This document shows, one piece after another, positions 1 to 64,000 of a DNA stretch of 64,000 nucleotides; the stretch's first letter is position 1; every line of letters begins with the position of its first letter. This DNA is from Pseudonocardia xinjiangensis (GTDB lineage Bacteria > Actinomycetota > Actinomycetes > Mycobacteriales > Pseudonocardiaceae): NCBI RefSeq assembly GCF_012911925.1, contig NZ_JAAXKY010000012.1, positions 1 to 64,000 on the forward strand, given 5' to 3'. A model generated the notes under the pieces. It saw nothing but the letters and a program-made list of their open reading frames with translations. It did not search any database and had not been told where the DNA came from. Both the position numbers and the translations under genes were made by a program.

Positions 1-2610
<2,610 letters not shown>

Positions 2611-2650
2611 GGGGCCTCCGAAGTCAGGCGAATGGGCAGGCGACTGCTGC

Positions 2651-2865
2651 CCTCCCCCTCTGTCCCCGCCCGGGTACCCGGGCGCCTGAGAGATTCACCC
2701 CGTGCAGAGCGGGCTTTCCCCGTCGGCGGACGGGCACGCCCGTCGCTTTCCAGAGGCGTCTCGCCCGAGCGGTCCTGGATGCCTGAGAGATTCCGGGGAG
2801 GATTTGCTCCTTCGGCGCCCGTACGACGTGTCAGCTGCGACGACGTCCGGGACTCTCCCGCGCGG
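2651..2865 (-). promoter_or_regulatory. Tandem glycine riboswitch controlling gcvP
   Basis: Read on the minus strand, both aptamers of the classical tandem glycine riboswitch are visible. The first carries GGGAGAG, then GCGCCGAAGGAGCAA, then AATCTCTCAGGCA, and closes with CTCTGGAAAG. The second carries CCGACGGGGAAA, GAATCTCTCAGGC and GACAGAGGGGGAGG. The 3' end lies 40 bases before the GTG of gcvP. The class normally switches glycine-cleavage genes on when glycine is high; that direction is known for the family, not seen here. Confidence 0.95.
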
Positions 2866-3023
2866 GTTCGGCGACTACCGCTCACATCGTAGCCCTCCCG
2901 GCCGAGCGATCCCCGGCGCGGCGCATGTCAGGTTCGTGTCCCTGCCGGAATTGCTGCCCGCAACGGGCCGAATACGTAGTTCTTCCGATGCGGCCGGGGA
3001 GGCTCGAACCTCAGACTGCCGGC

Positions 3024-3314
3024 ATGACCACGACACCGCCCGCGGCTCCGACCACCGTCGCCTTCCACGTCCAGGCCGTGATCTCGTTCGGCGTCTCGCT
3101 CGTCGCGGTCGGTCTGGCCGTCGCCTACCTGCCGGCCGACCCGTGGGTCCGCGCGTTCCTCGCCCTCGCCGTGCTCTACGTGGTGACGTCCGCGTTCACG
3201 CTGGCGAAGTGCGTGCGCGACCGGCAGGAGAGCGCGGGTGTGATCAGCCGCGTGGACCAGGCGCGCCTCGACAGACTGCTCGCCGAACACGACCCGTTCA
3301 AGGTCGATGCGTGA
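3024..3314 (+). CDS. YiaA/YiaB two-helix domain membrane protein
   Basis: Small membrane protein of 96 residues. Two hydrophobic helices (about residues 14-36 and 42-62) are followed by a basic stretch, AKCVRDRQES, and a conserved-looking tail with RVDQARLDRLLAEHDPF. Order and length match the YiaA/YiaB two-helix family, whose biochemical role is unknown. The ATG used has no clear ribosome-binding site, and an upstream in-frame extension to about 2925 is open but reads as leader. It is transcribed away from the gcvP riboswitch and converges on the MerR gene, with 12 bases between stops. Confidence 0.8.
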   Translation: MTTTPPAAPTTVAFHVQAVISFGVSLVAVGLAVAYLPADPWVRAFLALAVLYVVTSAFTLAKCVRDRQESAGVISRVDQARLDRLLAEHDPFKVDA

Positions 3315-3326
3315 GCCCCGACGGCG

Positions 3327-3905
3327 TCAGCTGATGGCGCGGCGGGCGCGGCGGCGGGACAGCTCGTCCTCAGGGCTCTCGTCGACGCTGCCGCCGTCGG
3401 CTCGTTCCACCGGGAAGTCCTTGATCGAGCCACTGATCTCCCGCATCGCGCCGCTGACGGCGATACCGAAGACGCCCTGCCCGCCCTGCAGGAGGTCGAC
3501 GACCTCCTCGGGGGAGGAACACTCGTACACCGTGGTGCCGTCGCTGAACAGCGTGATGCCCGCGAGATCGCGGATGCCGCGGCGGCGCAGATGCTCGACG
3601 GCCACGCGGATGTTCTGCAGCGACACCCCGGCGTCCAGCAACCGCTTCACGACCTTCAGGACCAGCACGTCCTTGAAGGAGTACAGCCGCTGCGAACCCG
3701 AACCCGCCGCTCCACGGATGGAGGGGACGACAAGGCCGGTGCGGGCCCAGTAGTCGAGCTGCCGGTAGGTGATCCCCACGACCTGGCAGGCAGTGGGCCC
3801 ACGGAAGCCGACGAGCTGATCCGGCATCCCGTCGAGGCCGGCTCCCAGCAAGGGATCGGGGAAGAGCTCGCCCTGTTCGGGCGAGCCGGACGGCGGGTTC
3901 TCCAC
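3327..3905 (-). CDS. MerR-family transcriptional regulator (Rv1830-like)
   Basis: DNA-binding regulator of 192 residues. The winged helix-turn-helix covers about residues 35-105, with VGITYRQLDYWARTGLVVPS as recognition region and YSFKDVLVLKVVKRLLDAG next. The C-terminal part (CSSPEEVVDLLQGGQGVFGIAV) matches the actinobacterial MerR proteins encoded beside DUF151 and GarA, equivalent to Mycobacterium Rv1830. Start is GTG with GGAAGGAG five bases upstream. No effector-binding cysteines of the metal-responsive MerR type are seen, so the signal is unknown. It follows the DUF151 gene on the same strand. Confidence 0.88.
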   Translation of the reverse strand: MENPPSGSPEQGELFPDPLLGAGLDGMPDQLVGFRGPTACQVVGITYRQLDYWARTGLVVPSIRGAAGSGSQRLYSFKDVLVLKVVKRLLDAGVSLQNIRVAVEHLRRRGIRDLAGITLFSDGTTVYECSSPEEVVDLLQGGQGVFGIAVSGAMREISGSIKDFPVERADGGSVDESPEDELSRRRARRAIS

Positions 3906-4041
3906 CGAGCTCCTTCCGCCGGGGCCCGCAAGAGCGGGCCGTCACAGCCGACGGTAAGCGCGTGCGCGCGGCCGGTCAACGCGGCGCGCCGCCGCGGGTC
4001 ACCCGGTGCTGGGCGTGTCGAGGCCGAATGGCCCCTCGGGC

Positions 4042-4515
4042 CTACGGCTGGGCGCCGCGGAAGTCCTCTGGCGAGATCGAGTCCAGGAACTCCCGGAACT
4101 TCTCGACCTCGTCCTCCTGCTCATCCGGGATGACCAGACCCGCCTCGGCGAGCACGCTCTCGTCGGCGTGGATCGGCACCCCGATCCGTAGTGCGAGCGC
4201 CACCGAGTCACTCGGCCGCGCCGACACCTTGATTCCACCGTCGAAGACGAGTTCGGCGTAGAACGTGCCTTCCTGGAGGTCGGTGATCCGCACCTGTTCC
4301 AGGCGACGCCCCAACCCCGTGATCACGTCCTTCAGCAGGTCGTGGGTGAGTGGTCGGGCGGGTTTGACCCCCTGCTGCTCCAGGGCGATCGCAGTGGCCT
4401 CCACCGAACCGATCCAGATCGGGAGGTACCGGTCGCCGCTGGTCTCCCGCAGCAGGAGGATCGGCTGGTTCGCGGGCAGTTCGACCCGGACGCCCACGAC
4501 GCGCATCTCGCTCAT
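4042..4515 (-). CDS. DUF151 bifunctional nuclease-domain protein
   Basis: 157 residues, a complete DUF151 (bifunctional nuclease) domain. Visible family features are LPIWIGSVEATAIALEQQG, PLTHDLLKDVITGLG and RPSDSVALALRIGVPI, ending in the usual acidic helix DEQEDEVEKFREFLDS. The family has reported DNase/RNase activity in some members, but the role of the actinobacterial version is not settled. The start is fixed by AGGAGG about ten bases before the ATG; a longer upstream frame is open but lacks such a site. Conserved neighbour of garA, gcvH and MerR. Confidence 0.9.
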   Translation of the reverse strand: MSEMRVVGVRVELPANQPILLLRETSGDRYLPIWIGSVEATAIALEQQGVKPARPLTHDLLKDVITGLGRRLEQVRITDLQEGTFYAELVFDGGIKVSARPSDSVALALRIGVPIHADESVLAEAGLVIPDEQEDEVEKFREFLDSISPEDFRGAQP

Positions 4516-4618
4516 GCGCTTCCCTCCTCCTGACGGTCCTGCAGTGTCGACGCTACACGGCGCACCCGGCCCGCGCCCGCCTCCGGACGGGCGGCGAGCC
4601 GTTGTCTTGGCGCCGGTT

Positions 4619-5071
4619 TCAGCCGGTTGCGCCGGACTCGCGCGGACCGGTGAGGAAGACCAGCCGGAACTTGCCGATCTGCACCTCGTCACCGTTGGCC
4701 AGCACGGCGGTGTCGACCGGCTCGCGGTTGACGTAGGTGCCGTTGAGGCTGCCCACGTCGACGACGACGAACTCGCCGGCATCGCTGCGGAACTCCGCGT
4801 GGCGCCGCGAGACCGTGACGTCGTCGAGGAAGATGTCGCTGTCGGGATGGCGGCCCGCGCTGGTGGACGGGCGGTCGAGGAGGAACCGCGACCCCGCGTT
4901 GGGCCCGCGCTTGACCACCAGCAGGGCAGAGCCCGCCGGAAGCGCGTCGACGCCGGAGACCGGCTGGTCCTGGGCGGGGGGCTCGACCTCGGAGAGGAAG
5001 TCCGCGCGGAAGACCGAGGTGGTCTCCGGGGAACGCTCCGGGGGTACGCCGGGCCCGTCGTTCGTGGTCAC
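4619..5071 (-). CDS. garA: FHA-domain regulator GarA
   Basis: 150-residue forkhead-associated protein. The N-terminal tail carries the phospho-threonine motif PETTSVFRADF, the target of Ser/Thr kinases (PknB/PknG in mycobacteria). The FHA domain (about residues 52-145) shows SAGRHPDSDI, VSRRHAEF and GSLNGTYVNREPV. In mycobacteria GarA, unphosphorylated, binds 2-oxoglutarate-node enzymes and restrains glutamate metabolism. The start is placed at a GTG with AGGAGGA nearby; an ATG 25 codons upstream is open but has no such site. Sits directly after gcvH. Confidence 0.93.
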   Translation of the reverse strand: MTTNDGPGVPPERSPETTSVFRADFLSEVEPPAQDQPVSGVDALPAGSALLVVKRGPNAGSRFLLDRPSTSAGRHPDSDIFLDDVTVSRRHAEFRSDAGEFVVVDVGSLNGTYVNREPVDTAVLANGDEVQIGKFRLVFLTGPRESGATG

Positions 5072-5180
5072 CTCGGGGTCTCCTCCTGCATGGATGTAGC
5101 TCGTCGTTCTGTGATGTGGCGGCCCCACGTGCCGTGGGTCCAACAAACCTACCGCGCGGCGGCGTCCGGTTCCGGGCCGG

Positions 5181-5567
5181 TCAGCTTCCGGTCAGCTCGC
5201 TGTACGCCGCGGCGTCGAGCAGGCCTTCCGGCGCCTCGGAGGCGTCGTCGGCGAGCCGGACGTCGATCATCCAGCCTGCCTGGTAGGGCCCACTGTTGAT
5301 CAGCTCGGGGCTGTTCTCGAGGGACTCGTTGACGGCGACCACCGTGCCGGACACCGGAGCGTAGATGTCGGACACCGACTTGGTCGACTCGACCTCCCCC
5401 ACCACCCCGCCGGCGGCCACGGAGTCACCGACGGACGGCAGCTGCACGAACACGACGTCGCCGAGCTGGGACTGGGCGTGGTCGGTGATGCCGATCCGGA
5501 CCACCCCGTCCCCCAGGTCGCGCACCCATTCGTGAGCTTCGGTGTAGCGGAGGTCCTCGGGAATCAC
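5181..5567 (-). CDS. gcvH: Glycine cleavage system H protein
   Basis: 128 residues. Lipoyl carrier protein that shuttles the aminomethyl group between GcvP, GcvT and dihydrolipoamide dehydrogenase. The lipoylated lysine is in EVESTKSVSDIYAPVSG, and the N-terminal LRYTEAHEWV and C-terminal GWMIDVRL are typical. Length matches the family. The gene begins nine bases after the phosphatidyltransferase stop and is followed by garA, so these form one probable operon. No gcvT is seen in the window. Confidence 0.97.
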   Translation of the reverse strand: MIPEDLRYTEAHEWVRDLGDGVVRIGITDHAQSQLGDVVFVQLPSVGDSVAAGGVVGEVESTKSVSDIYAPVSGTVVAVNESLENSPELINSGPYQAGWMIDVRLADDASEAPEGLLDAAAYSELTGS

Positions 5568-5576
5568 GCGACGACT

Positions 5577-6203
5577 CTAGTCCCCGCTCCTGGCCGCGCC
5601 CGCGACCCCCGGCGGCACCGCATCGGCGCGCATCGCCAGCACGAACTGGGCCAGGTACAGAGCGCCCGAGTACAGGTAGAGCGCGGTGCCCCAGATCGCG
5701 AAGGCGTACCCGAACGGCCGCGCCAGCTCGGCGTACCAGCCGGTGCCCTGGCCGAGCAGGAGCAGCGGGAACGCGTACAGCAACAGGAACGTGGCGCCCT
5801 TGCCGATGTAGGTGACGAGGTAGGGGCCGTAGCCACGGCGGCGCAGCACCGGCAGCGTGGCACCCAGCACCAGGTCGCGGCACACCAGCGCCGCAACGGC
5901 CCACCACGGCACGACGTCGCGGGCACCGAGCGCGACGAGCGCCGCGAGGATGTAGAGCCGGTCCACCGCCGGGTCGAGCAGTGCACCGAGTCGGCTGTAC
6001 TGCCCGAGCAGCCGGGCGAGCTTGCCGTCGAGCCAGTCGGTGAACCCGCCGACCGCGAGCACGAGGATCGCCCACCCGTCGGCGCGCGGCACGAGGAGCA
6101 GGTAGAGGAACAGCGGCACCCCGGCCAGCCGCAGCACGCTGAGCAGGTTCGGGACCGTCACGATGCGGTCGGCCCGGGGCCGTGTGGTCGGCAGGTCGGG
6201 CAC
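5577..6203 (-). CDS. CDP-alcohol phosphatidyltransferase, PgsA2-like
   Basis: 208-residue integral membrane enzyme that transfers a phosphatidyl group from CDP-diacylglycerol to an alcohol. The signature D-x2-DG-x2-AR-x8-G-x3-D-x3-D is seen as DWLDGKLARLLGQYSRLG followed by LLDPAVDR (about residues 56-83). Several hydrophobic helices follow. Position before gcvH and garA matches mycobacterial pgsA2 (Rv1822), whose alcohol acceptor is unproven, so phosphatidylglycerophosphate synthase should not be assumed. First gene of the minus-strand group; divergent from the OsmC gene. Confidence 0.9.
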   Translation of the reverse strand: MPDLPTTRPRADRIVTVPNLLSVLRLAGVPLFLYLLLVPRADGWAILVLAVGGFTDWLDGKLARLLGQYSRLGALLDPAVDRLYILAALVALGARDVVPWWAVAALVCRDLVLGATLPVLRRRGYGPYLVTYIGKGATFLLLYAFPLLLLGQGTGWYAELARPFGYAFAIWGTALYLYSGALYLAQFVLAMRADAVPPGVAGAARSGD

Positions 6204-6278
6204 ATCAGGAGCCTACTGGTGCACCCCCGGGGCCACCGGCGGGTGCACAGGAGGGCCGCCGCAGGCAGGATCGTCGCC

Positions 6279-6809
6279 ATGGAAACGATGGCGCTGCGAG
6301 AAGCACAGGCCCCACTCAAGGCCCGCTACCGGGACGACCCGGACGCGGCGTTGATCACGCTGAAGGCCGAGGGCGAGCTCGACGGGACCGGCGTCGCCTG
6401 CCGGGTCCGCACCGCGACCGCGCTGGCCGAGGCCGGCCTGCACCCGGCCACCGGCGGGGACGGTTCCCAGCTGTGCTCCGGCGACATGCTGCTGGAGGCG
6501 CTGGTCGCCTGCGCAGGGGTCACGCTGCGCGCGGTCGCCACGTCGCTGGGGCTCGAGGTGAGCGGTGCGGTCCGCGCCGAGGGTGACCTCGACTTCCGCG
6601 GCACGCTGGGCGTCGACAAGGAGGCGCCGGTCGGTTTCCGCGACATCCGGCTGACCTTCGACCTCGACACGACCGCGGATGCCGACCAGGTCGCCACCCT
6701 CATGAAGCTGACGGAGCGGTACTGCGTGGTGCTGCAGACGCTGGTGTCCTCGCCCGCCACGTCGGTGGAGGTGCGGACCGGGGGGACCGACGGGACCGAG
6801 GTCCGGTGA
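6279..6809 (+). CDS. OsmC/Ohr-family protein
   Basis: 176 residues. OsmC-like fold; members reduce organic hydroperoxides through a cysteine pair. Two candidate cysteines are seen, in LVACAGVT (about residue 81) and in RYCVVLQTL, in the usual order and spacing of the family. LCSGDMLLEALVACAG is the conserved helix. The ATG chosen follows a GCAGGA-like site poorly; no better start is visible. The stop overlaps the GTG of the next gene by four bases, so the two are translationally coupled. Whether it is a true peroxidase or a different OsmC subgroup cannot be told from sequence. Confidence 0.85.
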   Translation: METMALREAQAPLKARYRDDPDAALITLKAEGELDGTGVACRVRTATALAEAGLHPATGGDGSQLCSGDMLLEALVACAGVTLRAVATSLGLEVSGAVRAEGDLDFRGTLGVDKEAPVGFRDIRLTFDLDTTADADQVATLMKLTERYCVVLQTLVSSPATSVEVRTGGTDGTEVR

Positions 6810-8368
6810 ACGGCGCCCACGCTCTGATCCGGTCCCTCGTGACCAGCGGGGTGGACGTCTGCTTCGCCAACCCCGGCACCTCGGAGATGCACTTCGTCGC
6901 GGCGCTGGACGGCGTGCCCGAGATGCGCGCCGTCCTCGTCCTGTTCGAGGGCGTCGCCACCGGGGCCGCCGACGGCTACGCCCGGATGGCCGAGCGGCCG
7001 GCGGCGACCCTGCTGCACCTGGGTCCCGGGCTGGGCAACGGCGTGGCCAACCTGCACAACGCCCGGCGGGCCGGCTCGCCGGTCGTGAACGTCATCGGCG
7101 ACCACGCCACCTACCACGCGAAGTACGACGCCCCGCTGCAGTCCGACATCGGGGCCATCGCGGGCGCGGTGTCGGGATGGGTGCGGCACAGCGCGCTGAC
7201 CTCCGAGGTCGGCGCCGACGCAGCGGCGGCGGTGGCCGCGGCCCGGGAGGGCCAGGTCGCCACCCTCGTCCTGCCTGCCGACGTCAGCTGGGAGCCGGAC
7301 GGCGGCGTGGTCGCCGACCCGGTCCCCGCCGCGCCCCGGGCCGCGGCCGACCCGGACGCGGTGGGGGCCGCGGCCGCCGCGCTGCGCTCCGGCGAGCCGT
7401 GCATCCTGCTCGTGGGAGGCGACGCCACCAGCGCCGACGGCCTGGCCGCCGCCGACCGGATCGCCGCCGCGACCGGGGCGACGGTCCTAGCCGAGACGTT
7501 CCCGACGCGCCTGGAGCGCGGGGCGGGCGTCGCTCCGGTGGAGCGGGTGGCCTACCAGGTCGACATCGCTGTCCGCCAGCTCGCGGGAGCGCAGCATGTG
7601 GTGCTGGTGGGAGCCCGCTCCCCCGTGGGGTTCTTCGCCTACCCCGGCAAGCCGTCGGACCTGGTCCCCCCGGGCGCTCACGTGCACACCGTGGCCGCCA
7701 GGGAAGGAGCCGCCGCGGCCCTGGACGAGCTCGCGGACCTCGTGGCCCCGGGCACGACCGCGCGCGTGGCAGCGCTCGCGCGGCCCGAGCTGCCCACGGG
7801 TGCGCTCACCGTCGCGAGCGCCGCCGCCGTGGTGGGCGCGCTGCTGCCCGAGGGGGCCATCGTCGTCGACGAGGCGGTCACGTCCGGGTTCGGCCTGCCC
7901 GGCGACACCGCGGGCGCGCCCCGCCACGACTGGCTCACCCTTACCGGCGGGGCGATCGGATGGGGGCTGCCCGCGGCCACGGGTGCCGCCGTGGCCTGCC
8001 CGGACCGGCCGGTGTGGGCCCTGCAGGCCGACGGGAGCGCGATGTACACGATCTCCGCGCTGTGGACCCACGCCCGCGAGGGGCTCGACGTCACCACCGT
8101 GCTGTACAACAACAACGCCTACGCCATCCTGCGGGGCGAGCTGCAGCAGGTCGGGGCGGCCGGCTTCGTCCAGCACGACGGCAAACGCGCGAAGGCCCTT
8201 CTCGACCTCGGCGGACCCGACCTGGACTTCGTCTCGATCGCCCGTGGGATGGGCGTGCCGGGGGTGCGGGTGACCACGGCCGAGGAGATGGCCGACGCGC
8301 TGCGCCGGGCCTCCGCCGAGCCCGGACCGCACCTCGTGGAGGTGATGGTTCCGCCGCTGGTGGCGTGA
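6806..8368 (+). CDS. Thiamine-diphosphate enzyme, acetolactate synthase large-subunit-like
   Basis: 520 residues with the three-domain plan of the acetohydroxyacid synthase/benzoylformate decarboxylase superfamily. The cofactor-activating glutamate is in LFEGVATGAADGYARM near residue 50. The thiamine-diphosphate/magnesium motif is ADGSAMYTISALWTH with NNNAYAIL about 30 residues on. It is shorter than biosynthetic IlvB, lacks an adjacent ilvN, and is coupled to an OsmC gene. Housekeeping branched-chain synthesis is therefore unlikely, and a 2-oxo-acid decarboxylase or catabolic carboligase is more plausible. Substrate unknown. Confidence 0.85.
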   Translation: MNGAHALIRSLVTSGVDVCFANPGTSEMHFVAALDGVPEMRAVLVLFEGVATGAADGYARMAERPAATLLHLGPGLGNGVANLHNARRAGSPVVNVIGDHATYHAKYDAPLQSDIGAIAGAVSGWVRHSALTSEVGADAAAAVAAAREGQVATLVLPADVSWEPDGGVVADPVPAAPRAAADPDAVGAAAAALRSGEPCILLVGGDATSADGLAAADRIAAATGATVLAETFPTRLERGAGVAPVERVAYQVDIAVRQLAGAQHVVLVGARSPVGFFAYPGKPSDLVPPGAHVHTVAAREGAAAALDELADLVAPGTTARVAALARPELPTGALTVASAAAVVGALLPEGAIVVDEAVTSGFGLPGDTAGAPRHDWLTLTGGAIGWGLPAATGAAVACPDRPVWALQADGSAMYTISALWTHAREGLDVTTVLYNNNAYAILRGELQQVGAAGFVQHDGKRAKALLDLGGPDLDFVSIARGMGVPGVRVTTAEEMADALRRASAEPGPHLVEVMVPPLVA

Positions 8369-8533
8369 CAGCCCCGTTCGTCGCGGCTGATCGCCGCTTC
8401 GTCGCCCGGCCCCGTACCCGAGCGATCCGGACACCCGGTGCGCGGACGTAGAGTGTCGCCCACGTGACGCAGCGTTCTCCCGGCGAAGGGGTCGCGGCGT
8501 CCGGGTCCATGGCGGGCGGCACCGCAGGGATGC

Positions 8534-9430
8534 GTGATGACGAGAACGGTCGAGGAGCTGCGGTCCGTCGACCACGCCTGCGCCGTTCCGGTGAGCGACG
8601 AGCAGCTCTGGGAGATGACGGCCGCGTTCGTGGCCGCCGGGCTGGCCGCGGGCGAGCAGGTCGTGTACTTCGACGACGGCACCGTCGACGGCGTGCTCGA
8701 GCGGCTCGCCGACGACCGCGTGGCGGTGGCGGAGTCGCTCCACGACGGCAGCTTCGCCATCGTCTCGCCCGACACCACACGCGCCACGCTGCGCAGCCCC
8801 CCGCCGCAGGTGCAGGAGCTCATCTGCAGCACCGTCGACGGCGCGCTCGAGCGGGGATACACCGGTATCCGGGTCACGGGGCAGTTCAGCTACGGCCTGA
8901 GACGCGCGGGCGGGGCCTCCCTCCTGGAGTACGACACCGTCTTCGACGAGGTGGCCCGCGTCCGCCCGGCCCGGGTCCTGTGCCTCTACGACCGGCGCCG
9001 CTTCCCCGAGGGCGCGATCGAGGAGTTGCGCGCCCGGCACCACACCGAGCTCGTCGTGCCGGCGATCTACGACGACAACCTGCTGCGGATCACCAGCACC
9101 GGGGCCGGCACCGCGCGGCTGGCGGGCGAGGTCGACCACAGCAACCGCCCCCGCATCCGCAGGCTGCTCGAGACGGCGCTCGACCAGGCACTGCGGTCGC
9201 ACGCCGGCCCCACCGACATCACTCTCGACCTGTCGTCGCTGCGGTTCCTCGACGTCGCGGGAGCCGTCAGCCTCGTGCACGCCGCCGAGGAGTTCCCGAG
9301 CTCCCACCGGCTCGTGCTCACCGGCGTGCGGCCGCGCGTGCTGCGCGTGCTGGACCGCTGCGGCGCACCGTTCGCCGCACAGCTCGTCGTGCAGTCCCGT
9401 CCCGAGTACGCGCCTTCGGAGGCCCGATGA
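8534..9430 (+). CDS. MEDS-domain plus STAS-domain protein (anti-sigma antagonist-like)
   Basis: 298 residues. Residues about 12-175 form a MEDS (DcmR-type sensory) domain: DHACAVPVSDEQLWEMTAAF and GIRVTGQFSYGLRR. Residues about 195-290 form a STAS domain: ARLAGEVDHSNRPRI and LDLSSLRFLDVAGAVSLV. STAS proteins release sigma factors by binding anti-sigma kinases. Here the usual phospho-acceptor position (DS-S-G in classical antagonists) reads DVAG, with no serine, so it is probably not switched by phosphorylation there. Start may be the GTG or the ATG three bases later. ATGA overlap with the next gene. Confidence 0.85.
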   Translation: MMTRTVEELRSVDHACAVPVSDEQLWEMTAAFVAAGLAAGEQVVYFDDGTVDGVLERLADDRVAVAESLHDGSFAIVSPDTTRATLRSPPPQVQELICSTVDGALERGYTGIRVTGQFSYGLRRAGGASLLEYDTVFDEVARVRPARVLCLYDRRRFPEGAIEELRARHHTELVVPAIYDDNLLRITSTGAGTARLAGEVDHSNRPRIRRLLETALDQALRSHAGPTDITLDLSSLRFLDVAGAVSLVHAAEEFPSSHRLVLTGVRPRVLRVLDRCGAPFAAQLVVQSRPEYAPSEAR

Positions 9431-10386
9431 GGATCGAGACCACCCGCTCGGCCGTCGGGGTCCGGCTCGAGCACGCAGCCGGGTACCACCGCTCGGACGC
9501 CGACCTGCTCGCCCAGCTCGTCGCGCTGGCCCGCGCGGGGTTGGAGCGCGGCGAACCGGTCGCGCTCGCGTTGCGTCCGCGCACGGAACGGGCACTGCAC
9601 ACCCAGTTGGGGGGAACGGCGGGGCTGATCCAGCTCAGCCACCCCGACGGCCCGGACGGCGCCTCCGGCCAGACCCTGGCCACCCGCAGGGCGCTGGAGC
9701 TGCGCGAGCTGACCTCCAGCACCGGGGGGCCCGTCACCGTCCTGGCGGAGCACACCGCCTCGCTCGACGGCGCCGACGGCAGCTTCTGGACGGAGCTGGA
9801 CGCTGCCCTGAACGTGGCACTCGCGGATCTCCCCGTACGGATGACATGTTTCTACCCGGAGCTGCCCCTCCATCTCGAGATCCTCGACGGCGCCCGGCAC
9901 AACCACCCGCTGCTGCTCGTCGACGGCAGGCTGGTGCACAACCCCCAGCACCGCTGCCCCCGCGACGTCCTCACGATGCGGCCCGCTCCCGCGCCTGCGC
10001 TGCTCGGGCCACCCGACCTGCGGATCACGTTCAGCGCATGGCAGCTGCACGAGGTGCGCACGGCCGTCGAGGAGGCCCTGCGGGCCGCAGGGTACGGCCG
10101 GTCCCGGGCAGAAGACCTGGTACTGGCCGTCAACGAGGTGGCCACCAACGCCGTCGAGCACGGTGCGTCCGAGGCCGAGCTCGCGATCTGGACCAGCAGC
10201 GGCAGCGGGGTGGTGTGCGAGATCCACGACAGGGGCGTGCTCGCCGATCCGCTGCCCGGACTGCAGGCCCCGCACCCCTCCGACCCCCGCGGCCGCGGGG
10301 TGTGGATCGCCCGTCAGCTGTGCGACACGCTCCATGTGTGGGCCGACCGCTGGGGCACCCACGTCCGCATGCAGGCCGCCCCGTGA
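9427..10386 (+). CDS. MEDS-domain plus HATPase anti-sigma regulatory factor
   Basis: 319 residues. An N-terminal MEDS domain (about 10-190: FYPELPLHLEILDG, NPQHRCPRDVL) is joined to an RsbW-like ATPase domain (about 205-317). The N box is LAVNEVATNAVEHG, the G1 box IHDRGVLADP and the G2 box RGRGVWIARQL, all intact. The protein can therefore be expected to bind ATP and act as anti-sigma factor or serine kinase. Coupled by ATGA overlap to the STAS partner upstream, which suggests a two-protein switch. The target sigma factor is not adjacent; a SigB/SigF-type factor lies 26 kb away. Confidence 0.87.
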   Translation: MRIETTRSAVGVRLEHAAGYHRSDADLLAQLVALARAGLERGEPVALALRPRTERALHTQLGGTAGLIQLSHPDGPDGASGQTLATRRALELRELTSSTGGPVTVLAEHTASLDGADGSFWTELDAALNVALADLPVRMTCFYPELPLHLEILDGARHNHPLLLVDGRLVHNPQHRCPRDVLTMRPAPAPALLGPPDLRITFSAWQLHEVRTAVEEALRAAGYGRSRAEDLVLAVNEVATNAVEHGASEAELAIWTSSGSGVVCEIHDRGVLADPLPGLQAPHPSDPRGRGVWIARQLCDTLHVWADRWGTHVRMQAAP

Positions 10387-10530
10387 CGTAAGATCGGGTT
10401 CGGCGCGTCACCCGCATGGCCCGCGCCCGGCCGTGAGTGTGACGAATATGCCCCTTGGCAACAGGCCCGGTCGGGAGAACACTCCATCGCGGGCTCGTGC
10501 GCCATCGGGACGCCGACAGGCCACATGCGT

Positions 10531-10595
10531 AGCACCAGCTTCGGGCACAACCATAGTCAGCACCACATTCGGGCACCATCACATTTGGGACCACC
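10531..10595 (+). repeat. Imperfect direct repeats before the BTAD regulator
   Basis: Three related units precede the ATG: CTTCGGGCAC at 10539, ATTCGGGCAC at 10567 and ATTTGGGACC at 10583, the first two 28 bases apart and the third 16 further. Each is followed within a few bases by a CCAT or CCATC. SARP-type regulators bind direct repeats of this kind, so these may be autoregulatory sites. No binding evidence. Confidence 0.4.
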
Positions 10596-11471
10596 ATGTC
10601 TGACGACCAGCGACGATCTCGCATGATGCAGGCTCACTCCGGTTGCCGGCGCCGGGTCACTGTGCTCGGCTCCTTCACCTTGACCACCGACGGCGCCACC
10701 GTGCCGCTCGGGGTGGACTCCCGCAGACTCGTCGCGTACCTCGCCGTGCATCCCCGGCCGCAGGAGCGCTCGAGCCTCGCCGCCGACCTGTGGCCCGGCG
10801 TTCCCGCCGGCGCGGCGGCGCGCATGCTGGCCGACGCCGTAGCCGCCGTGGACGTACCGGAGCTGTTCGCCGAGGACGACGACGAGACCGCGCCGATGGC
10901 GCTGGCCGCCGACGTCGAGGTCGACCTCGCCGACGCGATGGGGCTCGTGCGCGCGATGCCCGAGATCCCCACCAACCACGACCCGGACATCGCGCTGCTG
11001 TCGGCCGACATCCTGCCGGGCTGGACGGCCCCGTGGATCGCCGTGGAGCGGGAGCGGTTCCGCCAGCTGCGGCTCCACGCGATCGAGGAGCGAAGCCTGC
11101 GGCTGTCGTCTGCCGGCCGTTTCGACGAGGCCGTGACGATGGCGCAGACCGCCGTGCAGACCGCGCCGAGCCGGGAGAGCGCCCGCCGCGCCCTCATCGA
11201 GGCCCACCTGGCCCAGGGCAACATCGCCGCCGCCGTCGCCGAGTACGACGACTACCAGGAGCTGCTGCGGTCGAGCGTCGGTGGCCCCGCTCCGTCCGGG
11301 CTGGAGGCGCTGTTCCCGCCGTCGCCCGCGTGGCCGGTGCTGCGGGCACGTCGTCCGATGCCGCGCTCCGCCGTGCAGCTGCCGGGCCTGCGCTCCGTCC
11401 GCGGGGCCGCAGCCCCCGGCTCGCGCCGCCTGGTCGCCGGTGGTTCGGTCCCGGGCACCTCGACGCGCTGA
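10596..11471 (+). CDS. SARP-like transcriptional regulator with BTAD domain
   Basis: 291 residues. The N-terminal part (about 20-75) is a winged helix of the OmpR/SARP type: RVTVLGSFTLTTDG and SRRLVAYLAVHPRPQERS. A bacterial transcriptional activation domain of TPR-like helices follows (about 130-235: ERERFRQLRLHAIEERSLRL, RALIEAHLAQGNIAAAVAEY). The C-terminal 50 residues are basic and low complexity. Such proteins activate secondary metabolism or stress genes. No biosynthetic cluster adjoins it; its neighbours are anti-sigma type proteins. Direct repeats just upstream may be its operator. Confidence 0.82.
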   Translation: MSDDQRRSRMMQAHSGCRRRVTVLGSFTLTTDGATVPLGVDSRRLVAYLAVHPRPQERSSLAADLWPGVPAGAAARMLADAVAAVDVPELFAEDDDETAPMALAADVEVDLADAMGLVRAMPEIPTNHDPDIALLSADILPGWTAPWIAVERERFRQLRLHAIEERSLRLSSAGRFDEAVTMAQTAVQTAPSRESARRALIEAHLAQGNIAAAVAEYDDYQELLRSSVGGPAPSGLEALFPPSPAWPVLRARRPMPRSAVQLPGLRSVRGAAAPGSRRLVAGGSVPGTSTR

Positions 11472-11483
11472 GCGTCGGCGGGT

Positions 11484-12017
11484 CTAACCCGTCGCGGAGT
11501 GCTGCAAGCGGTCCAGGGGAATCTCGAAGCACACGCGGGTCCCCTGGCCCGACATCGACACCTGCATCCGTCGTGACAGCTCCCGGATGAGGGCGAGCCC
11601 GCGACCCCGGTGTCCCGGGTCCACCGGCACCGGTCGCCACCGGCCGTGGTCGGTCACCGTCACCGCCACCACCGGTCGCGACGGGCTCCCGTCGAGCTCC
11701 AGCTCCACCTCCACGGTGGCGCCCGCATCGGCATCCGGGCGGGAGGCGTCGGCGCCGTAGGCGTGCTCCACACCGTTCGCCACCGCTTCCCCGACGGCGA
11801 GCTGCAGGTCGACCACCGTGTGGGCGGGGAGGCGGTTGCCGCCTGCCCACGCGGAGATCCGTCTGCGGATGACGCTCAGCTCGGTTGCGCGCGCGTGGTG
11901 CCGCAGCCGCAGCCTGCGGTCCGACCGCTGCCCACCCAGGTACGTGATCGCTCCGTCGTCCACCACGCAGACAGTGGTGCCCGGCGCAGCAAGGTCCAAA
12001 CCGTGTCGCCGGGGCAC
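11484..12017 (-). CDS. RsbW-like ATP-binding protein (HATPase_c)
   Basis: 177 residues. A single GHKL ATPase domain of the anti-sigma regulatory type: N box LQLAVGEAVANGVEHAYG (about residues 68-85), G1 VTDHGRWRP, G2 GHRGRGLALI. All nucleotide-binding elements look intact, so it is probably a serine kinase or anti-sigma factor for a partner switch. The start is uncertain; the GTG used has no clear ribosome-binding site. It converges with the BTAD gene (12 bases between stops) and lies back to back with the DUF4235/ChaB operon, whose promoter overlaps its start. Confidence 0.8.
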   Translation of the reverse strand: MPRRHGLDLAAPGTTVCVVDDGAITYLGGQRSDRRLRLRHHARATELSVIRRRISAWAGGNRLPAHTVVDLQLAVGEAVANGVEHAYGADASRPDADAGATVEVELELDGSPSRPVVAVTVTDHGRWRPVPVDPGHRGRGLALIRELSRRMQVSMSGQGTRVCFEIPLDRLQHSATG

Positions 12018-12028
12018 CGATCGGGTAC
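12003..12028 (+). promoter_or_regulatory. Candidate SigB/SigF-type promoter, leaderless
   Basis: GTGT, a 16-base spacer, then GGGTAC: one mismatch from the GTTT-N15/16-GGGTAT consensus of actinobacterial SigF/SigB-type factors. The ATG of the next gene starts nine bases after the minus-10 element, so the transcript would be leaderless or nearly so. The same spacing is seen at two other loci of this window. Confidence 0.5.
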
Positions 12029-12037
12029 TCGCCGTCC

Positions 12038-12274
12038 ATGCATGGTTCCTCCGAGCCCGACGTGGCCGCCGACCCGAACCTCGCGCGCACCCGCGAGACC
12101 GGTGGGGTGGACCCCGATCGCAAGAAGCACCCCGACGACTCCGGAGCCGACCCGGACGGCGGCAGCACGACCGGTACCGACGAGAACGAGGAGTTCGTCG
12201 GCCGCGTCAGTGGGCAGGATGCGGGTTACGCCGGGGAGACCGGCGCCGAGGCCCGTGCCGCGGGGTCGGAATGA
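12038..12274 (+). CDS. Small acidic, disordered protein of unknown function
   Basis: 78 residues, no recognised family. Rich in Asp, Glu, Gly and Thr with no hydrophobic core (for example DPNLARTRETGGVDPDRKKH), so it is probably intrinsically disordered and soluble. It begins nine bases after a SigB-type minus-10 element and ends with an ATGA overlap into the DUF4235 gene. The promoter and the company of DUF4235 and ChaB suggest a stress-induced protein. The coupling to the next gene supports it being translated. Confidence 0.6.
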   Translation: MHGSSEPDVAADPNLARTRETGGVDPDRKKHPDDSGADPDGGSTTGTDENEEFVGRVSGQDAGYAGETGAEARAAGSE

Positions 12275-12585
12275 AGCGCGACGGAAACGAGCTGACCGGC
12301 CTCGCGAAGCTCGCCTACAAGCCGATCGGCCTGATCTTCGGGATGATCGGGGGCCTGGTGGCGGGGCAGGTCTTCGCACTGGTGTGGAAGAAGCTGTCGA
12401 ACGAGGACGAGACACCGCAGCCGCTGTCGAACGACTACAGCACCCGAGAGGTGCTGCTCGCCGCCACGCTGCAGGGCGCGATCTTCGGTCTGATCAAGAC
12501 TGCGGTGGACCGGTACGGGATGAAGGGCGTGCGGCGCTTCCTGGACGCGCCGCGGGCACCGGTCCGTAGTCGAACGGAGGTGTGA
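12271..12585 (+). CDS. DUF4235 membrane protein
   Basis: 104 residues. Two predicted membrane helices, about residues 18-40 (PIGLIFGMIGGLVAGQVFAL) and 62-82 (LLAATLQGAIFGLIKTAVDR), separated by a polar loop; this is the DUF4235 arrangement. Function unknown; such proteins recur in osmotic and desiccation stress operons of actinobacteria. The start overlaps the upstream stop, and the ChaB gene follows at once. The tail RAPVRSRTEV is basic. Confidence 0.82.
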   Translation: MKRDGNELTGLAKLAYKPIGLIFGMIGGLVAGQVFALVWKKLSNEDETPQPLSNDYSTREVLLAATLQGAIFGLIKTAVDRYGMKGVRRFLDAPRAPVRSRTEV

Positions 12586-12590
12586 GGGAT

Positions 12591-12998
12591 ATGGCCGGCA
12601 AGGACGAGGTTCCGAGCACGGTGGAGCGCTCGGACGACAAGGCCGAACGGACGTGGGAGAAGACCTACGACTCCGCGATGGACAGCTACGACGGTGACGG
12701 TGCCCGCGCCCGTCGCACGGCCTTCGCGTCGCTGAAGCACACCCACGAGAAGGTCGGCGACCACTGGGAGCCCAAGGACGGGAAGGGTCCGTCCGACGAG
12801 CAGGCCGCCCGGGGTGGCCGCGACAGCGACCTCCCCACCGCCGGCGGTGTGGATGCCAATGCGTCGAAGGAGCACCTGCTCGACGTCGCCAAGAAGCTCG
12901 ACGTGCGCGGCAGGTCGTCGATGAACAAGGACGAGCTGGTCGAGGCGATCGGTAAGGCGAACAACCGCGAGACCGCGAAGGCGCGCAAGAAGAAGTAG
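12591..12998 (+). CDS. ChaB-family protein with Rho-N-type C-terminal domain
   Basis: 135 residues. The N-terminal half is a ChaB domain (about 8-60: SDDKAERTWEKTYDSAMDSY, AFASLKHTHEKVGDHW). The C-terminal half has a SAP/Rho N-terminal-like helix pair (SKEHLLDVAKKLDVRGRSSM, KDELVEAIGKAN), followed by a lysine-rich end ARKKK. The Rho-N part suggests nucleic-acid binding; the function of ChaB in actinobacteria is unknown. GGAGG lies ten bases before the ATG; a GTG three codons earlier is the alternative start. Last gene of the probable stress operon, ended by a strong hairpin. Confidence 0.85.
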   Translation: MAGKDEVPSTVERSDDKAERTWEKTYDSAMDSYDGDGARARRTAFASLKHTHEKVGDHWEPKDGKGPSDEQAARGGRDSDLPTAGGVDANASKEHLLDVAKKLDVRGRSSMNKDELVEAIGKANNRETAKARKKK

Positions 12999-13009
12999 CG
13001 GGAACCACC

Positions 13010-13040
13010 GGACCTCGGTCGGCGTGGCCGACCGAGGTCC
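13010..13040. terminator. Bidirectional hairpin terminator
   Basis: Perfect 14-base inverted repeat GGACCTCGGTCGGC with a three-base loop, located between the convergent ChaB and fgd genes. No T-tract follows on either strand, as is common in high-GC actinobacteria. It can serve both genes. Confidence 0.8.
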
Positions 13041-13054
13041 CGGCGTGTCCGTGC

Positions 13055-14062
13055 TCAGCCCAGGGCGCGCAGCTTCGGCAGGACGTCCTCGGCGAACTGC
13101 GTGAGGAAGCGCTCCTGGTCCGCGCCCGGCCCGTGGAAGACCAGGTGGTTCAGCCCGGCATCCACGTAGGGCTTGATCTGGGCCACGGCCTCCTCCGGGT
13201 CGGACGCCACGATCCACCGCTTCGCCACCTGCTCGATGGGCAGCTCGTCGGCGAGCCGCTCCATCTCGACGGCCGAGTCGACGCTGTGCTTCTGCTCGGG
13301 CGTGAGCGACAACGGCGCCCAGAACCGGGTGTTCTCCAGCGCCTGCTCGTGGTCGCGGTCGTAGGACAGCTTGATCTCGATCATCCGGTCGACGTCGTCG
13401 AGGCTGCGTCCGGCCGCCTCGGCGCCCTCGGCAACCGCCGGCAGCAGCTTCTCGGTGTAGAGGTCCATGCCCTTGCCGGAGGTGCAGATGAAACCCTCCG
13501 CCGAGCGGCCTGCGTACTTCGCCACGACCGGGCCCCCGGCCGCCACGTACACCGGCACCGGCTGCTCGGGCTTGTCGTAGATCGTCGCGCCGACCGTGCG
13601 GTAGTACTCACCCTCGAACGAGACCTCCTCGTCGGCCGTCCACAGCTCACGCATGAGCTTGACGGCCTCCCGCAGCCGGGCGAAGCGCTCCTTGAACTCC
13701 GGCCACTCCCGTCCGGAGACGGCGATCTCGTTCAGGGCCTCCCCCGTGCCGACCCCGAGCATGACGCGGCCGGGGTAGAGCATCCCCAGCGTGGCGAAGG
13801 TCTGCGCGAGCACCGCCGGGTTGTAACGGAACGTCGGGGTGAGCACCGACGTACCGATCTGTACCCGCTCGGTGCGCTCTCCCACTGCCGCGAGCCACAT
13901 CAGCGAGGCCGGCGCGTGGCCGCCCTCGTGCCGCCACGGCAGGAAGTGATCCGACGTCACCACGCTGTCCAGGCCCAGCTCTTCCGCCCGCACCGCGTAC
14001 TCCACGAGCTCCCGCGGCGCGAACTGCTCCGCCGAGGCCTTGTAGCCGATCCGCAACGCCAC
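13055..14062 (-). CDS. fgd: F420-dependent glucose-6-phosphate dehydrogenase
   Basis: 335 residues, a near full-length match to mycobacterial Fgd1 (336). The enzyme oxidises glucose-6-phosphate with coenzyme F420, supplying F420H2 for reductases. Seen are [19 protein letters not shown], the cofactor/catalytic [10 protein letters not shown] (His about residue 39), [26 protein letters not shown] (general acid Glu) and [17 protein letters not shown]. The GTG start is chosen because the family begins at this point and GGAAGGA lies upstream. It implies that the host makes F420, although no fbi or cof genes are in the window. Convergent with the ChaB operon. Confidence 0.96.
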
Positions 14063-14214
14063 GTCCTCAGATCCTTCCCGACCCGACTGTTTCTGCTCCC
14101 TCCAGAGTGCTACAACCGCGCCCTTGACCTCCACCCGCCTCGAGGTCGCACGGTGACAGGCATGCCAGAACTCGCATGCGTCGCGGTTCGGAAAAACCTA
14201 CCGTGATCGATGCC

Positions 14215-16011
14215 ATGAGCGACCATCTCGAGCAGCAGCCCCACCGCGCCACCCTCGGTGCGCTGCGCCGCCTCGCCCCGTACGTCCGTCCCCACCGAGC
14301 CGCCCTGATCGGAGGCGGCCTCGCCGCGCTCGCGAGCAGCCTCGCCGGGTTGGCGATCCCGCTGGTCACCCGGGCCATCGTGGACGGGCCGATCGCCCGG
14401 TCCGAGCTGTCGGTGCTGCCGTGGCTGGTGCTCGGGGTCCTCGCGTTCGGCCTGCTCGAAGCGGGGCTGATGTTCCTGCGGCGGCGCCTCGTCGCCCGCC
14501 CGAGCACCCGCATCGAGGCCACCATGCGGGAGGACCTGTTCGCGCACCTGCAGCGGCTGCCCGTGGCCTTCCACGACCGGTGGCCCTCAGGGCAGCTGCT
14601 CTCCCGGGCGACGACGGACCTCAACACGATCCGGTGGTTCGTCGCATTCTCGGGGATCTTCCTCGTGGTCAACGTCCTGACGATGGTGGCGGGCGTCGGG
14701 GTGCTGCTGTGGCTCTCCCCCGTGCTGGGTCTGGTCATCGCCGTGATCGCGGTGCCGCTGATCGTGCTCACCCTCGCGCTGGAGCGCCGCTTCTCGGTGG
14801 CCGCCCGCCGCTCGCAGGACCAGGCAGGCGATCTCGCCACGGTGGTGGAGGAGTCGGCGCTGGGCATCCGCGTGCTCAAGTCGCTCGGCCGGGGGCGCAG
14901 GCTCACGGCGCGCTTCGTGGCCGACGCGCGCGGGCTGCGCGGCACCGAGCTGCTGAAGATCCGGCTGCTCGCGGCGCTGTGGGCGGTGCTCGTGATGCTG
15001 CCCGAGTCGGCCATCGCGCTGATACTCGGGCTGGGGGCCTACGGCGTCGCCACCGGCACGCTCACCCTCGGCACCCTCGTCGGCGCCGTCACCGTCATGA
15101 CCTACCTGTTCTGGCCGATCGCGTCGATCGGCTGGCTGCTGGCGGAGGCCAGCAACGCCGCGGCCGCCACCCGCCGGTACTGGGAGGTCCGCGACGTGGT
15201 GCCGGCGATCACCGATCCGGCCACGCCGGTTCCGGCGCCGGACCCGGTGCGGGGCGAGCTCGTCCTGCACGAGGTGTCCTTCCGCTACCCGGGCGGGACC
15301 CGTGACGTCCTGCACGGCGTCGACCTGGCGCTGCGGCCGGGCGAGACGATGGCGCTGGTCGGTGCCACCGGCTCGGGCAAGACCACCCTCACCGCGCTCG
15401 TCGGCAGGCTCTACGACGTCACCGGCGGCGCCGTGCTCATCGACGGGGTCGACGTGCGCGACCTGCGGCTGGCCGACCTGCGCACGATCGTGGCCACCGC
15501 GTTCGAGGAGCCGGTGCTGATCTCGGCGAGCGTGCGGGAGAACGTCGCGCTCGGGCTCCCGGCCGCGTCGGACGAGCAGGTCTGGGAGGCGTTGCGGGTG
15601 GCCAGCGCCGACGGGTTCGTCGCGGCGCTGCCCTGGGGCCTCGACACCCGCATCGGCGAGCAGGGCATGTCGCTCTCGGGCGGGCAGCGCCAGCGGCTCG
15701 CGCTGGCCCGTGCGGTGATCGGGCGCCCTCCCGTCCTGGTGCTGGACGACCCGCTCTCCGCGCTGGACGTGCACACCGAGGCCGAGGTCGAGGCGGCGCT
15801 GCGCCGGGTGCTGGGTGGGGTGACGGCGCTGGTCGTGGCGCACCGGCCGTCCACGGTCCAGCTCGCCGACCGGGTGGCGCTGCTCGTCGACGGGCGGATA
15901 GCGGCTGTCGGCACGCACAGCGAGCTGCTCGCCGCGGACCCGGAGTACCGGCGGCTGCTGTCCAGCCCCGACGAGGAACGAGCCGACGAACGAGAGGAGG
16001 TGGGCGCGTGA
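14215..16011 (+). CDS. ABC exporter half, permease fused to a degenerate-site ATPase
   Basis: 598 residues. Six-helix type-1 exporter membrane domain (about 20-310) and nucleotide-binding domain (about 340-575). Walker A GATGSGKTT, signature LSGGQRQRLALARA and H-loop VVAHRPST are intact. The Walker B reads VLVLDDPLSALD, with Asp in place of the catalytic Glu, so this is the degenerate half of a heterodimer. Start may also be the ATG at 14176; neither has a good ribosome-binding site. Its stop overlaps the GTG of the partner subunit by four bases. Drug or lipid export is typical of the family; substrate unknown. Confidence 0.92.
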   Translation: MSDHLEQQPHRATLGALRRLAPYVRPHRAALIGGGLAALASSLAGLAIPLVTRAIVDGPIARSELSVLPWLVLGVLAFGLLEAGLMFLRRRLVARPSTRIEATMREDLFAHLQRLPVAFHDRWPSGQLLSRATTDLNTIRWFVAFSGIFLVVNVLTMVAGVGVLLWLSPVLGLVIAVIAVPLIVLTLALERRFSVAARRSQDQAGDLATVVEESALGIRVLKSLGRGRRLTARFVADARGLRGTELLKIRLLAALWAVLVMLPESAIALILGLGAYGVATGTLTLGTLVGAVTVMTYLFWPIASIGWLLAEASNAAAATRRYWEVRDVVPAITDPATPVPAPDPVRGELVLHEVSFRYPGGTRDVLHGVDLALRPGETMALVGATGSGKTTLTALVGRLYDVTGGAVLIDGVDVRDLRLADLRTIVATAFEEPVLISASVRENVALGLPAASDEQVWEALRVASADGFVAALPWGLDTRIGEQGMSLSGGQRQRLALARAVIGRPPVLVLDDPLSALDVHTEAEVEAALRRVLGGVTALVVAHRPSTVQLADRVALLVDGRIAAVGTHSELLAADPEYRRLLSSPDEERADEREEVGA

Positions 16012-17939
16012 GCACCGGTACGGAGTCCGACGTCGGCACCACCACGGAGACGGGCACGGGCAAGGCCGCCACCGCCGACGTCGACACCGCCGGCGAGTCC
16101 TGGCGCGGTATCGCGCCGGAGGACGACGAGGCCGACGCCGTCGACCGGCGCACCGGGCTGAAACTGCAGCAGCGCGCCCGCCGGCTCGTCGCGGAGCTGC
16201 TGCGGCCGCACCGGCGTGCCGTCACCGTCGCGCTGGTGCTGCTCGTCGCCGAGAACCTGGTGATGCTGGCCGGCCCGCTGCTGGTGGCCACCGCGATCGA
16301 CACCGGCGTGCCAGCGGCGCTGGCCGGGCGGCCCGCGCCGCTGGCCTGGTCCATCGCGGGGTACGCGGCCACCGGGATCGCCGGGGCGGCGCTGCGCTCG
16401 GCGTTCCTCCTGCTGTCCGGGCGGGTGGGGCAGGACGTGCTGCTCGACCTGCGGCGGCGGGTGTTCGCCCACGGGCAGCGGCTGTCGCTGGACTTCCACG
16501 AGTCCTACACCTCCGGGCGCCTGATCTCGCGCCTGACCAGCGACATGGACTCGCTGTCGGACCTGCTGGAGAAGGGTCTCGACGGGCTGTTCGGCGCCGT
16601 GCTCTCGCTGGTCGGTGTCACCGTGCTGCTGGTGTGGCTCGACCCGATGCTCGCCGCGGTCGTGCTCATCGGGTTCGTCCCGCTGATGGTGATCACGCGC
16701 TGGTTCCAGCGCAGCTCCCGGGCGAGCTACCGGCGCACCCGCAGCACCGTCGCCCGGCTGATCGTGCACTTCGTCGAGACGATGAACGGCATCCGTGCCG
16801 TGCATGCCTTCCGTCGCGAGCGGCGCAACGACGAGATCATGGACCGGCTCACCGTCGCCAACCGCGACGCCAACACCGAGGCGTTCCTGAGCGTCGCCTG
16901 GTTCATCGCGGGCATCCGGGTGGTCGGCAACGTGTCGCTGGCGCTCGTGCTGCTGATCGGCGGCCTGCGGGTGGTCGACGGCACGCTGGCGCTCGGCGCG
17001 CTCACCGCGTTCCTGCTGTACCTGCGCCGGCTCTACGACCCGCTCGACGACCTGGCGCAGTTCTTCAACAGCTACCAGTCGGCGGCCGCGGCCCTGGAGA
17101 AGATCGCCTCGGTTCTCGACACCCCGGCCGGGGTGCCCGAACCGGCCCGGCCGGTGCCGCTGCCCACGCCCGTGCGCGGGGACCTGGAGTTCGACCACGT
17201 CCGGTTCGCCTACCGGAGGGCGGCCGAACGCACGGTGCTGCCGGAGTTCTCGCTGCGCATCCCGGCCGGGCAGACGGTCGCGCTGGTGGGGGCCACCGGT
17301 GCGGGGAAGTCGACGCTGGCCAAGCTCGCTGTGCGGTTCTACGACCCGACCTCGGGCGCGGTCCGGCTCGACGGGGTGGACCTGCGCGACGTCGCCGACG
17401 CCGACCTGCGGTCCGCGCTGGTGATGATCACGCAGGAGGCGTTCCTGTTCTCCGGGTCGGTGGCCGACAACATCGCGATGGGCAGCGGCCACGACGACGG
17501 CCACGATCATCGGCCGCCCACCCGCGCCGAGATCGCGGCGGCCGCCGAGGCGGTGGGCGCCCGCGAGTTCATCGAGGCACTGCCCGACGGGTTCGACACG
17601 GACGTGCGCAAGCGCGGCGGGCGGCTCTCGGCAGGCCAGCGTCAGCTCGTGTCGCTCGCGCGGGTGGTGCTGGCCGACCCGGCGGTGGTGCTGCTCGACG
17701 AGGCCACGTCCTCCCTGGACATCCCGTCGGAGCGAGCGGTGCAGGCCGCACTGGAGACGGTGCTCGCCGGCCGCACGTCGTTGATCATCGCCCACCGGCT
17801 CTCGACGGTGCTGATCGCCGACCGCGTGCTGGTGCTCGCCGACGGCCGGATCGTGCAGGACGGGTCACCGGCGGAGCTGCTGGGCGGCAGCGGCGAGTTC
17901 GCCGACCTGCACGAGGCGTGGCGCGCGTCCCTCGCCTGA
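16008..17939 (+). CDS. ABC exporter half, permease fused to a canonical ATPase
   Basis: 643 residues. A polar N-terminal extension of about 55 residues rich in Thr, Gly and Asp precedes the six-helix membrane domain (about 65-350). The ATPase domain (about 385-630) has Walker A GATGAGKST, signature LSAGQRQLVSLARV, Walker B VVLLDEATSSLD with the catalytic Glu, and H-loop IIAHRLSTV. It pairs with the upstream degenerate subunit to make one competent and one crippled ATP site. A short His/Asp-rich insert, GSGHDDGHDHRPP, sits after the Q-loop and is unusual; it could bind metal. Confidence 0.93.
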   Translation: MSTGTESDVGTTTETGTGKAATADVDTAGESWRGIAPEDDEADAVDRRTGLKLQQRARRLVAELLRPHRRAVTVALVLLVAENLVMLAGPLLVATAIDTGVPAALAGRPAPLAWSIAGYAATGIAGAALRSAFLLLSGRVGQDVLLDLRRRVFAHGQRLSLDFHESYTSGRLISRLTSDMDSLSDLLEKGLDGLFGAVLSLVGVTVLLVWLDPMLAAVVLIGFVPLMVITRWFQRSSRASYRRTRSTVARLIVHFVETMNGIRAVHAFRRERRNDEIMDRLTVANRDANTEAFLSVAWFIAGIRVVGNVSLALVLLIGGLRVVDGTLALGALTAFLLYLRRLYDPLDDLAQFFNSYQSAAAALEKIASVLDTPAGVPEPARPVPLPTPVRGDLEFDHVRFAYRRAAERTVLPEFSLRIPAGQTVALVGATGAGKSTLAKLAVRFYDPTSGAVRLDGVDLRDVADADLRSALVMITQEAFLFSGSVADNIAMGSGHDDGHDHRPPTRAEIAAAAEAVGAREFIEALPDGFDTDVRKRGGRLSAGQRQLVSLARVVLADPAVVLLDEATSSLDIPSERAVQAALETVLAGRTSLIIAHRLSTVLIADRVLVLADGRIVQDGSPAELLGGSGEFADLHEAWRASLA

Positions 17940-17955
17940 GCGGCAGGATGGCGGG

Positions 17956-18762
17956 ATGCCTCCGGAGCCCGTCGCGCCCGAACCGGTGTCCGTCGTCGCG
18001 CCGGCGCTGACCCACCCGCACCTGCTGCGGCAGCGCTGGCGCGACGTCGCGTTCCTGCACTGGGCCGTCCGGCCCGCCGCGGTGGCCCGGTTCTTCCCGC
18101 CCGGCGTCGAGCCGGACGTCCTCGACGGCTGGACCTACGTCGGCCTCGTGCCGTTCCGCATGACCGGCACCGGCTTCGCCCACGGGCCCACCCTGCCGTG
18201 GGTGGGCACGTTCCTGGAGACCAACGTGCGCCTGTACTCCGTGGACGCCACGGGGCGGCGCGGCGTGGTCTTCCTCAGCCTCGACGCCGAGCGGGCCGTC
18301 GCCGTGGCGGCCGCCCGCGCGGCCTTCGGGCTGCCCTACCGGTGGGCGCGGATGCGTTTCGTCGCCGATGGGGACGTGCGCGGCTACGCGACGCGGGTGC
18401 GGTGGCCCGGGGTGTCCGCACGCAGCCGCATCGTCGTGCGCGCCGGCACGCAGGCCCCCGACGGCCCGCTGGAGCAGTTCCTCACGGCGCGCTGGGGCCT
18501 GCACACGGCTCATCTCGGCCGCACCTGGTACCTGCCCAACGAACACGCCACCTGGCCGCTGCGCACGGCGGAGGTGCTGGAGCTCGACGACGGGCTGGTC
18601 GCCGCGGCCGGCCTCGGCGACCTCACGCACCGCCCCCCGGACCACGTCGCCTTCAGCGACGGCGCCTACGTTCGTTTCGGGAGCCCGACCCCGGCAACCA
18701 CCCCCCGCGGTTCAGGAAAGCCACTTTCAGGCCCTCTCAGGGCAGGAAAGTGGCTTTCCTGA
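17956..18762 (+). CDS. DUF2071 (YqjF-like) protein
   Basis: 268 residues of the DUF2071 family, function unknown. Family features: LLRQRWRDVAFLHWAVRPA, FFPPGVEPDVLDGWTYVGLVPF, GTFLETNVRLYSV and TWYLPNEHATWPL. The last 17 or so residues (ending in LRAGKWLS) are encoded by one long palindrome that also looks like the transcription terminator. That tail is therefore probably not a conserved part of the fold. The gene lies 16 bases after the ABC exporter and converges on the acyl-CoA dehydrogenase. Confidence 0.85.
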   Translation: MPPEPVAPEPVSVVAPALTHPHLLRQRWRDVAFLHWAVRPAAVARFFPPGVEPDVLDGWTYVGLVPFRMTGTGFAHGPTLPWVGTFLETNVRLYSVDATGRRGVVFLSLDAERAVAVAAARAAFGLPYRWARMRFVADGDVRGYATRVRWPGVSARSRIVVRAGTQAPDGPLEQFLTARWGLHTAHLGRTWYLPNEHATWPLRTAEVLELDDGLVAAAGLGDLTHRPPDHVAFSDGAYVRFGSPTPATTPRGSGKPLSGPLRAGKWLS

Positions 18763-18763
18763 A
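18711..18763. terminator. Long palindrome, probable bidirectional terminator
   Basis: Perfect 18-base arms, TTCAGGAAAGCCACTTTC at 18711-18728 and its complement at 18746-18763, enclose an inner GCCCT-CTC-AGGGC hairpin. It lies between convergent genes and contains the stop codon of the DUF2071 gene. It may belong to a dispersed palindromic repeat family, but only one copy was seen in this window. Confidence 0.7.
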
Positions 18764-18787
18764 CTTCCGGCGCCGCCGGGGGCCGGG

Positions 18788-19990
18788 TCAGATGAAGGCG
18801 CTGTGGCCGGTGATCGCCCGGCCCACCACCAGGGTGTTGATCTGGCGGGTGCCTTCGAACGAGTAGAGGGCCTCGGCGTCGGCGAAGAACTTCGCCACCC
18901 CGTAGTCGAGGACCACGCCGTTGCCCCCGACCACCTCGCGGGCGAGCGCGACGGTCTCGCGCATCCGGCTCGTGCAGAACTCCTTGGCGAGCGCGGCGTG
19001 CTCGTCGCGGGCCTCCCCCGCGTCCTGCAGCTGCGCGAGCCGGACCGCCATCCCGAACGAGGCGGTGATGTTGCCCAGCATCCGGACCAGGAGGTCCTGC
19101 ACGAGCTGGAACCCCGCGATCGGACGGCCGAACTGCTCGCGTTCCTTCGCATACGCCAGCGCGACCTCGTAGGCGGCCATCATCGTGCCGGTGGAGCCCC
19201 ACGCCACTCCCCCACGGGTACGCCGCAGCACCTTGTTGGTGTCGGCGAAGGAGCCGGCGTTCTGCAGCCGGTCGGACTCGGGCACGCGACAGTCCTGGAG
19301 CACGATGTCGGCGTTCTGCACGGTGCGCAGCGCGACCTTGTTCTCGATCTTGCTGGTGGTCATGCCGGGGTTGTCCTGCGCCACGACGAAGCCCTTCACG
19401 GAGTCGTCGGCGACGTCGCGGGCCCAGATCACGACGAGGTCGGCGAAGGTCCCGTTGCCGATCCAGCGCTTCTCACCATCGAGCACCCACTCCGCGTCCG
19501 GTCCGGAGCCCACGCGGCGGGCGGTGGTCCGCAGCCCGCGGGCGACGTCCGACCCGCCGTCGGGCTCCGTGAGGCCGAACGCACCGATCCGCTCCATCCG
19601 CGCCATGGCAGGCAACCAGCGCGCCCGCTGCTCGGCCGAGCCGCACAGGTCGATGCTGCCCATCGCGAGGCCGTTGTGGATGCCGAAGAAGCTGTTCATC
19701 GACGGGTCGGTGTGGGCGATCTCCAGTGCGACGAACCCGATCAGCAGGCGACGGGCGGCCGGGCCGTCCAGGTCGTCGTAGGGCAGGGCGGCGATGTCCA
19801 GCGCGGCGAACCCCGGTACGAGGTGGTGCGGGAACTCGGCGCGCGTCCAGTGCTCGACGGCGACCGGCGCCACCTCGGTGCGCAGGAACTCCCGCACCCG
19901 GGCCACCACCTCGTGCTCCTCGTCGGTGAGGAGGTCGGCGTAGCGGAAGAAGTCGCCGAGGAGCGGAGCGGTACCGGTCGCTGGGTCCAT
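18788..19990 (-). CDS. Acyl-CoA dehydrogenase, glutaryl-CoA dehydrogenase-like
   Basis: 400 residues. FAD-dependent acyl-CoA dehydrogenase: N-terminal helical domain (RVREFLRTEVAPVAVEHW), middle beta domain with FGLTEPDGGSDVARGL and GEKRWIGNGTFADL, C-terminal helical domain with AKEREQFGRPIAGFQLVQ. The catalytic Glu is in YSFEGTRQINTLVVGRAITG, the arrangement of the glutaryl-CoA dehydrogenase group. Substrate is uncertain: glutaryl-CoA decarboxylation or another short-chain acyl-CoA. Divergent from a GntR regulator 57 bases away, which may control it. Confidence 0.88.
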   Translation of the reverse strand: MDPATGTAPLLGDFFRYADLLTDEEHEVVARVREFLRTEVAPVAVEHWTRAEFPHHLVPGFAALDIAALPYDDLDGPAARRLLIGFVALEIAHTDPSMNSFFGIHNGLAMGSIDLCGSAEQRARWLPAMARMERIGAFGLTEPDGGSDVARGLRTTARRVGSGPDAEWVLDGEKRWIGNGTFADLVVIWARDVADDSVKGFVVAQDNPGMTTSKIENKVALRTVQNADIVLQDCRVPESDRLQNAGSFADTNKVLRRTRGGVAWGSTGTMMAAYEVALAYAKEREQFGRPIAGFQLVQDLLVRMLGNITASFGMAVRLAQLQDAGEARDEHAALAKEFCTSRMRETVALAREVVGGNGVVLDYGVAKFFADAEALYSFEGTRQINTLVVGRAITGHSAFI

Positions 19991-20047
19991 ACCCGACGAT
20001 CGCACCGGCCCGAGGGCTCGGCAACCGCCGCGGCCTACCCTGGGAGC

Positions 20048-20836
20048 GTGTCGACGGAGCTGCTCGATCGCGCCCCCACCCTGGAACGTCGCCACGGGCT
20101 GCCGGTGCACGCGCAGATCGAGCAGTGGCTCATGGACGAGATCACGCACGGCCAGATCGCCACCGGCGACCGGCTGCCCGGGGAGCGCGCACTGGCGGCC
20201 GCGCTGCGGGTGAGCCGCATGACGTTGCGGCAGGCACTGGACGGGCTCGCCCGCCGCGGGGTGCTCGTCCGGCTGCCGGGACGCACGGGCGGGGCGTTCG
20301 TGGCGGAGCCCAAGATCGACTGTGATCTCACGGGCCTGGCCGGGTTCACCGAGCAGATGCGGCGGGCGCACCGGCGCGCCGGGGCCGAGGTGCTGTCCGC
20401 GCGGACGGTGGCCGCCGAGGAGACGGTCGCGGCGGCGCTGCGGATGCCGCCGGGCACGGCGGTGCACGAGCTCGTGCGGGTGCGCTCGGCGGACGGCACG
20501 CCACTCGCGCTGGAACGGTCCTGGTTCCCGGCCGAGCACCTCCCCGGCCTGCTCGACCACCCGCTGACCGGGTCGATCTACGACCTGCTCTCGCTGCAGT
20601 TCCGGCTCGCCCCGCACACCGCCGTGGAGTACCTGGAGTCGGTCAGCGCCGACGCCGCCGACGCCGACGCGCTCGGGGTCCCCCGAGGCACGGCGCTGAT
20701 GAGCGTGGAGCGGGTGGCCCAATCGGTGGCCGGGCTGCCCGTGGAGTTCGCCCGCGACGTCTACCGCGCCGACCGCGTCCGGCTGATGGTGCGCACCGAC
20801 ATCCAGGAGCGGCGCCGGCAGCACCCGGGCGGCTAG
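20048..20836 (+). CDS. GntR/HutC-family regulator with UTRA ligand domain
   Basis: 262 residues. The winged helix (about 18-85) shows GDRLPGERALAAALRVSRMT and TLRQALDGLARRGVLVR; the UTRA effector domain follows (about 95-245: ELVRVRSADGTPLALERSWF, GSIYDLLSLQFRL). It is a ligand-responsive repressor of the HutC subgroup. GTG start. It is divergent from the acyl-CoA dehydrogenase, its likely target, and its end overlaps the convergent hydrolase gene by four bases. Effector unknown. Confidence 0.9.
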   Translation: MSTELLDRAPTLERRHGLPVHAQIEQWLMDEITHGQIATGDRLPGERALAAALRVSRMTLRQALDGLARRGVLVRLPGRTGGAFVAEPKIDCDLTGLAGFTEQMRRAHRRAGAEVLSARTVAAEETVAAALRMPPGTAVHELVRVRSADGTPLALERSWFPAEHLPGLLDHPLTGSIYDLLSLQFRLAPHTAVEYLESVSADAADADALGVPRGTALMSVERVAQSVAGLPVEFARDVYRADRVRLMVRTDIQERRRQHPGG

Positions 20837-21714
20837 TGCGGCGTGGCCTGCTGCCCGGCCAGCCGGACGACGGCCGCGGCGATGGCAGGCGACTGCTCCT
20901 CCGGCAGGAAGTGCCGGGCGCGCAGCTGAGTGGCGCTCTCCACTCCCAATGCGTCCTGCACCGCGCGGCGGCGGTTCTCCCCGAGCGCGGGGTCGTACTG
21001 CCCCCACACCACCTGCGCCGGGTACGGCCGGGAACGCAGGCCCTTGTAGAAGAAGGCCTGTTTCGCCTCCGTCAGCTCGAACCCGCGCATGATCCGCAGG
21101 AACGCCCGCCCGCCGTCCTCGCGCTTGAGCAACGCGAAGTAGGCGTCGATCTCCGAGCTGTCCATGGCGGTCTGGTCGGCCAGCCCCACGTGGCGGAAGA
21201 GCCAGCGGGAGCCGGGAGGGCGCAGTCCCGCGAGCCAGGCCTCCCCGACGGTGGGGATCGCGAAGGGTTGCATCGACCACGGGCGCCGGAACACCGCGAC
21301 GTCGACGGGCGAGTTGAGCACGGTCAGCGAGAGCACCCGCTCCGGGTGGGTGATGGCCCATTCGAACCCGATCGGCCCGCCGATGTCGTGCACGACCAGA
21401 TGGCACCGATCGATCCCCAGCGCGTCGACCGCGTGGCCGGTCCACTCCGCGAGGCCGCTCCAGGAGTAGTTGAACCCCACCGGGCGATCGGCCAGGCCGA
21501 GGCCGGGAAAGTCGAACGCGACGCCCCGCAGTCCGCGACCGGCGAACTCCGGCACGAGCTTGCGGAAGAGGAACGAGCTTGCCGGGACGCCGTGCAGGCA
21601 CACCACCGGCGGTCCGTCGCCCCGGTCGAGAACGAAGCTCCGCACCCCGTCGGCCTCGAAGTCGCGACCGGACGAGCGGTGCCTCTCCACCACGTCGGCG
21701 ACAGTGCGCAACAC
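20833..21714 (-). CDS. Alpha/beta hydrolase with aspartate nucleophile (haloalkane dehalogenase/epoxide hydrolase-like)
   Basis: 293 residues. Oxyanion region CLHGVPASSFLFRKL, nucleophile elbow VVHDIGGPIGFEWA with Asp as nucleophile, and a C-terminal acid/base pair around WGQYDPALG and ARHFLPEEQSP. An Asp nucleophile points to dehalogenases or epoxide hydrolases rather than esterases. The residue after it is Ile, not the halide-binding Trp of classical haloalkane dehalogenases, so substrate is open. GTG start with AGGGGGG upstream. Divergent from the second hydrolase, with a 244-base intergenic region holding the palindrome CTCGAATTCGAG at 21791. Confidence 0.8.
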   Translation of the reverse strand: MLRTVADVVERHRSSGRDFEADGVRSFVLDRGDGPPVVCLHGVPASSFLFRKLVPEFAGRGLRGVAFDFPGLGLADRPVGFNYSWSGLAEWTGHAVDALGIDRCHLVVHDIGGPIGFEWAITHPERVLSLTVLNSPVDVAVFRRPWSMQPFAIPTVGEAWLAGLRPPGSRWLFRHVGLADQTAMDSSEIDAYFALLKREDGGRAFLRIMRGFELTEAKQAFFYKGLRSRPYPAQVVWGQYDPALGENRRRAVQDALGVESATQLRARHFLPEEQSPAIAAAVVRLAGQQATPH

Positions 21715-21958
21715 AAATCCCCCCTTGTGGGAACAAATCCCATTCCGCCGATATCGGACCAGCCCCCGGGAATAGTCGGGAGATCGGCGACTCGAATTCG
21801 AGACTACCCACTCGACCCACTCCACGACGCCCGTGAATCGCAGTGGGAGGCTTGCCGCTCCAGCCCATTTTCCATCCCGCGGACGGTCGCCGGAGCTCGA
21901 CCGATGAGCATCGAGCGCCCAGCAGGTCTCAGAGAGGACCGACGGAAGGAATGGCGTG

Positions 21959-22804
21959 ATGGCCGCGGGATATGTGGACACCAACGGAGTGACGTTGTGG
22001 TACGAGGAGCTGGGCCGGCCGGACGGGACGCCGGTGCTCCTGGTGATGGGAGGCGGGGCGTCGGTGCTCTGGTGGCCACGTGAGCTGATCGAGGGCCTCG
22101 TCGGCGCCGGGTACCGGGTCGTGCGGTTCGACAACCGGGACGTCGGGCTGTCCACCCACATCGACTGGGCCAGTGCGCCGTACGGGATCGGGGACATGGC
22201 CTCCGATGCGGTCGGCGTGCTCGACGCCCTCGGCATCGCCGCCGCCCACCTCGTCGGTGTGTCGGTGGGCGGGATGGTCGTCCAGGTCGCGGCCCTGGAA
22301 CATCCCGACCGCGTGCGTTCCTTGACGCTCATCAGCTCCACACCCGGGCCGGACCCCCGCCTGTCGCCGGGTGACGGTTCCGTGTTCGCCGGCCTCGACC
22401 GCCCCGTCGAGACCGACGAGGACCTGGCCGACCTGGAGGTCGACTTCTGCCGCGCCGTGGCGGGCAGCCGGTTCGCGTTCGACGAGCGGTACTACCGCGA
22501 GATCGCCGTCGCCGATCACGCCCGTGGCACGAACCCGGCGGCCAACGCCCCCTCGGCGTCCTCACGCATCGACGATCTCGCCCGGATCCAGGTACCGACC
22601 CTCGTCGTCCACGGCACCGAGGACCCGATCTATCCCTACGACCATGCCGAGGTCCTCGCCGAGGGCATCCCGGCGGCCACGCTGGTCACGTGGGACGGCG
22701 TCGGCCACGAGCAACCCCCTCAGCTCGTCCCCGAGCTGACCCGGCTGATCACCGGCCATGTGCACGCGGCGGGCCGAGGCGACCCGAGCGGCTACCGATG
22801 CTGA
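21959..22804 (+). CDS. Alpha/beta hydrolase (serine)
   Basis: 281 residues. Typical fold markers: [31 protein letters not shown], nucleophile elbow [13 protein letters not shown] (Ser), late acid [15 protein letters not shown] and catalytic His in [10 protein letters not shown]. The [11 protein letters not shown] segment is common in esterases close to the anthracycline methylesterase RdmC and to a broad actinobacterial hydrolase group. GGAAGGA stands eight bases before the ATG. RecQ follows 25 bases later but is probably independent. Confidence 0.85.
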
Positions 22805-22829
22805 CGGGGCCGGCGCCTACGATCGCCGG

Positions 22830-24647
22830 GTGACGCTCCCCCGGACCGCCGACGCGCAGCAGGTGCTCCACCGGGTCTTCGGCTACGACACGTTCCGCGG
22901 GAACCAGCAGGAGATCATCGAGCACGTCTGCGGAGGCGGCGACGCCCTCGTGCTCATGCCCACCGGTGGCGGCAAGTCGCTGTGCTACCAGATCCCCGCC
23001 CTGGTCCGCGACGGAGTCGGGGTGGTCGTCTCCCCCCTGATCGCGCTCATGCAGGACCAGGTGGACGCCCTCCTCGCGCTCGGCGTCCGGGCGGGGTTCC
23101 TCAACTCGACCCAGGGGCCCGACGAGCGGCGCGCCGTCGAGGCCGCGTTCCTCTCCGGGGAGCTCGACCTGCTCTACCTCGCCCCGGAGCGGCTGCGGGT
23201 GGAGTCCACCCTGCGCCTGCTGGAGCGGGGCCGGATCGCGCTGTTCGCCATCGACGAGGCCCACTGCGTGGCCCAGTGGGGCCACGACTTCCGCCCCGAC
23301 TACCTCGCGCTCTCACAGCTGCACGAGCGCTGGCCCGACGTGCCCCGCATCGCGCTCACCGCCACCGCCACGGAGGCCACCCACGCCGAGATCGCCGGGC
23401 GGCTGAACCTCGAGGGCGCCCGGCACTTCGTCGCGAGCTTCGACCGGCCCAACATCCAGTACCGGATCGCGCCGAAGGACGAGCCCCGCCGCCAGCTGCT
23501 CCACCTGCTGCGCACCGAGCATCCCGGCGACGCCGGCATCGTCTACTGCCTCTCCCGCAACTCGGTCGACAAGACCGCCGAGTTCCTCGTGGCCCAGGGG
23601 CTCACGGCGCTGCCGTACCACGCCGGTCTCGACGCCGGCACGCGCGCGGCCAACCAGTCGCGGTTCCTGCGCGAGGACGGCGTGATCATGGTCGCCACCA
23701 TCGCGTTCGGCATGGGCATCGACAAGCCCGACGTCCGCTTCGTCGCGCACCTGGACCTGCCCAAGTCGGTGGAGGGCTACTACCAGGAGACCGGCCGCGC
23801 CGGGCGCGACGGGCTGCCGTCCACGGCCTGGCTGGCCTACGGGCTCGCCGATGTCGTGCAGCAGCGCAAGATGATCGACGACTCCGAGGGCGACCTGGCC
23901 CACCGCCGCCGCCTCGCCCAGCACCTCGACGCGATGCTCGCGCTCTGCGAGACCGTCGAGTGCCGGCGGGTGCAGCTGCTCAACTACTTCGGGCAGCAGG
24001 GCAAGCCGTGTGGCAACTGCGACACCTGCCTCGCTCCGCCCGAGTCGTGGGACGGCACGGTCGCCGCGCAGAAGGTGCTCTCCACGGTGTTCCGGCTCGA
24101 CCGGGAGCGCCACCAGAAGTTCGGGGCCGGGCAGATCGTCGACATCCTGCTCGGGAAGCGCACCGCGAAGGTCGAGCAGTTCGACCACCACTCGCTCACC
24201 GTGTTCGGTGTGGGCACCGAACTGGGAGAGGGTGAGTGGCGCGGGGTCATCCGGCAGCTGATGGCGCAGGGCCTGCTGGCCGTCGAGGGCAACTACCAGA
24301 CCTTCGTGCTCACCGAGGCCAGCCGGGGGGTGCTGCGGGGTGAGCGACAGGTCATGCTGCGGCGCGACCCGAAACGCCAGGCGCAGGGGCGCACGCGTTC
24401 CGCACGGGCCCCGCAGGTGGAGCTGCCCGCCGCGGCCGCGCCGGTGTTCGAGCGGCTGCGGGCCTGGCGCGGGTCCGCGGCGAAGGAGCAGGGCGTACCC
24501 GCCTACGTGATCTTCCACGACGCCACACTGCGGGAGATCGCCACGCGGATGCCCGCCACCACCGCGGAGCTGGGCACCATCAGCGGGATCGGGGAGAACA
24601 AGCTCGCGAAGTACGGCGCGCAGGTGCTCGAGGCGCTCGCGGGCTGA
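22830..24647 (+). CDS. recQ: ATP-dependent DNA helicase RecQ
   Basis: 605 residues. 3'-5' DNA helicase for recombination and fork repair. Helicase core: Walker [20 protein letters not shown] box [20 protein letters not shown], motif [10 protein letters not shown], motif [14 protein letters not shown]. The RQC zinc site uses [17 protein letters not shown] with CGNCDTC. A winged helix follows, and an HRDC domain closes the protein ([26 protein letters not shown]). Length matches E. coli RecQ. GTG start as placed by the conserved N terminus. Confidence 0.97.
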
Positions 24648-24669
24648 GCTCAGGTGCGGTCTCCCGAGG

Positions 24670-25008
24670 TCAGGGGGCCGACACCCCCTCCTCGATCACG
24701 TAAGCCGTGGTCTTCGAACGGTCCAGGAACCGGGCCTCGTCCTCGGCGATCGCGGGAATGCCCAGGCTGGAGATCCAGTTCTCGAACCCGGAGCGGTCGT
24801 CCCACACCGTCTCCGTGACCACGTCGAACCCGATGGCCGGTGACTCGAGGTTGGCCGCATCGCCGCGGGAGAGATAGTTGCGCTTGTACACCCTCGGCAG
24901 CGGCGCATGGCTCAGCACGAGCGGTACGTGATGGTTCTCGTAGTAGTCGATGAACTCCTCGCGACTGAGGTCCGCACGCTTGGTCAGGTAGGCGAAGACC
25001 TTGAACAT
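24670..25008 (-). CDS. EthD-domain protein
   Basis: 112 residues. Dimeric alpha/beta barrel of the EthD type: MFKVFAYLTKRADLSREEFI, then DYYENHHVPLVLSHAPL with the conserved HHVPL, and a C-terminal RFLDRSKTTAYV. EthD proteins accompany oxidative degradation pathways and often act as small isomerases or cyclases; the exact role here is unknown. Start ATG has AGGA eight bases upstream. It lies 86 bases downstream of the aldo/keto reductase on the same strand and may be co-transcribed. Convergent with recQ. Confidence 0.85.
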   Translation of the reverse strand: MFKVFAYLTKRADLSREEFIDYYENHHVPLVLSHAPLPRVYKRNYLSRGDAANLESPAIGFDVVTETVWDDRSGFENWISSLGIPAIAEDEARFLDRSKTTAYVIEEGVSAP

Positions 25009-25094
25009 CGTTGATCCTTCCGATTCTGCAAGGTCGTCACACCGGCCGACCTGCGCACTGTGGAGCCGTAGTGCTGTGAGGAGGAGCGGGACCT

Positions 25095-25940
25095 CTAGAG
25101 CATCTCCAACGGCTGGGGGCGCCGCGGTGGTGGGAATGCCGCGTCCAGCGTCTCCAGGTCGTCGGCGGTGAGGGCCAGGTCGCGGGCGGCGGCGTTCTCC
25201 CGGACGTGCTCGGGGTCGGCGGCTTTCGGGATCGCGATCATGGCATCCCGGTGCAGTACCCACGCCAGTGCCACCTGGGCGGGCGTCGCCCCGTGCCGCC
25301 GGGCCACCTCGGTCAGCCCGGGTTCGCCGAGCAGCCTGCCCTGCTCGATCGGCGAGTAGGCCATCACCGGCACGCGGTGCTCACCGCACCACGGCAGCAG
25401 GTCGTACTCCGGACCGCGGCGGGTCAAGTTGTAGAGCACCTGGTCGGTAGCCACGGCGTGGCCGCCCGGCAGGCCGTACAGCTGCTCCATGTCGTCCCGG
25501 TCGAGGTTGCTCACCCCCCAGTACCGGATCGCGCCGGCGTCGAACAGGTCGGCGAACCCGGCGAGCGTCTCGGCGAGGGGGACCCGGCCGCGCCAGTGCA
25601 GCAGGTACAGATCGATCCGGTCGGTGCGCAGCCGCCGCAGGCTCTCCTGGCAGGCGCGCACGGTGCCGGCGCGGGTGGCGTGGTGGGGCAGCACCTTGTC
25701 CACCAGGAACACCTCGTCGCGACGGCCGGCGACGGCCTCCCCGACCAGCTCCTCCGACGCGCCGTCGCCGTACATCTCCGCCGTGTCGACCACGCTCAGG
25801 CCGAGGTCGAGGCCCAGGCGCAGCGCCGCGATCTCGTCGGCGCGGCGCCGGGGATCGTCGCCCAGGTACCACGTGCCCTGGCCGAGCGCCGCCACCTGTT
25901 CGCCCGACGGCAACGTGACGACGTGGGGACCGGTCACCAT
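25095..25940 (-). CDS. Aldo/keto reductase
   Basis: 281 residues, NAD(P)H-dependent reductase with a TIM-barrel fold. The catalytic tetrad is recognisable: Asp in VVDTAEMYGDGASEELVG, Tyr in the same segment, Lys in FLVDKVLPHH and His in LYLLHWRGRVP. The C-terminal cofactor loop is IAIPKAADPEHVRENA. GGAGG stands five bases before the ATG. Substrate not predictable. It starts about 70 bases from the end of the dimethylglycine-oxidase-like gene, same strand. Confidence 0.9.
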   Translation of the reverse strand: MVTGPHVVTLPSGEQVAALGQGTWYLGDDPRRRADEIAALRLGLDLGLSVVDTAEMYGDGASEELVGEAVAGRRDEVFLVDKVLPHHATRAGTVRACQESLRRLRTDRIDLYLLHWRGRVPLAETLAGFADLFDAGAIRYWGVSNLDRDDMEQLYGLPGGHAVATDQVLYNLTRRGPEYDLLPWCGEHRVPVMAYSPIEQGRLLGEPGLTEVARRHGATPAQVALAWVLHRDAMIAIPKAADPEHVRENAAARDLALTADDLETLDAAFPPPRRPQPLEML

Positions 25941-26010
25941 CTGCACCTCCGTTGTCGCGGCTCCCCGCCATTCTGGCCGCAACCACGGTGACCCCGGCGC
26001 GGGGACGCCC

Positions 26011-28464
26011 TCAGCCGTCGGCGCGGATGCGCTCGCCCTTCGGGTCGTAGAGGACCGACGCCGCGACAGCGCCGTCCACCCACGTCCCGTCGACCTGCAC
26101 CGCCACCGGCGCCCCCTCGGGGGTGCCGGCGGGCAGGTAGGCGTAGGCGAGGGAACGGGCCACCGTGTAGCCGTAGCCGCCGGAGGTGACCTGGCCGACG
26201 ACCTCGTCCCCGACCCGCACGGGCTCCCCGCCCAGGGCGACCGCGCGGGGATCGTCGAGCACGAGGCAGCGCAGCCTCCGGGCGACCCCGCGCGCCCGGG
26301 CGGCCAGCAGTGCCCCGCGCCCGGCGAACTCCCCGTCGCGGCGCACGGCGAAGCCCAGGCCGGCCTCGTCGGGGGTGGTCTCGGGGCCGATGTCGGACCC
26401 CCACACGCGGTAGCCCTTCTCCAGCCGCAGGCTCTCGATCGCGCGGTAGCCGCCGGGGCGCAGCCCGTGGGGCGCGCCGGCCTCCACGAGCGTGGTCCAC
26501 AGCGCGGCGCCGTACTCGGTGGAGCAGTAGAGCTCGAAGCCCAGCTCCCCGACGAACGTCACCCGCAGCGCGCGCACCGGGACGTCCCCGACCGTGGTCT
26601 CGCGCATCGACGGGTACGGGAAGTCGGCATTGGCCAGCGACGCGGGCGTCAGGGGGGCGAGGACCTCGCGGGAGCGCGGCCCCCACAGCCCGAAGCACGC
26701 CCAGGCGCCGGTCACGTCGGCCAGCCGCAACGCGGCACCGGTGCGCCGGGCCTGGCGGCGCAGCCAGCCGAGGTCGTGCGGCCCGAACGCCGTGCCCGTC
26801 ACCACGAGGAACTCCTCGGGGCCCACCCGGGTGACGGTCACGTCCATCTCGATGCCGCCACGGTCGTTGAGCGCCTGCGTGTAGACGACGGCGCCGGGCT
26901 CGCGGTCGGTCCGCCCGGCGAAGACGTGCCGGCAGAACGCCGCCGCGTCCGGCCCGGAGATCTCGATCTTCGAGAACGAGCTCTCGTCGAACAGGCCTGC
27001 TGCCTCCCGGACGGCGAGGTGCTCGGTCTCGACGCAGGGCGACCAGTGCCGCCCGGCCCAGCCCCGGGGGCGCAGCTCCTCGGAGCCGGGCTCGGAGTAG
27101 TGGTTGACCCGCTCCCAACCGGCCTTCTCCCCGAACACGGCGCCGTGCGCCGCGTGCCACGGGTAGGCGGGCGAGGTGCGCAACGGGCGCCCCGCCGTCC
27201 GTTCCGCGGCCGGGTACCGGATGTCGTAGTAGCTCTCGTAGTTCTCCCGCACCCGCGCGAGCGTGTAGCCGGGCGAGCGGTAGTGCCGGTGGCCGAAGCG
27301 GCGCACGTCCATGTGCCACAGGTCGAGACCGGGGTCGCCGTCGAGGATCCAGGCGGCCAGCACGCGCCCGATGCCCCCGGCACCGGCGATGCCGTGCGCG
27401 CAGAATCCGGCGGCGACGAAGAACCCGGCCACCTCGGTCTCACCGAGGCAGAACTCGTTGTCCGGGGTGAACGCCTCCGGCCCATTGATCATCGACGCCA
27501 CGCCCGTGTCGGCGAGCACCGGGAACCGGACCTGGGAGTTCTCGAGGATCTCCTCGAACCGCTCCCAGTCCGGCGGGAGCAGCTTGCCGTTGAAGTCGGC
27601 CGGGACGGCGTCGAGCGATCGCGGGGTGGCCGTCCAGGGCGCGCTGTGACGCTCGTAGCCGCCCATCACCAGCCCGTCGATCTCCTGGCGGTAGTAGACG
27701 AGCAGGTCGGGGTCGCGCAGCGACGGCAGCGGGTGGTCGGGCAGGGTGCCTGCCGGGAGCGGGGCCGTCACGACGTACTGGTGCGACATCGGCACCACGG
27801 GCACCCGCACGTCGACCAGCCGGGCGATCTCGGCGGCGAACATGCCGCCGCAGTCGACGACGACCTCGCACTCGACGTCGCCGCGGTCGGTGCGCACGCG
27901 GGTGACCCGGCCGCCGTCGGTGTCGATGCCGACCACCCTGGTCCGCTGGGCGATCGTCACACCCCCCTCGCGGGCGAGCGCGGCGAGCGCGTAGCAGAGC
28001 CGGGCGGGGTCGACCTGGCCGTCGGTGGGCGTGTACGCGGCGCCGAGCACCCCCTCGACCGACATCAGCGGGAACAGCTCCCGTGCCTCGTCGGCCGAGA
28101 TGAGCTCCAGTGGCAGCCCTGATCGCTGCGCCCAGCCCGCCTGCCTGCGGATCTCCTCGAGCCGGGCGGGTGAGGACGCGAGCCGCAACGACCCCGACTC
28201 CACCCACCCCGGGGCGTGCTCGCTCTCCTGCAACCTGCGGTAGAGCTCGACCGACCAGCCGTTGATCGTGGTGAGCGCCGGGTCGGACCGCAGCTGCCCG
28301 ACCAGGCCGGCCGAGTGGAACGTGGACCCGCTCGTGAGCTCGGCGCGCTCGACGAGCAGCACGTCCCGCTCGCCGCGCTCGGCGAGGTGGAACGCCACGC
28401 TCGTGCCGCCCACTCCCCCACCGATCACCACGACGCGGGCCCGCCCGGGGAGCGCTTGCACCAT
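26011..28464 (-). CDS. FAD-dependent dimethylglycine/sarcosine oxidase-like protein with GcvT domain
   Basis: 817 residues in two parts. The N-terminal FAD oxidoreductase (about 8-430) has the dinucleotide motif VVVIGGGVGGTSVAFHLAE and the covalent-flavin histidine region TSGSTFHSAGLVGQL. The C-terminal half is an aminomethyltransferase (GcvT-like) domain that would bind tetrahydrofolate: FDESSFSKIEISGPDAAAF, FVGELGFELYCS, GYRAIESLRLEKGYRVWGSD. This is the layout of dimethylglycine oxidase/dehydrogenase, which demethylates glycine-betaine breakdown products and passes formaldehyde units to folate. Divergent from the choline-kinase-like operon (52 bases). Confidence 0.88.
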   Translation of the reverse strand: MVQALPGRARVVVIGGGVGGTSVAFHLAERGERDVLLVERAELTSGSTFHSAGLVGQLRSDPALTTINGWSVELYRRLQESEHAPGWVESGSLRLASSPARLEEIRRQAGWAQRSGLPLELISADEARELFPLMSVEGVLGAAYTPTDGQVDPARLCYALAALAREGGVTIAQRTRVVGIDTDGGRVTRVRTDRGDVECEVVVDCGGMFAAEIARLVDVRVPVVPMSHQYVVTAPLPAGTLPDHPLPSLRDPDLLVYYRQEIDGLVMGGYERHSAPWTATPRSLDAVPADFNGKLLPPDWERFEEILENSQVRFPVLADTGVASMINGPEAFTPDNEFCLGETEVAGFFVAAGFCAHGIAGAGGIGRVLAAWILDGDPGLDLWHMDVRRFGHRHYRSPGYTLARVRENYESYYDIRYPAAERTAGRPLRTSPAYPWHAAHGAVFGEKAGWERVNHYSEPGSEELRPRGWAGRHWSPCVETEHLAVREAAGLFDESSFSKIEISGPDAAAFCRHVFAGRTDREPGAVVYTQALNDRGGIEMDVTVTRVGPEEFLVVTGTAFGPHDLGWLRRQARRTGAALRLADVTGAWACFGLWGPRSREVLAPLTPASLANADFPYPSMRETTVGDVPVRALRVTFVGELGFELYCSTEYGAALWTTLVEAGAPHGLRPGGYRAIESLRLEKGYRVWGSDIGPETTPDEAGLGFAVRRDGEFAGRGALLAARARGVARRLRCLVLDDPRAVALGGEPVRVGDEVVGQVTSGGYGYTVARSLAYAYLPAGTPEGAPVAVQVDGTWVDGAVAASVLYDPKGERIRADG

Positions 28465-28516
28465 GCCCCGACCCTACGGTCTAGACCGTTCCCGGAGCGA
28501 GCCCTACGATCCTGCG

Positions 28517-29464
28517 ATGGAAGTCCGATCCGCGGTGCTCGACCCCGTGACGGACGCGCTGCTCGACTCCATCCCGTGCACCTCCCGGCGGCCCCGGACG
28601 GTGGAGGAGCTACCCGGCGGCCTCACCAACCGCAACCTCAAGGTCACCAACCCCGACGGGTGCTGCGTCGTGCGCATCCCCGCCCAGGACGGGGGCGGCC
28701 TGCTCGGTATCGACCGCGACCACGAGTACGCCAACTCCGTGGCCGCCGCGGCGGCGGGCGTGGGGGCGCGGGTGCTGCACCGGCGGCCGGGCGTGGGGCT
28801 GACCGTCGAGTACCTGCCCGGGCGCCCGCTCACCGACGGCGACCTCCACGATTCCGCCGTGCTGGGCCTCGTGGCCGCCGCGTGCCGGCGGCTGCACGCC
28901 GGGCCGCGCTTCGTCAACGACTTCGACATGTTCGCCGTGCAGGCCCGCTACCGGCGCATCGTCGCCGAGCACGGCTTCCGGCTGCCGCCGCGCTACGACG
29001 AGTTCGCCCCGCTGGTGCCCCGGATCCGCGCGGCGCTCGGACCGCGGGTGACAGCGCCATGCAACAACGACCTCCTCGCCGCCAACCTGCTCCTGTGCCC
29101 GGACGGGAGCGGGGGCGAGCGGGTGCGGATCATCGACTTCGAGTACTCGGGCAACAACGACCCGTGCTTCGAGCTGGGCAACATCTGGAGCGAGGCGGCC
29201 CTGCCGGCCCCGCTGCTCGACGTGCTCGTCGCCGCCTACTTCGGCCGCCCGTGCCCCCGCCAGGTGGCCCGCGCCCGGCTGTTCGCGCTGATGGCGAAGT
29301 ACGGCTGGACGTTGTGGGCGTCGATCCAGGACGGCTCCAGCCCGCTGCACTTCGACTTCTGGTCCTGGGGGATGGAGAAGTACGACCGGGCCGTCGCGGA
29401 GTTCGACGGCCCCGACCTCGAGCACCTGCTCACGGCAGCGCACCCGCCCGACCGAGATCTGTGA
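28517..29464 (+). CDS. Choline/ethanolamine kinase-like phosphotransferase
   Basis: 315 residues. Aminoglycoside-phosphotransferase fold of the choline/ethanolamine kinase type: ELPGGLTNRNLKVTNPDG (nucleotide loop), catalytic loop CNNDLLAANLLL and magnesium loop IIDFEYSGNNDPCFELGN. The catalytic loop has Asn where choline kinases usually have His (CHNDL), though the catalytic Asp is kept. First gene of a four- or five-gene plus-strand group with permease, glutamine-synthetase-like and PuuD-like genes, so an amino-alcohol substrate is likely but unproven. Confidence 0.82.
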   Translation: MEVRSAVLDPVTDALLDSIPCTSRRPRTVEELPGGLTNRNLKVTNPDGCCVVRIPAQDGGGLLGIDRDHEYANSVAAAAAGVGARVLHRRPGVGLTVEYLPGRPLTDGDLHDSAVLGLVAAACRRLHAGPRFVNDFDMFAVQARYRRIVAEHGFRLPPRYDEFAPLVPRIRAALGPRVTAPCNNDLLAANLLLCPDGSGGERVRIIDFEYSGNNDPCFELGNIWSEAALPAPLLDVLVAAYFGRPCPRQVARARLFALMAKYGWTLWASIQDGSSPLHFDFWSWGMEKYDRAVAEFDGPDLEHLLTAAHPPDRDL

Positions 29465-29478
29465 CACCTGGAGGCCGC

Positions 29479-31071
29479 ATGCCCGCCGACGACCCGAACA
29501 GTGACGACAGGAACGGGCACGACAGGCACGGCGACGAGGCCACCCTGCGCCGGCTCGGCTACGCGCAGGTGCTCTACCGCGAGATGGGCGGGTTCTCCAA
29601 CTTCGCCATCTCCTTCACGATCATCTCGATCCTCGCGGGCTGCCTGACCTCGTACTACATCGCGTTCAACAACGGCGGCCCGGTCGCGATCACATGGGGC
29701 TGGCTGCTGGTCGGCGGGTTCTGCGTGCTGGTGGCGATGGCCATGGGCGAGATCGCCTCGGCGATGCCCACCGCCGGGGCGCTGTACTTCTGGGCGTCGA
29801 AGCTGGGCGGCCCGGCGTGGGGCTGGTTCACCGGCTGGTTCAACCTGATCGGCCAGATCGCGGTGACCGCCGCGATCGACTACGGCGCCGCGATCTTCAC
29901 CACCGCGCTGCTCAACCTGTGGTTCCCCGCCGTCGTCGGCACCGGGACAGGCACGGTCTTCGTGGTCTACTCGGTGATCATCGCGCTGCACCTCGCGCTG
30001 AACCTGCTGAACGTGAACCTGCTGGCCCGGCTCAACACGTTCTCGGCGTGGTGGCACATGGTCGGCGTGCTCGTGATCGTCGCCGTCCTGATCGTCGTCC
30101 CCGACAACCACCAGTCCGCCGCGTTCGTGTTCGGCGAGACGCTCAACAACTCCGGGTTCTCCGGGGAGGGCTTCGGCGACGCCGGGTTCTGGTTCGTGTT
30201 CGGCATCGGCCTGCTGATGGCCCAGTACACGATCACCGGGTACGACGCATCGGCGCACATGAGCGAGGAGACGCGCCTGGCGTCCCGGGCCGCGGCCTGG
30301 GGCATGGTGATGTCGGTCGCCGTGTCGGTGGTCTTCGGCTTCGTCCTGCTGGTCGCGGTGACGTTCGCGGTGCCCGACGTCCAGGGCACGCTCGACGCAG
30401 CAGGCAACGCCGTCGTCTACATCTGGACGGAGTCACTCGGCGGGGCGTGGGCCGAGTTCCTGCTGCTCATCGCCGTGGTCGGGCAGTTCTTCTGCGGTAC
30501 GGCGTCGGTGACGTCGGCGTCGCGGATGCTCTTCGCGTTCTCCCGCGACGGCGCCGTGCCCGCCTCGCGGCTGTGGCGCAAGGTCGCCGCCAACCGCGTG
30601 CCGGTGAACGCCGTGGCCGCGATCGCCGTGCTGAGCTGGGCACTGATGCTCCCGACGCTCGCGAACGGCGTGGTCGGCTACCTCGTCGGCACCTCCATCG
30701 CGGTGATCGGCCTCTACATCGCGTTCGCACTGCCGATCGTCCTGCGGATCCGGGCCGGCTCCCGGTTCGAGGGCGGCGCGTGGAGCCTCGGTCACCACTA
30801 CCGCTGGGTCGCACCCGTCGCCGTCGCGTGGATCGCGCTCGTGTGCGTCCTGTTCCTGCTGCCGGTCTCCCCCAAGGGCATCCCGGGCGCCGCGGACTTC
30901 GACTGGAACGTGGTCAACTACGCCCCGATCACGGTGGGCGGGGCGCTGCTCCTGTTCGGTGGCTGGTACCTGCTCTCAGCGCGCCACTGGTTCACCGGCC
31001 CGGTCCGGGAGGCCGGCACCGAGGAGGAGCTGACCGGCATCGAGGGACAGCTGGAGGCCGATGCCCCGTGA
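29479..31071 (+). CDS. APC-superfamily amino acid/amine permease
   Basis: 530 residues, about twelve membrane helices. APC family features: LGYAQVLYREMGGFSNFAIS at the N terminus, ITWGWLLVGGFCVLVAMAMG, EIASAMPTAGALYFWASKLG, and TGYDASAHMSEET in the middle. Imports amino acids or amines by proton symport. Polar N-terminal tail rich in Asp and His. GGAGG precedes the ATG. Its stop overlaps the start of the glutamine-synthetase-like gene by 11 bases, which ties uptake to gamma-glutamylation. Confidence 0.92.
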   Translation: MPADDPNSDDRNGHDRHGDEATLRRLGYAQVLYREMGGFSNFAISFTIISILAGCLTSYYIAFNNGGPVAITWGWLLVGGFCVLVAMAMGEIASAMPTAGALYFWASKLGGPAWGWFTGWFNLIGQIAVTAAIDYGAAIFTTALLNLWFPAVVGTGTGTVFVVYSVIIALHLALNLLNVNLLARLNTFSAWWHMVGVLVIVAVLIVVPDNHQSAAFVFGETLNNSGFSGEGFGDAGFWFVFGIGLLMAQYTITGYDASAHMSEETRLASRAAAWGMVMSVAVSVVFGFVLLVAVTFAVPDVQGTLDAAGNAVVYIWTESLGGAWAEFLLLIAVVGQFFCGTASVTSASRMLFAFSRDGAVPASRLWRKVAANRVPVNAVAAIAVLSWALMLPTLANGVVGYLVGTSIAVIGLYIAFALPIVLRIRAGSRFEGGAWSLGHHYRWVAPVAVAWIALVCVLFLLPVSPKGIPGAADFDWNVVNYAPITVGGALLLFGGWYLLSARHWFTGPVREAGTEEELTGIEGQLEADAP

Positions 31072-32443
31072 GATCCTCATCCCCATGAAGCCACGCGGGA
31101 TGCTCACGCTCGACCAGCTGCGGGCCGCGGTGGACGAGGGGTCGATCGACACCGTGCTCGTCGCGTTCACCGACATGCAGGGCCGGCTGCAGGGCAAGCG
31201 CTGCGCCGCCCCGTACTTCCTCGCCGACGTCGTGCCGCACGCGGCCGAGGCCTGCAACTACCTGCTGGCCGTGGACGTCGAGATGAACACCGTCGGCGGG
31301 TACGCGATGTCGAGCTGGGAACGCGGCTACGGCGACTTCGTGCTCAAGCCCGACCTCGCGACGTTGCGGCTCGTCCCGTGGCAGGAGGGCACCGCGCTCG
31401 TGCTGTGCGACGCGCAGTGGGCCGACGGGTCGCCCGTCGTCGCGTCGCCGCGGCAGATCCTGCGTGGCCAGCTGGACCGGCTCGCCGAGCACGGCCTGCA
31501 CGCCGACGTCGGCACGGAGCTGGAGTTCATGATCTTCGCCGACTCGTTCGACACCGCCTGGCGCAAGGGCTACCACCAGCTCGAGCCCGCCAACCTCTAC
31601 AACGTCGACTACTCGATGCTCGGCACGGCACGCGTGGAGCCGCTGCTGCGCCGGATCCGCAACGGGATGGCGGGCGCCGGGATGGTCGTCGAGTCGGCGA
31701 AGGGCGAGTGCAACCTCGGCCAGCACGAGATCGCCTTCCGCTACGCCGACGCGCTGACCACGTGCGACAACCACACGATCTACAAGACCGGCGCGAAGGA
31801 GATCGCCGACCAGGCCGGCACGGCGCTCACCTTCATGGCCAAGTACGACGAGCGGGAGGGCAACTCCTGCCACATCCACATCTCGCTGCGCGGGGAGGAC
31901 GGGCCGGTCTTCGCCGGGGAGTCCGAACACGGCTTCTCCCCGCTGTTCGAGCACTTCGTGGCGGGCCAGCAGGCGTGTCTGCGCGAGCTCACCTACCTCT
32001 TCGCACCGAACGTCAACTCCTACAAGCGCTACGCCGAGGGCTCGTTCGCGCCCACCGCGGTCGCCTGGGGGCTCGACAACCGGACGTGCGCGCTGCGCGT
32101 CGTCGGGCACGGCCCCTCGCTGCGGGTGGAGAACCGGGTGCCCGGCGGTGACATGAACCCGTACCTGGGGGTCGCCGCACTGATCGCGGCCGGGCTGCAC
32201 GGCATCGAGAACGAGCTGCCCCTGGAGCCGGAGCTCGCCGGCAACGCCTACACCTCCGACGCACCACGGGTCCCGTCGACGCTACGGGAGGCGGCCGAGC
32301 TGTTCGCCGGCTCCACGGTGGCCGTCGACGCCTTCGGCCAGGAGGTCGTCGAGCACTACGCCAACGCGGCGCGGGTGGAGCTGGCCGCCTTCGACTCCGC
32401 CGTCACCGACTGGGAGCGCCGGCGTGGCTTCGAACGGCTCTAG
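31061..32443 (+). CDS. Glutamine synthetase-like gamma-glutamyl-amine synthetase
   Basis: 460 residues of the glutamine-synthetase fold. Catalytic domain features: VGTELEFMIFADSF (metal Glu), GECNLGQHEIAFRYADAL, NSCHIHISLRG (His/Glu), GPSLRVENRVPGGDMNPYLG. It lacks the adenylylation tyrosine loop of GlnA1, and it lies between an amine permease and a PuuD-like hydrolase. This fits a gamma-glutamylpolyamine or gamma-glutamylethanolamide synthetase (PuuA/GlnA3/GlnA4 type). It would attach glutamate to an amine with ATP. ATG at 31085 is an alternative start. Confidence 0.88.
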   Translation: MPREILIPMKPRGMLTLDQLRAAVDEGSIDTVLVAFTDMQGRLQGKRCAAPYFLADVVPHAAEACNYLLAVDVEMNTVGGYAMSSWERGYGDFVLKPDLATLRLVPWQEGTALVLCDAQWADGSPVVASPRQILRGQLDRLAEHGLHADVGTELEFMIFADSFDTAWRKGYHQLEPANLYNVDYSMLGTARVEPLLRRIRNGMAGAGMVVESAKGECNLGQHEIAFRYADALTTCDNHTIYKTGAKEIADQAGTALTFMAKYDEREGNSCHIHISLRGEDGPVFAGESEHGFSPLFEHFVAGQQACLRELTYLFAPNVNSYKRYAEGSFAPTAVAWGLDNRTCALRVVGHGPSLRVENRVPGGDMNPYLGVAALIAAGLHGIENELPLEPELAGNAYTSDAPRVPSTLREAAELFAGSTVAVDAFGQEVVEHYANAARVELAAFDSAVTDWERRRGFERL

Positions 32444-33164
32444 CCGCACCCACCGCCCGATCGTCGGGCTCACCGCATACGGGGAGCACGTCCGGTACGG
32501 GGTGTGGGAGCACGAGGCCGTGCTGCTCCCCGTCACCTACCCCGACGTGGTGCTCGCCTCCGGCGGAATCCCCGTGCTGCTGCCACCCCGCGTCGAGTCG
32601 GCGGTCGCCGTCGACCGGATCGACGCGCTGGTGCTCTCGGGTGGCCCCGACATCGCCCCGGGCCGGTACGGCGAGGCGCCGCACCCCCGCACCGGGGAGC
32701 CGCGGCCCGAGCGCGACGCCGCCGAGATCGCGATGCTGCACCGGGCGCTCGAGCGCGGCATTCCCGTGCTCGGTGTGTGCCGCGGGGTGCAGCTGTTGAA
32801 CGTCGCGCTGGGCGGGACGCTGGTCCAGCACGTCCCCGACGCCGTCGGCCACACCGGGCACAACCCCACCCCGGGCGTCTTCGGCACCACCACGGTGGGT
32901 CTCGTGCCCGGCGGGCGCGTGGCCGCCACCGTCGGCACCACGGTGGCCGTGCAGTGCCACCACCACCAGGCCATCGACCGGGTCGCTCCCGGGCTGAGGG
33001 TCACCGGGCGGGCCGCGGACGGCACGGTGGAGGCCGTCGAGCTGGACGGCGCACCGTTCGTGGTGGGCGTCCAGTGGCATCCCGAACAGGACGCCACGGA
33101 CGTTCGGCTGATGACGGCACTGGTGGCGGCGGCGACCGGGAACCCAACGCCACCGGGGCGGTAG
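32424..33164 (+). CDS. Class I amidotransferase, gamma-glutamyl-GABA hydrolase (PuuD)-like
   Basis: 246 residues. Catalytic Cys in PVLGVCRGVQLLNVALGG, and His/Glu in VGVQWHPEQD, the triad of class I glutamine amidotransferases. SGGPDIAPGRYGE is typical of the PuuD branch, which releases the product from a gamma-glutamyl intermediate. Starts with GTG inside the end of the synthetase gene (20-base overlap), so expression is coupled. With the synthetase it brackets a gamma-glutamylated amine pathway. Confidence 0.9.
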   Translation: MASNGSSRTHRPIVGLTAYGEHVRYGVWEHEAVLLPVTYPDVVLASGGIPVLLPPRVESAVAVDRIDALVLSGGPDIAPGRYGEAPHPRTGEPRPERDAAEIAMLHRALERGIPVLGVCRGVQLLNVALGGTLVQHVPDAVGHTGHNPTPGVFGTTTVGLVPGGRVAATVGTTVAVQCHHHQAIDRVAPGLRVTGRAADGTVEAVELDGAPFVVGVQWHPEQDATDVRLMTALVAAATGNPTPPGR

Positions 33165-33288
33165 CCGAGCGAGCACCCGACCGTCCCCACCTGCGGCACA
33201 CGCCGACCGGTGCCAGGCCGGTGCAGCGGCCACCCCTCCCGCCGGGCTCGGCCGGAGCTCGCCCCTAGCCGGCGAATAGTCTGCGGAC

Positions 33289-34056
33289 ATGATCGAGCGG
33301 TTCGCGGGGCGCACGGCGGTCGTCACGGGCGGCGGCAGCGGCATCGGGCTGGCCACCGTCCGCAGGCTCGCCCAGGAGGGCGCCCGGGTCGTCGTCGGCG
33401 ACATCGACGCCGGGCCGGGACAGGCGGCGGCCGACGAGGTCAACGGCCTGTTCGTGCGCACCGATGTCACGTCGGAGGACGAGGTGCAGGCGCTGTTCGC
33501 CGCAGCCGCGGAGCACTACGGCAGCGTGGACGTGGCGTTCAACAACGCGGGGATCTCCCCGCCGGAGGACGACTCGATCCTCACCACGGACCTGGCCGCC
33601 TGGCGGCGCGTCCAGGAGGTCAACCTCACGTCGGTGTACCTGTGCTGCCGCGCCGCAATCCCGCACATGCAGCGGGCCGGGCGCGGCTCGATCGTCAACA
33701 CGGCGTCGTTCGTGGCGGTCATGGGCGCGGCCACCTCGCAGATCTCCTACACGGCGTCCAAGGGCGGCGTGCTCGCCATGTCCCGTGAGCTGGGCGTGCA
33801 GTTCGCGCGCGAGAACATCCGGGTCAACGCCCTGTGCCCCGGACCGGTGGACACCCCCCTGCTGCAGGAGCTGTTCGCCGCCGACCCCGAGCGGGCCCAG
33901 CGCCGCCTGGTGCACATCCCGATGGGCCGGTTCGCGCGGCCCGAGGAGATCGCCGGCACCGTGGCGTTCCTCGCGAGCGACGACGCCTCGTTCATCACGG
34001 CGTCCACGTTCCTCGTGGACGGCGGGATCTCCGGCGCCTACGTCACGCCCCTGTAG
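33289..34056 (+). CDS. Short-chain dehydrogenase/reductase
   Basis: 255 residues. Classical SDR: cofactor motif VVTGGGSGIGLATVRRLA, Asp in VVVGDIDAG indicating NAD preference, FNNAGIS, catalytic Ser in IVNTASFVAVMG, and Y-x3-K in SYTASKGG. It lies 124 bases after the PuuD-like gene and may serve the same pathway by oxidising an alcohol or aldehyde-derived product, but this is by position only. Convergent with the HelD gene. Confidence 0.9.
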   Translation: MIERFAGRTAVVTGGGSGIGLATVRRLAQEGARVVVGDIDAGPGQAAADEVNGLFVRTDVTSEDEVQALFAAAAEHYGSVDVAFNNAGISPPEDDSILTTDLAAWRRVQEVNLTSVYLCCRAAIPHMQRAGRGSIVNTASFVAVMGAATSQISYTASKGGVLAMSRELGVQFARENIRVNALCPGPVDTPLLQELFAADPERAQRRLVHIPMGRFARPEEIAGTVAFLASDDASFITASTFLVDGGISGAYVTPL

Positions 34057-34062
34057 CGCGCA

Positions 34063-36444
34063 CTAGCCCTCGGCCAGCCGGTGCAGCATCGCCGGGAGCG
34101 GCTGGGCATGCACCACCGCGAGGCGCTGCGTGGAGCGGGTGAGGGCCACGTAGAGGTCGTTGACACCGTGCGGCGACTCGGCGAGCAGCTCGGCGGGTTC
34201 CACCAGCACGACGGCGTCGAACTCCAGGCCCTTCGCCGAGCTCACCGGCAGCACGACCACCGGTGCGCTGAGGTCGATGTCGGGGGCGTCCGCCGGTGGC
34301 TCGCCCACCAGGCGTTCCCGCAGCGCCGCCACCCGCGCGGTCGGGGCGAGCACCGCGGTGCGGCCCTCGCCGACCGCGCCGGTCTCCTCGGCGAGCACCT
34401 TGGCGACCGCGTCGTCGAGCCGGCTCGCGTCCACCGCCACCGCCCGGGGCGGCACGCCGGTGCTGCGCACCGAGCGCGGCGCGGCCAGGCCCGGCTCGAT
34501 GGCGGCGAGCACGTCGTCGGCGACGTCGGCGATCTCCGACGGCGTCCGGTAGTTGACCGTGAGCTGCTCGAGCCGCCACCGGTTGGCCACGAACGGCGAG
34601 AGCACCTCGCCCCACGACGCGGCGCCGGACAGGTCGCCGGTCTGCGCGATGTCCCCCACGATGGTCATCGAACGGCTCGGGCAGCGCCGCATGATCAGCC
34701 GCCACGCCATCGGAGACAGCTCCTGCGCCTCGTCGACGATCACGTGCCCGTAGGTCCACTCCCGGTCGGCCGCGGCGCGGTCGGCGGTGGAGTCGTAGCG
34801 GCGCACCGCCTGCCGTTCGGCGAGCCGGTCGGCGTCCACGACGTCGGTGGCGCGCAGCAGCTCGGGATCGAGGTCCTCCTCGAGGTCGAGCACGTCGAGC
34901 ACCCCCTGCGCGTACATCACCTCCTCGCGCAGCGCGGCCGCCTCCCGCGCCGCCGCCTCGGCTCCGTCGTCACCGAGCAGCTCGGCGGCCTCGTCGAGCA
35001 GCGGGACGTCGGCGGGGGTCCACCGCTGGTCGGGCGGGACGTCGGCGCCGGGCGCGGGGCGCAGCAACAGCTCCCGCTCGGCCGCGGGGATCCGCCTGGC
35101 CACCGTGCTGAGCCGCTTCGGCGAGGCGAACAGATCGGTGAGCAGCTGCTCGGCCGACAGCGTCGGCCACAGGGCGTCGAGCTCGCGGGTGAGCTCGCGG
35201 CTCTCGCTCAGCTCCTCACGGATGTCGGCGAGGTCGCCCGCGTCCAGCAGGCCACGGCCGCCCAGCGTGCGCGCCACCTGCTCCGCGAGCAGCCGGATCG
35301 CCTCCTTGTGGAAGATGCGCTTGGCCTCGTTGTGTGGCCGGCGCGAGCGCCGCGCGCGGGTGCGGGCCGCGTTGGCCACGTCGCGGTCGAGCCGCACGCG
35401 CTGCTGCTCGACGACGAGCTCGATCGGACGCCGCGGCACCTGCTGACGGTCCCGCACGGCAGCGGCGATCACCGCCGCCATCTCGGCCCGGCCCTTCACC
35501 GCGGCGGTCAGGGTGGGTTCCACCCGCCGCGCGTCGAGGCCGGGGTGGAGCTGCCCGACAGTGCCGAGCACCACGGCCGTCTCCCCGAGGGACGGCAGCA
35601 CCTGCCCGATGTAGCTCAGGAACGTCGGGTTGGGGCCGACCACCAGCACGCCGCGGCGGGCCAGCCGGTCGCGGTGGGTGTAGAGCAGGTAGGCGGCACG
35701 GTGCAGCGCCACCGCCGTCTTGCCCGTGCCCGGGCCACCCTGCACCACGAGCACGCCGCTGGGCTTCGACCGGATGATCGCGTCCTGCTCGGCCTGGATG
35801 GTGGCGACGATGTCGGACATCCGCCCGGTGCGCCGGGCGGCGACGGCCGCGAGGAGCGCCGCCTCGCTCGTCAGCCCGCCGGCCTGCGACGTGGCGGTGG
35901 CGTCGTCCAGGTCGAGCACCTCGTCGTCGACCGCAGTGACCTCGCGGCGCCGGGTGCGCAGGTGCCGGCGGCGGCGGATGCCCTCGGGAGAGGCCGCGGT
36001 GGCGGTGTAGAACGGGCGGGCCGCGGGCGCCCGCCAGTCCATCAGCAGCGGCTCGTACTCGTTGTCCTCGTCGAGCAGCCCGAGCCGACCGACGTAACGG
36101 CGCTCGCCGTCGTCGGTGTCGAGCCTGCCGAACGCGAGCCCGTGCTCGGCGGCGCGGAGCGCGGCGAGCCGGTCGGTGTACATCGCCGCTGCGGCATCGC
36201 GCTCGGTGAGCGCCTGCGGCGTGCCCACGGTCTCGTCGTGCAGCACGCCCTCGAGGCGCCGCGCGGTGTCGGCGCGGCGGGCGTCGAGACGCTCGTAGAG
36301 CATGCCGACGTAACGGCGCTCGTACTCGAGCCCCTCCTCGACGGGAGTGGCACTCCCGCTGCCGTTCGTCGCCGCGGAGCCGGCAGGCGAGTCGGCGCCC
36401 TGAGAGCCGCTGCCGCTTCGAGCGGGGGACGTGCTGTTCGACAC
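34063..36444 (-). CDS. HelD-family RNA polymerase motor ATPase (class II, HelR-like)
   Basis: 793 residues. UvrD-like ATPase of the HelD group that removes stalled or antibiotic-bound RNA polymerase from DNA. Seen are an N-terminal helical arm (EYERRYVGMLYERLDARRAD), Walker A VVQGGPGTGKTAVALHRAAY, Walker B VIVDEAQELSPMAWRLIMRR, SMTIVGDIAQTGD and C-terminal VNDLYVALTRSTQRLAVVH. Actinobacterial class II members include HelR, which gives rifamycin tolerance. The GTG at 36444 has AAGGTGA upstream and is preferred over the GTG at 36456. No clear rifamycin-associated element was seen. Divergent from the sigma gene. Confidence 0.9.
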   Translation of the reverse strand: MSNSTSPARSGSGSQGADSPAGSAATNGSGSATPVEEGLEYERRYVGMLYERLDARRADTARRLEGVLHDETVGTPQALTERDAAAAMYTDRLAALRAAEHGLAFGRLDTDDGERRYVGRLGLLDEDNEYEPLLMDWRAPAARPFYTATAASPEGIRRRRHLRTRRREVTAVDDEVLDLDDATATSQAGGLTSEAALLAAVAARRTGRMSDIVATIQAEQDAIIRSKPSGVLVVQGGPGTGKTAVALHRAAYLLYTHRDRLARRGVLVVGPNPTFLSYIGQVLPSLGETAVVLGTVGQLHPGLDARRVEPTLTAAVKGRAEMAAVIAAAVRDRQQVPRRPIELVVEQQRVRLDRDVANAARTRARRSRRPHNEAKRIFHKEAIRLLAEQVARTLGGRGLLDAGDLADIREELSESRELTRELDALWPTLSAEQLLTDLFASPKRLSTVARRIPAAERELLLRPAPGADVPPDQRWTPADVPLLDEAAELLGDDGAEAAAREAAALREEVMYAQGVLDVLDLEEDLDPELLRATDVVDADRLAERQAVRRYDSTADRAAADREWTYGHVIVDEAQELSPMAWRLIMRRCPSRSMTIVGDIAQTGDLSGAASWGEVLSPFVANRWRLEQLTVNYRTPSEIADVADDVLAAIEPGLAAPRSVRSTGVPPRAVAVDASRLDDAVAKVLAEETGAVGEGRTAVLAPTARVAALRERLVGEPPADAPDIDLSAPVVVLPVSSAKGLEFDAVVLVEPAELLAESPHGVNDLYVALTRSTQRLAVVHAQPLPAMLHRLAEG

Positions 36445-36508
36445 CGGCAAATTCACCTTCGCGAAGCGGGCGGACGGAATGGCGACTTACGAACGTACCA
36501 GCGCGAGC

Positions 36509-36534
36509 GTTTTCTCCCGCCGACCCGCGGGTAG
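36509..36534 (+). promoter_or_regulatory. Candidate autoregulatory SigB/SigF-type promoter
   Basis: GTTT, a 16-base spacer and GGGTAG match the GTTT-N15/16-GGGTAT consensus of SigF/SigB-type factors. Transcription would start about 40 bases before the GTG of the sigma gene that follows, so the factor could activate its own gene. Confidence 0.6.
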
Positions 36535-36579
36535 CTCACGGGGTGCGATCCGTCCCGTGCCCGAGCTGCCCGCGCTGCC

Positions 36580-37353
36580 GTGTCTGACACCTCCCGCGAC
36601 TCCGACTACGCGCACTTGGCGCCGTTGTTCGCCGAGTTCGCGGCCTTGCCACCGGACGACCCGGGCCGGGCCGTGCTGCGCCAGAAGCTCGTAACAGGGT
36701 ACCTGCCGGTGGCCCAGCACATCGCCCGCCGATTCGCCGGACGAGGTGAGCCGGTCGACGACCTGGAGCAGGCGGGGACGGTCGGGCTGCTCAACGCCGT
36801 GGACCGGTTCGAACCCGACCGCGGCATCGACTTCCTGTCCTACGCGGTACCCACCATCACCGGCGAGATCCGGCGCCACTTCCGGGACCGGACGTGGTCC
36901 ATGCGGGTGCCCCGACGGCTCAAGGACCTGCAGAGCGGCATCAACGGCGCCATCGGGCCGCTCTCCCAGGAGCTGGGACGCGCGCCCCGGCCGAGCGAGA
37001 TCGCGGCGCGGCTCGGGATCCCGACCGAGGACGTCGTCGAGGGTCTCGACGCCCAGCAGGCCTACCGCAGCAGCTCGCTCGACGAGCTCGTGGCCGGCGC
37101 CGACACCACCCTGACCGACACCCTGGGCAGCGCCGACGCGGAGCTCGAGAAGGTCGAGTACCGGGAGGCCCTCGCCCCGCTGCTCGACGAGCTGCCTGAG
37201 CGCGAGCGGACCATCCTGCTGCTGCGGTTCTTCGGCAACCTCACCCAGACCCAGATCGCCGACCGCGTCGGGATCTCGCAGATGCACGTGTCGCGGCTGC
37301 TCTCCCAGACGGTGGCGCAGCTGCGCCGCCGCATGATCGAGGAGGACGGGTAG
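36580..37353 (+). CDS. RNA polymerase sigma factor, SigB/SigF/SigG subfamily
   Basis: 257 residues. Regions 2, 3 and 4 of the group-3 sigma factors. Region 2: HIARRFAGRGEPVDDLEQAG and GIDFLSYAVPTITGEIRRHF. Region 3: RVPRRLKDLQSGINGAIG. Region 4: ILLLRFFGNLTQTQIADRVG followed by ISQMHVSRLLSQTVAQLRR. This group drives general stress genes and is held by RsbW-type anti-sigma kinases; no such gene adjoins, but two are at 9.4-12 kb. Start GTG. A fitting promoter for its own class lies just upstream. Confidence 0.93.
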   Translation: MSDTSRDSDYAHLAPLFAEFAALPPDDPGRAVLRQKLVTGYLPVAQHIARRFAGRGEPVDDLEQAGTVGLLNAVDRFEPDRGIDFLSYAVPTITGEIRRHFRDRTWSMRVPRRLKDLQSGINGAIGPLSQELGRAPRPSEIAARLGIPTEDVVEGLDAQQAYRSSSLDELVAGADTTLTDTLGSADAELEKVEYREALAPLLDELPERERTILLLRFFGNLTQTQIADRVGISQMHVSRLLSQTVAQLRRRMIEEDG

Positions 37354-37366
37354 CCGGGGGCACCCA

Positions 37367-37927
37367 CTAGGTCCGGGCGGGCACCCGTCCGTTCCCGGCC
37401 CGGTCACCGTCCGGCGCGCCGTCGTCGATCCTCCCGGTCCGCCAGAGCAACCGGAGCGGGAGGACGAACCACATCGTCAGCAGGACGATCCCGACGGCGG
37501 CGGCGACCGGCACGGCGAACGCCAGGCTGATCGCGACGTCGAGCACGAGCAGCACCGCGCCCGTCAGGGTGAGTGCCAGCGCGGCCAGCCCCACGGTGCA
37601 CAGCTGGTGGCCCAGCTGCACGGTCTCCTTCTTCAGCCCGCGGCGGAACGTCACCCGGTGGGCGGCGGCCGGGGCGACCAGCAACCCGGCCGAGATCACC
37701 GAGAGCAGCAACGTGACGACGTAGGTCCACCGCTCCACGTCGTCGAGCTCGGCGAACCGGTCGGTGAACGACAGCGACAGCAGGAACGCGAAGAGGATCT
37801 GCACCCCCGTCTGCGCCACGCGCAGCTCCTGCAGCAGCTCGATCATGTTGCGGTCGGCGCGTTGGAGCGGCCCCTCGCCGGGGCGCTCCGGCCCCGGCGC
37901 GGGAGCGCGGCGGTCCGGGCACCCCAT
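37367..37927 (-). CDS. DUF6328 membrane protein
   Basis: 186 residues of the DUF6328 family, function unknown. The conserved N-terminal motif LLQELRVAQTGVQILFAFLL is followed by about four membrane helices, with polar ends. The first ATG is supported by a GGGTAC minus-10 element exactly nine bases upstream, which implies a leaderless transcript. An internal Met at residue 28 is the alternative start. Convergent with the sigma gene (13 bases between stops). Probable stress-regulon member. Confidence 0.82.
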   Translation of the reverse strand: MGCPDRRAPAPGPERPGEGPLQRADRNMIELLQELRVAQTGVQILFAFLLSLSFTDRFAELDDVERWTYVVTLLLSVISAGLLVAPAAAHRVTFRRGLKKETVQLGHQLCTVGLAALALTLTGAVLLVLDVAISLAFAVPVAAAVGIVLLTMWFVLPLRLLWRTGRIDDGAPDGDRAGNGRVPART

Positions 37928-37936
37928 GGACGGGGA

Positions 37937-37962
37937 GTACCCGGACCGCGCCCGAAAATGTC
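37937..37962 (-). promoter_or_regulatory. Candidate SigB-type promoter for the DUF6328 gene
   Basis: GGGTAC on the minus strand at 37942-37937, nine bases before the ATG. The sequence from minus-10 to start, GGGTACTCCCCGTCCATG, differs by one base from that at 12023. The minus-35 region reads GACATTTT and is a poor match, so this call rests on the minus-10 and the shared geometry. Confidence 0.4.
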
Positions 37963-37966
37963 CGGA

Positions 37967-38548
37967 TCAGGCGACCGTTGCGCCCTGGTGGTGCACCGCG
38001 TGTGCACCCTCGGCGAACTCCTCGACGATCTTGGCGCAGAAGGCCGGCAGATCGTCGGGGTTGCGGCTGGAGACGAGGCCGTGGTCGGTGACGACCTCCT
38101 CGTCGACCACGGTGCCGCCGGCGTTGCGGATGTCGGTGCGCAGGCTCGGGTAGGACGTCAGGGTCCGGCCCCGCACGAGGTCGGCCTCGACGAGCGTCCA
38201 CGGCCCGTGGCAGATCACGCCGACGGGCGTGCCGGCGCGGAAGATCTCCTGCACGAACGCGACGACGTCGGGGTCCATCCGGAGGCGGTCGGCATTGACC
38301 GTGCCGCCCGGCAGGATCAGCCCGTCGTAGTCGGCAGCCGACGCCTGCTGCACCGCCTTGTCGGCGGTGAAGGTGTCGGCGGGCTCGATGTCGTTGTTCA
38401 TCGCCTGGAACTCGCCCTCGGACAGCGAGATGATCTCCGTCCGGGCGCCTTCCTGCTCGACCGCCTCGCGTGGACGCGTGAGCTCCACCTGCTCCACACC
38501 ATCGGTGGCCAGGATCGCGATGCGCTTACCGTCCAGCTTGCCTGCCAT
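37967..38548 (-). CDS. DJ-1/PfpI-family protein
   Basis: 193 residues. DJ-1/PfpI fold with nucleophile Cys and adjacent His in VGVICHGPWTLVEADLVRG, and GLILPGGTVNADRLRMDPD before it; RTLTSYPSLRTDIRNAGG is typical of the PfpI branch. Family members act as glyoxalases, deglycases or proteases in stress protection; activity here is not resolvable. AAGGA six bases before the ATG. Its promoter region is shared with the divergent DUF2945 gene and carries SigB-type elements in both directions. Confidence 0.9.
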   Translation of the reverse strand: MAGKLDGKRIAILATDGVEQVELTRPREAVEQEGARTEIISLSEGEFQAMNNDIEPADTFTADKAVQQASAADYDGLILPGGTVNADRLRMDPDVVAFVQEIFRAGTPVGVICHGPWTLVEADLVRGRTLTSYPSLRTDIRNAGGTVVDEEVVTDHGLVSSRNPDDLPAFCAKIVEEFAEGAHAVHHQGATVA

Positions 38549-38580
38549 GTTCTTCCTTTCCTCGTTGCCGTACGCAGATC

Positions 38581-38606
38581 GCGTACCCGGGTCCGGCACG
38601 GGGTAA
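38581..38606 (+). promoter_or_regulatory. Candidate SigB-type promoter for DUF2945, leaderless
   Basis: GCGT, 16 bases, GGGTAA, then nine bases to the ATG at 38616. It occupies almost the same DNA as the minus-strand promoter for the DJ-1/PfpI gene. Confidence 0.45.
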
Positions 38607-38608
38607 GC
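38583..38608 (-). promoter_or_regulatory. Candidate SigB-type promoter for the DJ-1/PfpI gene
   Basis: On the minus strand GCTT, 16 bases, GGGTAC: one mismatch in the minus-35 box. The leader would be about 28 bases and contains GAAAGGAAG before the ATG. It overlaps the plus-strand promoter base for base. Confidence 0.5.
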
Positions 38609-38615
38609 GCCCCGC

Positions 38616-38837
38616 ATGAGCGAGTTCGAGAAGGGCGACCACGTCACGTGGAAGAGTCACGGCGGCATCGCTGAGGGAGAGGTCGAGGAGGAGATCACCG
38701 AGGACACCGAGGCGGCGGGCCGCACCGTGCGGGCCACCCCCGACGACCCGCAGTACCGGGTGCGCAGCGAGAAGAGCGGGCGCGACGCGGTGCACCGCCC
38801 GGGGGCGCTGACGAAGAAGCCGAAGGGCGACGACTAG
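38616..38837 (+). CDS. DUF2945 (hypervirulence-associated, TUDOR-like) protein
   Basis: 73 residues. Matches the short DUF2945/HVA1 family end to end: FEKGDHVTWKSHGGIAEGEV, TEDTEAAGRTVRATPDDPQY, RVRSEKSGRDAVHRPGAL. Small beta-barrel-like protein, function unknown, often next to stress genes. The ATG starts nine bases after a GGGTAA minus-10 element and lacks a ribosome-binding site, consistent with a leaderless mRNA. Confidence 0.88.
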   Translation: MSEFEKGDHVTWKSHGGIAEGEVEEEITEDTEAAGRTVRATPDDPQYRVRSEKSGRDAVHRPGALTKKPKGDD

Positions 38838-38868
38838 CCGGCCTGTTCCCGTCGGCCGCGCAAGCACC

Positions 38869-39927
38869 TCAGGAACCGATGAGCCGCACGACCGCCCGCT
38901 CCACTGCGGCGCGGGTCGTGTCGTCGGTGAGGTCGGGCACCGCCGAGATGCCGTCGAGCCTGCGCAGGGCGGGGAGCACCGTGCGCCCCTCCTCGAAGCG
39001 CTCCAGCACCCGCGGGTCGACATACGAGTTGCGCGCCACCGTCGGGGTGTTGCCGAGGTGCTCGGACACCTCCTTGATCGCCCGGTTCACCACACGCTTG
39101 CGGGCCCGTTCCTTCTCGGGGACGCCGCCGCGGGCCACTCCCGCGGCCAGCGTGACCGCAGCCAGCACGGTGGCGTTCCAGGTCCGCAGGTCCTTGCAGG
39201 TGTACTGCTCCCCCATCAGCTCCTTCACGGCCGCGTTCAGATCCTCGGCACGCACGTCGTGCCAGCCCCGGCCGATGCGGTAGACGAGCAGGTCGTCCCC
39301 GCCGCCCCGGCGGCGCAGCAACGAGTTGACGACCCGGTGCAGCAGCGGGTCGCGCAGCGCCAGGGTGCGCGGGATCCCGCCCTTGGCCGGATAGGAGAAC
39401 AGGACGGCGCCCCGCTGGAGCCGGACGTGCTCGCGGCGCAGCGTCGCCAGCCCGAACGTGCCGTCCTCGTCGTCGTCACCGGGGGCGTACTCCTCCCCGC
39501 CTGCCCGGAACACCCCGACGTCGAGCATCCGAACCCCCGCCGACAGCACGCGGTCCCGGCCGAGGCCCTTCTCCGTCAGCCGGGCCAGGACCTCACCGCG
39601 GACGTCGACCAGCCGCGCCCCCAGGCTCAGGACCCTGTCGTGCTTGTCCCGGTCGCGCAGGCGGCGCCACTCGTCGTGGTACCGGTACTGGCGCCGCCCG
39701 GCCGCGTCCGTGCCGACGGCCTGGATGTGCCCCTTCGGGTCGGGCGATATCCACACGTCCCGCCACGCGGGGGGAATGACCAGCGACTTGATCCGGGCGA
39801 TCTCCACGGGGTCGCTGATCGGCAGCCCGCTCGCGTCGTGGAAACTCCATCCGCGCCCGCGGCGGCGGCGCGTCAGCCCGGGCGTCGCGGGGTCGACCCG
39901 GACCAGTCCGGCAGGTGGCTCACTCAC
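38869..39927 (-). CDS. DNA topoisomerase IB
   Basis: 352 residues. Poxvirus/bacterial type IB topoisomerase, which relaxes supercoils through a 3'-phosphotyrosine. N-terminal domain: ARIKSLVIPPAWRDVWISPD, GHIQAVGTDAAGRRQYRYHD. Catalytic domain: VGVFRAGGEEYA, EHVRLQRGAVLFSYPAKGG, LRTWNATVLAAVTLA, and the tyrosine in VARNSYVDPRVLERFE. Start is set at a GTG ten bases after a GGGTAT minus-10 element; the ATG at 39939 lies inside that element and so cannot be used by this transcript. Downstream of the TraR/DksA-like gene. Confidence 0.93.
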   Translation of the reverse strand: MSEPPAGLVRVDPATPGLTRRRRGRGWSFHDASGLPISDPVEIARIKSLVIPPAWRDVWISPDPKGHIQAVGTDAAGRRQYRYHDEWRRLRDRDKHDRVLSLGARLVDVRGEVLARLTEKGLGRDRVLSAGVRMLDVGVFRAGGEEYAPGDDDEDGTFGLATLRREHVRLQRGAVLFSYPAKGGIPRTLALRDPLLHRVVNSLLRRRGGGDDLLVYRIGRGWHDVRAEDLNAAVKELMGEQYTCKDLRTWNATVLAAVTLAAGVARGGVPEKERARKRVVNRAIKEVSEHLGNTPTVARNSYVDPRVLERFEEGRTVLPALRRLDGISAVPDLTDDTTRAAVERAVVRLIGS

Positions 39928-39937
39928 ACCCCGCCCC

Positions 39938-39962
39938 ATACCCGCCGGAGAGACGGGCGAAC
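39938..39962 (-). promoter_or_regulatory. Candidate SigB-type promoter for topoisomerase IB
   Basis: On the minus strand GTTC, 15 bases, GGGTAT: the minus-10 is perfect and the minus-35 has one mismatch. The GTG start follows ten bases later, suggesting a leaderless mRNA. It lies partly over the stop region of the upstream zinc-finger gene. Confidence 0.55.
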
Positions 39963-39965
39963 CGG

Positions 39966-40325
39966 TCAGGTGACCACCGGGGTGTCGGCGTGCTCGCGAC
40001 ACGTGGCCGCCTCGGGACGGGCCTCCAGCCGCTCGTCGTCGATCTCGCGGTGGCAGACCGCACAGCGGCCGTAGGTGCCGGCGTCGAGGCGTTCCACGGC
40101 GTCGATGATCCGGCGACGCTGCTCCTCGATCGTGTCGACGCTCAGCTCGGCCTCCATCGAGGTGTTCACCTCGGTGCCGTAGTCGGCGGGGTGCTGGCCG
40201 AGAGCGCCCTCCTGGCCGAGCGTGTCGGCCGACGCCTCGGCCCGGCTCTGCTCGGCGAAGCGGGCGCGTTCGTCGAGTTCGGCCAGCTCGGTGGTCAGCA
40301 TCTTGCGGGCGCGATCGAGGTCCAC
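39966..40325 (-). CDS. TraR/DksA-type zinc-finger protein
   Basis: 119 residues. N-terminal coiled-coil-prone helices (DLDRARKMLTTELAELDERA) and a C-terminal zinc finger GRCAVCHREID with EAATCREHAD. The last ligand position is His, giving C-x2-C-x17-C-x2-H in place of four cysteines. Proteins of this type bind RNA polymerase in some bacteria; the actinobacterial ones are poorly studied. GTG start with GGAAGGA five bases upstream. A SigB-type promoter lies about 45 bases before the start. Confidence 0.87.
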   Translation of the reverse strand: MDLDRARKMLTTELAELDERARFAEQSRAEASADTLGQEGALGQHPADYGTEVNTSMEAELSVDTIEEQRRRIIDAVERLDAGTYGRCAVCHREIDDERLEARPEAATCREHADTPVVT

Positions 40326-40367
40326 GGTCGTCCTTCCGTCACGTGCGGGAAGCATCAGCGCTCTCGC

Positions 40368-40393
40368 ATACCCACCCCGCCGGACCCGTACGC
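40368..40393 (-). promoter_or_regulatory. Candidate SigB-type promoter for the TraR/DksA gene
   Basis: On the minus strand GCGT, 16 bases, GGGTAT; the minus-10 is a perfect match. The minus-35 box lies inside the left arm of the terminator hairpin of the preceding GH65 gene. Confidence 0.5.
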
Positions 40394-40421
40394 CTCCACC
40401 GGGAGGTGCAGGCGTACGGGT
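40384..40421 (-). terminator. Hairpin terminator after the GH65 gene
   Basis: Perfect 12-base arms ACCCGTACGCCT and AGGCGTACGGGT enclose a further CACC/GGTG pairing. It lies about 50 bases past the GH65 stop. No T-tract. Confidence 0.7.
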
Positions 40422-40467
40422 GGCCGAGCGGACCGACGGACGGGGGGAACGGGCGAACGGCGAGCCG

Positions 40468-42828
40468 TCAGCTCCCCGGGTGGCGGGCGTTGGGCGCCCG
40501 GCCGTAGGGCTGCTCGACGGGCTCGACGGGCTCGCACGCCGGGATCGGCCGGACCTGCGGGGCATCGGCCAGCGCCAGTGGTTCGCCGTGGTGGCGCAGC
40601 CGCATCGGGGCCCCGCTGACGAGCCGGTACTCGGCCTCGCCCGGCCGGATCTCCACGCGCAGCTGGCGGCCCTGCCACAGCAGCCCGAACGAGATCCGCG
40701 ACAGTGCGGGCGGCAGCTGCGGCGCGAAGGCGATGCCCCCGTTGTCGAGCCGCATCCCGCCGAACCCGGACACCACCGCGGTCCACGTGCCCGCCATCGA
40801 CGCGATGTGCACGCCGTGCTCGGTGTTGCCCGCCAGGTTGTTCAGGTCGACCAGCGCCGCCTCGGCGAGGTAGTCGTAGGCCAGGTCCAGATGCCCCGTC
40901 CACGCCGCGACGACGGCCTGTGTGCAGGCTGACAGCGACGAGTCGCGCACCGTGATCGCCTCGTAGTAGGCGAAGTTGCGCTGCATCTGCTCCGGGGTGA
41001 ACGCCTCCGGCCGCAGCTGGATCGCCAGGACCAGGTCGGCCTGCTTGGACACCTGCTTGCGGTAGAGGTCGAAGTAGGGCACGTGCAGCAGGAGCGGGTA
41101 CTTCTCCGGCGGGGTGTTCTCGAAGTCCCAGCCCTGGTGGTTGGTGAAGCCCTCCGACTGGGGGTGCACACCGAGCACCTCGTCGTAGGGGATGCGCATC
41201 GACTTGGCGGCGTCGCGCCAGCTCGCCATCTCCTCGGCGTTGACGCCCAGCCGGGCCGCCGCGCGCGAGTGGCGGGCCGCCGTGTCGGCGGCCACCCGCA
41301 GGTTCTGCTGCGCCATCAGGTTGGTGTAGACGTTGTTGTCGACGATGGCCGTGTACTCGTCCGGGCCGGTCACCCCGTCGATCCGGAACTGCCCCGCCGA
41401 GTCGTGGTGCCCGAGCGAACGCCACAGCCGCGCCGTGGCCACCAGCAGCTCCAGGCCGACCTCGCGCTCGAAGTCCACATCACCCGTGGCCGCCACGTGG
41501 CGCCGGACCGCGTCGGCGATGTCGGCGTTGATGTGGAACGCCGCGGTGCCCGCAGGCCAGTACCCCGAGCACTCGTGCCCGCGGATCGTCCGCCACGGGA
41601 ACGCCGCGCCCCCCAGCCCCAGCTGCTCGGCCCGCTCGTAGGCCATCGGCAGGATCGACTGCCGCCAGCGCAACGCGTCGGCCGCCGCCTCCGGGGCCAG
41701 GTGCGACAGCACCGGCAGGCAGAACGTCTCGGTGTCCCAGAACGTGTGCCCGTCGTAGCCCTCGCCGGTGAGCCCCTTGGCCCCGATCGCCCGCCGCTCC
41801 GCGCGGGCGCCCGCCTGCAGCACGTGGAAGACCGCCACCCGCACCGCCTGCTGCAGCTCCGCGTCGCCGTCGATCTCGACGTCGGCGGTCTCCCAGAAGT
41901 CGTCGAGGTACTGGCGCTGCTCCGCCAGCATCCCCTCCCAGCCGGTGTAGCGCGCCGCGGCCAGCGCCGCGCGCACCTGGTCGTGCAGCGCGGGCTGCGA
42001 CCGGCGCGCCGACCAGCCGTACGCCAGGTACTTGATGATCCGCAGCTTCTGCCCCGGCTCCAGCCGGGCGATCACGGTGGTGCGGCCGATGTCCTCGGTC
42101 GCCTCCGAGGTGATCTTGACGCCGTCCGGGCCGTGCACCTCGTGGTCCATCGCAGCCGCCACCCGCAGCGCGGACCGGCGCGTGTGGTGGATCAGGATCG
42201 CGCCCGCCTCGTCGCTGCGCCACTGCTCCGCCACCAGCGGGTCGGTCAGTGCGGCCTCGACCCGTGGGTCGTCGTCGCTGCGCGACGGCAGCTGCTCGTT
42301 GGCCACCAGCTCGGACTGCACGACCAGCAGGGCGGGGGCGTCGAGCACCTCCACCTCGTAGCAGATGGCCGCGACGGCACGCTGGGTCAGCGACACCATG
42401 CGCGTGCTGCGCACCGACACCACGCGACCCGCCGGCGACGCCCACTCCACCTCGCGGGTGAGCGTGCCGGCCCGCAGGTCCAGCACCCGCTCGTGGCGGC
42501 GTAGCTCGCCGTAGCGCAGGTCGAACGGCTCGTCCTCGACGAGCAGCCGGATCAGCTTGCCGTTGGTGACGTTGATGATCGTCTGCCCGGACTCCGGGTA
42601 GCCGTAGCCACCCTCGGCGTACGGGAGGGGGCGGCGCTCGTAGAAGGAGTTGAGGTAGGTGCCCGGCCAGGCGTTGGGCTCGCCCTCGTCCAGGTTGCCC
42701 CGCAGCCCGATGTGGCCGTTGGAGAGCGCGAACACCGACTCCACCTGGCCGATCGCGTCCAGGTCGAGCTTGGACTCGCGTACCACCCACGGCTCGACCG
42801 TGAACGGCCGTCCCGGATCAGGACTCAT
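40468..42828 (-). CDS. Glycoside hydrolase family 65 protein (disaccharide phosphorylase)
   Basis: 786 residues. GH65 enzymes phosphorolyse alpha-linked disaccharides such as trehalose, maltose, kojibiose or nigerose, giving beta-glucose-1-phosphate. N-terminal sandwich: ESKLDLDAIGQVESVFALSN, GHIGLRGNLDEGEP, GTYLNSFYE. Catalytic barrel: YDGHTFWDTETFCLPVL, and the general-acid Glu in GVTGPDEYTAIVDNNVYTNL. HTEHGVHIASMAG-type residues (NTEHGVHIASMAG) fall in the phosphate-binding zone. The adjacent beta-phosphoglucomutase converts the expected product, supporting phosphorylase over hydrolase. Exact disaccharide unknown. GAGGA seven bases before the ATG. Confidence 0.9.
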   Translation of the reverse strand: MSPDPGRPFTVEPWVVRESKLDLDAIGQVESVFALSNGHIGLRGNLDEGEPNAWPGTYLNSFYERRPLPYAEGGYGYPESGQTIINVTNGKLIRLLVEDEPFDLRYGELRRHERVLDLRAGTLTREVEWASPAGRVVSVRSTRMVSLTQRAVAAICYEVEVLDAPALLVVQSELVANEQLPSRSDDDPRVEAALTDPLVAEQWRSDEAGAILIHHTRRSALRVAAAMDHEVHGPDGVKITSEATEDIGRTTVIARLEPGQKLRIIKYLAYGWSARRSQPALHDQVRAALAAARYTGWEGMLAEQRQYLDDFWETADVEIDGDAELQQAVRVAVFHVLQAGARAERRAIGAKGLTGEGYDGHTFWDTETFCLPVLSHLAPEAAADALRWRQSILPMAYERAEQLGLGGAAFPWRTIRGHECSGYWPAGTAAFHINADIADAVRRHVAATGDVDFEREVGLELLVATARLWRSLGHHDSAGQFRIDGVTGPDEYTAIVDNNVYTNLMAQQNLRVAADTAARHSRAAARLGVNAEEMASWRDAAKSMRIPYDEVLGVHPQSEGFTNHQGWDFENTPPEKYPLLLHVPYFDLYRKQVSKQADLVLAIQLRPEAFTPEQMQRNFAYYEAITVRDSSLSACTQAVVAAWTGHLDLAYDYLAEAALVDLNNLAGNTEHGVHIASMAGTWTAVVSGFGGMRLDNGGIAFAPQLPPALSRISFGLLWQGRQLRVEIRPGEAEYRLVSGAPMRLRHHGEPLALADAPQVRPIPACEPVEPVEQPYGRAPNARHPGS

Positions 42829-42901
42829 TGCACGTCCTCGCTGCGCTCGGCCGGCAGTTCGTCCGGCACTGTGTCCATGATTCGCTCGCAAGCTCGCTCA
42901 T
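42818..42901 (-). CDS. Mini-ORF A, 27 codons, overlapping the GH65 start
   Basis: Begins MSELASESWTQCRTN and ends inside the GH65 gene in another frame. Its ATG overlaps the stop of mini-ORF B (ATGA). Encoded by one copy of a 70-base tandem repeat. May serve only to carry ribosomes from the mutase gene to GH65; translation is not proven. Confidence 0.35.
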   Translation of the reverse strand: MSELASESWTQCRTNCRPSAARTCNES

Positions 42902-42979
42902 CGCTCGCCCTCGCTGCGCTCGGCCGGCGCTTCGCGCAGGCGCTGTGTCACTGATTCGCTCGCAAGCTCGCTCATCGCT
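42836..42979. repeat. Tandem duplication of about 70 bases between mutase and GH65 genes
   Basis: Copies at 42836-42905 and 42909-42979 share CCTCGCTGCGCTCGGCCGGC at one end and ATTCGCTCGCAAGCTCGCTC at the other, with a diverged centre. On the minus strand each copy contains an ATG in ATGAGCGAGCTTGCGAGCGA. Sequences like this are familiar as dispersed repeats near start codons in actinobacteria (general knowledge, not verified here). Confidence 0.75.
42898..42975 (-). CDS. Mini-ORF B, 25 codons, coupled to the mutase gene
   Basis: Begins MSELASESVTQRLRE. Its ATG overlaps the stop of the mutase gene (ATGA) and its own stop overlaps the ATG of mini-ORF A in the same way. Encoded by the second copy of the tandem repeat. 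Function unknown. Confidence 0.35.
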   Translation of the reverse strand: MSELASESVTQRLREAPAERSEGER

Positions 42980-43718
42980 GCTCCTCCAGCAGTTGTGCGA
43001 GGTCGGTGACCACGGTGTCGGCGCCGTGCTCCCGCAGTGCGTCGGCCTGCCCGAGGCGGTCGACCCCGACGACGAAGCCGAACCCACCCGCCTTACCCGA
43101 CGCCACTCCGGCCAGCGCGTCCTCGAACACGACGGCCTGCTTCCGGTCGACGTTCAGGTCGGCCGCCGCGGCGAGGAACGTGTCGGGGGCGGGCTTGCCG
43201 GGCAGGCCCCGCTCCCGGGCCGTGACGCCATCGACGCGGTGGTCGATCAACGCGGTGAGGCCGGCGACGTCGAGCACCTGGGCCGCGTTGGCCGATGACG
43301 AGACGCAGGCCGTGGCCAGACCGGCTTCCTTCACGGCCTTCAGGTAGCGCACGGAACCGGGGTAGACCGTGACGCCCACGGTCGTGATCTTCTCCTGGAC
43401 GAGCTCGTTCTTCCTCGTGGCCAGTGCGTAGACCGTGTCGGCGTCAGGGGCGTCACCGGGGCCGCCCTCGGGTAGTGCGATGCCGCGGGAGCGGAGGAAC
43501 GAGTCGGTGCCGGCCAGTCGTGGCTTCCCGTCGACGTAGGGGCCGTAGTCGGCCTTCACGTCGAACGGCTTGAAGGGGGTGCCGTCGTGCTCGGCACGGG
43601 AGCGCAGGAAGTCGTCGAACGTCTGCTTCCACGCGGCGGCATGCACGCTGGCGGTGTCGGTCAGGACACCGTCGAGATCGAAGAGGCACGCGCGGGTGCC
43701 ATCAGGAAGGCCGAGCAT
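42972..43718 (-). CDS. HAD-family beta-phosphoglucomutase
   Basis: 248 residues. HAD phosphotransferase: nucleophile pair in ACLFDLDGVLTDTASVHAAA, Thr/Ser motif in ATACVSSSANAAQVL, Lys in RGLPGKPAPDTFLAAA, acid motif VVFEDALAGVASGKAGG. The Asp-x-Asp-Gly-Val and cap arrangement are those of beta-phosphoglucomutase, interconverting beta-glucose-1-phosphate and glucose-6-phosphate. It lies before the GH65 phosphorylase, linked by two mini-ORFs, and would channel its product into glycolysis. Confidence 0.92.
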   Translation of the reverse strand: MLGLPDGTRACLFDLDGVLTDTASVHAAAWKQTFDDFLRSRAEHDGTPFKPFDVKADYGPYVDGKPRLAGTDSFLRSRGIALPEGGPGDAPDADTVYALATRKNELVQEKITTVGVTVYPGSVRYLKAVKEAGLATACVSSSANAAQVLDVAGLTALIDHRVDGVTARERGLPGKPAPDTFLAAAADLNVDRKQAVVFEDALAGVASGKAGGFGFVVGVDRLGQADALREHGADTVVTDLAQLLEEQR

Positions 43719-43776
43719 TTCTCCACGGTACCGAAGTCCATGATCACCTTCGGCGGTACACGGGTCACGCCCTCGC

Positions 43777-45390
43777 TCAGTCGGGTGGCGCCGCGAGCAG
43801 CAGCGTTGTCGGAGCCCGTTCGCCCGCGGTCACGGTGATCGCGCAACCCGCCGCCGTCCGGCGGGCGACCAGGGCGAGGGTGCCGCCGTCGGGCAGCGGT
43901 TCGATCTCCTGCTGCACGGCGCTGCGCACCACGTCGAGCACCTGCATCGCGCTGACGGGAACCGGCTCGACGCCGCTCTCGACGTCCACCTCGACCCGTA
44001 GCCGCTCGCCGAACCTCGCCTGCTCGAGCTGCAGGTAGCCGCGCACCGCGTCGAGCTCCCGGCCGAGGGTGCTCGTGCCCGGCAGGTCGGCCACCCGGGA
44101 CAGGTCCGCGAAACCGAACAGCAGCTCGCGCGCCCGCATCGGGTCGGTGCGGATCAGCGCGGCGATGGTGTTGAGCGAGTTGTAGAAGAAGTGCTGCTCG
44201 AGGCGGCGGGCCTGCACCACCTGCCCGGCAGCGGCGGGCTCGCCGGCACCGGGTTCGGCCGCCACGGGTTCGGGAGCCGCGGGTCCGGATGACGCGGGGC
44301 CGGGGGACATCGCCACCGCCGGCTCCACCGGCGGGGCGAGCTCCGGAGCCGGCGTCTCGATCACCGGCTCGGGCGGACGGGCCCATCCCGCCTGCTGCAC
44401 CGCCGACGGGGCGAGGAGTCCCCGCCAGTGCGGGCGGCGCATCCGGCCGCCGCCGATCCAGCCGGTGAACTCCACGAGCCCCACCAGCTCGGGCGCCGCC
44501 CAGCTGGCGTGGCGCCCGGCATCGGCGGGCACCTCCCCCGAGAAGGGCCGCTTCGCCAGCCTGCGGGCCACGAGCTCGGCGGCCAGCTGGCGGCGCTGCT
44601 CCAGCGACACCCCCACCCGCCCGACGTAGTGCAGCCCGCCGCCGACGGGCACGCCGAGCAGGAGCGTGCCGACCGTGTCCGGACGCCGCGGGTCGGCGGG
44701 TGTCCAGCCGCCCACGAGCACCTGGCGCGTGCGCCGGATGGGCACCCGGAGCCAGAAGCGCGAGCGGCCCCCGGGGTGGTAGCGGCCCCGCAGGTGCCGG
44801 GCATGCAGGCCTTCGGCGCCCTTCTGGTCGGCGATCGCCAACATCGTGTCGAGCTCGGTGGCCGGCAGCGGTGACGTCGTCCACACCGGAGGGCTGGCGA
44901 ACCCGAGGCCGTCGAGCAGCGCCCGCCGGTCGGCGTAGTGCAGGTCGGTGGTGCTGTGCCCATCCAGCCAGAGCAGGTCGGCCACCTGGAAGTCCACCGG
45001 GATCCGCCGGATCGTCTCGTCGGAGGGACGATGCCGTGCGCTGCGGCGCTTGAGCAGGCGGGGACGCACCGCGTGCTCCTCGCCGCGCGCGACGAGGGTG
45101 CCGTCGAGCACCATCCCGCCGGGCGGCGAGCGGCGCAGCAGCGGCTCGGACAGCTCCGGGTAGGCGGCGCTCATCGAGTTGTTGCCGCCGCTCAGCAGCC
45201 GCACCCGCCTGCCGGGCTGCACGTACGCGATGCACCGGTGGCCGGTCCAGGCCACCTCGACCACCCAGTCCGGTCCGACCGGCGGATCCCCCGCCACCGA
45301 GGCCGCCTGCATCGGGGGGACGAGATCGGGCAACTCGCCCGAAGTCGGCCCCCCTGTCACGGCACACACGCTAACGGTTACCGGCGGCAT
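43777..45390 (-). CDS. Fusion of a degenerate ATP-dependent DNA ligase and a degenerate LytS-type histidine kinase
   Basis: 537 residues. Residues about 19-340 follow the LigD/LigC ligase plan: ELPDLVPPMQAAS, SAAYPEL, motif III DGTLVA (96-101), EGLHARHL (193-200). The adenylated lysine is absent: motif I reads EVAWTGHR, Ala47 at the Lys position, and motif V reads WLRVPI, without its lysines. A Pro/Ala/Glu linker (about 338-390) leads to a LytS-like dimerisation helix, LEQHFFYNSLNTIAALIR, with His400. The ATPase part keeps LGRELDAVRGYLQLEQARFG but lacks the N-box Asn (LDVVRSAVQQE) and a G1 box. Both catalytic sites look dead, suggesting a binding or scaffold role. Start could also be GTG 45360. 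Confidence 0.75.
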   Translation of the reverse strand: MPPVTVSVCAVTGGPTSGELPDLVPPMQAASVAGDPPVGPDWVVEVAWTGHRCIAYVQPGRRVRLLSGGNNSMSAAYPELSEPLLRRSPPGGMVLDGTLVARGEEHAVRPRLLKRRSARHRPSDETIRRIPVDFQVADLLWLDGHSTTDLHYADRRALLDGLGFASPPVWTTSPLPATELDTMLAIADQKGAEGLHARHLRGRYHPGGRSRFWLRVPIRRTRQVLVGGWTPADPRRPDTVGTLLLGVPVGGGLHYVGRVGVSLEQRRQLAAELVARRLAKRPFSGEVPADAGRHASWAAPELVGLVEFTGWIGGGRMRRPHWRGLLAPSAVQQAGWARPPEPVIETPAPELAPPVEPAVAMSPGPASSGPAAPEPVAAEPGAGEPAAAGQVVQARRLEQHFFYNSLNTIAALIRTDPMRARELLFGFADLSRVADLPGTSTLGRELDAVRGYLQLEQARFGERLRVEVDVESGVEPVPVSAMQVLDVVRSAVQQEIEPLPDGGTLALVARRTAAGCAITVTAGERAPTTLLLAAPPD

Positions 45391-45473
45391 CGAACGCCGC
45401 GGGCGCCGCTGACGTGGCCGTTCCGGGCCCCGCGCACCGGCGTGGCTGCCCGGCGAGAGACGATCGGGGCATC

Positions 45474-47999
45474 ATGACGCTCACCGACCGGCTCCCACCC
45501 ACACCTGATGACCCCGACGCGCTCGTCGAGGCGTTCACCGACTGGGCGTTCGAGGAGCAGGGTCTCTCGCTCTACCCGGCGCAGGAGGAGGCGCTGCTGG
45601 AGCTGGTCACCGGCAGCAACGTCATCCTCTCCACACCGACCGGGTCCGGGAAGTCGCTGGTGGCGGTGGGCGCGCACGCCGCGGCGCTGGCCCGGGGGCA
45701 GCGCACCTTCTACACGGCGCCGATCAAGGCGCTGGTCAGCGAGAAGTTCTTCGCGCTCATCGACGTGTTCGGGGCCGACAAGGTCGGGATGCTCACCGGG
45801 GACGCCGCGGTCAACGAGAAGGCCCCGATCATCTGCTGTACCGCGGAGATCCTGGCCAACATCGCGCTGCGCAGCGGCCGCGACGCCGACGTGGGATCCG
45901 TGGTGATGGACGAGTTCCACTTCTACGCCGACCCCGACCGCGGCTGGGCGTGGCAGGTGCCGCTGATCGAGCTCCCGCAGGCGCAGTTCCTGCTGATGAG
46001 CGCCACGCTGGGGGACGTCTCCTTCTTCGAGGAGGACCTGACCCGGCGCACCGGCAGGCCGACCGCGGTGATCACATCCGTGGAACGGCCGGTGCCGCTG
46101 CACTACCGCTACGTCTTCACCCCGCTGCACGAGACGATCAGCGAGCTGCTGCAGACCCACGAGGCGCCGGTCTACGCCGTGCACTTCACGCAGCAGTCGG
46201 CCGTGGAGCGGGCGCAGTCGCTGATGAGCGTGAACGTCACGTCCAAGGAGGACAAGCAGGCGATCGCCGACGTGATCGGCAACTTCCGTTTCACCTCGGG
46301 CTTCGGCAAGACCCTGTCGCGGCTGGTGCGCCACGGCATCGGCGTGCACCACGCCGGGATGCTCCCGCGCTACCGGCGCCTGGTGGAGACCCTCGCCCAG
46401 GCCGGGCTGCTGCGCGTCATCGCGGGCACCGACACCCTCGGCGTCGGGATCAACGTGCCGATCCGCACGGTACTGTTCACCGGCCTCGCCAAGTACGACG
46501 GGCAGCGGACCCGTCCGCTCAAGGCCCGTGAGTTCCACCAGATCGCCGGCCGCGCCGGGCGCGCGGGCTACGACACCGTGGGCACCGTCGTCGCCGAGGC
46601 ACCTGACCACGAGGTGGAGAACGCCCGGCTGCTCGCTCGGGCGGGCGATGACCTCAAGAAGCGCAAGCGGATCGTGCGCAAGCAACCCCCGGAGGGCTTC
46701 GTCGGCTGGTCGGAGACCAGCTTCGAGAAGCTGCAGAACGCCCAGCCCGAGCCGCTGACCAGCCACTTCAAGGTCACCCACGCGATGCTGCTGAACGTCA
46801 TCTCCCGGCCGGGTGACGCGTTCGCGGCCATGCGCCACCTGCTCGAGGACAACCACGAACCGCGGCCCCGGCAGCGCCGCCACATCCTGCGCGCCATCGC
46901 GATCTACCGGGCGCTGCGGGCGTCCGGGGTGGTGGAGGAGCTCCCGGAGCCCGACGCGGAAGGCCGGCGGGTGCGCCTCGTCGGCGACCTGCAGCTCGAC
47001 TTCGCCCTCAACCAGCCGCTGTCGCCCTTCGCGCTGGCCGCGATCGAGCTGCTGGACCGGGAGGCGCCGAGCTACCCCATGGACGTGCTCTCGGTGATCG
47101 AGGCGACGCTCGACGACCCGCGGGCCGTGCTCTACGCGCAGCAGAACAAGGCCCGCGGCGAGGCCGTCGCGGCGATGAAGGCCGACGGCATCGAGTACGA
47201 GGAGCGCATGGCGCTGCTCGAGGACGTCACGTACCCGAAGCCGCTCGACGAGCTGCTGCACGCCGCGCTGGAGACCTACCGGCGGGGCGCCCCGTGGGTG
47301 GAGGACGCCCGCCTGTCGCCCAAGTCGGTCGCCCGCGACATGTTCGAGCGGTCGATGACCTTCGTCGAGTACGTCTCGCACTACCAGCTCGCCCGCTCCG
47401 AGGGCCTGGTGCTGCGCTACCTCGCCGACGCCTACCGCGCCCTGCGTCAGACCGTGCCCGACGAGGCGAAGACCGAGGAGCTCACCGACGTCGAGGAGTG
47501 GCTCGGCGAGCTCGTCCGCCAGGTCGACTCCAGCCTGCTCGACGAGTGGGAGGCCCTCGCCGCCGGAGCGGGGACGGGCGAGGAGCCCGCTCCCCCGTCG
47601 CTCGACCAGGGCCCCGCCGGGGTCACCCGCAACGTCCGCGCCTTCCGCGTTCTCGTGCGCAACGCGCTGTTCCGCCGCGTCGAGCTGGCGGCGCTGCGGC
47701 GCTTCGACCTGCTCGGCGAGCTCGACGCCGAGTCCGGGTGGACCGCCGAGGCCTGGCGCGCGGCGCTGGAGCCCTACTTCGCCGAGCACACCGACATCGG
47801 CACCGGGCCCGACGCCCGCGGACCGGCCATGATCACCGTCACCGAGGAGCCCGAGCGCTGGCTCGTCCGGCAGGTGCTCGACGACCCGGCAGGCGACCGG
47901 GACTGGGCGATCACCGCCGAGGTCGACCTCGCGGCCTCCGACGAGGAGGGCTCCCCCGTCGTCTGGATCACCGCCGTGGAGCCGCTCGGCGGCCTCTGA
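45474..47999 (+). CDS. DEAD/DEAH-box helicase with DUF3516 domain
   Basis: 841 residues. Ski2-like helicase: Q-motif region LYPAQEEALLELVTG, Walker A STPTGSGKSLVAVGA, motif Ia TAPIKALVSEKFF, motif II VVMDEFHFYADPDRGW (DEFH variant), motif III LLMSATLG, motif VI QIAGRAGRAGYDTVG. The C-terminal 350 residues are DUF3516. Actinobacterial proteins of this type are annotated as RNA helicases; the substrate is unproven. The ATG is chosen in preference to an upstream in-frame extension to 45414 that enters the divergent promoter region. Confidence 0.92.
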   Translation: MTLTDRLPPTPDDPDALVEAFTDWAFEEQGLSLYPAQEEALLELVTGSNVILSTPTGSGKSLVAVGAHAAALARGQRTFYTAPIKALVSEKFFALIDVFGADKVGMLTGDAAVNEKAPIICCTAEILANIALRSGRDADVGSVVMDEFHFYADPDRGWAWQVPLIELPQAQFLLMSATLGDVSFFEEDLTRRTGRPTAVITSVERPVPLHYRYVFTPLHETISELLQTHEAPVYAVHFTQQSAVERAQSLMSVNVTSKEDKQAIADVIGNFRFTSGFGKTLSRLVRHGIGVHHAGMLPRYRRLVETLAQAGLLRVIAGTDTLGVGINVPIRTVLFTGLAKYDGQRTRPLKAREFHQIAGRAGRAGYDTVGTVVAEAPDHEVENARLLARAGDDLKKRKRIVRKQPPEGFVGWSETSFEKLQNAQPEPLTSHFKVTHAMLLNVISRPGDAFAAMRHLLEDNHEPRPRQRRHILRAIAIYRALRASGVVEELPEPDAEGRRVRLVGDLQLDFALNQPLSPFALAAIELLDREAPSYPMDVLSVIEATLDDPRAVLYAQQNKARGEAVAAMKADGIEYEERMALLEDVTYPKPLDELLHAALETYRRGAPWVEDARLSPKSVARDMFERSMTFVEYVSHYQLARSEGLVLRYLADAYRALRQTVPDEAKTEELTDVEEWLGELVRQVDSSLLDEWEALAAGAGTGEEPAPPSLDQGPAGVTRNVRAFRVLVRNALFRRVELAALRRFDLLGELDAESGWTAEAWRAALEPYFAEHTDIGTGPDARGPAMITVTEEPERWLVRQVLDDPAGDRDWAITAEVDLAASDEEGSPVVWITAVEPLGGL

Positions 48000-48015
48000 G
48001 CAGCTGGGTCGCCCG

Positions 48016-48037
48016 TCGTGGCGCTCCGGCGCCACGA
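48016..48037 (+). terminator. Hairpin terminator after the DUF3516 helicase
   Basis: Nine-base perfect arms TCGTGGCGC and GCGCCACGA closed by TCCG, a stable UNCG-class tetraloop in RNA. 16 bases after the helicase stop; no T-tract. Confidence 0.65.
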
Positions 48038-48051
48038 GGGTCAACCGATCA

Positions 48052-48080
48052 TTGCCGCTGTGCTGGCGTCATTGTATCAT
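48052..48080 (+). promoter_or_regulatory. Housekeeping-type promoter, probably leaderless
   Basis: TTGCCG, a 17-base spacer and TATCAT, good matches to the SigA consensus. The ATG at 48088 follows seven bases later, so the mRNA would start at or next to the start codon. The sequence also contains the direct repeat TCATTG at 48069 and 48077, a possible operator. Confidence 0.5.
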
Positions 48081-48087
48081 TGACAGT

Positions 48088-48468
48088 ATGAAGTACGAGG
48101 AAGCTCGCCTCTGGCTCGAACGGGCCGAACCCAGCGTCACGAGGGCCGCCCGCTCCCTCACCGAGGAGCTCGAGACCCTGAAACAGCGCAGTGCCGACGG
48201 ACCTCTCACCCGCGACGCGGCAGCCGCCTGGTACGCGATCGTGCACGAGATGCACCGGGTGGCCGACCGGTACGAGCGCGATCTCATCCGCAAGCTCCGC
48301 CAGGACGGTCTGACCTGGGCCCAGGTGGCCGAAGCCGTGCAGGCGCAGCTCGGCAGCCGGCAGGCCGCGCAGGCCAAGTGGAAGCGGCTGGTCGACCCCG
48401 GCAGGCGCATCACCACCGGCAACATGCAGCGCGGCGGGCGTCGCAAGCAGAGCGACCCGCAGGCCTGA
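48088..48468 (+). CDS. Small protein of unknown function with HTH-like segment
   Basis: 126 residues, family not recognised. Mostly helical and charged (KYEEARLWLERAEPSVTRAA, MHRVADRYERDLIRKLRQDG). The segment GLTWAQVAEAVQAQLGSRQA resembles a helix-turn-helix, and the tail GRRITTGNMQRGGRRKQSD is strongly basic, so DNA binding is plausible. Preceded by a clear SigA-type promoter in unusually AT-rich DNA, giving a leaderless start. An in-frame extension to 48052 exists but lies within the promoter. Confidence 0.65.
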   Translation: MKYEEARLWLERAEPSVTRAARSLTEELETLKQRSADGPLTRDAAAAWYAIVHEMHRVADRYERDLIRKLRQDGLTWAQVAEAVQAQLGSRQAAQAKWKRLVDPGRRITTGNMQRGGRRKQSDPQA

Positions 48469-48519
48469 GCGTCGGCGCCCGATGGCCGGCTCCCCTCCCC
48501 CGGCGCGGCGGGGACGTCG

Positions 48520-49275
48520 TCAGAGCCGGCGGAGCCCGGCGAGCACGCGCTCCATCAGCGCAAGATCCGGGCCGGCCACGCCGACCGTGCGGTGCACCGC
48601 CACAGCGCCGTTCGCCACCAGGTCGCCCAGGATCACCTTGGCCACGCCGAGCGGGATGCCGAGCAGCGCCGCCACCTCGGCGACGGAACGAGGCTCCTGG
48701 CAGAGCGAGATGACGGCCTCGTGCTCGGCCGCGGCGGGCCCGCTGGTGGCCATGGGCACGGCCGAGACCAGCGTCTCGATGGACAGTTCGTACTGGGACC
48801 GTGTGCGACCGCGCGTCAGGACGTAGGGTCGGACGAACGACGTGGGGCCCTCGACCGCCGCTCCTGACTCCGCCCCGTAGCCGGACGCGAGGTAGTCCCC
48901 GCCCGACTGGTAGGGGTACGCGGATGCGGGGTCAGCGCCTGCCGGGTCAGAACCGGCCGATGGACCGTTGATCGGTCCCTCCTCGAGGTCAGGGGGGTCA
49001 GTTTGGGCGCTCCGGCTGTGATCGCGGGGGGCTCCCCCGAACCGCGCCCCGGTGAGCCCCACGGGCGAGGAACGATACACGACGAATCCGTCATCCGGTG
49101 CGTGGTCGGGCTTTCCCTCCGCCTCGGCCTCGGGAACGGCCGCGAGCGCCTCGGTGTTCAACTCGGAGGTCGGTTGCCCACCGGGACCGCGCCGCTTCGA
49201 CTTCCGCCGCCGGGAGCCACCGCCGAACCGCGCTCCGGTGCGCCCGACCGTGGGCTCCGCATCGTCGGGGTCCAC
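48520..49275 (-). CDS. DUF742 protein, not in a conservon
   Basis: 251 residues. The C-terminal 115 residues are a DUF742 domain (FVRPYVLTRGRTRSQYELSI, AVISLCQEPRSVAEVAALLG, IPLGVAKVILGDLVANG), a winged-helix-like module normally encoded with a sensor kinase, a roadblock protein and a small GTPase. None of these is adjacent. The N-terminal 130 residues are low complexity and contain TGARFGG twice (about residues 13 and 75). GTG start with AAGGAGG eight bases upstream. Confidence 0.88.
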   Translation of the reverse strand: MDPDDAEPTVGRTGARFGGGSRRRKSKRRGPGGQPTSELNTEALAAVPEAEAEGKPDHAPDDGFVVYRSSPVGLTGARFGGAPRDHSRSAQTDPPDLEEGPINGPSAGSDPAGADPASAYPYQSGGDYLASGYGAESGAAVEGPTSFVRPYVLTRGRTRSQYELSIETLVSAVPMATSGPAAAEHEAVISLCQEPRSVAEVAALLGIPLGVAKVILGDLVANGAVAVHRTVGVAGPDLALMERVLAGLRRL

Positions 49276-49673
49276 CTGCAGGGCCTCCTTCCGGACGTCC
49301 GTAGCCAGTGCCGGCGACCGGAAGCGCCGCCGGGCCCTCGCGCGCCAGCACCAGACCCTGGCGACTCTGCGTTACGAGTACGTTACCCAACCGTTGCGCC
49401 GCCATCACGATTGGTCCGTTTTGCTCCGCTTGGGTGCGCCGTCCGGTCCATCGTCCGGCCGCCGATCGCGCCAGACTGCCGAGCCGTACGGGGGCAGCTG
49501 ACGACACGTCCGGGCCGCGGCGGCGCGCGCCGCCCGCTCCGCGGGCAGGCGGTCTGCCATGCTGCGCCGGTGGCGGCTGTGACACGGGCGCCGGGACGGC
49601 GCCGCAACCGCGCCACCCCGGCCATAACGGGGACGGCGGCGACCGGGACATCAGCAACCGGGCCGGCAGCGAC
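49276..49673. other. Intergenic region between the DUF742 and NUDIX genes
   Basis: About 400 bases between divergent genes. A segment of lower GC around 49370-49430 (TTACGAGTACGTTACCCAAC) probably holds promoters. No convincing coding frame, hairpin or known regulatory element was seen. Confidence 0.5.
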
Positions 49674-50162
49674 ATGACCGTGCTGAGCGCCGGGCTGCTC
49701 CTGTTCCGGCCGGGTGCCGCCGGTGAGGTCGAGGTACTGCTCGGACACATGGGCGGGCCGTACTGGGCCCGCAAGGACGACGCCGCATGGTCGGTCCCGA
49801 AGGGCGAGCACGACCCCGGCGAGGACGCGCAGGCAGCGGCCGAGCGCGAGTTCACCGAGGAGCTCGGTTCCCCGCCTCCGCCCGGCCCGGTGCTGGAGCT
49901 GGGCACCGTCCGGCAACGGACCGGGAAGCTGATCACCGTCTTCGCCCGGGAGGGCGACTTCGACGCCGACCACATCACGCCCGGCGTCTTCGAGCTCGAA
50001 TGGCCGCCACGGTCGGGCACCGTGCGGGAGTTCCCGGAGATCGACCGCGCGGCGTGGTTCGACACCGGCACGGCACGGCGCAAGCTCGTGACGGCCCAGG
50101 CGGAGTTCGTCGACCGGCTGCTCGGTGCGCTCTCCCGCGCCCCGGGTACGGCACCGTCGTGA
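49674..50162 (+). CDS. NUDIX hydrolase
   Basis: 162 residues. The Nudix box is complete: GEHDPGEDAQAAAEREFTEE followed by LGS, with the catalytic glutamates in REFTEEL. The N terminus VLSAGLLLFRPGAAGEVEVL and PYWARKDDAAWSVPKGEH are typical of the group that hydrolyses nucleoside diphosphate-linked substrates. Substrate unknown. The stop overlaps the GTG of the next gene by four bases. Confidence 0.92.
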   Translation: MTVLSAGLLLFRPGAAGEVEVLLGHMGGPYWARKDDAAWSVPKGEHDPGEDAQAAAEREFTEELGSPPPPGPVLELGTVRQRTGKLITVFAREGDFDADHITPGVFELEWPPRSGTVREFPEIDRAAWFDTGTARRKLVTAQAEFVDRLLGALSRAPGTAPS

Positions 50163-51115
50163 GCTCGAGCTGGACCGGCCTCGCCCGCGGAGCGGTCGCC
50201 GGCGCCGCCGGCACGACAGCGCGGGGCACGACCACGTACCTCGGTGGGGCCGTGCGCGGGCGGGCGGCCGGGCCGGAGACGCTCCGCAACCCCTGGGAGC
50301 GGACCGGCAGGCTCTCCGCGCCGGGTCCGCTGGCCGCCACCGCCACGGGGGTGGCGATCGGCAGCGCGGCGGGCGTGCTGCGCGCTGCCGGGCTGCGACT
50401 GCCGACCGTGATCGGAGGCCCCCTGCTGGGGCTGGCGGCGATGGCGGCCGCCGGCGGGCCGCTCACCGCATGGCGCATCAGCGACCCCCGCACCTGGAGC
50501 ACTACCGACTGGGTCGCCGACGTCGTCCCGCACCTCGTCTACGGGGTCGCCACGCACGCCACCCTCGTCGCCGTCTCCCGCGTGGCCGAGAGCCGTGAGC
50601 CGGTACCCCCCGGCAGCCCGGCGACGCTCCTGCGGGCCGCCGCGCTGGGCGCGGCCACCGGGTCCCGCAGCACCGCAGGGGTCACCGCGATCGCCCTCAC
50701 CTCCGGCCGCGACGACCCCGGTGCCGTCGCGGCGCGGCTGGGCAGCCGCGCCGGCACGGTGATCTCCGCGCTGGCCGCCGCAGGCGAGCTCGTGGCCGAC
50801 AAGCTGCCGGCCACCCCGAGCCGGCTCGCTCTGCCGGGACTGCTGCCCCGGGCCGTGCTGGGTGCCACCTCTGCGGCGGCGATGGCCCGCCGCAACCAGT
50901 ACGACACGACACTGCCCGCGCTGGTCGGCCTGGCCTCCGCCGGCGCCGCCGCCGCGCTGGGGGTGCGCCTGCGCGCCGCCGCGGCGCGCCGTTTCGGTTC
51001 GGACAAGCCCGGGGCGTTCGCCGAGGACGCGATCGCCACACTGCTCGGCTGGCTCGGTGCCCGCCGCGCCGGGCGCCGGGCTGCGCTGATCACCGCCGAA
51101 CCGCTGGCCCGCTGA
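50159..51115 (+). CDS. Ala/Gly-rich membrane protein with DUF4126-like part
   Basis: 318 residues, several hydrophobic segments rich in Ala and Gly (LAATATGVAIGSAAGVLRAA, VIGGPLLGLAAMAAAGG, LVGLASAGAAAALGVRLRAA). The segment AAAGELVADKLPATPSRLAL resembles DUF4126 membrane proteins. ARGTTTYLGGAVRGRAAG and NPWERTG near the N terminus are seen in related uncharacterised actinobacterial proteins. Function unknown. Coupled to the NUDIX gene by overlap. Confidence 0.75.
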   Translation: MSSSWTGLARGAVAGAAGTTARGTTTYLGGAVRGRAAGPETLRNPWERTGRLSAPGPLAATATGVAIGSAAGVLRAAGLRLPTVIGGPLLGLAAMAAAGGPLTAWRISDPRTWSTTDWVADVVPHLVYGVATHATLVAVSRVAESREPVPPGSPATLLRAAALGAATGSRSTAGVTAIALTSGRDDPGAVAARLGSRAGTVISALAAAGELVADKLPATPSRLALPGLLPRAVLGATSAAAMARRNQYDTTLPALVGLASAGAAAALGVRLRAAAARRFGSDKPGAFAEDAIATLLGWLGARRAGRRAALITAEPLAR

Positions 51116-51964
51116 CCCGCCCCGCCGCCACCCGGCCGGCGGCATGCCTCGATGCGGTTCCACTGACGCGGCGTGTTCACAGTTGCGACCGGCGACCCGA
51201 ATTGCCTAAAGCCGATCTTTTACTTTGCACTTTGTGAATCTTTACCGGCAACCGTATGAACGGCCACCCAGCCTACCCTTGTCCACCAATCGCCGCCTAC
51301 TCTCCGCCAACCAGCGGCACGGCAAATGGTGGTCGACCGCCGGACCGCTCGACGGGGGATCATGAAATCCGCCACGCTGAAATGACAACCTTGCACGTCG
51401 GTGAAGCAAGCGTACGATGAGAAGGCGTCATCAGGGCGGCCACCGAGGTTCTGTCCTACACTGGCGATGCGCCCTCCGCTCCGGGTTTAAGCCGAATAGA
51501 CCGGGCCGGATGTCAACTCGGGAAGATCACGACGCCGTTCGTCGGCGGGGAGCAATACAGGTTTCGATTGATCATGATGTCAATCTGGACATTTGTGATT
51601 GCGTGCCGAACGCCGGACGAGACGGGGCAGGCGGCGCGTGATCATCCTGCCTAGCTGCGGCGACAGCCGTCGACGCGGTCTCGTTTGAGCGGTTTGCGCC
51701 CGGTACGAACCGGACGCCCAGACGAAGGGGATGGTCTGCGGTCGCCACCGGTGATCGATGACGAGCACACCCATCCGGGAGAGAAAATGCACGAAACGAT
51801 CTCGGTCGCCGGCGGGGGCCGGCAACGAGATCATCGACACACTCGATTCTTTGCGCGCCTGCCGAGCTTCCGGCCGCGGGCGCTACGGGTGATGTTGCAA
51901 GCAGTGTGAAACGACCATACGTGAGCGCGGAGATCCGATCGAGAACCTGCGCGAGGGGCCAGTG
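51116..51964. other. Lower-GC non-coding region before the five-gene operon
   Basis: About 850 bases without a credible gene; short open frames have no homology that I recognise. GC is clearly lower than in its surroundings near 51190-51260 and 51480-51600. It contains a candidate promoter at 51232-51260, an operator-like inverted repeat GATTGA-N8-TCAATC at 51566-51585, and a hairpin with GATCTCG arms at 51798-51832. It may be an integration scar, a long regulated leader or an unannotated RNA. Confidence 0.55.
51232..51260 (+). promoter_or_regulatory. Candidate SigA-type promoter upstream of the five-gene operon
   Basis: TTGTGA, a 17-base spacer and TATGAA. If used for the operon it would give a leader of about 700 bases. 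Low confidence because the region is AT-richer and chance matches are more likely. Confidence 0.3.
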
Positions 51965-52981
51965 ATGCAACAGTTTGTGGATGCCAAGTGGAGCTATGTC
52001 ACCCGCGGGGTGATTGATCGCGGAACGGTCACGCTGGGGAGTCTTGACCGGGAACCGCGGTTGGGTGATCTCGTCGGAGCCAGGGTCGTGAGCGTGGGGG
52101 CCCACGACCATCTGGAGGACACGCACGGCCGGCAGGTCCGGCTGTATCCGGGGGACGTCGTCGCGGGTGCGTTCGGTAATCGGTACGCCACCGACTACTA
52201 CGAGGGGTACCTGCCGACGGGGACCGTGGCGCACATGTTGACCGCGGGAGGCGTGGTCGGGCAGGTGGCCTCGGCGCACGCGCGGCGGGCGGAGCCCACC
52301 GTGCTGGAGGTGCTGGGGTTGCTGGCCGACCCGGCCGGCCGGCCGTTGTCGCTGGACGGATACGCGATGCCGGCGCCGGCGCCGGGCCGGCCCGAGTTGG
52401 GCACCTACGTGGTGGTCGGCTCGTCGATGGGGGCGGGCAAGACCACGACGGCATCGGCGCTGGTGCGCGGATGGTCGAGCGCCGGGTTACGCGTCGGGGC
52501 GGGCAAGGTCACCGGGTCCGGGAGCGGGAAGGACCGGTGGATGTACCAGGACGCGGGGGCGTCCGAGATCGTGGACTTCCTGGACTTCGGGATGCCCTCG
52601 ACGTTCGGCTACCCGCCGCAGCGGTTGCACGCCACCATGGTCGGGATCCGCGACGCGCTGGTCGAGCGCGGCGCGTCGGTGGTGGTGCTTGAGATCGCCG
52701 ACGGCCTGCTGCAGGAGGAGACCCGGGGACTGGCCGCCGGTCTGGCGGGATTCGCCGACGGGGTCGTGCTCGCGGTGGCCGATGCGCTCAGTGCCGTGGC
52801 CGGCGTCGGGATCATGGCGGATCTGGGCACGCCGGTGCGGGCGGTGAGCGGGCTGTTGACCGCGAGCCCGCTGGCGTCCCGGGAAGCCGAGGCGGCGACC
52901 GGGCTTCCGGTGCTGTCGCCCGCCGAGCTGATCGCCGGTGGTGCGCTCGAACTGCTGAGCGGCGTGGCGGTTCCCGCGTGA
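51965..52981 (+). CDS. P-loop NTPase, possibly DUF1611-like
   Basis: 338 residues. An N-terminal beta-rich part (LGDLVGARVVSVGAHDHLED, RLYPGDVVAGAFGNRYATDY) precedes a P-loop domain with Walker A GSSMGAGKTTTASALVRGW (Lys159). KVTGSGSGKDRWMYQDAGAS and EIVDFLDFGMPSTFGYPPQR follow, then VVVLEIADGLLQEET as likely Walker B region. The order recalls DUF1611/MobB-type nucleotide-binding proteins, but family assignment is not certain. It may hydrolyse ATP or GTP for a ligase or transport step. GTG at 51962 is an alternative start. First gene of the operon; ATGA-type overlap with the next. Confidence 0.7.
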   Translation: MQQFVDAKWSYVTRGVIDRGTVTLGSLDREPRLGDLVGARVVSVGAHDHLEDTHGRQVRLYPGDVVAGAFGNRYATDYYEGYLPTGTVAHMLTAGGVVGQVASAHARRAEPTVLEVLGLLADPAGRPLSLDGYAMPAPAPGRPELGTYVVVGSSMGAGKTTTASALVRGWSSAGLRVGAGKVTGSGSGKDRWMYQDAGASEIVDFLDFGMPSTFGYPPQRLHATMVGIRDALVERGASVVVLEIADGLLQEETRGLAAGLAGFADGVVLAVADALSAVAGVGIMADLGTPVRAVSGLLTASPLASREAEAATGLPVLSPAELIAGGALELLSGVAVPA

Positions 52982-54138
52982 CCCGCGCCACTGTCTACCT
53001 CCCCGACCCGCCCGGCTGGTCAACCGGGCCGGGCCGGCTCGGGGAGGTCGAACTGGACGTCCTCGAGGTCGGGCCGGCGCACGTGGTACTGCCCGAGGTG
53101 ACGGTCCGCGACGAGCGGGGCGGGGCACTGTTCACCGGCGAGGGGCTGGTCTTCGACCCCTCCGCCGGCGGTGGTCCCGTTGCCGGCGCGGCGGCCGACC
53201 GGGCAGCACGGGCGTTCGGGGTGGTCAACGCGGCGTTCCACGCCCAGCGGGCGCTGCGCTACGTCAGCGGGCTGCTGGGGCATCCCCTGCCGCGGCTACT
53301 GGTCCGCATCGGGATCCACGAGCAGACGCGCCGATGGCGCGGCGGGCACTACCGGCTGCCCGGGCAGGGGCTGGGAGCCGACCCGGACGCGGCCAGCCCG
53401 GACGGCGAGGTGCATCTGAGCGGTGGCGCCGGGTTCGTCGTCACCCCCGGCACCGCGCCGTACTTCTGCGCGCCGGCACACAACGCGGCCATCATCTGTC
53501 ACGAGGTCGGCCACCACGTGTGCCGCCACACCGCGGACTTCCGGCTCAACCGGCTGCGGCCGCCAGGGCAGCAGACGAACAAGAAGACCGCACTGGACGA
53601 AGGCACCTCCGATGTGATCACGGCGATGCTGCTGGGCACCCCCGACATCTACGGCTGGCACCGCCACGCCGTGCCGGAGACCGAGCAACGGCGCCGCAAG
53701 CTCGATCCCCGCTGGACGATGGCCCACTTCCAGGGTGGCCCGCACAGCGATCCCCACGCCGACGGCACCGTCTGGGCGTCCGCGTGCTGGAGCGCACGCA
53801 GGCGCGTCATCGACGCAGGCGCCGACCCCGCACGCTTCGACACCTTGCTGCTCCGCGGGCTGGAACTGGCCGGACGGCACAATCCCGCGGGCTTCATCGG
53901 CGATGCCCTCCGCGAACGGCGGCACTTCTCCCGGCTGATGGCCGCGATGGCCGAAGCCGACCCCGCACTCGCCCCCGACGTGCTGGCCGCCATGGCCGGG
54001 CACGGGATCCACCTCGGTATCAGCAACAACGACCTCTCCCTGGCCGCCCGAGCGCGCCTGAGCCGACAGGAGCCACCAAGCACCTCGCCGACGCCCCGGA
54101 GTCCGGCGATCGCCTACTCGACCTCTCCTTCTCGATGA
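52978..54138 (+). CDS. HExxH zinc metalloprotease-like protein
   Basis: 386 residues. The zinc site is IICHEVGHHVCRH (His175, Glu176, His179), and a third ligand is likely Glu208 in ALDEGTSDVITAMLLG, 29 residues on, as in gluzincins of the thermolysin/fungalysin type. The N-terminal 100 residues have no recognised domain. No signal peptide is visible, so it should act in the cytoplasm, unlike secreted relatives. It starts inside the P-loop gene (GTGA overlap). In this context it may process a peptide precursor; that is inference. Confidence 0.78.
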   Translation: MTRATVYLPDPPGWSTGPGRLGEVELDVLEVGPAHVVLPEVTVRDERGGALFTGEGLVFDPSAGGGPVAGAAADRAARAFGVVNAAFHAQRALRYVSGLLGHPLPRLLVRIGIHEQTRRWRGGHYRLPGQGLGADPDAASPDGEVHLSGGAGFVVTPGTAPYFCAPAHNAAIICHEVGHHVCRHTADFRLNRLRPPGQQTNKKTALDEGTSDVITAMLLGTPDIYGWHRHAVPETEQRRRKLDPRWTMAHFQGGPHSDPHADGTVWASACWSARRRVIDAGADPARFDTLLLRGLELAGRHNPAGFIGDALRERRHFSRLMAAMAEADPALAPDVLAAMAGHGIHLGISNNDLSLAARARLSRQEPPSTSPTPRSPAIAYSTSPSR

Positions 54139-54237
54139 GACCAGCCCGTCGGCACAGCAGGCGGGAATCGAAACGAATGTGAGCCGATCCGGCAGATGAC
54201 CGTGGCTGCCGGACTCGAGGGTTCGGAGGTATCGCAG

Positions 54238-55197
54238 ATGACGACGACCGCATCGTTCACCAGCATCGTGCGGCTGGAGACGGACGGGGCACGAGCGTGG
54301 TGGCCGACGGAGAAGGACGCCGTCAGGGCCGCTCTCGCCGACCACTACGGAGCTGATGTCCCCGGCGAGGCGCTGGCTCCTCCGCACGATCCCGTCGCCC
54401 TACGGGAGCGACTACGGGAGGTCGCGCCCCGACTGACGGCACTCACCGACCGCATCCGCTCGGCGTTCGACGACGACGAGGCCTGTGCGGTGCTGCTGGA
54501 GGAGGTCGGCCTGCGCGACCTGGGGATCGACGACAAACGCAAGGCCGTCTTCGCACTGGCCGTGCTGCTCGGCGACCCGACCGCGAACATACCGTTCGAC
54601 CACGTCCTGTGGGACGTCCAGAACCGCGGAGACGAGTCGTCGGGCCATACGAGCTTCTCGGAGAACGACCTCAAGGCCGGCTACCACACGGACAACGGGG
54701 CCCTGCCCATTCCGGAGCGCTTCTTCTTCCTGTACGCCGTGCGCGCCGCCCAGTGCGGCGGCGGGGTGTCCTTGCTCCGCGACGGGCGCGTCGTCAGAAA
54801 CCAGCTCGAGGAAACCCCGGAAGGTCGCGATGCGGTGCGCCTACTAACCGACACGCCGTTGCCCAGGCGCATTCCGGAAGCGTTCAAGAAGTACGCAAGC
54901 ATTTCTTCGGATGGCTACCTCTACGCGCCGGTGCTCGCCGAGAAACCCATGTGGCGCTGGCGGAAGAACGGGATTCGGAAGGGTATCAAAGCCCATCCCG
55001 AATACCAGAGGCCGGAGGTGTTCCAGGCGGTGGACACGGTGACCAGGCACCTCGAGGAAGGTCCCGGGGAGATCCAGCAGGTCATTCCCACCGACGGGAT
55101 GATGATCTTCGACAACCACGTCGCGCTGCACGGGCGCACCGCGTTCACCGATCCGGAACGCCATCTCCTGCGCCTGCGCTTCCACGAGGCGACCTGA
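54238..55197 (+). CDS. TauD/clavaminate synthase-like Fe(II)/2-oxoglutarate dioxygenase
   Basis: 319 residues. The iron triad is His150-x-Asp152 in DLKAGYHTDNGALPIPERFF and His298 in NHVALHGRTAF; Arg312 in RHLLRLRF, 14 residues later, fits the 2-oxoglutarate anchor. The fold order resembles clavaminate synthase and arginine/asparagine hydroxylases of peptide antibiotic pathways, though those use His-x-Glu. Probable role: hydroxylation or desaturation of an amino acid or small peptide. The ATG is preferred because GGAGG lies eight bases upstream. 99 bases after the protease gene. Confidence 0.87.
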   Translation: MTTTASFTSIVRLETDGARAWWPTEKDAVRAALADHYGADVPGEALAPPHDPVALRERLREVAPRLTALTDRIRSAFDDDEACAVLLEEVGLRDLGIDDKRKAVFALAVLLGDPTANIPFDHVLWDVQNRGDESSGHTSFSENDLKAGYHTDNGALPIPERFFFLYAVRAAQCGGGVSLLRDGRVVRNQLEETPEGRDAVRLLTDTPLPRRIPEAFKKYASISSDGYLYAPVLAEKPMWRWRKNGIRKGIKAHPEYQRPEVFQAVDTVTRHLEEGPGEIQQVIPTDGMMIFDNHVALHGRTAFTDPERHLLRLRFHEAT

Positions 55198-55198
55198 G

Positions 55199-55272
55199 CC
55201 CAGACCCCGCAGGCCACGCCCCAGCCGGCCCAGACCCCGCCAGCTCAGACCCCATCCGGTCCAGACCGATCA
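55199..55272. repeat. Degenerate short repeats after the dioxygenase gene
   Basis: CCCAGACCCCGC-like units recur about every 15-30 bases (CAGACCCCGCAGG, CAGACCCCGCCAG, CAGACCCCATCCGG, CAGACCGATCAG). Low-complexity, pyrimidine-rich; no hairpin. Origin unknown. Confidence 0.45.
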
Positions 55273-55365
55273 GCCGGGCCACAACCGACCGCACGTCCCG
55301 ACTCCCAGCCGCGCCGATAGCGCGTCCACAGGGAGGTCGGCGCATTGCAAGATTGGAAGAGTCGT

Positions 55366-55431
55366 ATGAACAGTTCCGTACGGGCCGACGTGCTCGCGAT
55401 ATCGTCTGTCCCGGTGGCGGGCACGCCATGA
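55366..55431 (+). CDS. Candidate 21-residue peptide ORF coupled to the DUF6875-like gene
   Basis: ATG at 55366 with GGAAGAG four bases upstream; 21 residues beginning MNSSVRADVLAIS and ending SVPVAGTP. Its TGA overlaps the ATG of the next gene (ATGA), the arrangement of coupled translation. It could be a precursor peptide for the surrounding modification-type enzymes, a regulatory leader, or chance. No known precursor family is recognised. Confidence 0.35.
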   Translation: MNSSVRADVLAISSVPVAGTP

Positions 55432-56057
55432 CGGACGAGACGATTTCCGACGAGCACCACCGGCAAGTAGACACCTGGCTGCGGGAGTACGTGTCCGTCG
55501 GCGACCGGCGAGTCGGCCGGTCCGGACCGGTGTGCCCGTTCATCCCGCGCACGCTCGCTCAGCACGCGCTGGAGAGCATCATGCGACACGACATCCACGG
55601 ATCCAGTGAGTCGGAACTGGCCGAGCAGCTCCGGGCGGAGATCATCGAGTTCGGCAAGGCCGGTCGCCCGTCGCAGAGCAGTGGGGTGGTGCTCGACAGC
55701 CGGCTGATCGTCATGCCCTGCATGGGCCCCGACGGCTGGAAGCGCCTCGATGCGGTGTACGACAACACCCTGAAGGACTTCGCCGTGGAGTCGGGCCTGA
55801 TGATCGGGCAGTTCCATCCCCACTGCGACGAGAGAGCAGTGCGCAACCCGGACTTCCGCGTCTCCGTCGCCCCGGTCGCCATGCTCGCCATCCGGCACAT
55901 GGCGCCGCACGACATCCTCTTCCTGCATCATTCAGCGAAGTGGTTCAAGGAATACAACGCACGCTTCCGGTCGCACTTCCAGCGCGGCCGGATCCGCGAC
56001 TCGCTCCTCCTCTCGCTGTACTACAGAGGATGCGAACGTCATGGTCTGCCGGCGTAG
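55428..56057 (+). CDS. DUF6875-like protein
   Basis: 209 residues. Features consistent with the DUF6875 group are GRSGPVCPFIPRTLAQHAL near the N terminus, SSGVVLDSRLIVMPCMGPDG and GQFHPHCDERAVRNPDFRVS, ending in basic helices. No catalytic motif is obvious; CPF, PHC and several His residues could bind a metal or haem. Function unknown. It lies between the dioxygenase and the ATP-grasp ligase and overlaps a 21-codon ORF. GC content is lower than in neighbouring operons. Confidence 0.65.
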   Translation: MTDETISDEHHRQVDTWLREYVSVGDRRVGRSGPVCPFIPRTLAQHALESIMRHDIHGSSESELAEQLRAEIIEFGKAGRPSQSSGVVLDSRLIVMPCMGPDGWKRLDAVYDNTLKDFAVESGLMIGQFHPHCDERAVRNPDFRVSVAPVAMLAIRHMAPHDILFLHHSAKWFKEYNARFRSHFQRGRIRDSLLLSLYYRGCERHGLPA

Positions 56058-56072
56058 TCGGGAGCGCTGACC

Positions 56073-57596
56073 GTGACCTCGCCAACAGGCGATCTCCGTA
56101 CCGCCGCCCCCCTCGCCGCGGCAGAAGCTCGTGGCAGCGCAGGCAGCGAGCTTCTCGACCTCCGGGTCCAGGACACGTGGGATGCACTTCCCGCCGAGTT
56201 CCGCGGCGAGTTCCTCACCCGCCGGATGACGACGCCGACCGGATGGGGGTCCTACCCGCGCCAGGAGTCCGACGGCAGGCGCTGGGAACCACTCCGGCCG
56301 GTCATCATCGGGGAGGGGGCATACCGGGGGCTCGAGTCGCTCGCGGCCCGGCTGTTGCACCTGGCCGTGGACGCGTGCCGGCGCCGGGCCTCGACACTGG
56401 GCGAGCTGCGCCAGGTACTCCGCTTCCCCCATGAGCTCCCGCTGATGGACCAGGACCGCCCGCTGGTGGCGGCGGAGCTCACCCGGTACGCCCGTCCCGA
56501 CATCCTGATCGAGAACGGGCGGCCCCGTCTCCTCGAGTTCAACAACAGCACCCGGCTCGGTGGCTCCATGGTGACGCCCCGCCTCGCGGACGCCTACGCG
56601 CGGCTGTGCCCGGCGAGCGGTCTCCACCCGCCGCCCTCCACCGTGCCCACGCGTTCCGCGGCGCTGCTGCGCACCCTCCGGGCCCAGATGGCGCCCGACA
56701 ACGACAGAACCGGCCGGGTGCTCATGCCGGTGTACCGGGCGGTCGACAACGCCGGGGTGGTCCAGCGCTACGGGACGGCCAAGCCGGCCATCCTGGCCGA
56801 CGCCCGGCGAGCGGGAATCGAGGTGGTCGAGGCCGATCTCGCCGACCTCCGCCTCGACGGCGCCGACCGGCTGCTCGCCGGCGATGCGCCGGTCGACCTC
56901 GTGCTGCTGCACTGGGGCGGGAACCGCATCGTGGAGGACGGCGGCGGCCTCGCCGTCCTGCGTGCCGCCGACCGGGCCCGCACCGTCGCGCTGTTCCCGC
57001 GCACGGAGTCGGCTCTCATCTCCTCGAAGGCGGTGCTGGCCTGGCTGCACGAGGACTGCGACGCCGGCGTGCTCGCCCCGGCCGACCGCGCGCTGGTGCG
57101 CACCCACGTTCCGTGGACCGCATGCCTCGGCCTGGACGACGATGCGGCCGTGCCCGCGGCGCTGCTGCGCCGGATCACCGCTGATCGGGACCGGCTGGTG
57201 GCGAAGCCCGCCGTCGGCAAGTCCGGGAACAACGTGTTCTTCGGAAGCCAGAGCTCGGAGCAGGACTGGTCCGCCGTCATCGAGGCCGCTCGCGAGGCGC
57301 CGGTGGTCCTGCAGCACCGCATCGGATCGGACCGGATCACGATGCCGTTCCGCGACCAGGACTCCGGGGAGCAGGTCACCGGGCGGGTGCCGTTCGTGCT
57401 CGGCCCGTACATGATCGACGGTGCCGCGGCCAGCATCGCGGTCCGTCACATGGGTCCGGGCGTTCCGGCCGGGGACGTGGTGATCAGTGCGATCCGGGGC
57501 GCGTGCCAGAGCACGGCTCTGCTTGCCCCGGAGCCACCCGGACCCGGCGGCTGGTTCGCCGAGGCCGGCGGGATCGACGAGCTCGACGCCGGCTAG
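56073..57596 (+). CDS. ATP-grasp-like ligase, circularly permuted type
   Basis: 507 residues. Segments resembling permuted ATP-grasp enzymes (glutathionylspermidine synthase relatives): ENGRPRLLEFNNSTRLGGSM (metal Glu/Asn) at about 150-170, and RLVAKPAVGKSGNNVFFG followed by APVVLQHRI at about 372-412. They would form an amide bond from a carboxylate and an amine via an acyl phosphate. Substrates unknown. GTG start 15 bases after the DUF6875-like gene. Last gene of the operon, closed by a hairpin. With the dioxygenase it suggests synthesis of a small modified amino acid or peptide. Confidence 0.7.
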   Translation: MTSPTGDLRTAAPLAAAEARGSAGSELLDLRVQDTWDALPAEFRGEFLTRRMTTPTGWGSYPRQESDGRRWEPLRPVIIGEGAYRGLESLAARLLHLAVDACRRRASTLGELRQVLRFPHELPLMDQDRPLVAAELTRYARPDILIENGRPRLLEFNNSTRLGGSMVTPRLADAYARLCPASGLHPPPSTVPTRSAALLRTLRAQMAPDNDRTGRVLMPVYRAVDNAGVVQRYGTAKPAILADARRAGIEVVEADLADLRLDGADRLLAGDAPVDLVLLHWGGNRIVEDGGGLAVLRAADRARTVALFPRTESALISSKAVLAWLHEDCDAGVLAPADRALVRTHVPWTACLGLDDDAAVPAALLRRITADRDRLVAKPAVGKSGNNVFFGSQSSEQDWSAVIEAAREAPVVLQHRIGSDRITMPFRDQDSGEQVTGRVPFVLGPYMIDGAAASIAVRHMGPGVPAGDVVISAIRGACQSTALLAPEPPGPGGWFAEAGGIDELDAG

Positions 57597-57609
57597 ACCC
57601 GGGGAGGCG

Positions 57610-57638
57610 GAGTCGGCCGGCGGCGAGCCGGCCGGCTC
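57610..57638. terminator. Bidirectional hairpin terminator
   Basis: Arms GAGTCGGCCGGC and GCCGGCCGGCTC pair with one G-T wobble around a five-base loop, between the convergent ATP-grasp and molybdenum-hydroxylase operons. It reaches the stop codon of the latter. Confidence 0.7.
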
Positions 57639-59769
57639 AGCGTCTCCGTACCGTCGACACGCGGCGGCGCACCGCGTCGAGGAGCGCGCCGATCGCGAGC
57701 CGCAGCGGGGACGGGCCGCGGCGCGCGGGTGCCTCCCGTCCGGCAGCGGCGGCGTCGACGGCCATGGCGAACTGCTCGAACAACCGCCTGCTGACGTCCC
57801 CGGCGAGCGCGCGCCCGAACTGCGCGATGCGGCCCGACAGGTAGAGGTCGGCGTCCGCGCGCAGGACGCTGCCGCCGCCCGGCGCCGGCTCGGCGCGCAG
57901 CCGGATGTCGGCCTGCGTCGCGCTGCCGCCCGCATCGGAACCCTGGCCGATCATCCGGAGCCGGTGTCCATCCGCGTCGCGCTCGACGATCTGGGCGAGC
58001 CCGGCGAACGAGAGCTTCACCGGCCCGAGCGCCACGCCGGCGGTGCCGCGGTACCGGTCGCCGCCCAGTGCCTCGGTGAGCGCGGCGCCGGGAAGGCAGG
58101 CGACCATGCGCTCGACGTCGTCGAGCACCGCCCACACGGCGTCGACGGGAGCGCCGAGCGCGCTGGTCACCTCGACCGTCGCGGACGGGGATCCGGCCGG
58201 GACGGTGAGATCGGCCCCGCCGTCGAGGCTGCTGTCGACGCCGCGCGTGCTCTCCCGAGCGCCGGCACCCGACTGCTCGGTGTGCCCCTGGCCGGACCCT
58301 CCGCTGCGCCCCATCAGCACGCGGGGCTCGCAGTTCAGCGGCGCGGGCACACCGCAGGGATGGGCGGCGGCGACGTCCGCCACGGCGGCCAGGATGCCGC
58401 GGTAGCCGGTGCAGCGGCACAGCACTCCCGACATCTGCTCGGGCAGGTCCTCACGCGTGACGGCGCCGGGCCCGGCCAGCAGGTCGTAGGAGCTCATGAG
58501 CATCCCCGGGGTGCAGAAGCCGCACTGGAGTGCGTGGTGCGCGGAGAACGCCTGCTGCAGCGGGTGCTGCTCCTCGGGCCTGCCGAGCCCTTCGACGGTG
58601 ACGATCTCGGTTCCCTCGCACTGCACGGCGAACAGCAGGCACGCCCGCGCCGCTGAGCCGTCGACGAGGACGGTGCACATCCCGCACACCCCGTGCTCGC
58701 AGCCCAGATGGGTGCCGGTGAGGCCGACGTGCTCACGCAGCGCGTCGGCGAGGTGCATCCGCGGCGGCACGCGCACGGTGGCCTCGCTCCCGTTCACGCG
58801 GAACGTCACGGCCACCCGCTCCTGGGCAGGCACCCGCGCCCGGGCCCGCTCGGGCGGCCGCGCCGGGTTCCGGTTCGGCTCCCGGGTCGCCGGCTCCCGG
58901 CGGGGGGCGGCGTCGGCGGCGGTGCGGTGGGCACGGGCCAGCTCGCGGGCGGCCAGCACCGCCAGCAGCCGGCGGCGGTAGCCCGGGGAGCCGTGCGCGT
59001 CGCCCGCGGTGTCGACCATGTCGGCGGCGAGCCCGGCCGTCGCCTCGCGCAGGAGCCCCTCGGCCCCCTCGGTCGTCCGCACGAGGTCGGTGACGTCGCG
59101 GGTCACCGGCCGGTCGGACACCCCGAAGGCGGTGAGCCGGGCGGTGAGCACCGCGCCGTCCGGACCACGGCGGACCCGCGTGACCACCCCGGCCAGCGCG
59201 AAGTCGCCGTGCCGGCGCGCGATCTCGGCGAAACCGTGGCCCTCCCCCGCCCCCGCCACCGGGAACCGGGCCGCGACCAGCACCTCGTCGGGCGCCACCG
59301 TGGTGGTCATCGCGCCGGCGAAGAACTCTTCGGCCGCGACGGTGCGGCGGCCGCGGGGGCCGGCGACCTCCAGCTCGGCGTCGAGGCAGCAGGCCACCGC
59401 GGGGAGCTCCGCGGCCGGGTCGGCGTGGGCGAGGCTGCCGCACACGGTGCCGCGGCTGCGCAGCTCCCGGTGCCCGACGAAGGGCAGCGCCATCCCGAGC
59501 AGCGGCACGGCCCGGGCCTGGTCGGCGTGCTCCACGGCGCGCTGGCGGACCACAGCCCCCACGTGGAGGGCGCCGCCGTCGACGTCGAGCCGGTCGAGCC
59601 CGCGGGCCGCGGTGATGTCGACGAGCGTCGCGGGCCGGCCCAGGCGCATCGCGAGCACCGGCACCAGCGACTGGCCGCCGGCGAGCACCTTGGCGTCGTC
59701 GCCCGCGAGCTCGGCGAGCACGTCGTCGAGACTCCCCGGGCGCACGTAGGCGAAGGGTGCCGGTTTCAT
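57637..59769 (-). CDS. Three-part molybdenum hydroxylase subunit: FAD (CoxM), 2Fe-2S (CoxS) and CoxG-like domains fused
   Basis: 710 residues in one frame. Residues about 1-285: FAD-binding subunit M (KVLAGGQSLVPVLAMRLGRP, GSLAHADPAAELPAVA). A Pro/Arg-rich linker, then about 325-485: 2Fe-2S subunit (LGCEHGVCGMCTVLVDG, QCGFCTPGMLMSS, VLCRCTGY). A second linker, then about 540-690: an SRPBCC/CoxG domain (PVDAVWAVLDDVERMVACLP, GDVSRRLFEQFAMAVDA). These are usually separate proteins. CoxG-type proteins anchor or help mature the enzyme. Together with the large subunit gene upstream it supplies the electron-transfer chain. Last gene of the operon. Confidence 0.9.
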   Translation of the reverse strand: MKPAPFAYVRPGSLDDVLAELAGDDAKVLAGGQSLVPVLAMRLGRPATLVDITAARGLDRLDVDGGALHVGAVVRQRAVEHADQARAVPLLGMALPFVGHRELRSRGTVCGSLAHADPAAELPAVACCLDAELEVAGPRGRRTVAAEEFFAGAMTTTVAPDEVLVAARFPVAGAGEGHGFAEIARRHGDFALAGVVTRVRRGPDGAVLTARLTAFGVSDRPVTRDVTDLVRTTEGAEGLLREATAGLAADMVDTAGDAHGSPGYRRRLLAVLAARELARAHRTAADAAPRREPATREPNRNPARPPERARARVPAQERVAVTFRVNGSEATVRVPPRMHLADALREHVGLTGTHLGCEHGVCGMCTVLVDGSAARACLLFAVQCEGTEIVTVEGLGRPEEQHPLQQAFSAHHALQCGFCTPGMLMSSYDLLAGPGAVTREDLPEQMSGVLCRCTGYRGILAAVADVAAAHPCGVPAPLNCEPRVLMGRSGGSGQGHTEQSGAGARESTRGVDSSLDGGADLTVPAGSPSATVEVTSALGAPVDAVWAVLDDVERMVACLPGAALTEALGGDRYRGTAGVALGPVKLSFAGLAQIVERDADGHRLRMIGQGSDAGGSATQADIRLRAEPAPGGGSVLRADADLYLSGRIAQFGRALAGDVSRRLFEQFAMAVDAAAAGREAPARRGPSPLRLAIGALLDAVRRRVSTVRRR

Positions 59770-59776
59770 GAGCGCC

Positions 59777-60556
59777 TCACCGTCCGGTGAACTCCGGCTT
59801 GCGCTTCTCGGTGAACGCGGCGACGCCCTCGGCGAAGTCGTGCGTGGCGCGCAGCATCGCGTAGGCCTTCCGCTCCAGCTCGATGCCGGTGTAGAGAGGC
59901 CCGTCGGCGCCCTTGTCGAGCACCTCCTTCGCCGTGCGCTGGGCCGCCGGTGAGAAGGCGGCCATCCGCGCCGCGAGCTCGTCGGCGGCCGCGTACAGCG
60001 CCTCCCGGTCGTCGTAGAGGCCGGCGACGATCCCCCAGTCCAGCGCCTGTGCGGCCTGGATCCGGGTGGCCGTCATGATGTGGAACTTCGCCCGCGACAG
60101 CCCGATCAGCCGGGCGAGCCGCTGGGTGCCGCCCGATCCCGGGATCATGCCGAGGTTCATCTCGGGCAGGGCGAACTGGCTGCGCGGGGTGGCGAGGCGG
60201 ATGTCGCAGGACAACGCCATCTCCAGCCCGACGCCGAAGCAGTACCCGTCGACCGCGGCGATCACGGGTTTCGGGCTCCGCGCCGCTGCGGTGACGTTGT
60301 GGCCGAGATCGGTGAAGTCGATCGGGTCCACCTCCATGAACCCCGCGATGTCACCGCCGGAGGTGAAGTGCTCACCGTCGGACCGCACCACGACCACCCG
60401 CACGTCCGGGTCGGCGTCGAGGACGGCGAACCGCTCCGCCACGAGCTGGCGCATCTCCCACGTGATCACGGTGTAGGGCCCGTTGGAGAGCGTCAGGTAC
60501 GCGACGCGCCCGTCGTGCCCGCGCTCCAGCAGGACCTCTCCGCCGGTCAACGCCAT
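59777..60556 (-). CDS. Enoyl-CoA hydratase/isomerase (crotonase family)
   Basis: 259 residues. Crotonase fold: oxyanion-hole residues in GEHFTSGGDIAGFMEVDP and AAVDGYCFGVGLEMALSCD, and FALPEMNLGMIPGSGGTQRL around the catalytic region. C-terminal FTEKRKPEFTGR is typical. It hydrates, isomerises or hydrolyses an acyl-CoA. It sits between the two molybdenum-hydroxylase genes, with a ten-base overlap upstream and seven bases downstream. It should therefore act on the same CoA-bound intermediate. Confidence 0.93.
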   Translation of the reverse strand: MALTGGEVLLERGHDGRVAYLTLSNGPYTVITWEMRQLVAERFAVLDADPDVRVVVVRSDGEHFTSGGDIAGFMEVDPIDFTDLGHNVTAAARSPKPVIAAVDGYCFGVGLEMALSCDIRLATPRSQFALPEMNLGMIPGSGGTQRLARLIGLSRAKFHIMTATRIQAAQALDWGIVAGLYDDREALYAAADELAARMAAFSPAAQRTAKEVLDKGADGPLYTGIELERKAYAMLRATHDFAEGVAAFTEKRKPEFTGR

Positions 60557-63009
60557 GGTGGGTTCTCCTTCTCGTTCTTCTCCAACAGCTGGTGCAGCAC
60601 CTCGCCGTGCAACGGCAGCCGGGTGATCCCGACGCCGGACGGCGCGAGCGCGTCGGCCACGGCGTTGGCGAACGCGACCGGGAAGCTCATCGAGGACCCC
60701 TCACCACACCCCTTCGCCCCGAGCGGGGTGAGAGGTGAGGGGCTGACAACGTGGTCGGTGCGCAGGTCGTAGCCGGTCTCGGCGCTGGTGGGGCAGAGGT
60801 AGTCGAGGAAGGTCGCCGACGTCGGCTGCCCGGATGGGGCGTAGGTGAACTCCTCGTACGCGGCGCCGCCGAGGGCGTGCACCAGCGCGCCGTGCACCTG
60901 GCCGTCGAGGAGCTGCTGGTTGAGCACGGTCCCGGCGTCGTGGACGGAGGAGACACGGTCGATCGCGATCTCCAGGGTGTCCGGGTCGATCCGCACGGCG
61001 ACGATCTCGGCGACGAACCCGTAGCAGAGCGAGGAGTTGATCCGGTCGTCCCGGGTGGCCGCGCTGGTCTCCCGGGGGGCGAACGCCGCCTCCTCGTAGA
61101 GCCGTGCGGAGGTGCCGGGCGGCAGCGACGCCGGGTCCCAGTGCACCACCCCCGCGGCGTGCCGGAACAGCACGCTCGGGCCGGAGGGGTGCGCGACGGT
61201 GCCGTCCACGAGACGCAGCTCGTCGGCGGGCACGTCGAGCATCACCGACGCCGCGGCGCGCAACGTCGCCGCGATCCGGTCGGCCGCCTGCACCACCGCG
61301 CTGGTGACGAGCGGCGCGAAGCGCGACGAGTAGCTCCCCGACGTCACCGTCCACGGCGTGGTGGCGGTGTCCATGTCGACGACCACGCGTACCTGCTCGA
61401 CGGGCAGCCCGAGCCGGTCGGCGGCCACCTGGCGCGCGACGGTGGCGTGGCCCTGCCCCTGGGGCACCGAGCCGAGCAGCACCGTGACGATCCCCTGCAC
61501 GTCCACGGAGATCCGCACGTGCTCGGTGGACCCGGACTTGTCCCGGCCCGGCCTGCGTTGCTCGGCGGGGGTGGCGAGCCCGACGTAGCCGATGTTCGTG
61601 CCGGAGGGATCGACGACGAGCCCGACGCCGATGCCGTAGTGCACCCCCTCGGCCCGGGCTGCGGCCTGCCGTTCCCGCAGTTCGCCGAGGTCGGCGCTGC
61701 GGACGGCGAGGTCGAGGGCGGCTGCGTAGTCACCGGAGTCGTAGCAGCCGCCGGTGGGCGTCTCGTACGGGAAGGCCTCGACGAGGTTGCGGCGCCGGAC
61801 CTCCACGACGTCGAGCCCGGTCGCGTCGGCCACGGCGTCCATCAGCCGTTCCAGGCCGAAGTACAGCTGCTGGCCGCCGAAGCCGCGGTTGAGCCCGGTC
61901 GGCATCGAGTTGGTGACCACCGCGCGCGCCCTGATCTCGACCGCCGCGATCCGGTACGGCCCGGTGATGTTGCCGTAGCAGCGGTAGAGCGTGGACGGCT
62001 CCGGCGGGCGCAGGTAGGCGCCCACGTTGTCGACCAGGTCGACCCGCAGCGCCGTCACCTCACCGGACGCGGTCACGGCCGCCGCGAAGCGCATCACGCG
62101 GTCCGCGCCCGACGAGCTGGCCAGCAGGTGCTCGACGCGGTCCTCGGTCCAGCGCACCGGCGTGCCCGAGTGCTTCGAGGCCAGCGCCATCAGCACCACG
62201 TAGGGGTAGATCCCGGCCTTGATGCCGAAGCTGCCCCCGATGTCGGCCGGGACGTGCAGCCGCACCGCCGACGTCGGGAGGCCCAGCGCGCCTGCCATCA
62301 CCGGGACCATGGTGAACGGCCCGTGGAAGTTGGCCCACGCCTCGACGCCGGGCCCGCTGTCGGTGCGCTGCCAGTTCGCGATGACGCTGTAGCACTCCAT
62401 CGGCACCGACGAGTAGCGCGGGAAGTCGTACTCGCCCTCCACCACGTGCCCGCCGTCGCGCTCGGCGGCGGCGAACGCGTCCTGCACCGGGCCGAACCGG
62501 AAGGTCCGGTCGGTCGCCACGTTCGAGCCCGCCTCCTCGTGCAGCAGCGGCGCGCCGGGCGCCAGCGCCGCGCGGGCACCGACCACCACGTCGAGCGGCT
62601 CGTAGTCCACCCGCACCAGCTCGGCGGCGTCCTCTGCGGTGAACCGGTCCGTGGCGACGACGACGGCGATCGGCTCCCCGACGAAGCGCACCTTGTCGAC
62701 CCCGGTCGGGTAGTAGGGCATCGCGGTGCCGGTGGACAGGGGGAACGGCCGCAGCGCGGCGCGCACCTCGTCGGGCCCGACCACCGCCGCGACGCCGGGG
62801 TAGGACCGCGCCCGGGACAGATCGACGGATCGCAGCCGGGCGTGCGGCTGCGTCGAGCGCACCACCGCGGCCACGAGCGTGCCGGGCAGGGGGTCCATGT
62901 CGTCGAGGAACCGGCCCTGCCCCGCGACCAGCGGACCGTCCTCGATGCGCGCCGGTGCCCACCGGACCGCCGGCTCCGGGACCCCTTCTTCGATCACTGC
63001 CTCAGACAT
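60547..63009 (-). CDS. Xanthine dehydrogenase-family molybdenum-binding subunit
   Basis: 820 residues. Large subunit binding molybdopterin: ARIEDGPLVAGQGRFLDDMD at the N terminus, ADIGGSFGIKAGIYPYV, SMPTGLNRGFGGQQLYFGLE, GSVPQGQGHATVARQVAADR and the catalytic Glu in GAKGCGEGSSMSFPVAFANA. The CO dehydrogenase loop (AYRCSFR) is absent; NRGFGGQQ stands there, as in aromatic or heterocycle hydroxylases. With the CoA ligase and crotonase it probably hydroxylates or reduces an aromatic or unsaturated acyl-CoA. Overlaps the ligase gene by eight bases. Confidence 0.93.
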   Translation of the reverse strand: MSEAVIEEGVPEPAVRWAPARIEDGPLVAGQGRFLDDMDPLPGTLVAAVVRSTQPHARLRSVDLSRARSYPGVAAVVGPDEVRAALRPFPLSTGTAMPYYPTGVDKVRFVGEPIAVVVATDRFTAEDAAELVRVDYEPLDVVVGARAALAPGAPLLHEEAGSNVATDRTFRFGPVQDAFAAAERDGGHVVEGEYDFPRYSSVPMECYSVIANWQRTDSGPGVEAWANFHGPFTMVPVMAGALGLPTSAVRLHVPADIGGSFGIKAGIYPYVVLMALASKHSGTPVRWTEDRVEHLLASSSGADRVMRFAAAVTASGEVTALRVDLVDNVGAYLRPPEPSTLYRCYGNITGPYRIAAVEIRARAVVTNSMPTGLNRGFGGQQLYFGLERLMDAVADATGLDVVEVRRRNLVEAFPYETPTGGCYDSGDYAAALDLAVRSADLGELRERQAAARAEGVHYGIGVGLVVDPSGTNIGYVGLATPAEQRRPGRDKSGSTEHVRISVDVQGIVTVLLGSVPQGQGHATVARQVAADRLGLPVEQVRVVVDMDTATTPWTVTSGSYSSRFAPLVTSAVVQAADRIAATLRAAASVMLDVPADELRLVDGTVAHPSGPSVLFRHAAGVVHWDPASLPPGTSARLYEEAAFAPRETSAATRDDRINSSLCYGFVAEIVAVRIDPDTLEIAIDRVSSVHDAGTVLNQQLLDGQVHGALVHALGGAAYEEFTYAPSGQPTSATFLDYLCPTSAETGYDLRTDHVVSPSPLTPLGAKGCGEGSSMSFPVAFANAVADALAPSGVGITRLPLHGEVLHQLLEKNEKENPPWR

Positions 63010-64000
63010 CGGCCAGCGCCTCGAACTCGCCGGCGACCAGCGTGCGCCGCAGGGTCTTGCCCACCCCGGAGCGGGGGATCGCCTCGACGGCGATGACCCG
63101 TTTCGGGCGCTTCAGCGACGGCAGCACCGCCCGGGCGTGGGCGACGGTCTCGGCAACCGCCGTGGCGGGGACGATCCCCTGCGCCGGCACCACGAACGCC
63201 GTGACCGCGTGCCCCCACCGCTCGTCGGGGAGGCCGACCACGCACACGTCGACAACGGCGGCACAGCGCGCGAGCGCCGCCTCGATCTCGTCGGGGTAGA
63301 TGTTCTCGCCGCCTGAGTTGATCATGTCGTCGACCCGGCCGGACACCCAGAGGTCGCCGTCGTGGTCGGTGGTCGCCAGGTCGCCGGTGTAGTACCAGCC
63401 GTCCCGGATCGCCTTTTCGTCCGCGTCGGGCCGGTGCCAGTACCCCGCGAACGCCTCCGGGCTCCCCATCGAGACGATCACCTGCCCCTGCTCCCCCGGT
63501 CCGACCAGCGCGTCCGGCGGCGCGCCGACCTCCGGGGCGACCAGCCGGACCTGCGAGAAGATCCCGGCGCGGCCGGCCGAGCCGGGCTTCGCGGCCACGT
63601 CCGGCCCGACGGTGAACGTGTAGATCTCGGTGCTGCCGAAGTGGTTGACGAACGCCGTGGGCGCCACGGCCGCCACGAGCTGCTCGGCCAGCGTGGGTGT
63701 CATCGCCGCGCCCGCGTAGCTGAGCCGGTCCAGGGTCGCCACCTCGCCGAGTCGCCCGCTGTGCAGCAGCGACCAGTAGATCGTGGGCACGAGGTACAGC
63801 GAGGTGACGTTCTCCGCGCGCATCAGCTCCAGCGACGACTCCACGTCGAACTCGGGCTGGGCGACCCACGTCCCCCCGACGACGATGCTGGCCAGCAGGG
63901 TGCGCAGGCCCATGGTGTGGAACATCGGCATCACGCCGAGCACCACCTCGCCCTGGCGCTGCTGGGTCTGGATCGCGTGCGCCACGGCGGCGCTGTGCTC
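63002..64000 (-). CDS. Acyl-CoA synthetase (AMP-forming), 5' end outside the window
   Basis: About 330 C-terminal residues of an adenylate-forming ligase. Motifs: NHFGSTEIYTF (A5), GWYYTGDLATTDHDGDLW (A7), SGRVDDMINSGGENIYPDEI (A8), and the catalytic Lys in RSGVGKTLRRTL (A10). GVMPMFHTMGL near the visible start is typical. The group includes 4-chlorobenzoate- and other aryl-CoA ligases. It would activate the substrate of the downstream molybdenum hydroxylase, which it overlaps. The true start and the AMP-binding P-loop lie beyond the window edge. Confidence 0.94.
   Translation of the reverse strand, partial: EHSAAVAHAIQTQQRQGEVVLGVMPMFHTMGLRTLLASIVVGGTWVAQPEFDVESSLELMRAENVTSLYLVPTIYWSLLHSGRLGEVATLDRLSYAGAAMTPTLAEQLVAAVAPTAFVNHFGSTEIYTFTVGPDVAAKPGSAGRAGIFSQVRLVAPEVGAPPDALVGPGEQGQVIVSMGSPEAFAGYWHRPDADEKAIRDGWYYTGDLATTDHDGDLWVSGRVDDMINSGGENIYPDEIEAALARCAAVVDVCVVGLPDERWGHAVTAFVVPAQGIVPATAVAETVAHARAVLPSLKRPKRVIAVEAIPRSGVGKTLRRTLVAGEFEALADV

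Follow-up and report, generated by a model that had tools for sequence, protein, structure and literature searches.

A five-gene Pseudonocardia locus combining an NTPase–peptidase pair with a candidate NRPS-independent oxygenase–ligase cassette

The window, a 64,000-nucleotide stretch of Pseudonocardia xinjiangensis DNA, carries five co-directional open reading frames on the + strand (51962/51965–57596), as an initial annotation had noted. That annotation took them for one small biosynthetic system. An oxygenase acting with an amide-forming ATP-grasp-like ligase is still the best reading of the locus, but the five genes are a composite of two plus three and not one conserved pathway. We tentatively favor, at rather less than even confidence, a portable composite in which genes 1 and 2 are the core and genes 3–5 form an NRPS-independent mini-pathway in place of an exporter. 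Searches of the open-licence literature yielded no named pathway with this five-gene set. The locus would bring a heme enzyme family recognized very recently together with a likely amide ligase, in a candidate pathway small enough for enzyme function to be tested with three proteins. The overlaps and short gaps attributed to the genes are found between genes 1 and 2 (4 nt overlap) and genes 4 and 5 (15 nt apart). Genes 3 and 4, however, are separated by 233 nt, and genes 2 and 3 by 99 nt if gene 3 begins at ATG 54238, which is preceded by GGAGG here and in P. bannensis. A defense system was rejected, as PADLOC matched none of the five gene products at E values up to 0.1.

Gene 1 (51965..52981, + strand) encodes a DUF1611-like P-loop NTPase with a beta-rich N-terminal domain. 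The P-loop is present, and its match to MobB (E 3.7e-4) is under the Pfam cut-off. The predicted fold of the P-loop domain may resemble that of the DUF1611 P-loop proteins (2obn), and the N-terminal part lies mostly outside the structure matches. Gene 1 nevertheless differs from DUF1611 proteins in having no PF07755 match up to E 1 and falling below the gathering score; two distant relatives exceed the cut-off of 25 (L140, 25.6; L145, 26.7). We take TM0796 (2g0t) to be a DUF1611 P-loop protein and DgcN to be a DUF1611 protein. The open-licence papers found on DUF1611 do not appear to concern this subject. Gene 2 (52978..54138, + strand) was correctly described as an HExxH metalloprotease. It has the motifs HEVGH and DEGTSD, which provide the HExxH...E ligands, and structure prediction places it in the fungalysin (M36)/thermolysin (M4) fold. 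It differs from those peptidases in that it has neither a signal nor a propeptide region and no significant sequence match (nothing in Pfam is over the cut-off; Peptidase_M36 scores 10.5 bits where 23.3 are needed). PDB profile searches with genes 1 and 2 gave nothing meaningful. A plasmid-borne peptidase was rejected after 72,556 plasmid records yielded no match.

Comparison across genomes indicates that genes 1 and 2 are an old pair, a portable module with a recurring partner of its own. Seventeen other loci, chiefly of Streptomyces, Streptantibioticus and Pseudonocardia, have an ABC exporter after the pair. This usual partner is exporter-like, not importer-like. Because genes 1 and 2 occur there with the exporter and without genes 3–5, the set of five does not represent a single pathway shared widely among genomes, and a five-gene pathway conserved across genera was rejected. 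Nothing in this comparison favors the annotation's proposal that the protease releases or matures the product. The NTPase–peptidase–exporter module is spread over actinobacteria, with a peptidase that has the predicted fold of secreted enzymes and no export signal. Among 12 loci holding distant gene 1 relatives without gene 2, a member of an M20-peptidase cluster is a neighbor in five and a member of a flavin-reductase cluster in five, these clusters being named by Pfam on two members and one member, respectively. The gene calls for these 12 loci, for the P. bannensis comparison and for the loci of gene 5 relatives came from a simple GC-frame script that overlooks some genes, among them the L026 exporter, which the exporter survey recovered.

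P. bannensis (L098) has the five genes in the same order, with identities of 92, 82, 77, 67 and 72% for genes 1 to 5; a contig end there leaves the last 145 matched residues of gene 1. The other three testable loci of this type (type B: L096, L097 and L099) retain pieces of genes 3–5 after gene 2, and in L099 gene 1 is reduced to its end. Genes 3–5 are damaged or lost in three of the five testable type-B loci, so the proposed product is dispensable; gene 2 is still full length where genes 3–5 decay, which makes it independent of them. The annotation had held that homologs scattered singly would count against it, and this is half the case: relatives of the DUF6875 gene and of gene 5 stand alone elsewhere, but all five are found together again in a second species, and remnants of the set occur in further loci. 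The type-B loci form a single clade in the gene 1 tree (support 0.994), nested among exporter-bearing loci and sister to a second copy in the same genome (support 0.997). The gene 2 alignment and tree exclude L104, whose gene 2 is split between two frames toward the 3' end. Gene 3 sits 3' of gene 2, at the usual place of the exporter gene, and genes 3–5 replaced the exporter once, within one Pseudonocardia clade. The window's flanks (40001–51000 and 57651–64000) gave no tblastx match at 1e-20 to seven Pseudonocardia-type loci, over the extent set by the short flanks of those loci, and the lack of common flanks where compared fits block transfer of the five-gene unit. Every gene is under purifying selection between type-B loci (dN/dS <1): the ratio is 0.13 for gene 1 (window against L096), 0.17–0.21 for gene 2, 0.28 for gene 3 (one pair), 0.19–0.26 for gene 4 and 0.38–0.59 for gene 5 (0.38 against L097), the least constrained of the five.

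Within the three-gene half, gene 4 (55431..56057, + strand) has an exact family assignment. It is a DUF6875 protein, as the annotation had proposed (PF21780, 148.8 bits against a gathering score of 24.5; E 2.2e-43), and the only PF21780 match in the genome. A Cys-Pro and other residues are invariant across 19 DUF6875 sequences including the window's, an alignment from which L038 and L041 were left out. PDB searches returned no match for the single sequence and nothing meaningful for the profile. A study of the zigralone cluster describes DUF6875, citing a bioRxiv source, as a tryptophan-oxidizing heme family termed 'cytochrome P422' (PMC13307353). According to the same study, deletion of the DUF6875 gene zigI gave a demethoxylated product, as did deletion of the methyltransferase gene zigH, and from this the authors expect ZigI to perform C-7 hydroxylation (PMC13307353). 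Gene 4 belongs clearly to PF21780, the family of ZigI, and is predicted to be a P422-type heme oxygenase of aromatic amino acids; the family description strengthens the biosynthetic reading. The settings differ: the zig gene is described with prenylation and terpene cyclization (PMC13307353), whereas gene 4 lies with Fe/2OG and ATP-grasp-like genes.

Gene 3 (54238..55197, + strand) is an Fe(II)/2-oxoglutarate oxygenase of the TauD type (E 1.1e-18, 68.5 bits against a cut-off of 27), again in keeping with the annotation. The HTD...H...R motif is retained, and H150, D152, H298, R308 and R312 are invariant in five sequences. Its profile matches 7n7v (4.9e-12) and DfmD (5.7e-7); no open-licence literature on 7N7V was found. 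Gene 5 (56073..57596, + strand) was annotated as an ATP-grasp-like ligase, and profile evidence points weakly the same way but stays below the curated cut-offs. Its best curated profile is GSP_synth (E 0.036, 13.7 bits against 29.3). CP_ATPgrasp_2 is matched at E 0.1 or better by four of seven family members (best 1.2e-5), with the relative L089 at 24.6 against a cut-off of 32. In the PDB, the gene 5 profile places the Cp1B ligase (9cjn) first among nine matches, as the only ligase, at a weak E of 0.048; the sequence alone gave chance matches such as antibody chains. In the 14 loci examined, gene 5 relatives lie elsewhere without the partner genes, except in L090, where gene 3 has a weak match of 58 residues (E 0.001) nearby.

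These assignments suggest how the composite might work; the substrates, the product, the order of steps and the joint function of the two halves are what we infer. With the ABC exporter, genes 1 and 2 would probably serve to produce, trim and export a small molecule resembling an amide or peptide, and in one Pseudonocardia clade genes 3–5 have displaced the exporter. The gene 4 heme protein would oxidize an aromatic amino acid, either tryptophan or one related to it, and gene 3 would hydroxylate an amino acid or acid partner. Gene 5 would convert a carboxylate to an acyl phosphate and form the amide bond joining both partners, while genes 1 and 2 may form and hydrolyze N-acyl/amide bonds in that product or in a precursor of it. 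The product of genes 3–5 is most likely a small NRPS-independent amide or dipeptide derived from an oxidized aromatic amino acid. The closest analogy is the E-64 pathway, which combines an Fe/2OG enzyme with an ATP-grasp enzyme without an NRPS and comprises the epoxidase Cp1A, the ATP-grasp Cp1B and the amide bond synthetase Cp1D (PMC12568646). This logic is shared with genes 3–5, although the likeness of gene 5 to Cp1B is below significance. Unlike E-64, the unit has no ANL-family amide bond synthetase; DUF6875, the NTPase and the peptidase are present instead, and we do not count it as an E-64-type pathway. A bolder version of our reading, which we think unlikely, is that genes 1 and 2 with the exporter constitute a portable module not yet described, in which a DUF1611-type NTPase and a cytosolic fungalysin-fold peptidase serve to produce, trim and export such a molecule, and that Pseudonocardia converted this module, by exchanging the exporter for a heme P422/Fe-2OG/ATP-grasp cassette, into a new class of NRPS-independent pathway to oxidized-tryptophan pseudodipeptides.

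Several observations weigh against the composite as a functional unit. Besides the breakage of genes 3–5, the incomplete gene 1 of L099, the gap between genes 3 and 4, and the subthreshold and least constrained gene 5, no relative of gene 3 or 5 lies near any of the 18 DUF6875 genes examined (out of 31 places), and the unit itself includes no exporter, the ABC-exporter-like genes at 14.2–17.9 kb in the window being only 33% like the usual partner. It is quite possible, if somewhat doubtful, that the halves are unrelated neighbors, with genes 1 and 2 a self-contained amide or peptide turnover pair that lost its exporter and genes 3–5 a hitchhiking tailoring pathway. The 17 exporter loci, the persistence of gene 2 beside decaying genes 3–5 (gene 1 being cut down to its end in L099), the 99 nt before gene 3 and the stronger constraint on genes 1 and 2 than on gene 5 all agree with this. 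Yet two species share the five-gene order without common flanks where compared, which favors co-transfer or shared function over chance adjacency, and gene 3 occupies the usual exporter position.

A catabolic or detoxifying unit, whose oxygenases would degrade an aromatic amino acid derivative while the NTPase and peptidase would open or block an amide, seems improbable. The M20-peptidase and flavin-reductase neighbors of distant gene 1 relatives would suit it, as would the placement of dgcN in a D-amino acid racemization pathway (PMC12363236), but degradation would not be expected to need an ATP-grasp ligase, and the usual partner of genes 1 and 2 resembles exporters rather than importers. 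We consider it very improbable that genes 3–5 make a peptidase inhibitor with cytosolic gene 2 as self-resistance or decoy target, since gene 2 accompanies the exporter without genes 3–5 in 17 loci and its tight pairing with gene 1 would go unexplained. In favor of an inhibitor are the predicted thermolysin-family fold of gene 2 and the precedent of phosphoramidon, a Leu-Trp compound that inhibits thermolysin. The protease inhibitor E-64 is likewise built by Fe/2OG and ATP-grasp enzymes (PMC12568646).

The five genes follow a lower-GC leader (51353..51961, + strand; GC 0.62–0.66). The low GC noted in the annotation is real (62–66% in windows covering 51000–52249, against 72–80% upstream and 73–76% just downstream), but the stretch of genes 3–4 is almost as poor (65–70% in windows within 54000–56249), so low GC is not distinctive of the leader. 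Blastn shows partial conservation of the leader's DNA in two relatives from this clade (66–75% with L107, about 72% with parts of L096). No conserved reading frame was found in it, the tblastx similarity being spread over several frames. A ribosomal precursor peptide upstream of gene 1 was rejected on visual inspection of tblastx comparisons, a weak test. The regions compared reached at most 1.2 kb upstream of gene 1 in 19 loci (594 bases in L106); no short ORF was common to the set, and the similarity lay in several frames and chiefly between close pairs. A known RNA was also rejected, as Rfam gave none in 50900–57700 up to E 0.5. The hairpin said to end the unit lies 3' of gene 5 (57600..57655, within about 57590–57660), between convergent gene 5 and a minus-strand ORF ending at 57637. 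It has no T-run and is absent from the output of a terminator scan, but it is strong (-46.4 kcal/mol, z -4.1), and none of 200 shuffles equaled it.

The five open reading frames lie at the positions originally assigned to them. For gene 1 the start codon is ATG 51965 or GTG 51962, and its 3' end shares 4 nt with gene 2 (GTG 52978 to 54138). The most likely start of gene 3, ATG 54238, is preceded by GGAGG, as it is in P. bannensis, and leaves a spacing of 99 nt after gene 2. Gene 4 starts at ATG 55431, 233 nt past the end of gene 3, and gene 5 (GTG 56073 to 57596) begins 15 nt past the end of gene 4. The overlaps or short gaps described in the initial annotation are therefore seen for genes 1/2 and 4/5, but not for genes 2/3 and 3/4. 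The predicted hairpin 3' of gene 5 was recovered by folding (-46.4 kcal/mol, z -4.1); it is located between convergent genes and has no T-run. The leader upstream of gene 1 is low in GC (62–66%), as had been noted, but genes 3 and 4 are low too (65–70%). Leader DNA (51353–51961) is 66–75% identical to L107 and about 72% identical to parts of L096, both loci outside the window; no common reading frame was seen in these comparisons, and no Rfam match to the leader was found.

Pfam assigned gene 4 exactly to DUF6875 (PF21780, 2.2e-43) and placed the gene 3 oxygenase in TauD (1.1e-18). For gene 1, the P-loop was upheld and nothing further (MobB 3.7e-4, under the cut-off). Gene 2, the HExxH metallopeptidase, has no Pfam family above the cut-off, Pfam evidence for the gene 5 ligase is limited to GSP_synth (E 0.036), and none of the five proteins has an NCBIfam match above cut-offs. 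The enzymes are members of, or close to, known families. By the Nei-Gojobori method, whose synonymous estimates are rough in GC-rich genes, dN/dS is below 1 for all five genes: 0.13 for gene 1 (window/L096), 0.17–0.21 for gene 2, 0.28 for gene 3 (window/L098), 0.19–0.26 for gene 4 and, the highest, 0.38–0.59 for gene 5.

A single scan of an 84,980-species genome collection with a gene 2 profile yielded 19 loci; because two peptide patterns served as its seeds, the scan misses divergent relatives. Gene 2 is rare, occurring in 3 of 120 family genomes (own included), one with a weak 50-residue match. Gene 1 lies immediately 5' of it in 18 of the 19 loci, with the L098 copy cut short where the contig begins; in the remaining locus, L099, gene 1 is reduced to its 3' end. 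In 14 of the 19, and also in L026, L027 and L133, the gene 2 reading frame is followed by a gene for an ABC exporter. These 17 loci comprise nine from eight Streptomyces (L100–L102, L104–L106, L110, L111, L113), three from two Streptantibioticus species (L108, L109, L112), two from Pseudonocardia (L103, L026), one from an actinobacterial MAG (L114) and those of two further genomes (L027, L133). Pfam identifies ABC_membrane and ABC_tran domains in the L100 exporter, whose top NCBIfam row, MsbA, is under the cut-off. Twelve further loci have a gene 1 relative without gene 2 (L134–L145); an ABC exporter adjoins it in five (L134–L138), and an M20-peptidase cluster gene is present in five of the 12 (Pfam was run on two of these genes). 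Gene 1 thus repeatedly has a peptidase or deacylase and an exporter beside it, which suggests that amino acids undergo amide or N-acyl chemistry and that the product is exported. We found no description of the module of genes 1–2 and exporter, or of the five-gene combination, in open-licence PMC papers.

The second copy of genes 1–2 in the window's own genome (L026:5579-9461; 79 and 67% identical) retains the ABC exporter, followed by a methyltransferase gene. In L134, L135, L136 and L137 the gene 1 relative is immediately 5' of the ABC exporter, and an HTTM cluster gene comes next in three of the four (L135–L137; Pfam was run on L137 only). A separate gene 1 branch lies 3' of an M20 carboxypeptidase-like gene (L140:165-3092, L145:6871-9116), with a flavin reductase-like gene in several of its loci.

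Five of the 19 gene 2 loci lack the exporter (L096, L097, L098, L099 and L107). The L107 contig stops within gene 2, so its downstream part is unseen; the other four all carry genes 3–5 or pieces of them. All three genes are open in L098 (P. bannensis). In L097, from a MAG labelled Modestobacter, genes 4 and 5 are kept and gene 3 has an internal deletion; L096 has pieces of genes 3 and 5 as far as the contig end, and L099 (P. alaniniphila) has short pieces of all three. With the window counted, genes 3–5 are intact in two of five testable loci of this type B, in which they replace the exporter. In the gene 1 tree, rooted on L133, the window, L096, L097, L098 and L107 (placed here though its downstream part is unseen) group as a single clade (support 0.994) whose sister is the own genome's exporter-bearing copy (0.997) and which is nested within the exporter-bearing loci. 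In the gene 2 tree the type-B group and L099 fall together beside L026, the value of 0.993 applying to the group that includes L026. From this single nested clade we infer that the exporter was replaced once. Searched by tblastx at 1e-20, the window flanks (11 kb upstream, 6.3 kb downstream) gave no match to L096, L097, L098, L099, L103, L107 or L026, a comparison limited by L096 (2.4 kb upstream, almost none downstream), L098 (none upstream) and L107 (none downstream). Nine of ten flanking proteins scanned (L097–L099, L107) have Pfam families, with no visible link to the unit. Given such flanks, the unit seems to move as a block.

Genes 3–5 would oxidise building blocks and then join them via an acyl phosphate, independently of an NRPS. 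This scheme would fit the E-64 pathway, for which PMC12568646 gives an NRPS-independent, oxidise-then-join logic with an acyl phosphate. Among PDB entries, a profile of seven gene 5 relatives matched best the ATP-grasp ligase Cp1B from the E-64 pathway, at E 0.048, which alone is not significant; four of seven gene 5 family members matched CP_ATPgrasp_2 at up to E 0.1 (best 1.2e-5). Our tentative preference is that the unit makes a small oxidised aromatic amide or dipeptide. That genes 3–5 merely accompany genes 1–2 is somewhat less probable, but ranks a close second because gene 2 persists where genes 3–5 are so easily lost.

An oxidative role has been proposed for a relative of gene 4: in PMC13307353, the authors expect C-7 hydroxylation from ZigI, the DUF6875 protein of the zigralone cluster, and refer to bioRxiv work on 'cytochrome P422'. 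A Cys-Pro pair and 17 more invariant residues are common to 19 aligned DUF6875 sequences, the window's included. DUF6875 is common (29 of 120 family genomes, own included); at 18 fetched of 31 other DUF6875 places, no gene 3 or gene 5 relative was found within about 9 kb (E 1e-3). Gene 3 had no match at 1e-20 in the 347 other genomes sampled from the order, nor at 1e-15 in the 373 others from the class; such samples miss occurrences, since P. bannensis carries it. In plasmids, 11 records matched. One of these, an Azospirillum relative (L093:9911-14237), is immediately 3' of an NRPS gene and precedes a pair of ABC transporter genes, of which the second is named as a cyclic peptide exporter.

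Across the order, 46 of 348 genomes, the own one among them, contain a gene 5 relative at 1e-3; matches at 1e-40 or better come from 28 genomes of genus g60 and a single g62 genome. The own genome also carries a 60% paralogue (L079), which lies apart from any of the other four genes and whose neighbours, judged by eye, resemble sugar-transport genes. Near gene 5 relatives in 13 fetched loci, PhyH-type and HPPD-like genes were each present in 11 and occurred together in 10, counts that rest on crude gene calls with families named on L089 only. A 58-residue gene 3 match (E 0.001) lies near the gene 5 relative of L090. In L089:9013-16477 (genus g60), the gene 5 relative, ATP-grasp-like, accompanies genes for a ketosynthase, an HPPD-like protein, PhyH, DUF3050 and two E1 dehydrogenase subunits; this block recurs in related genomes and looks like a candidate pathway.
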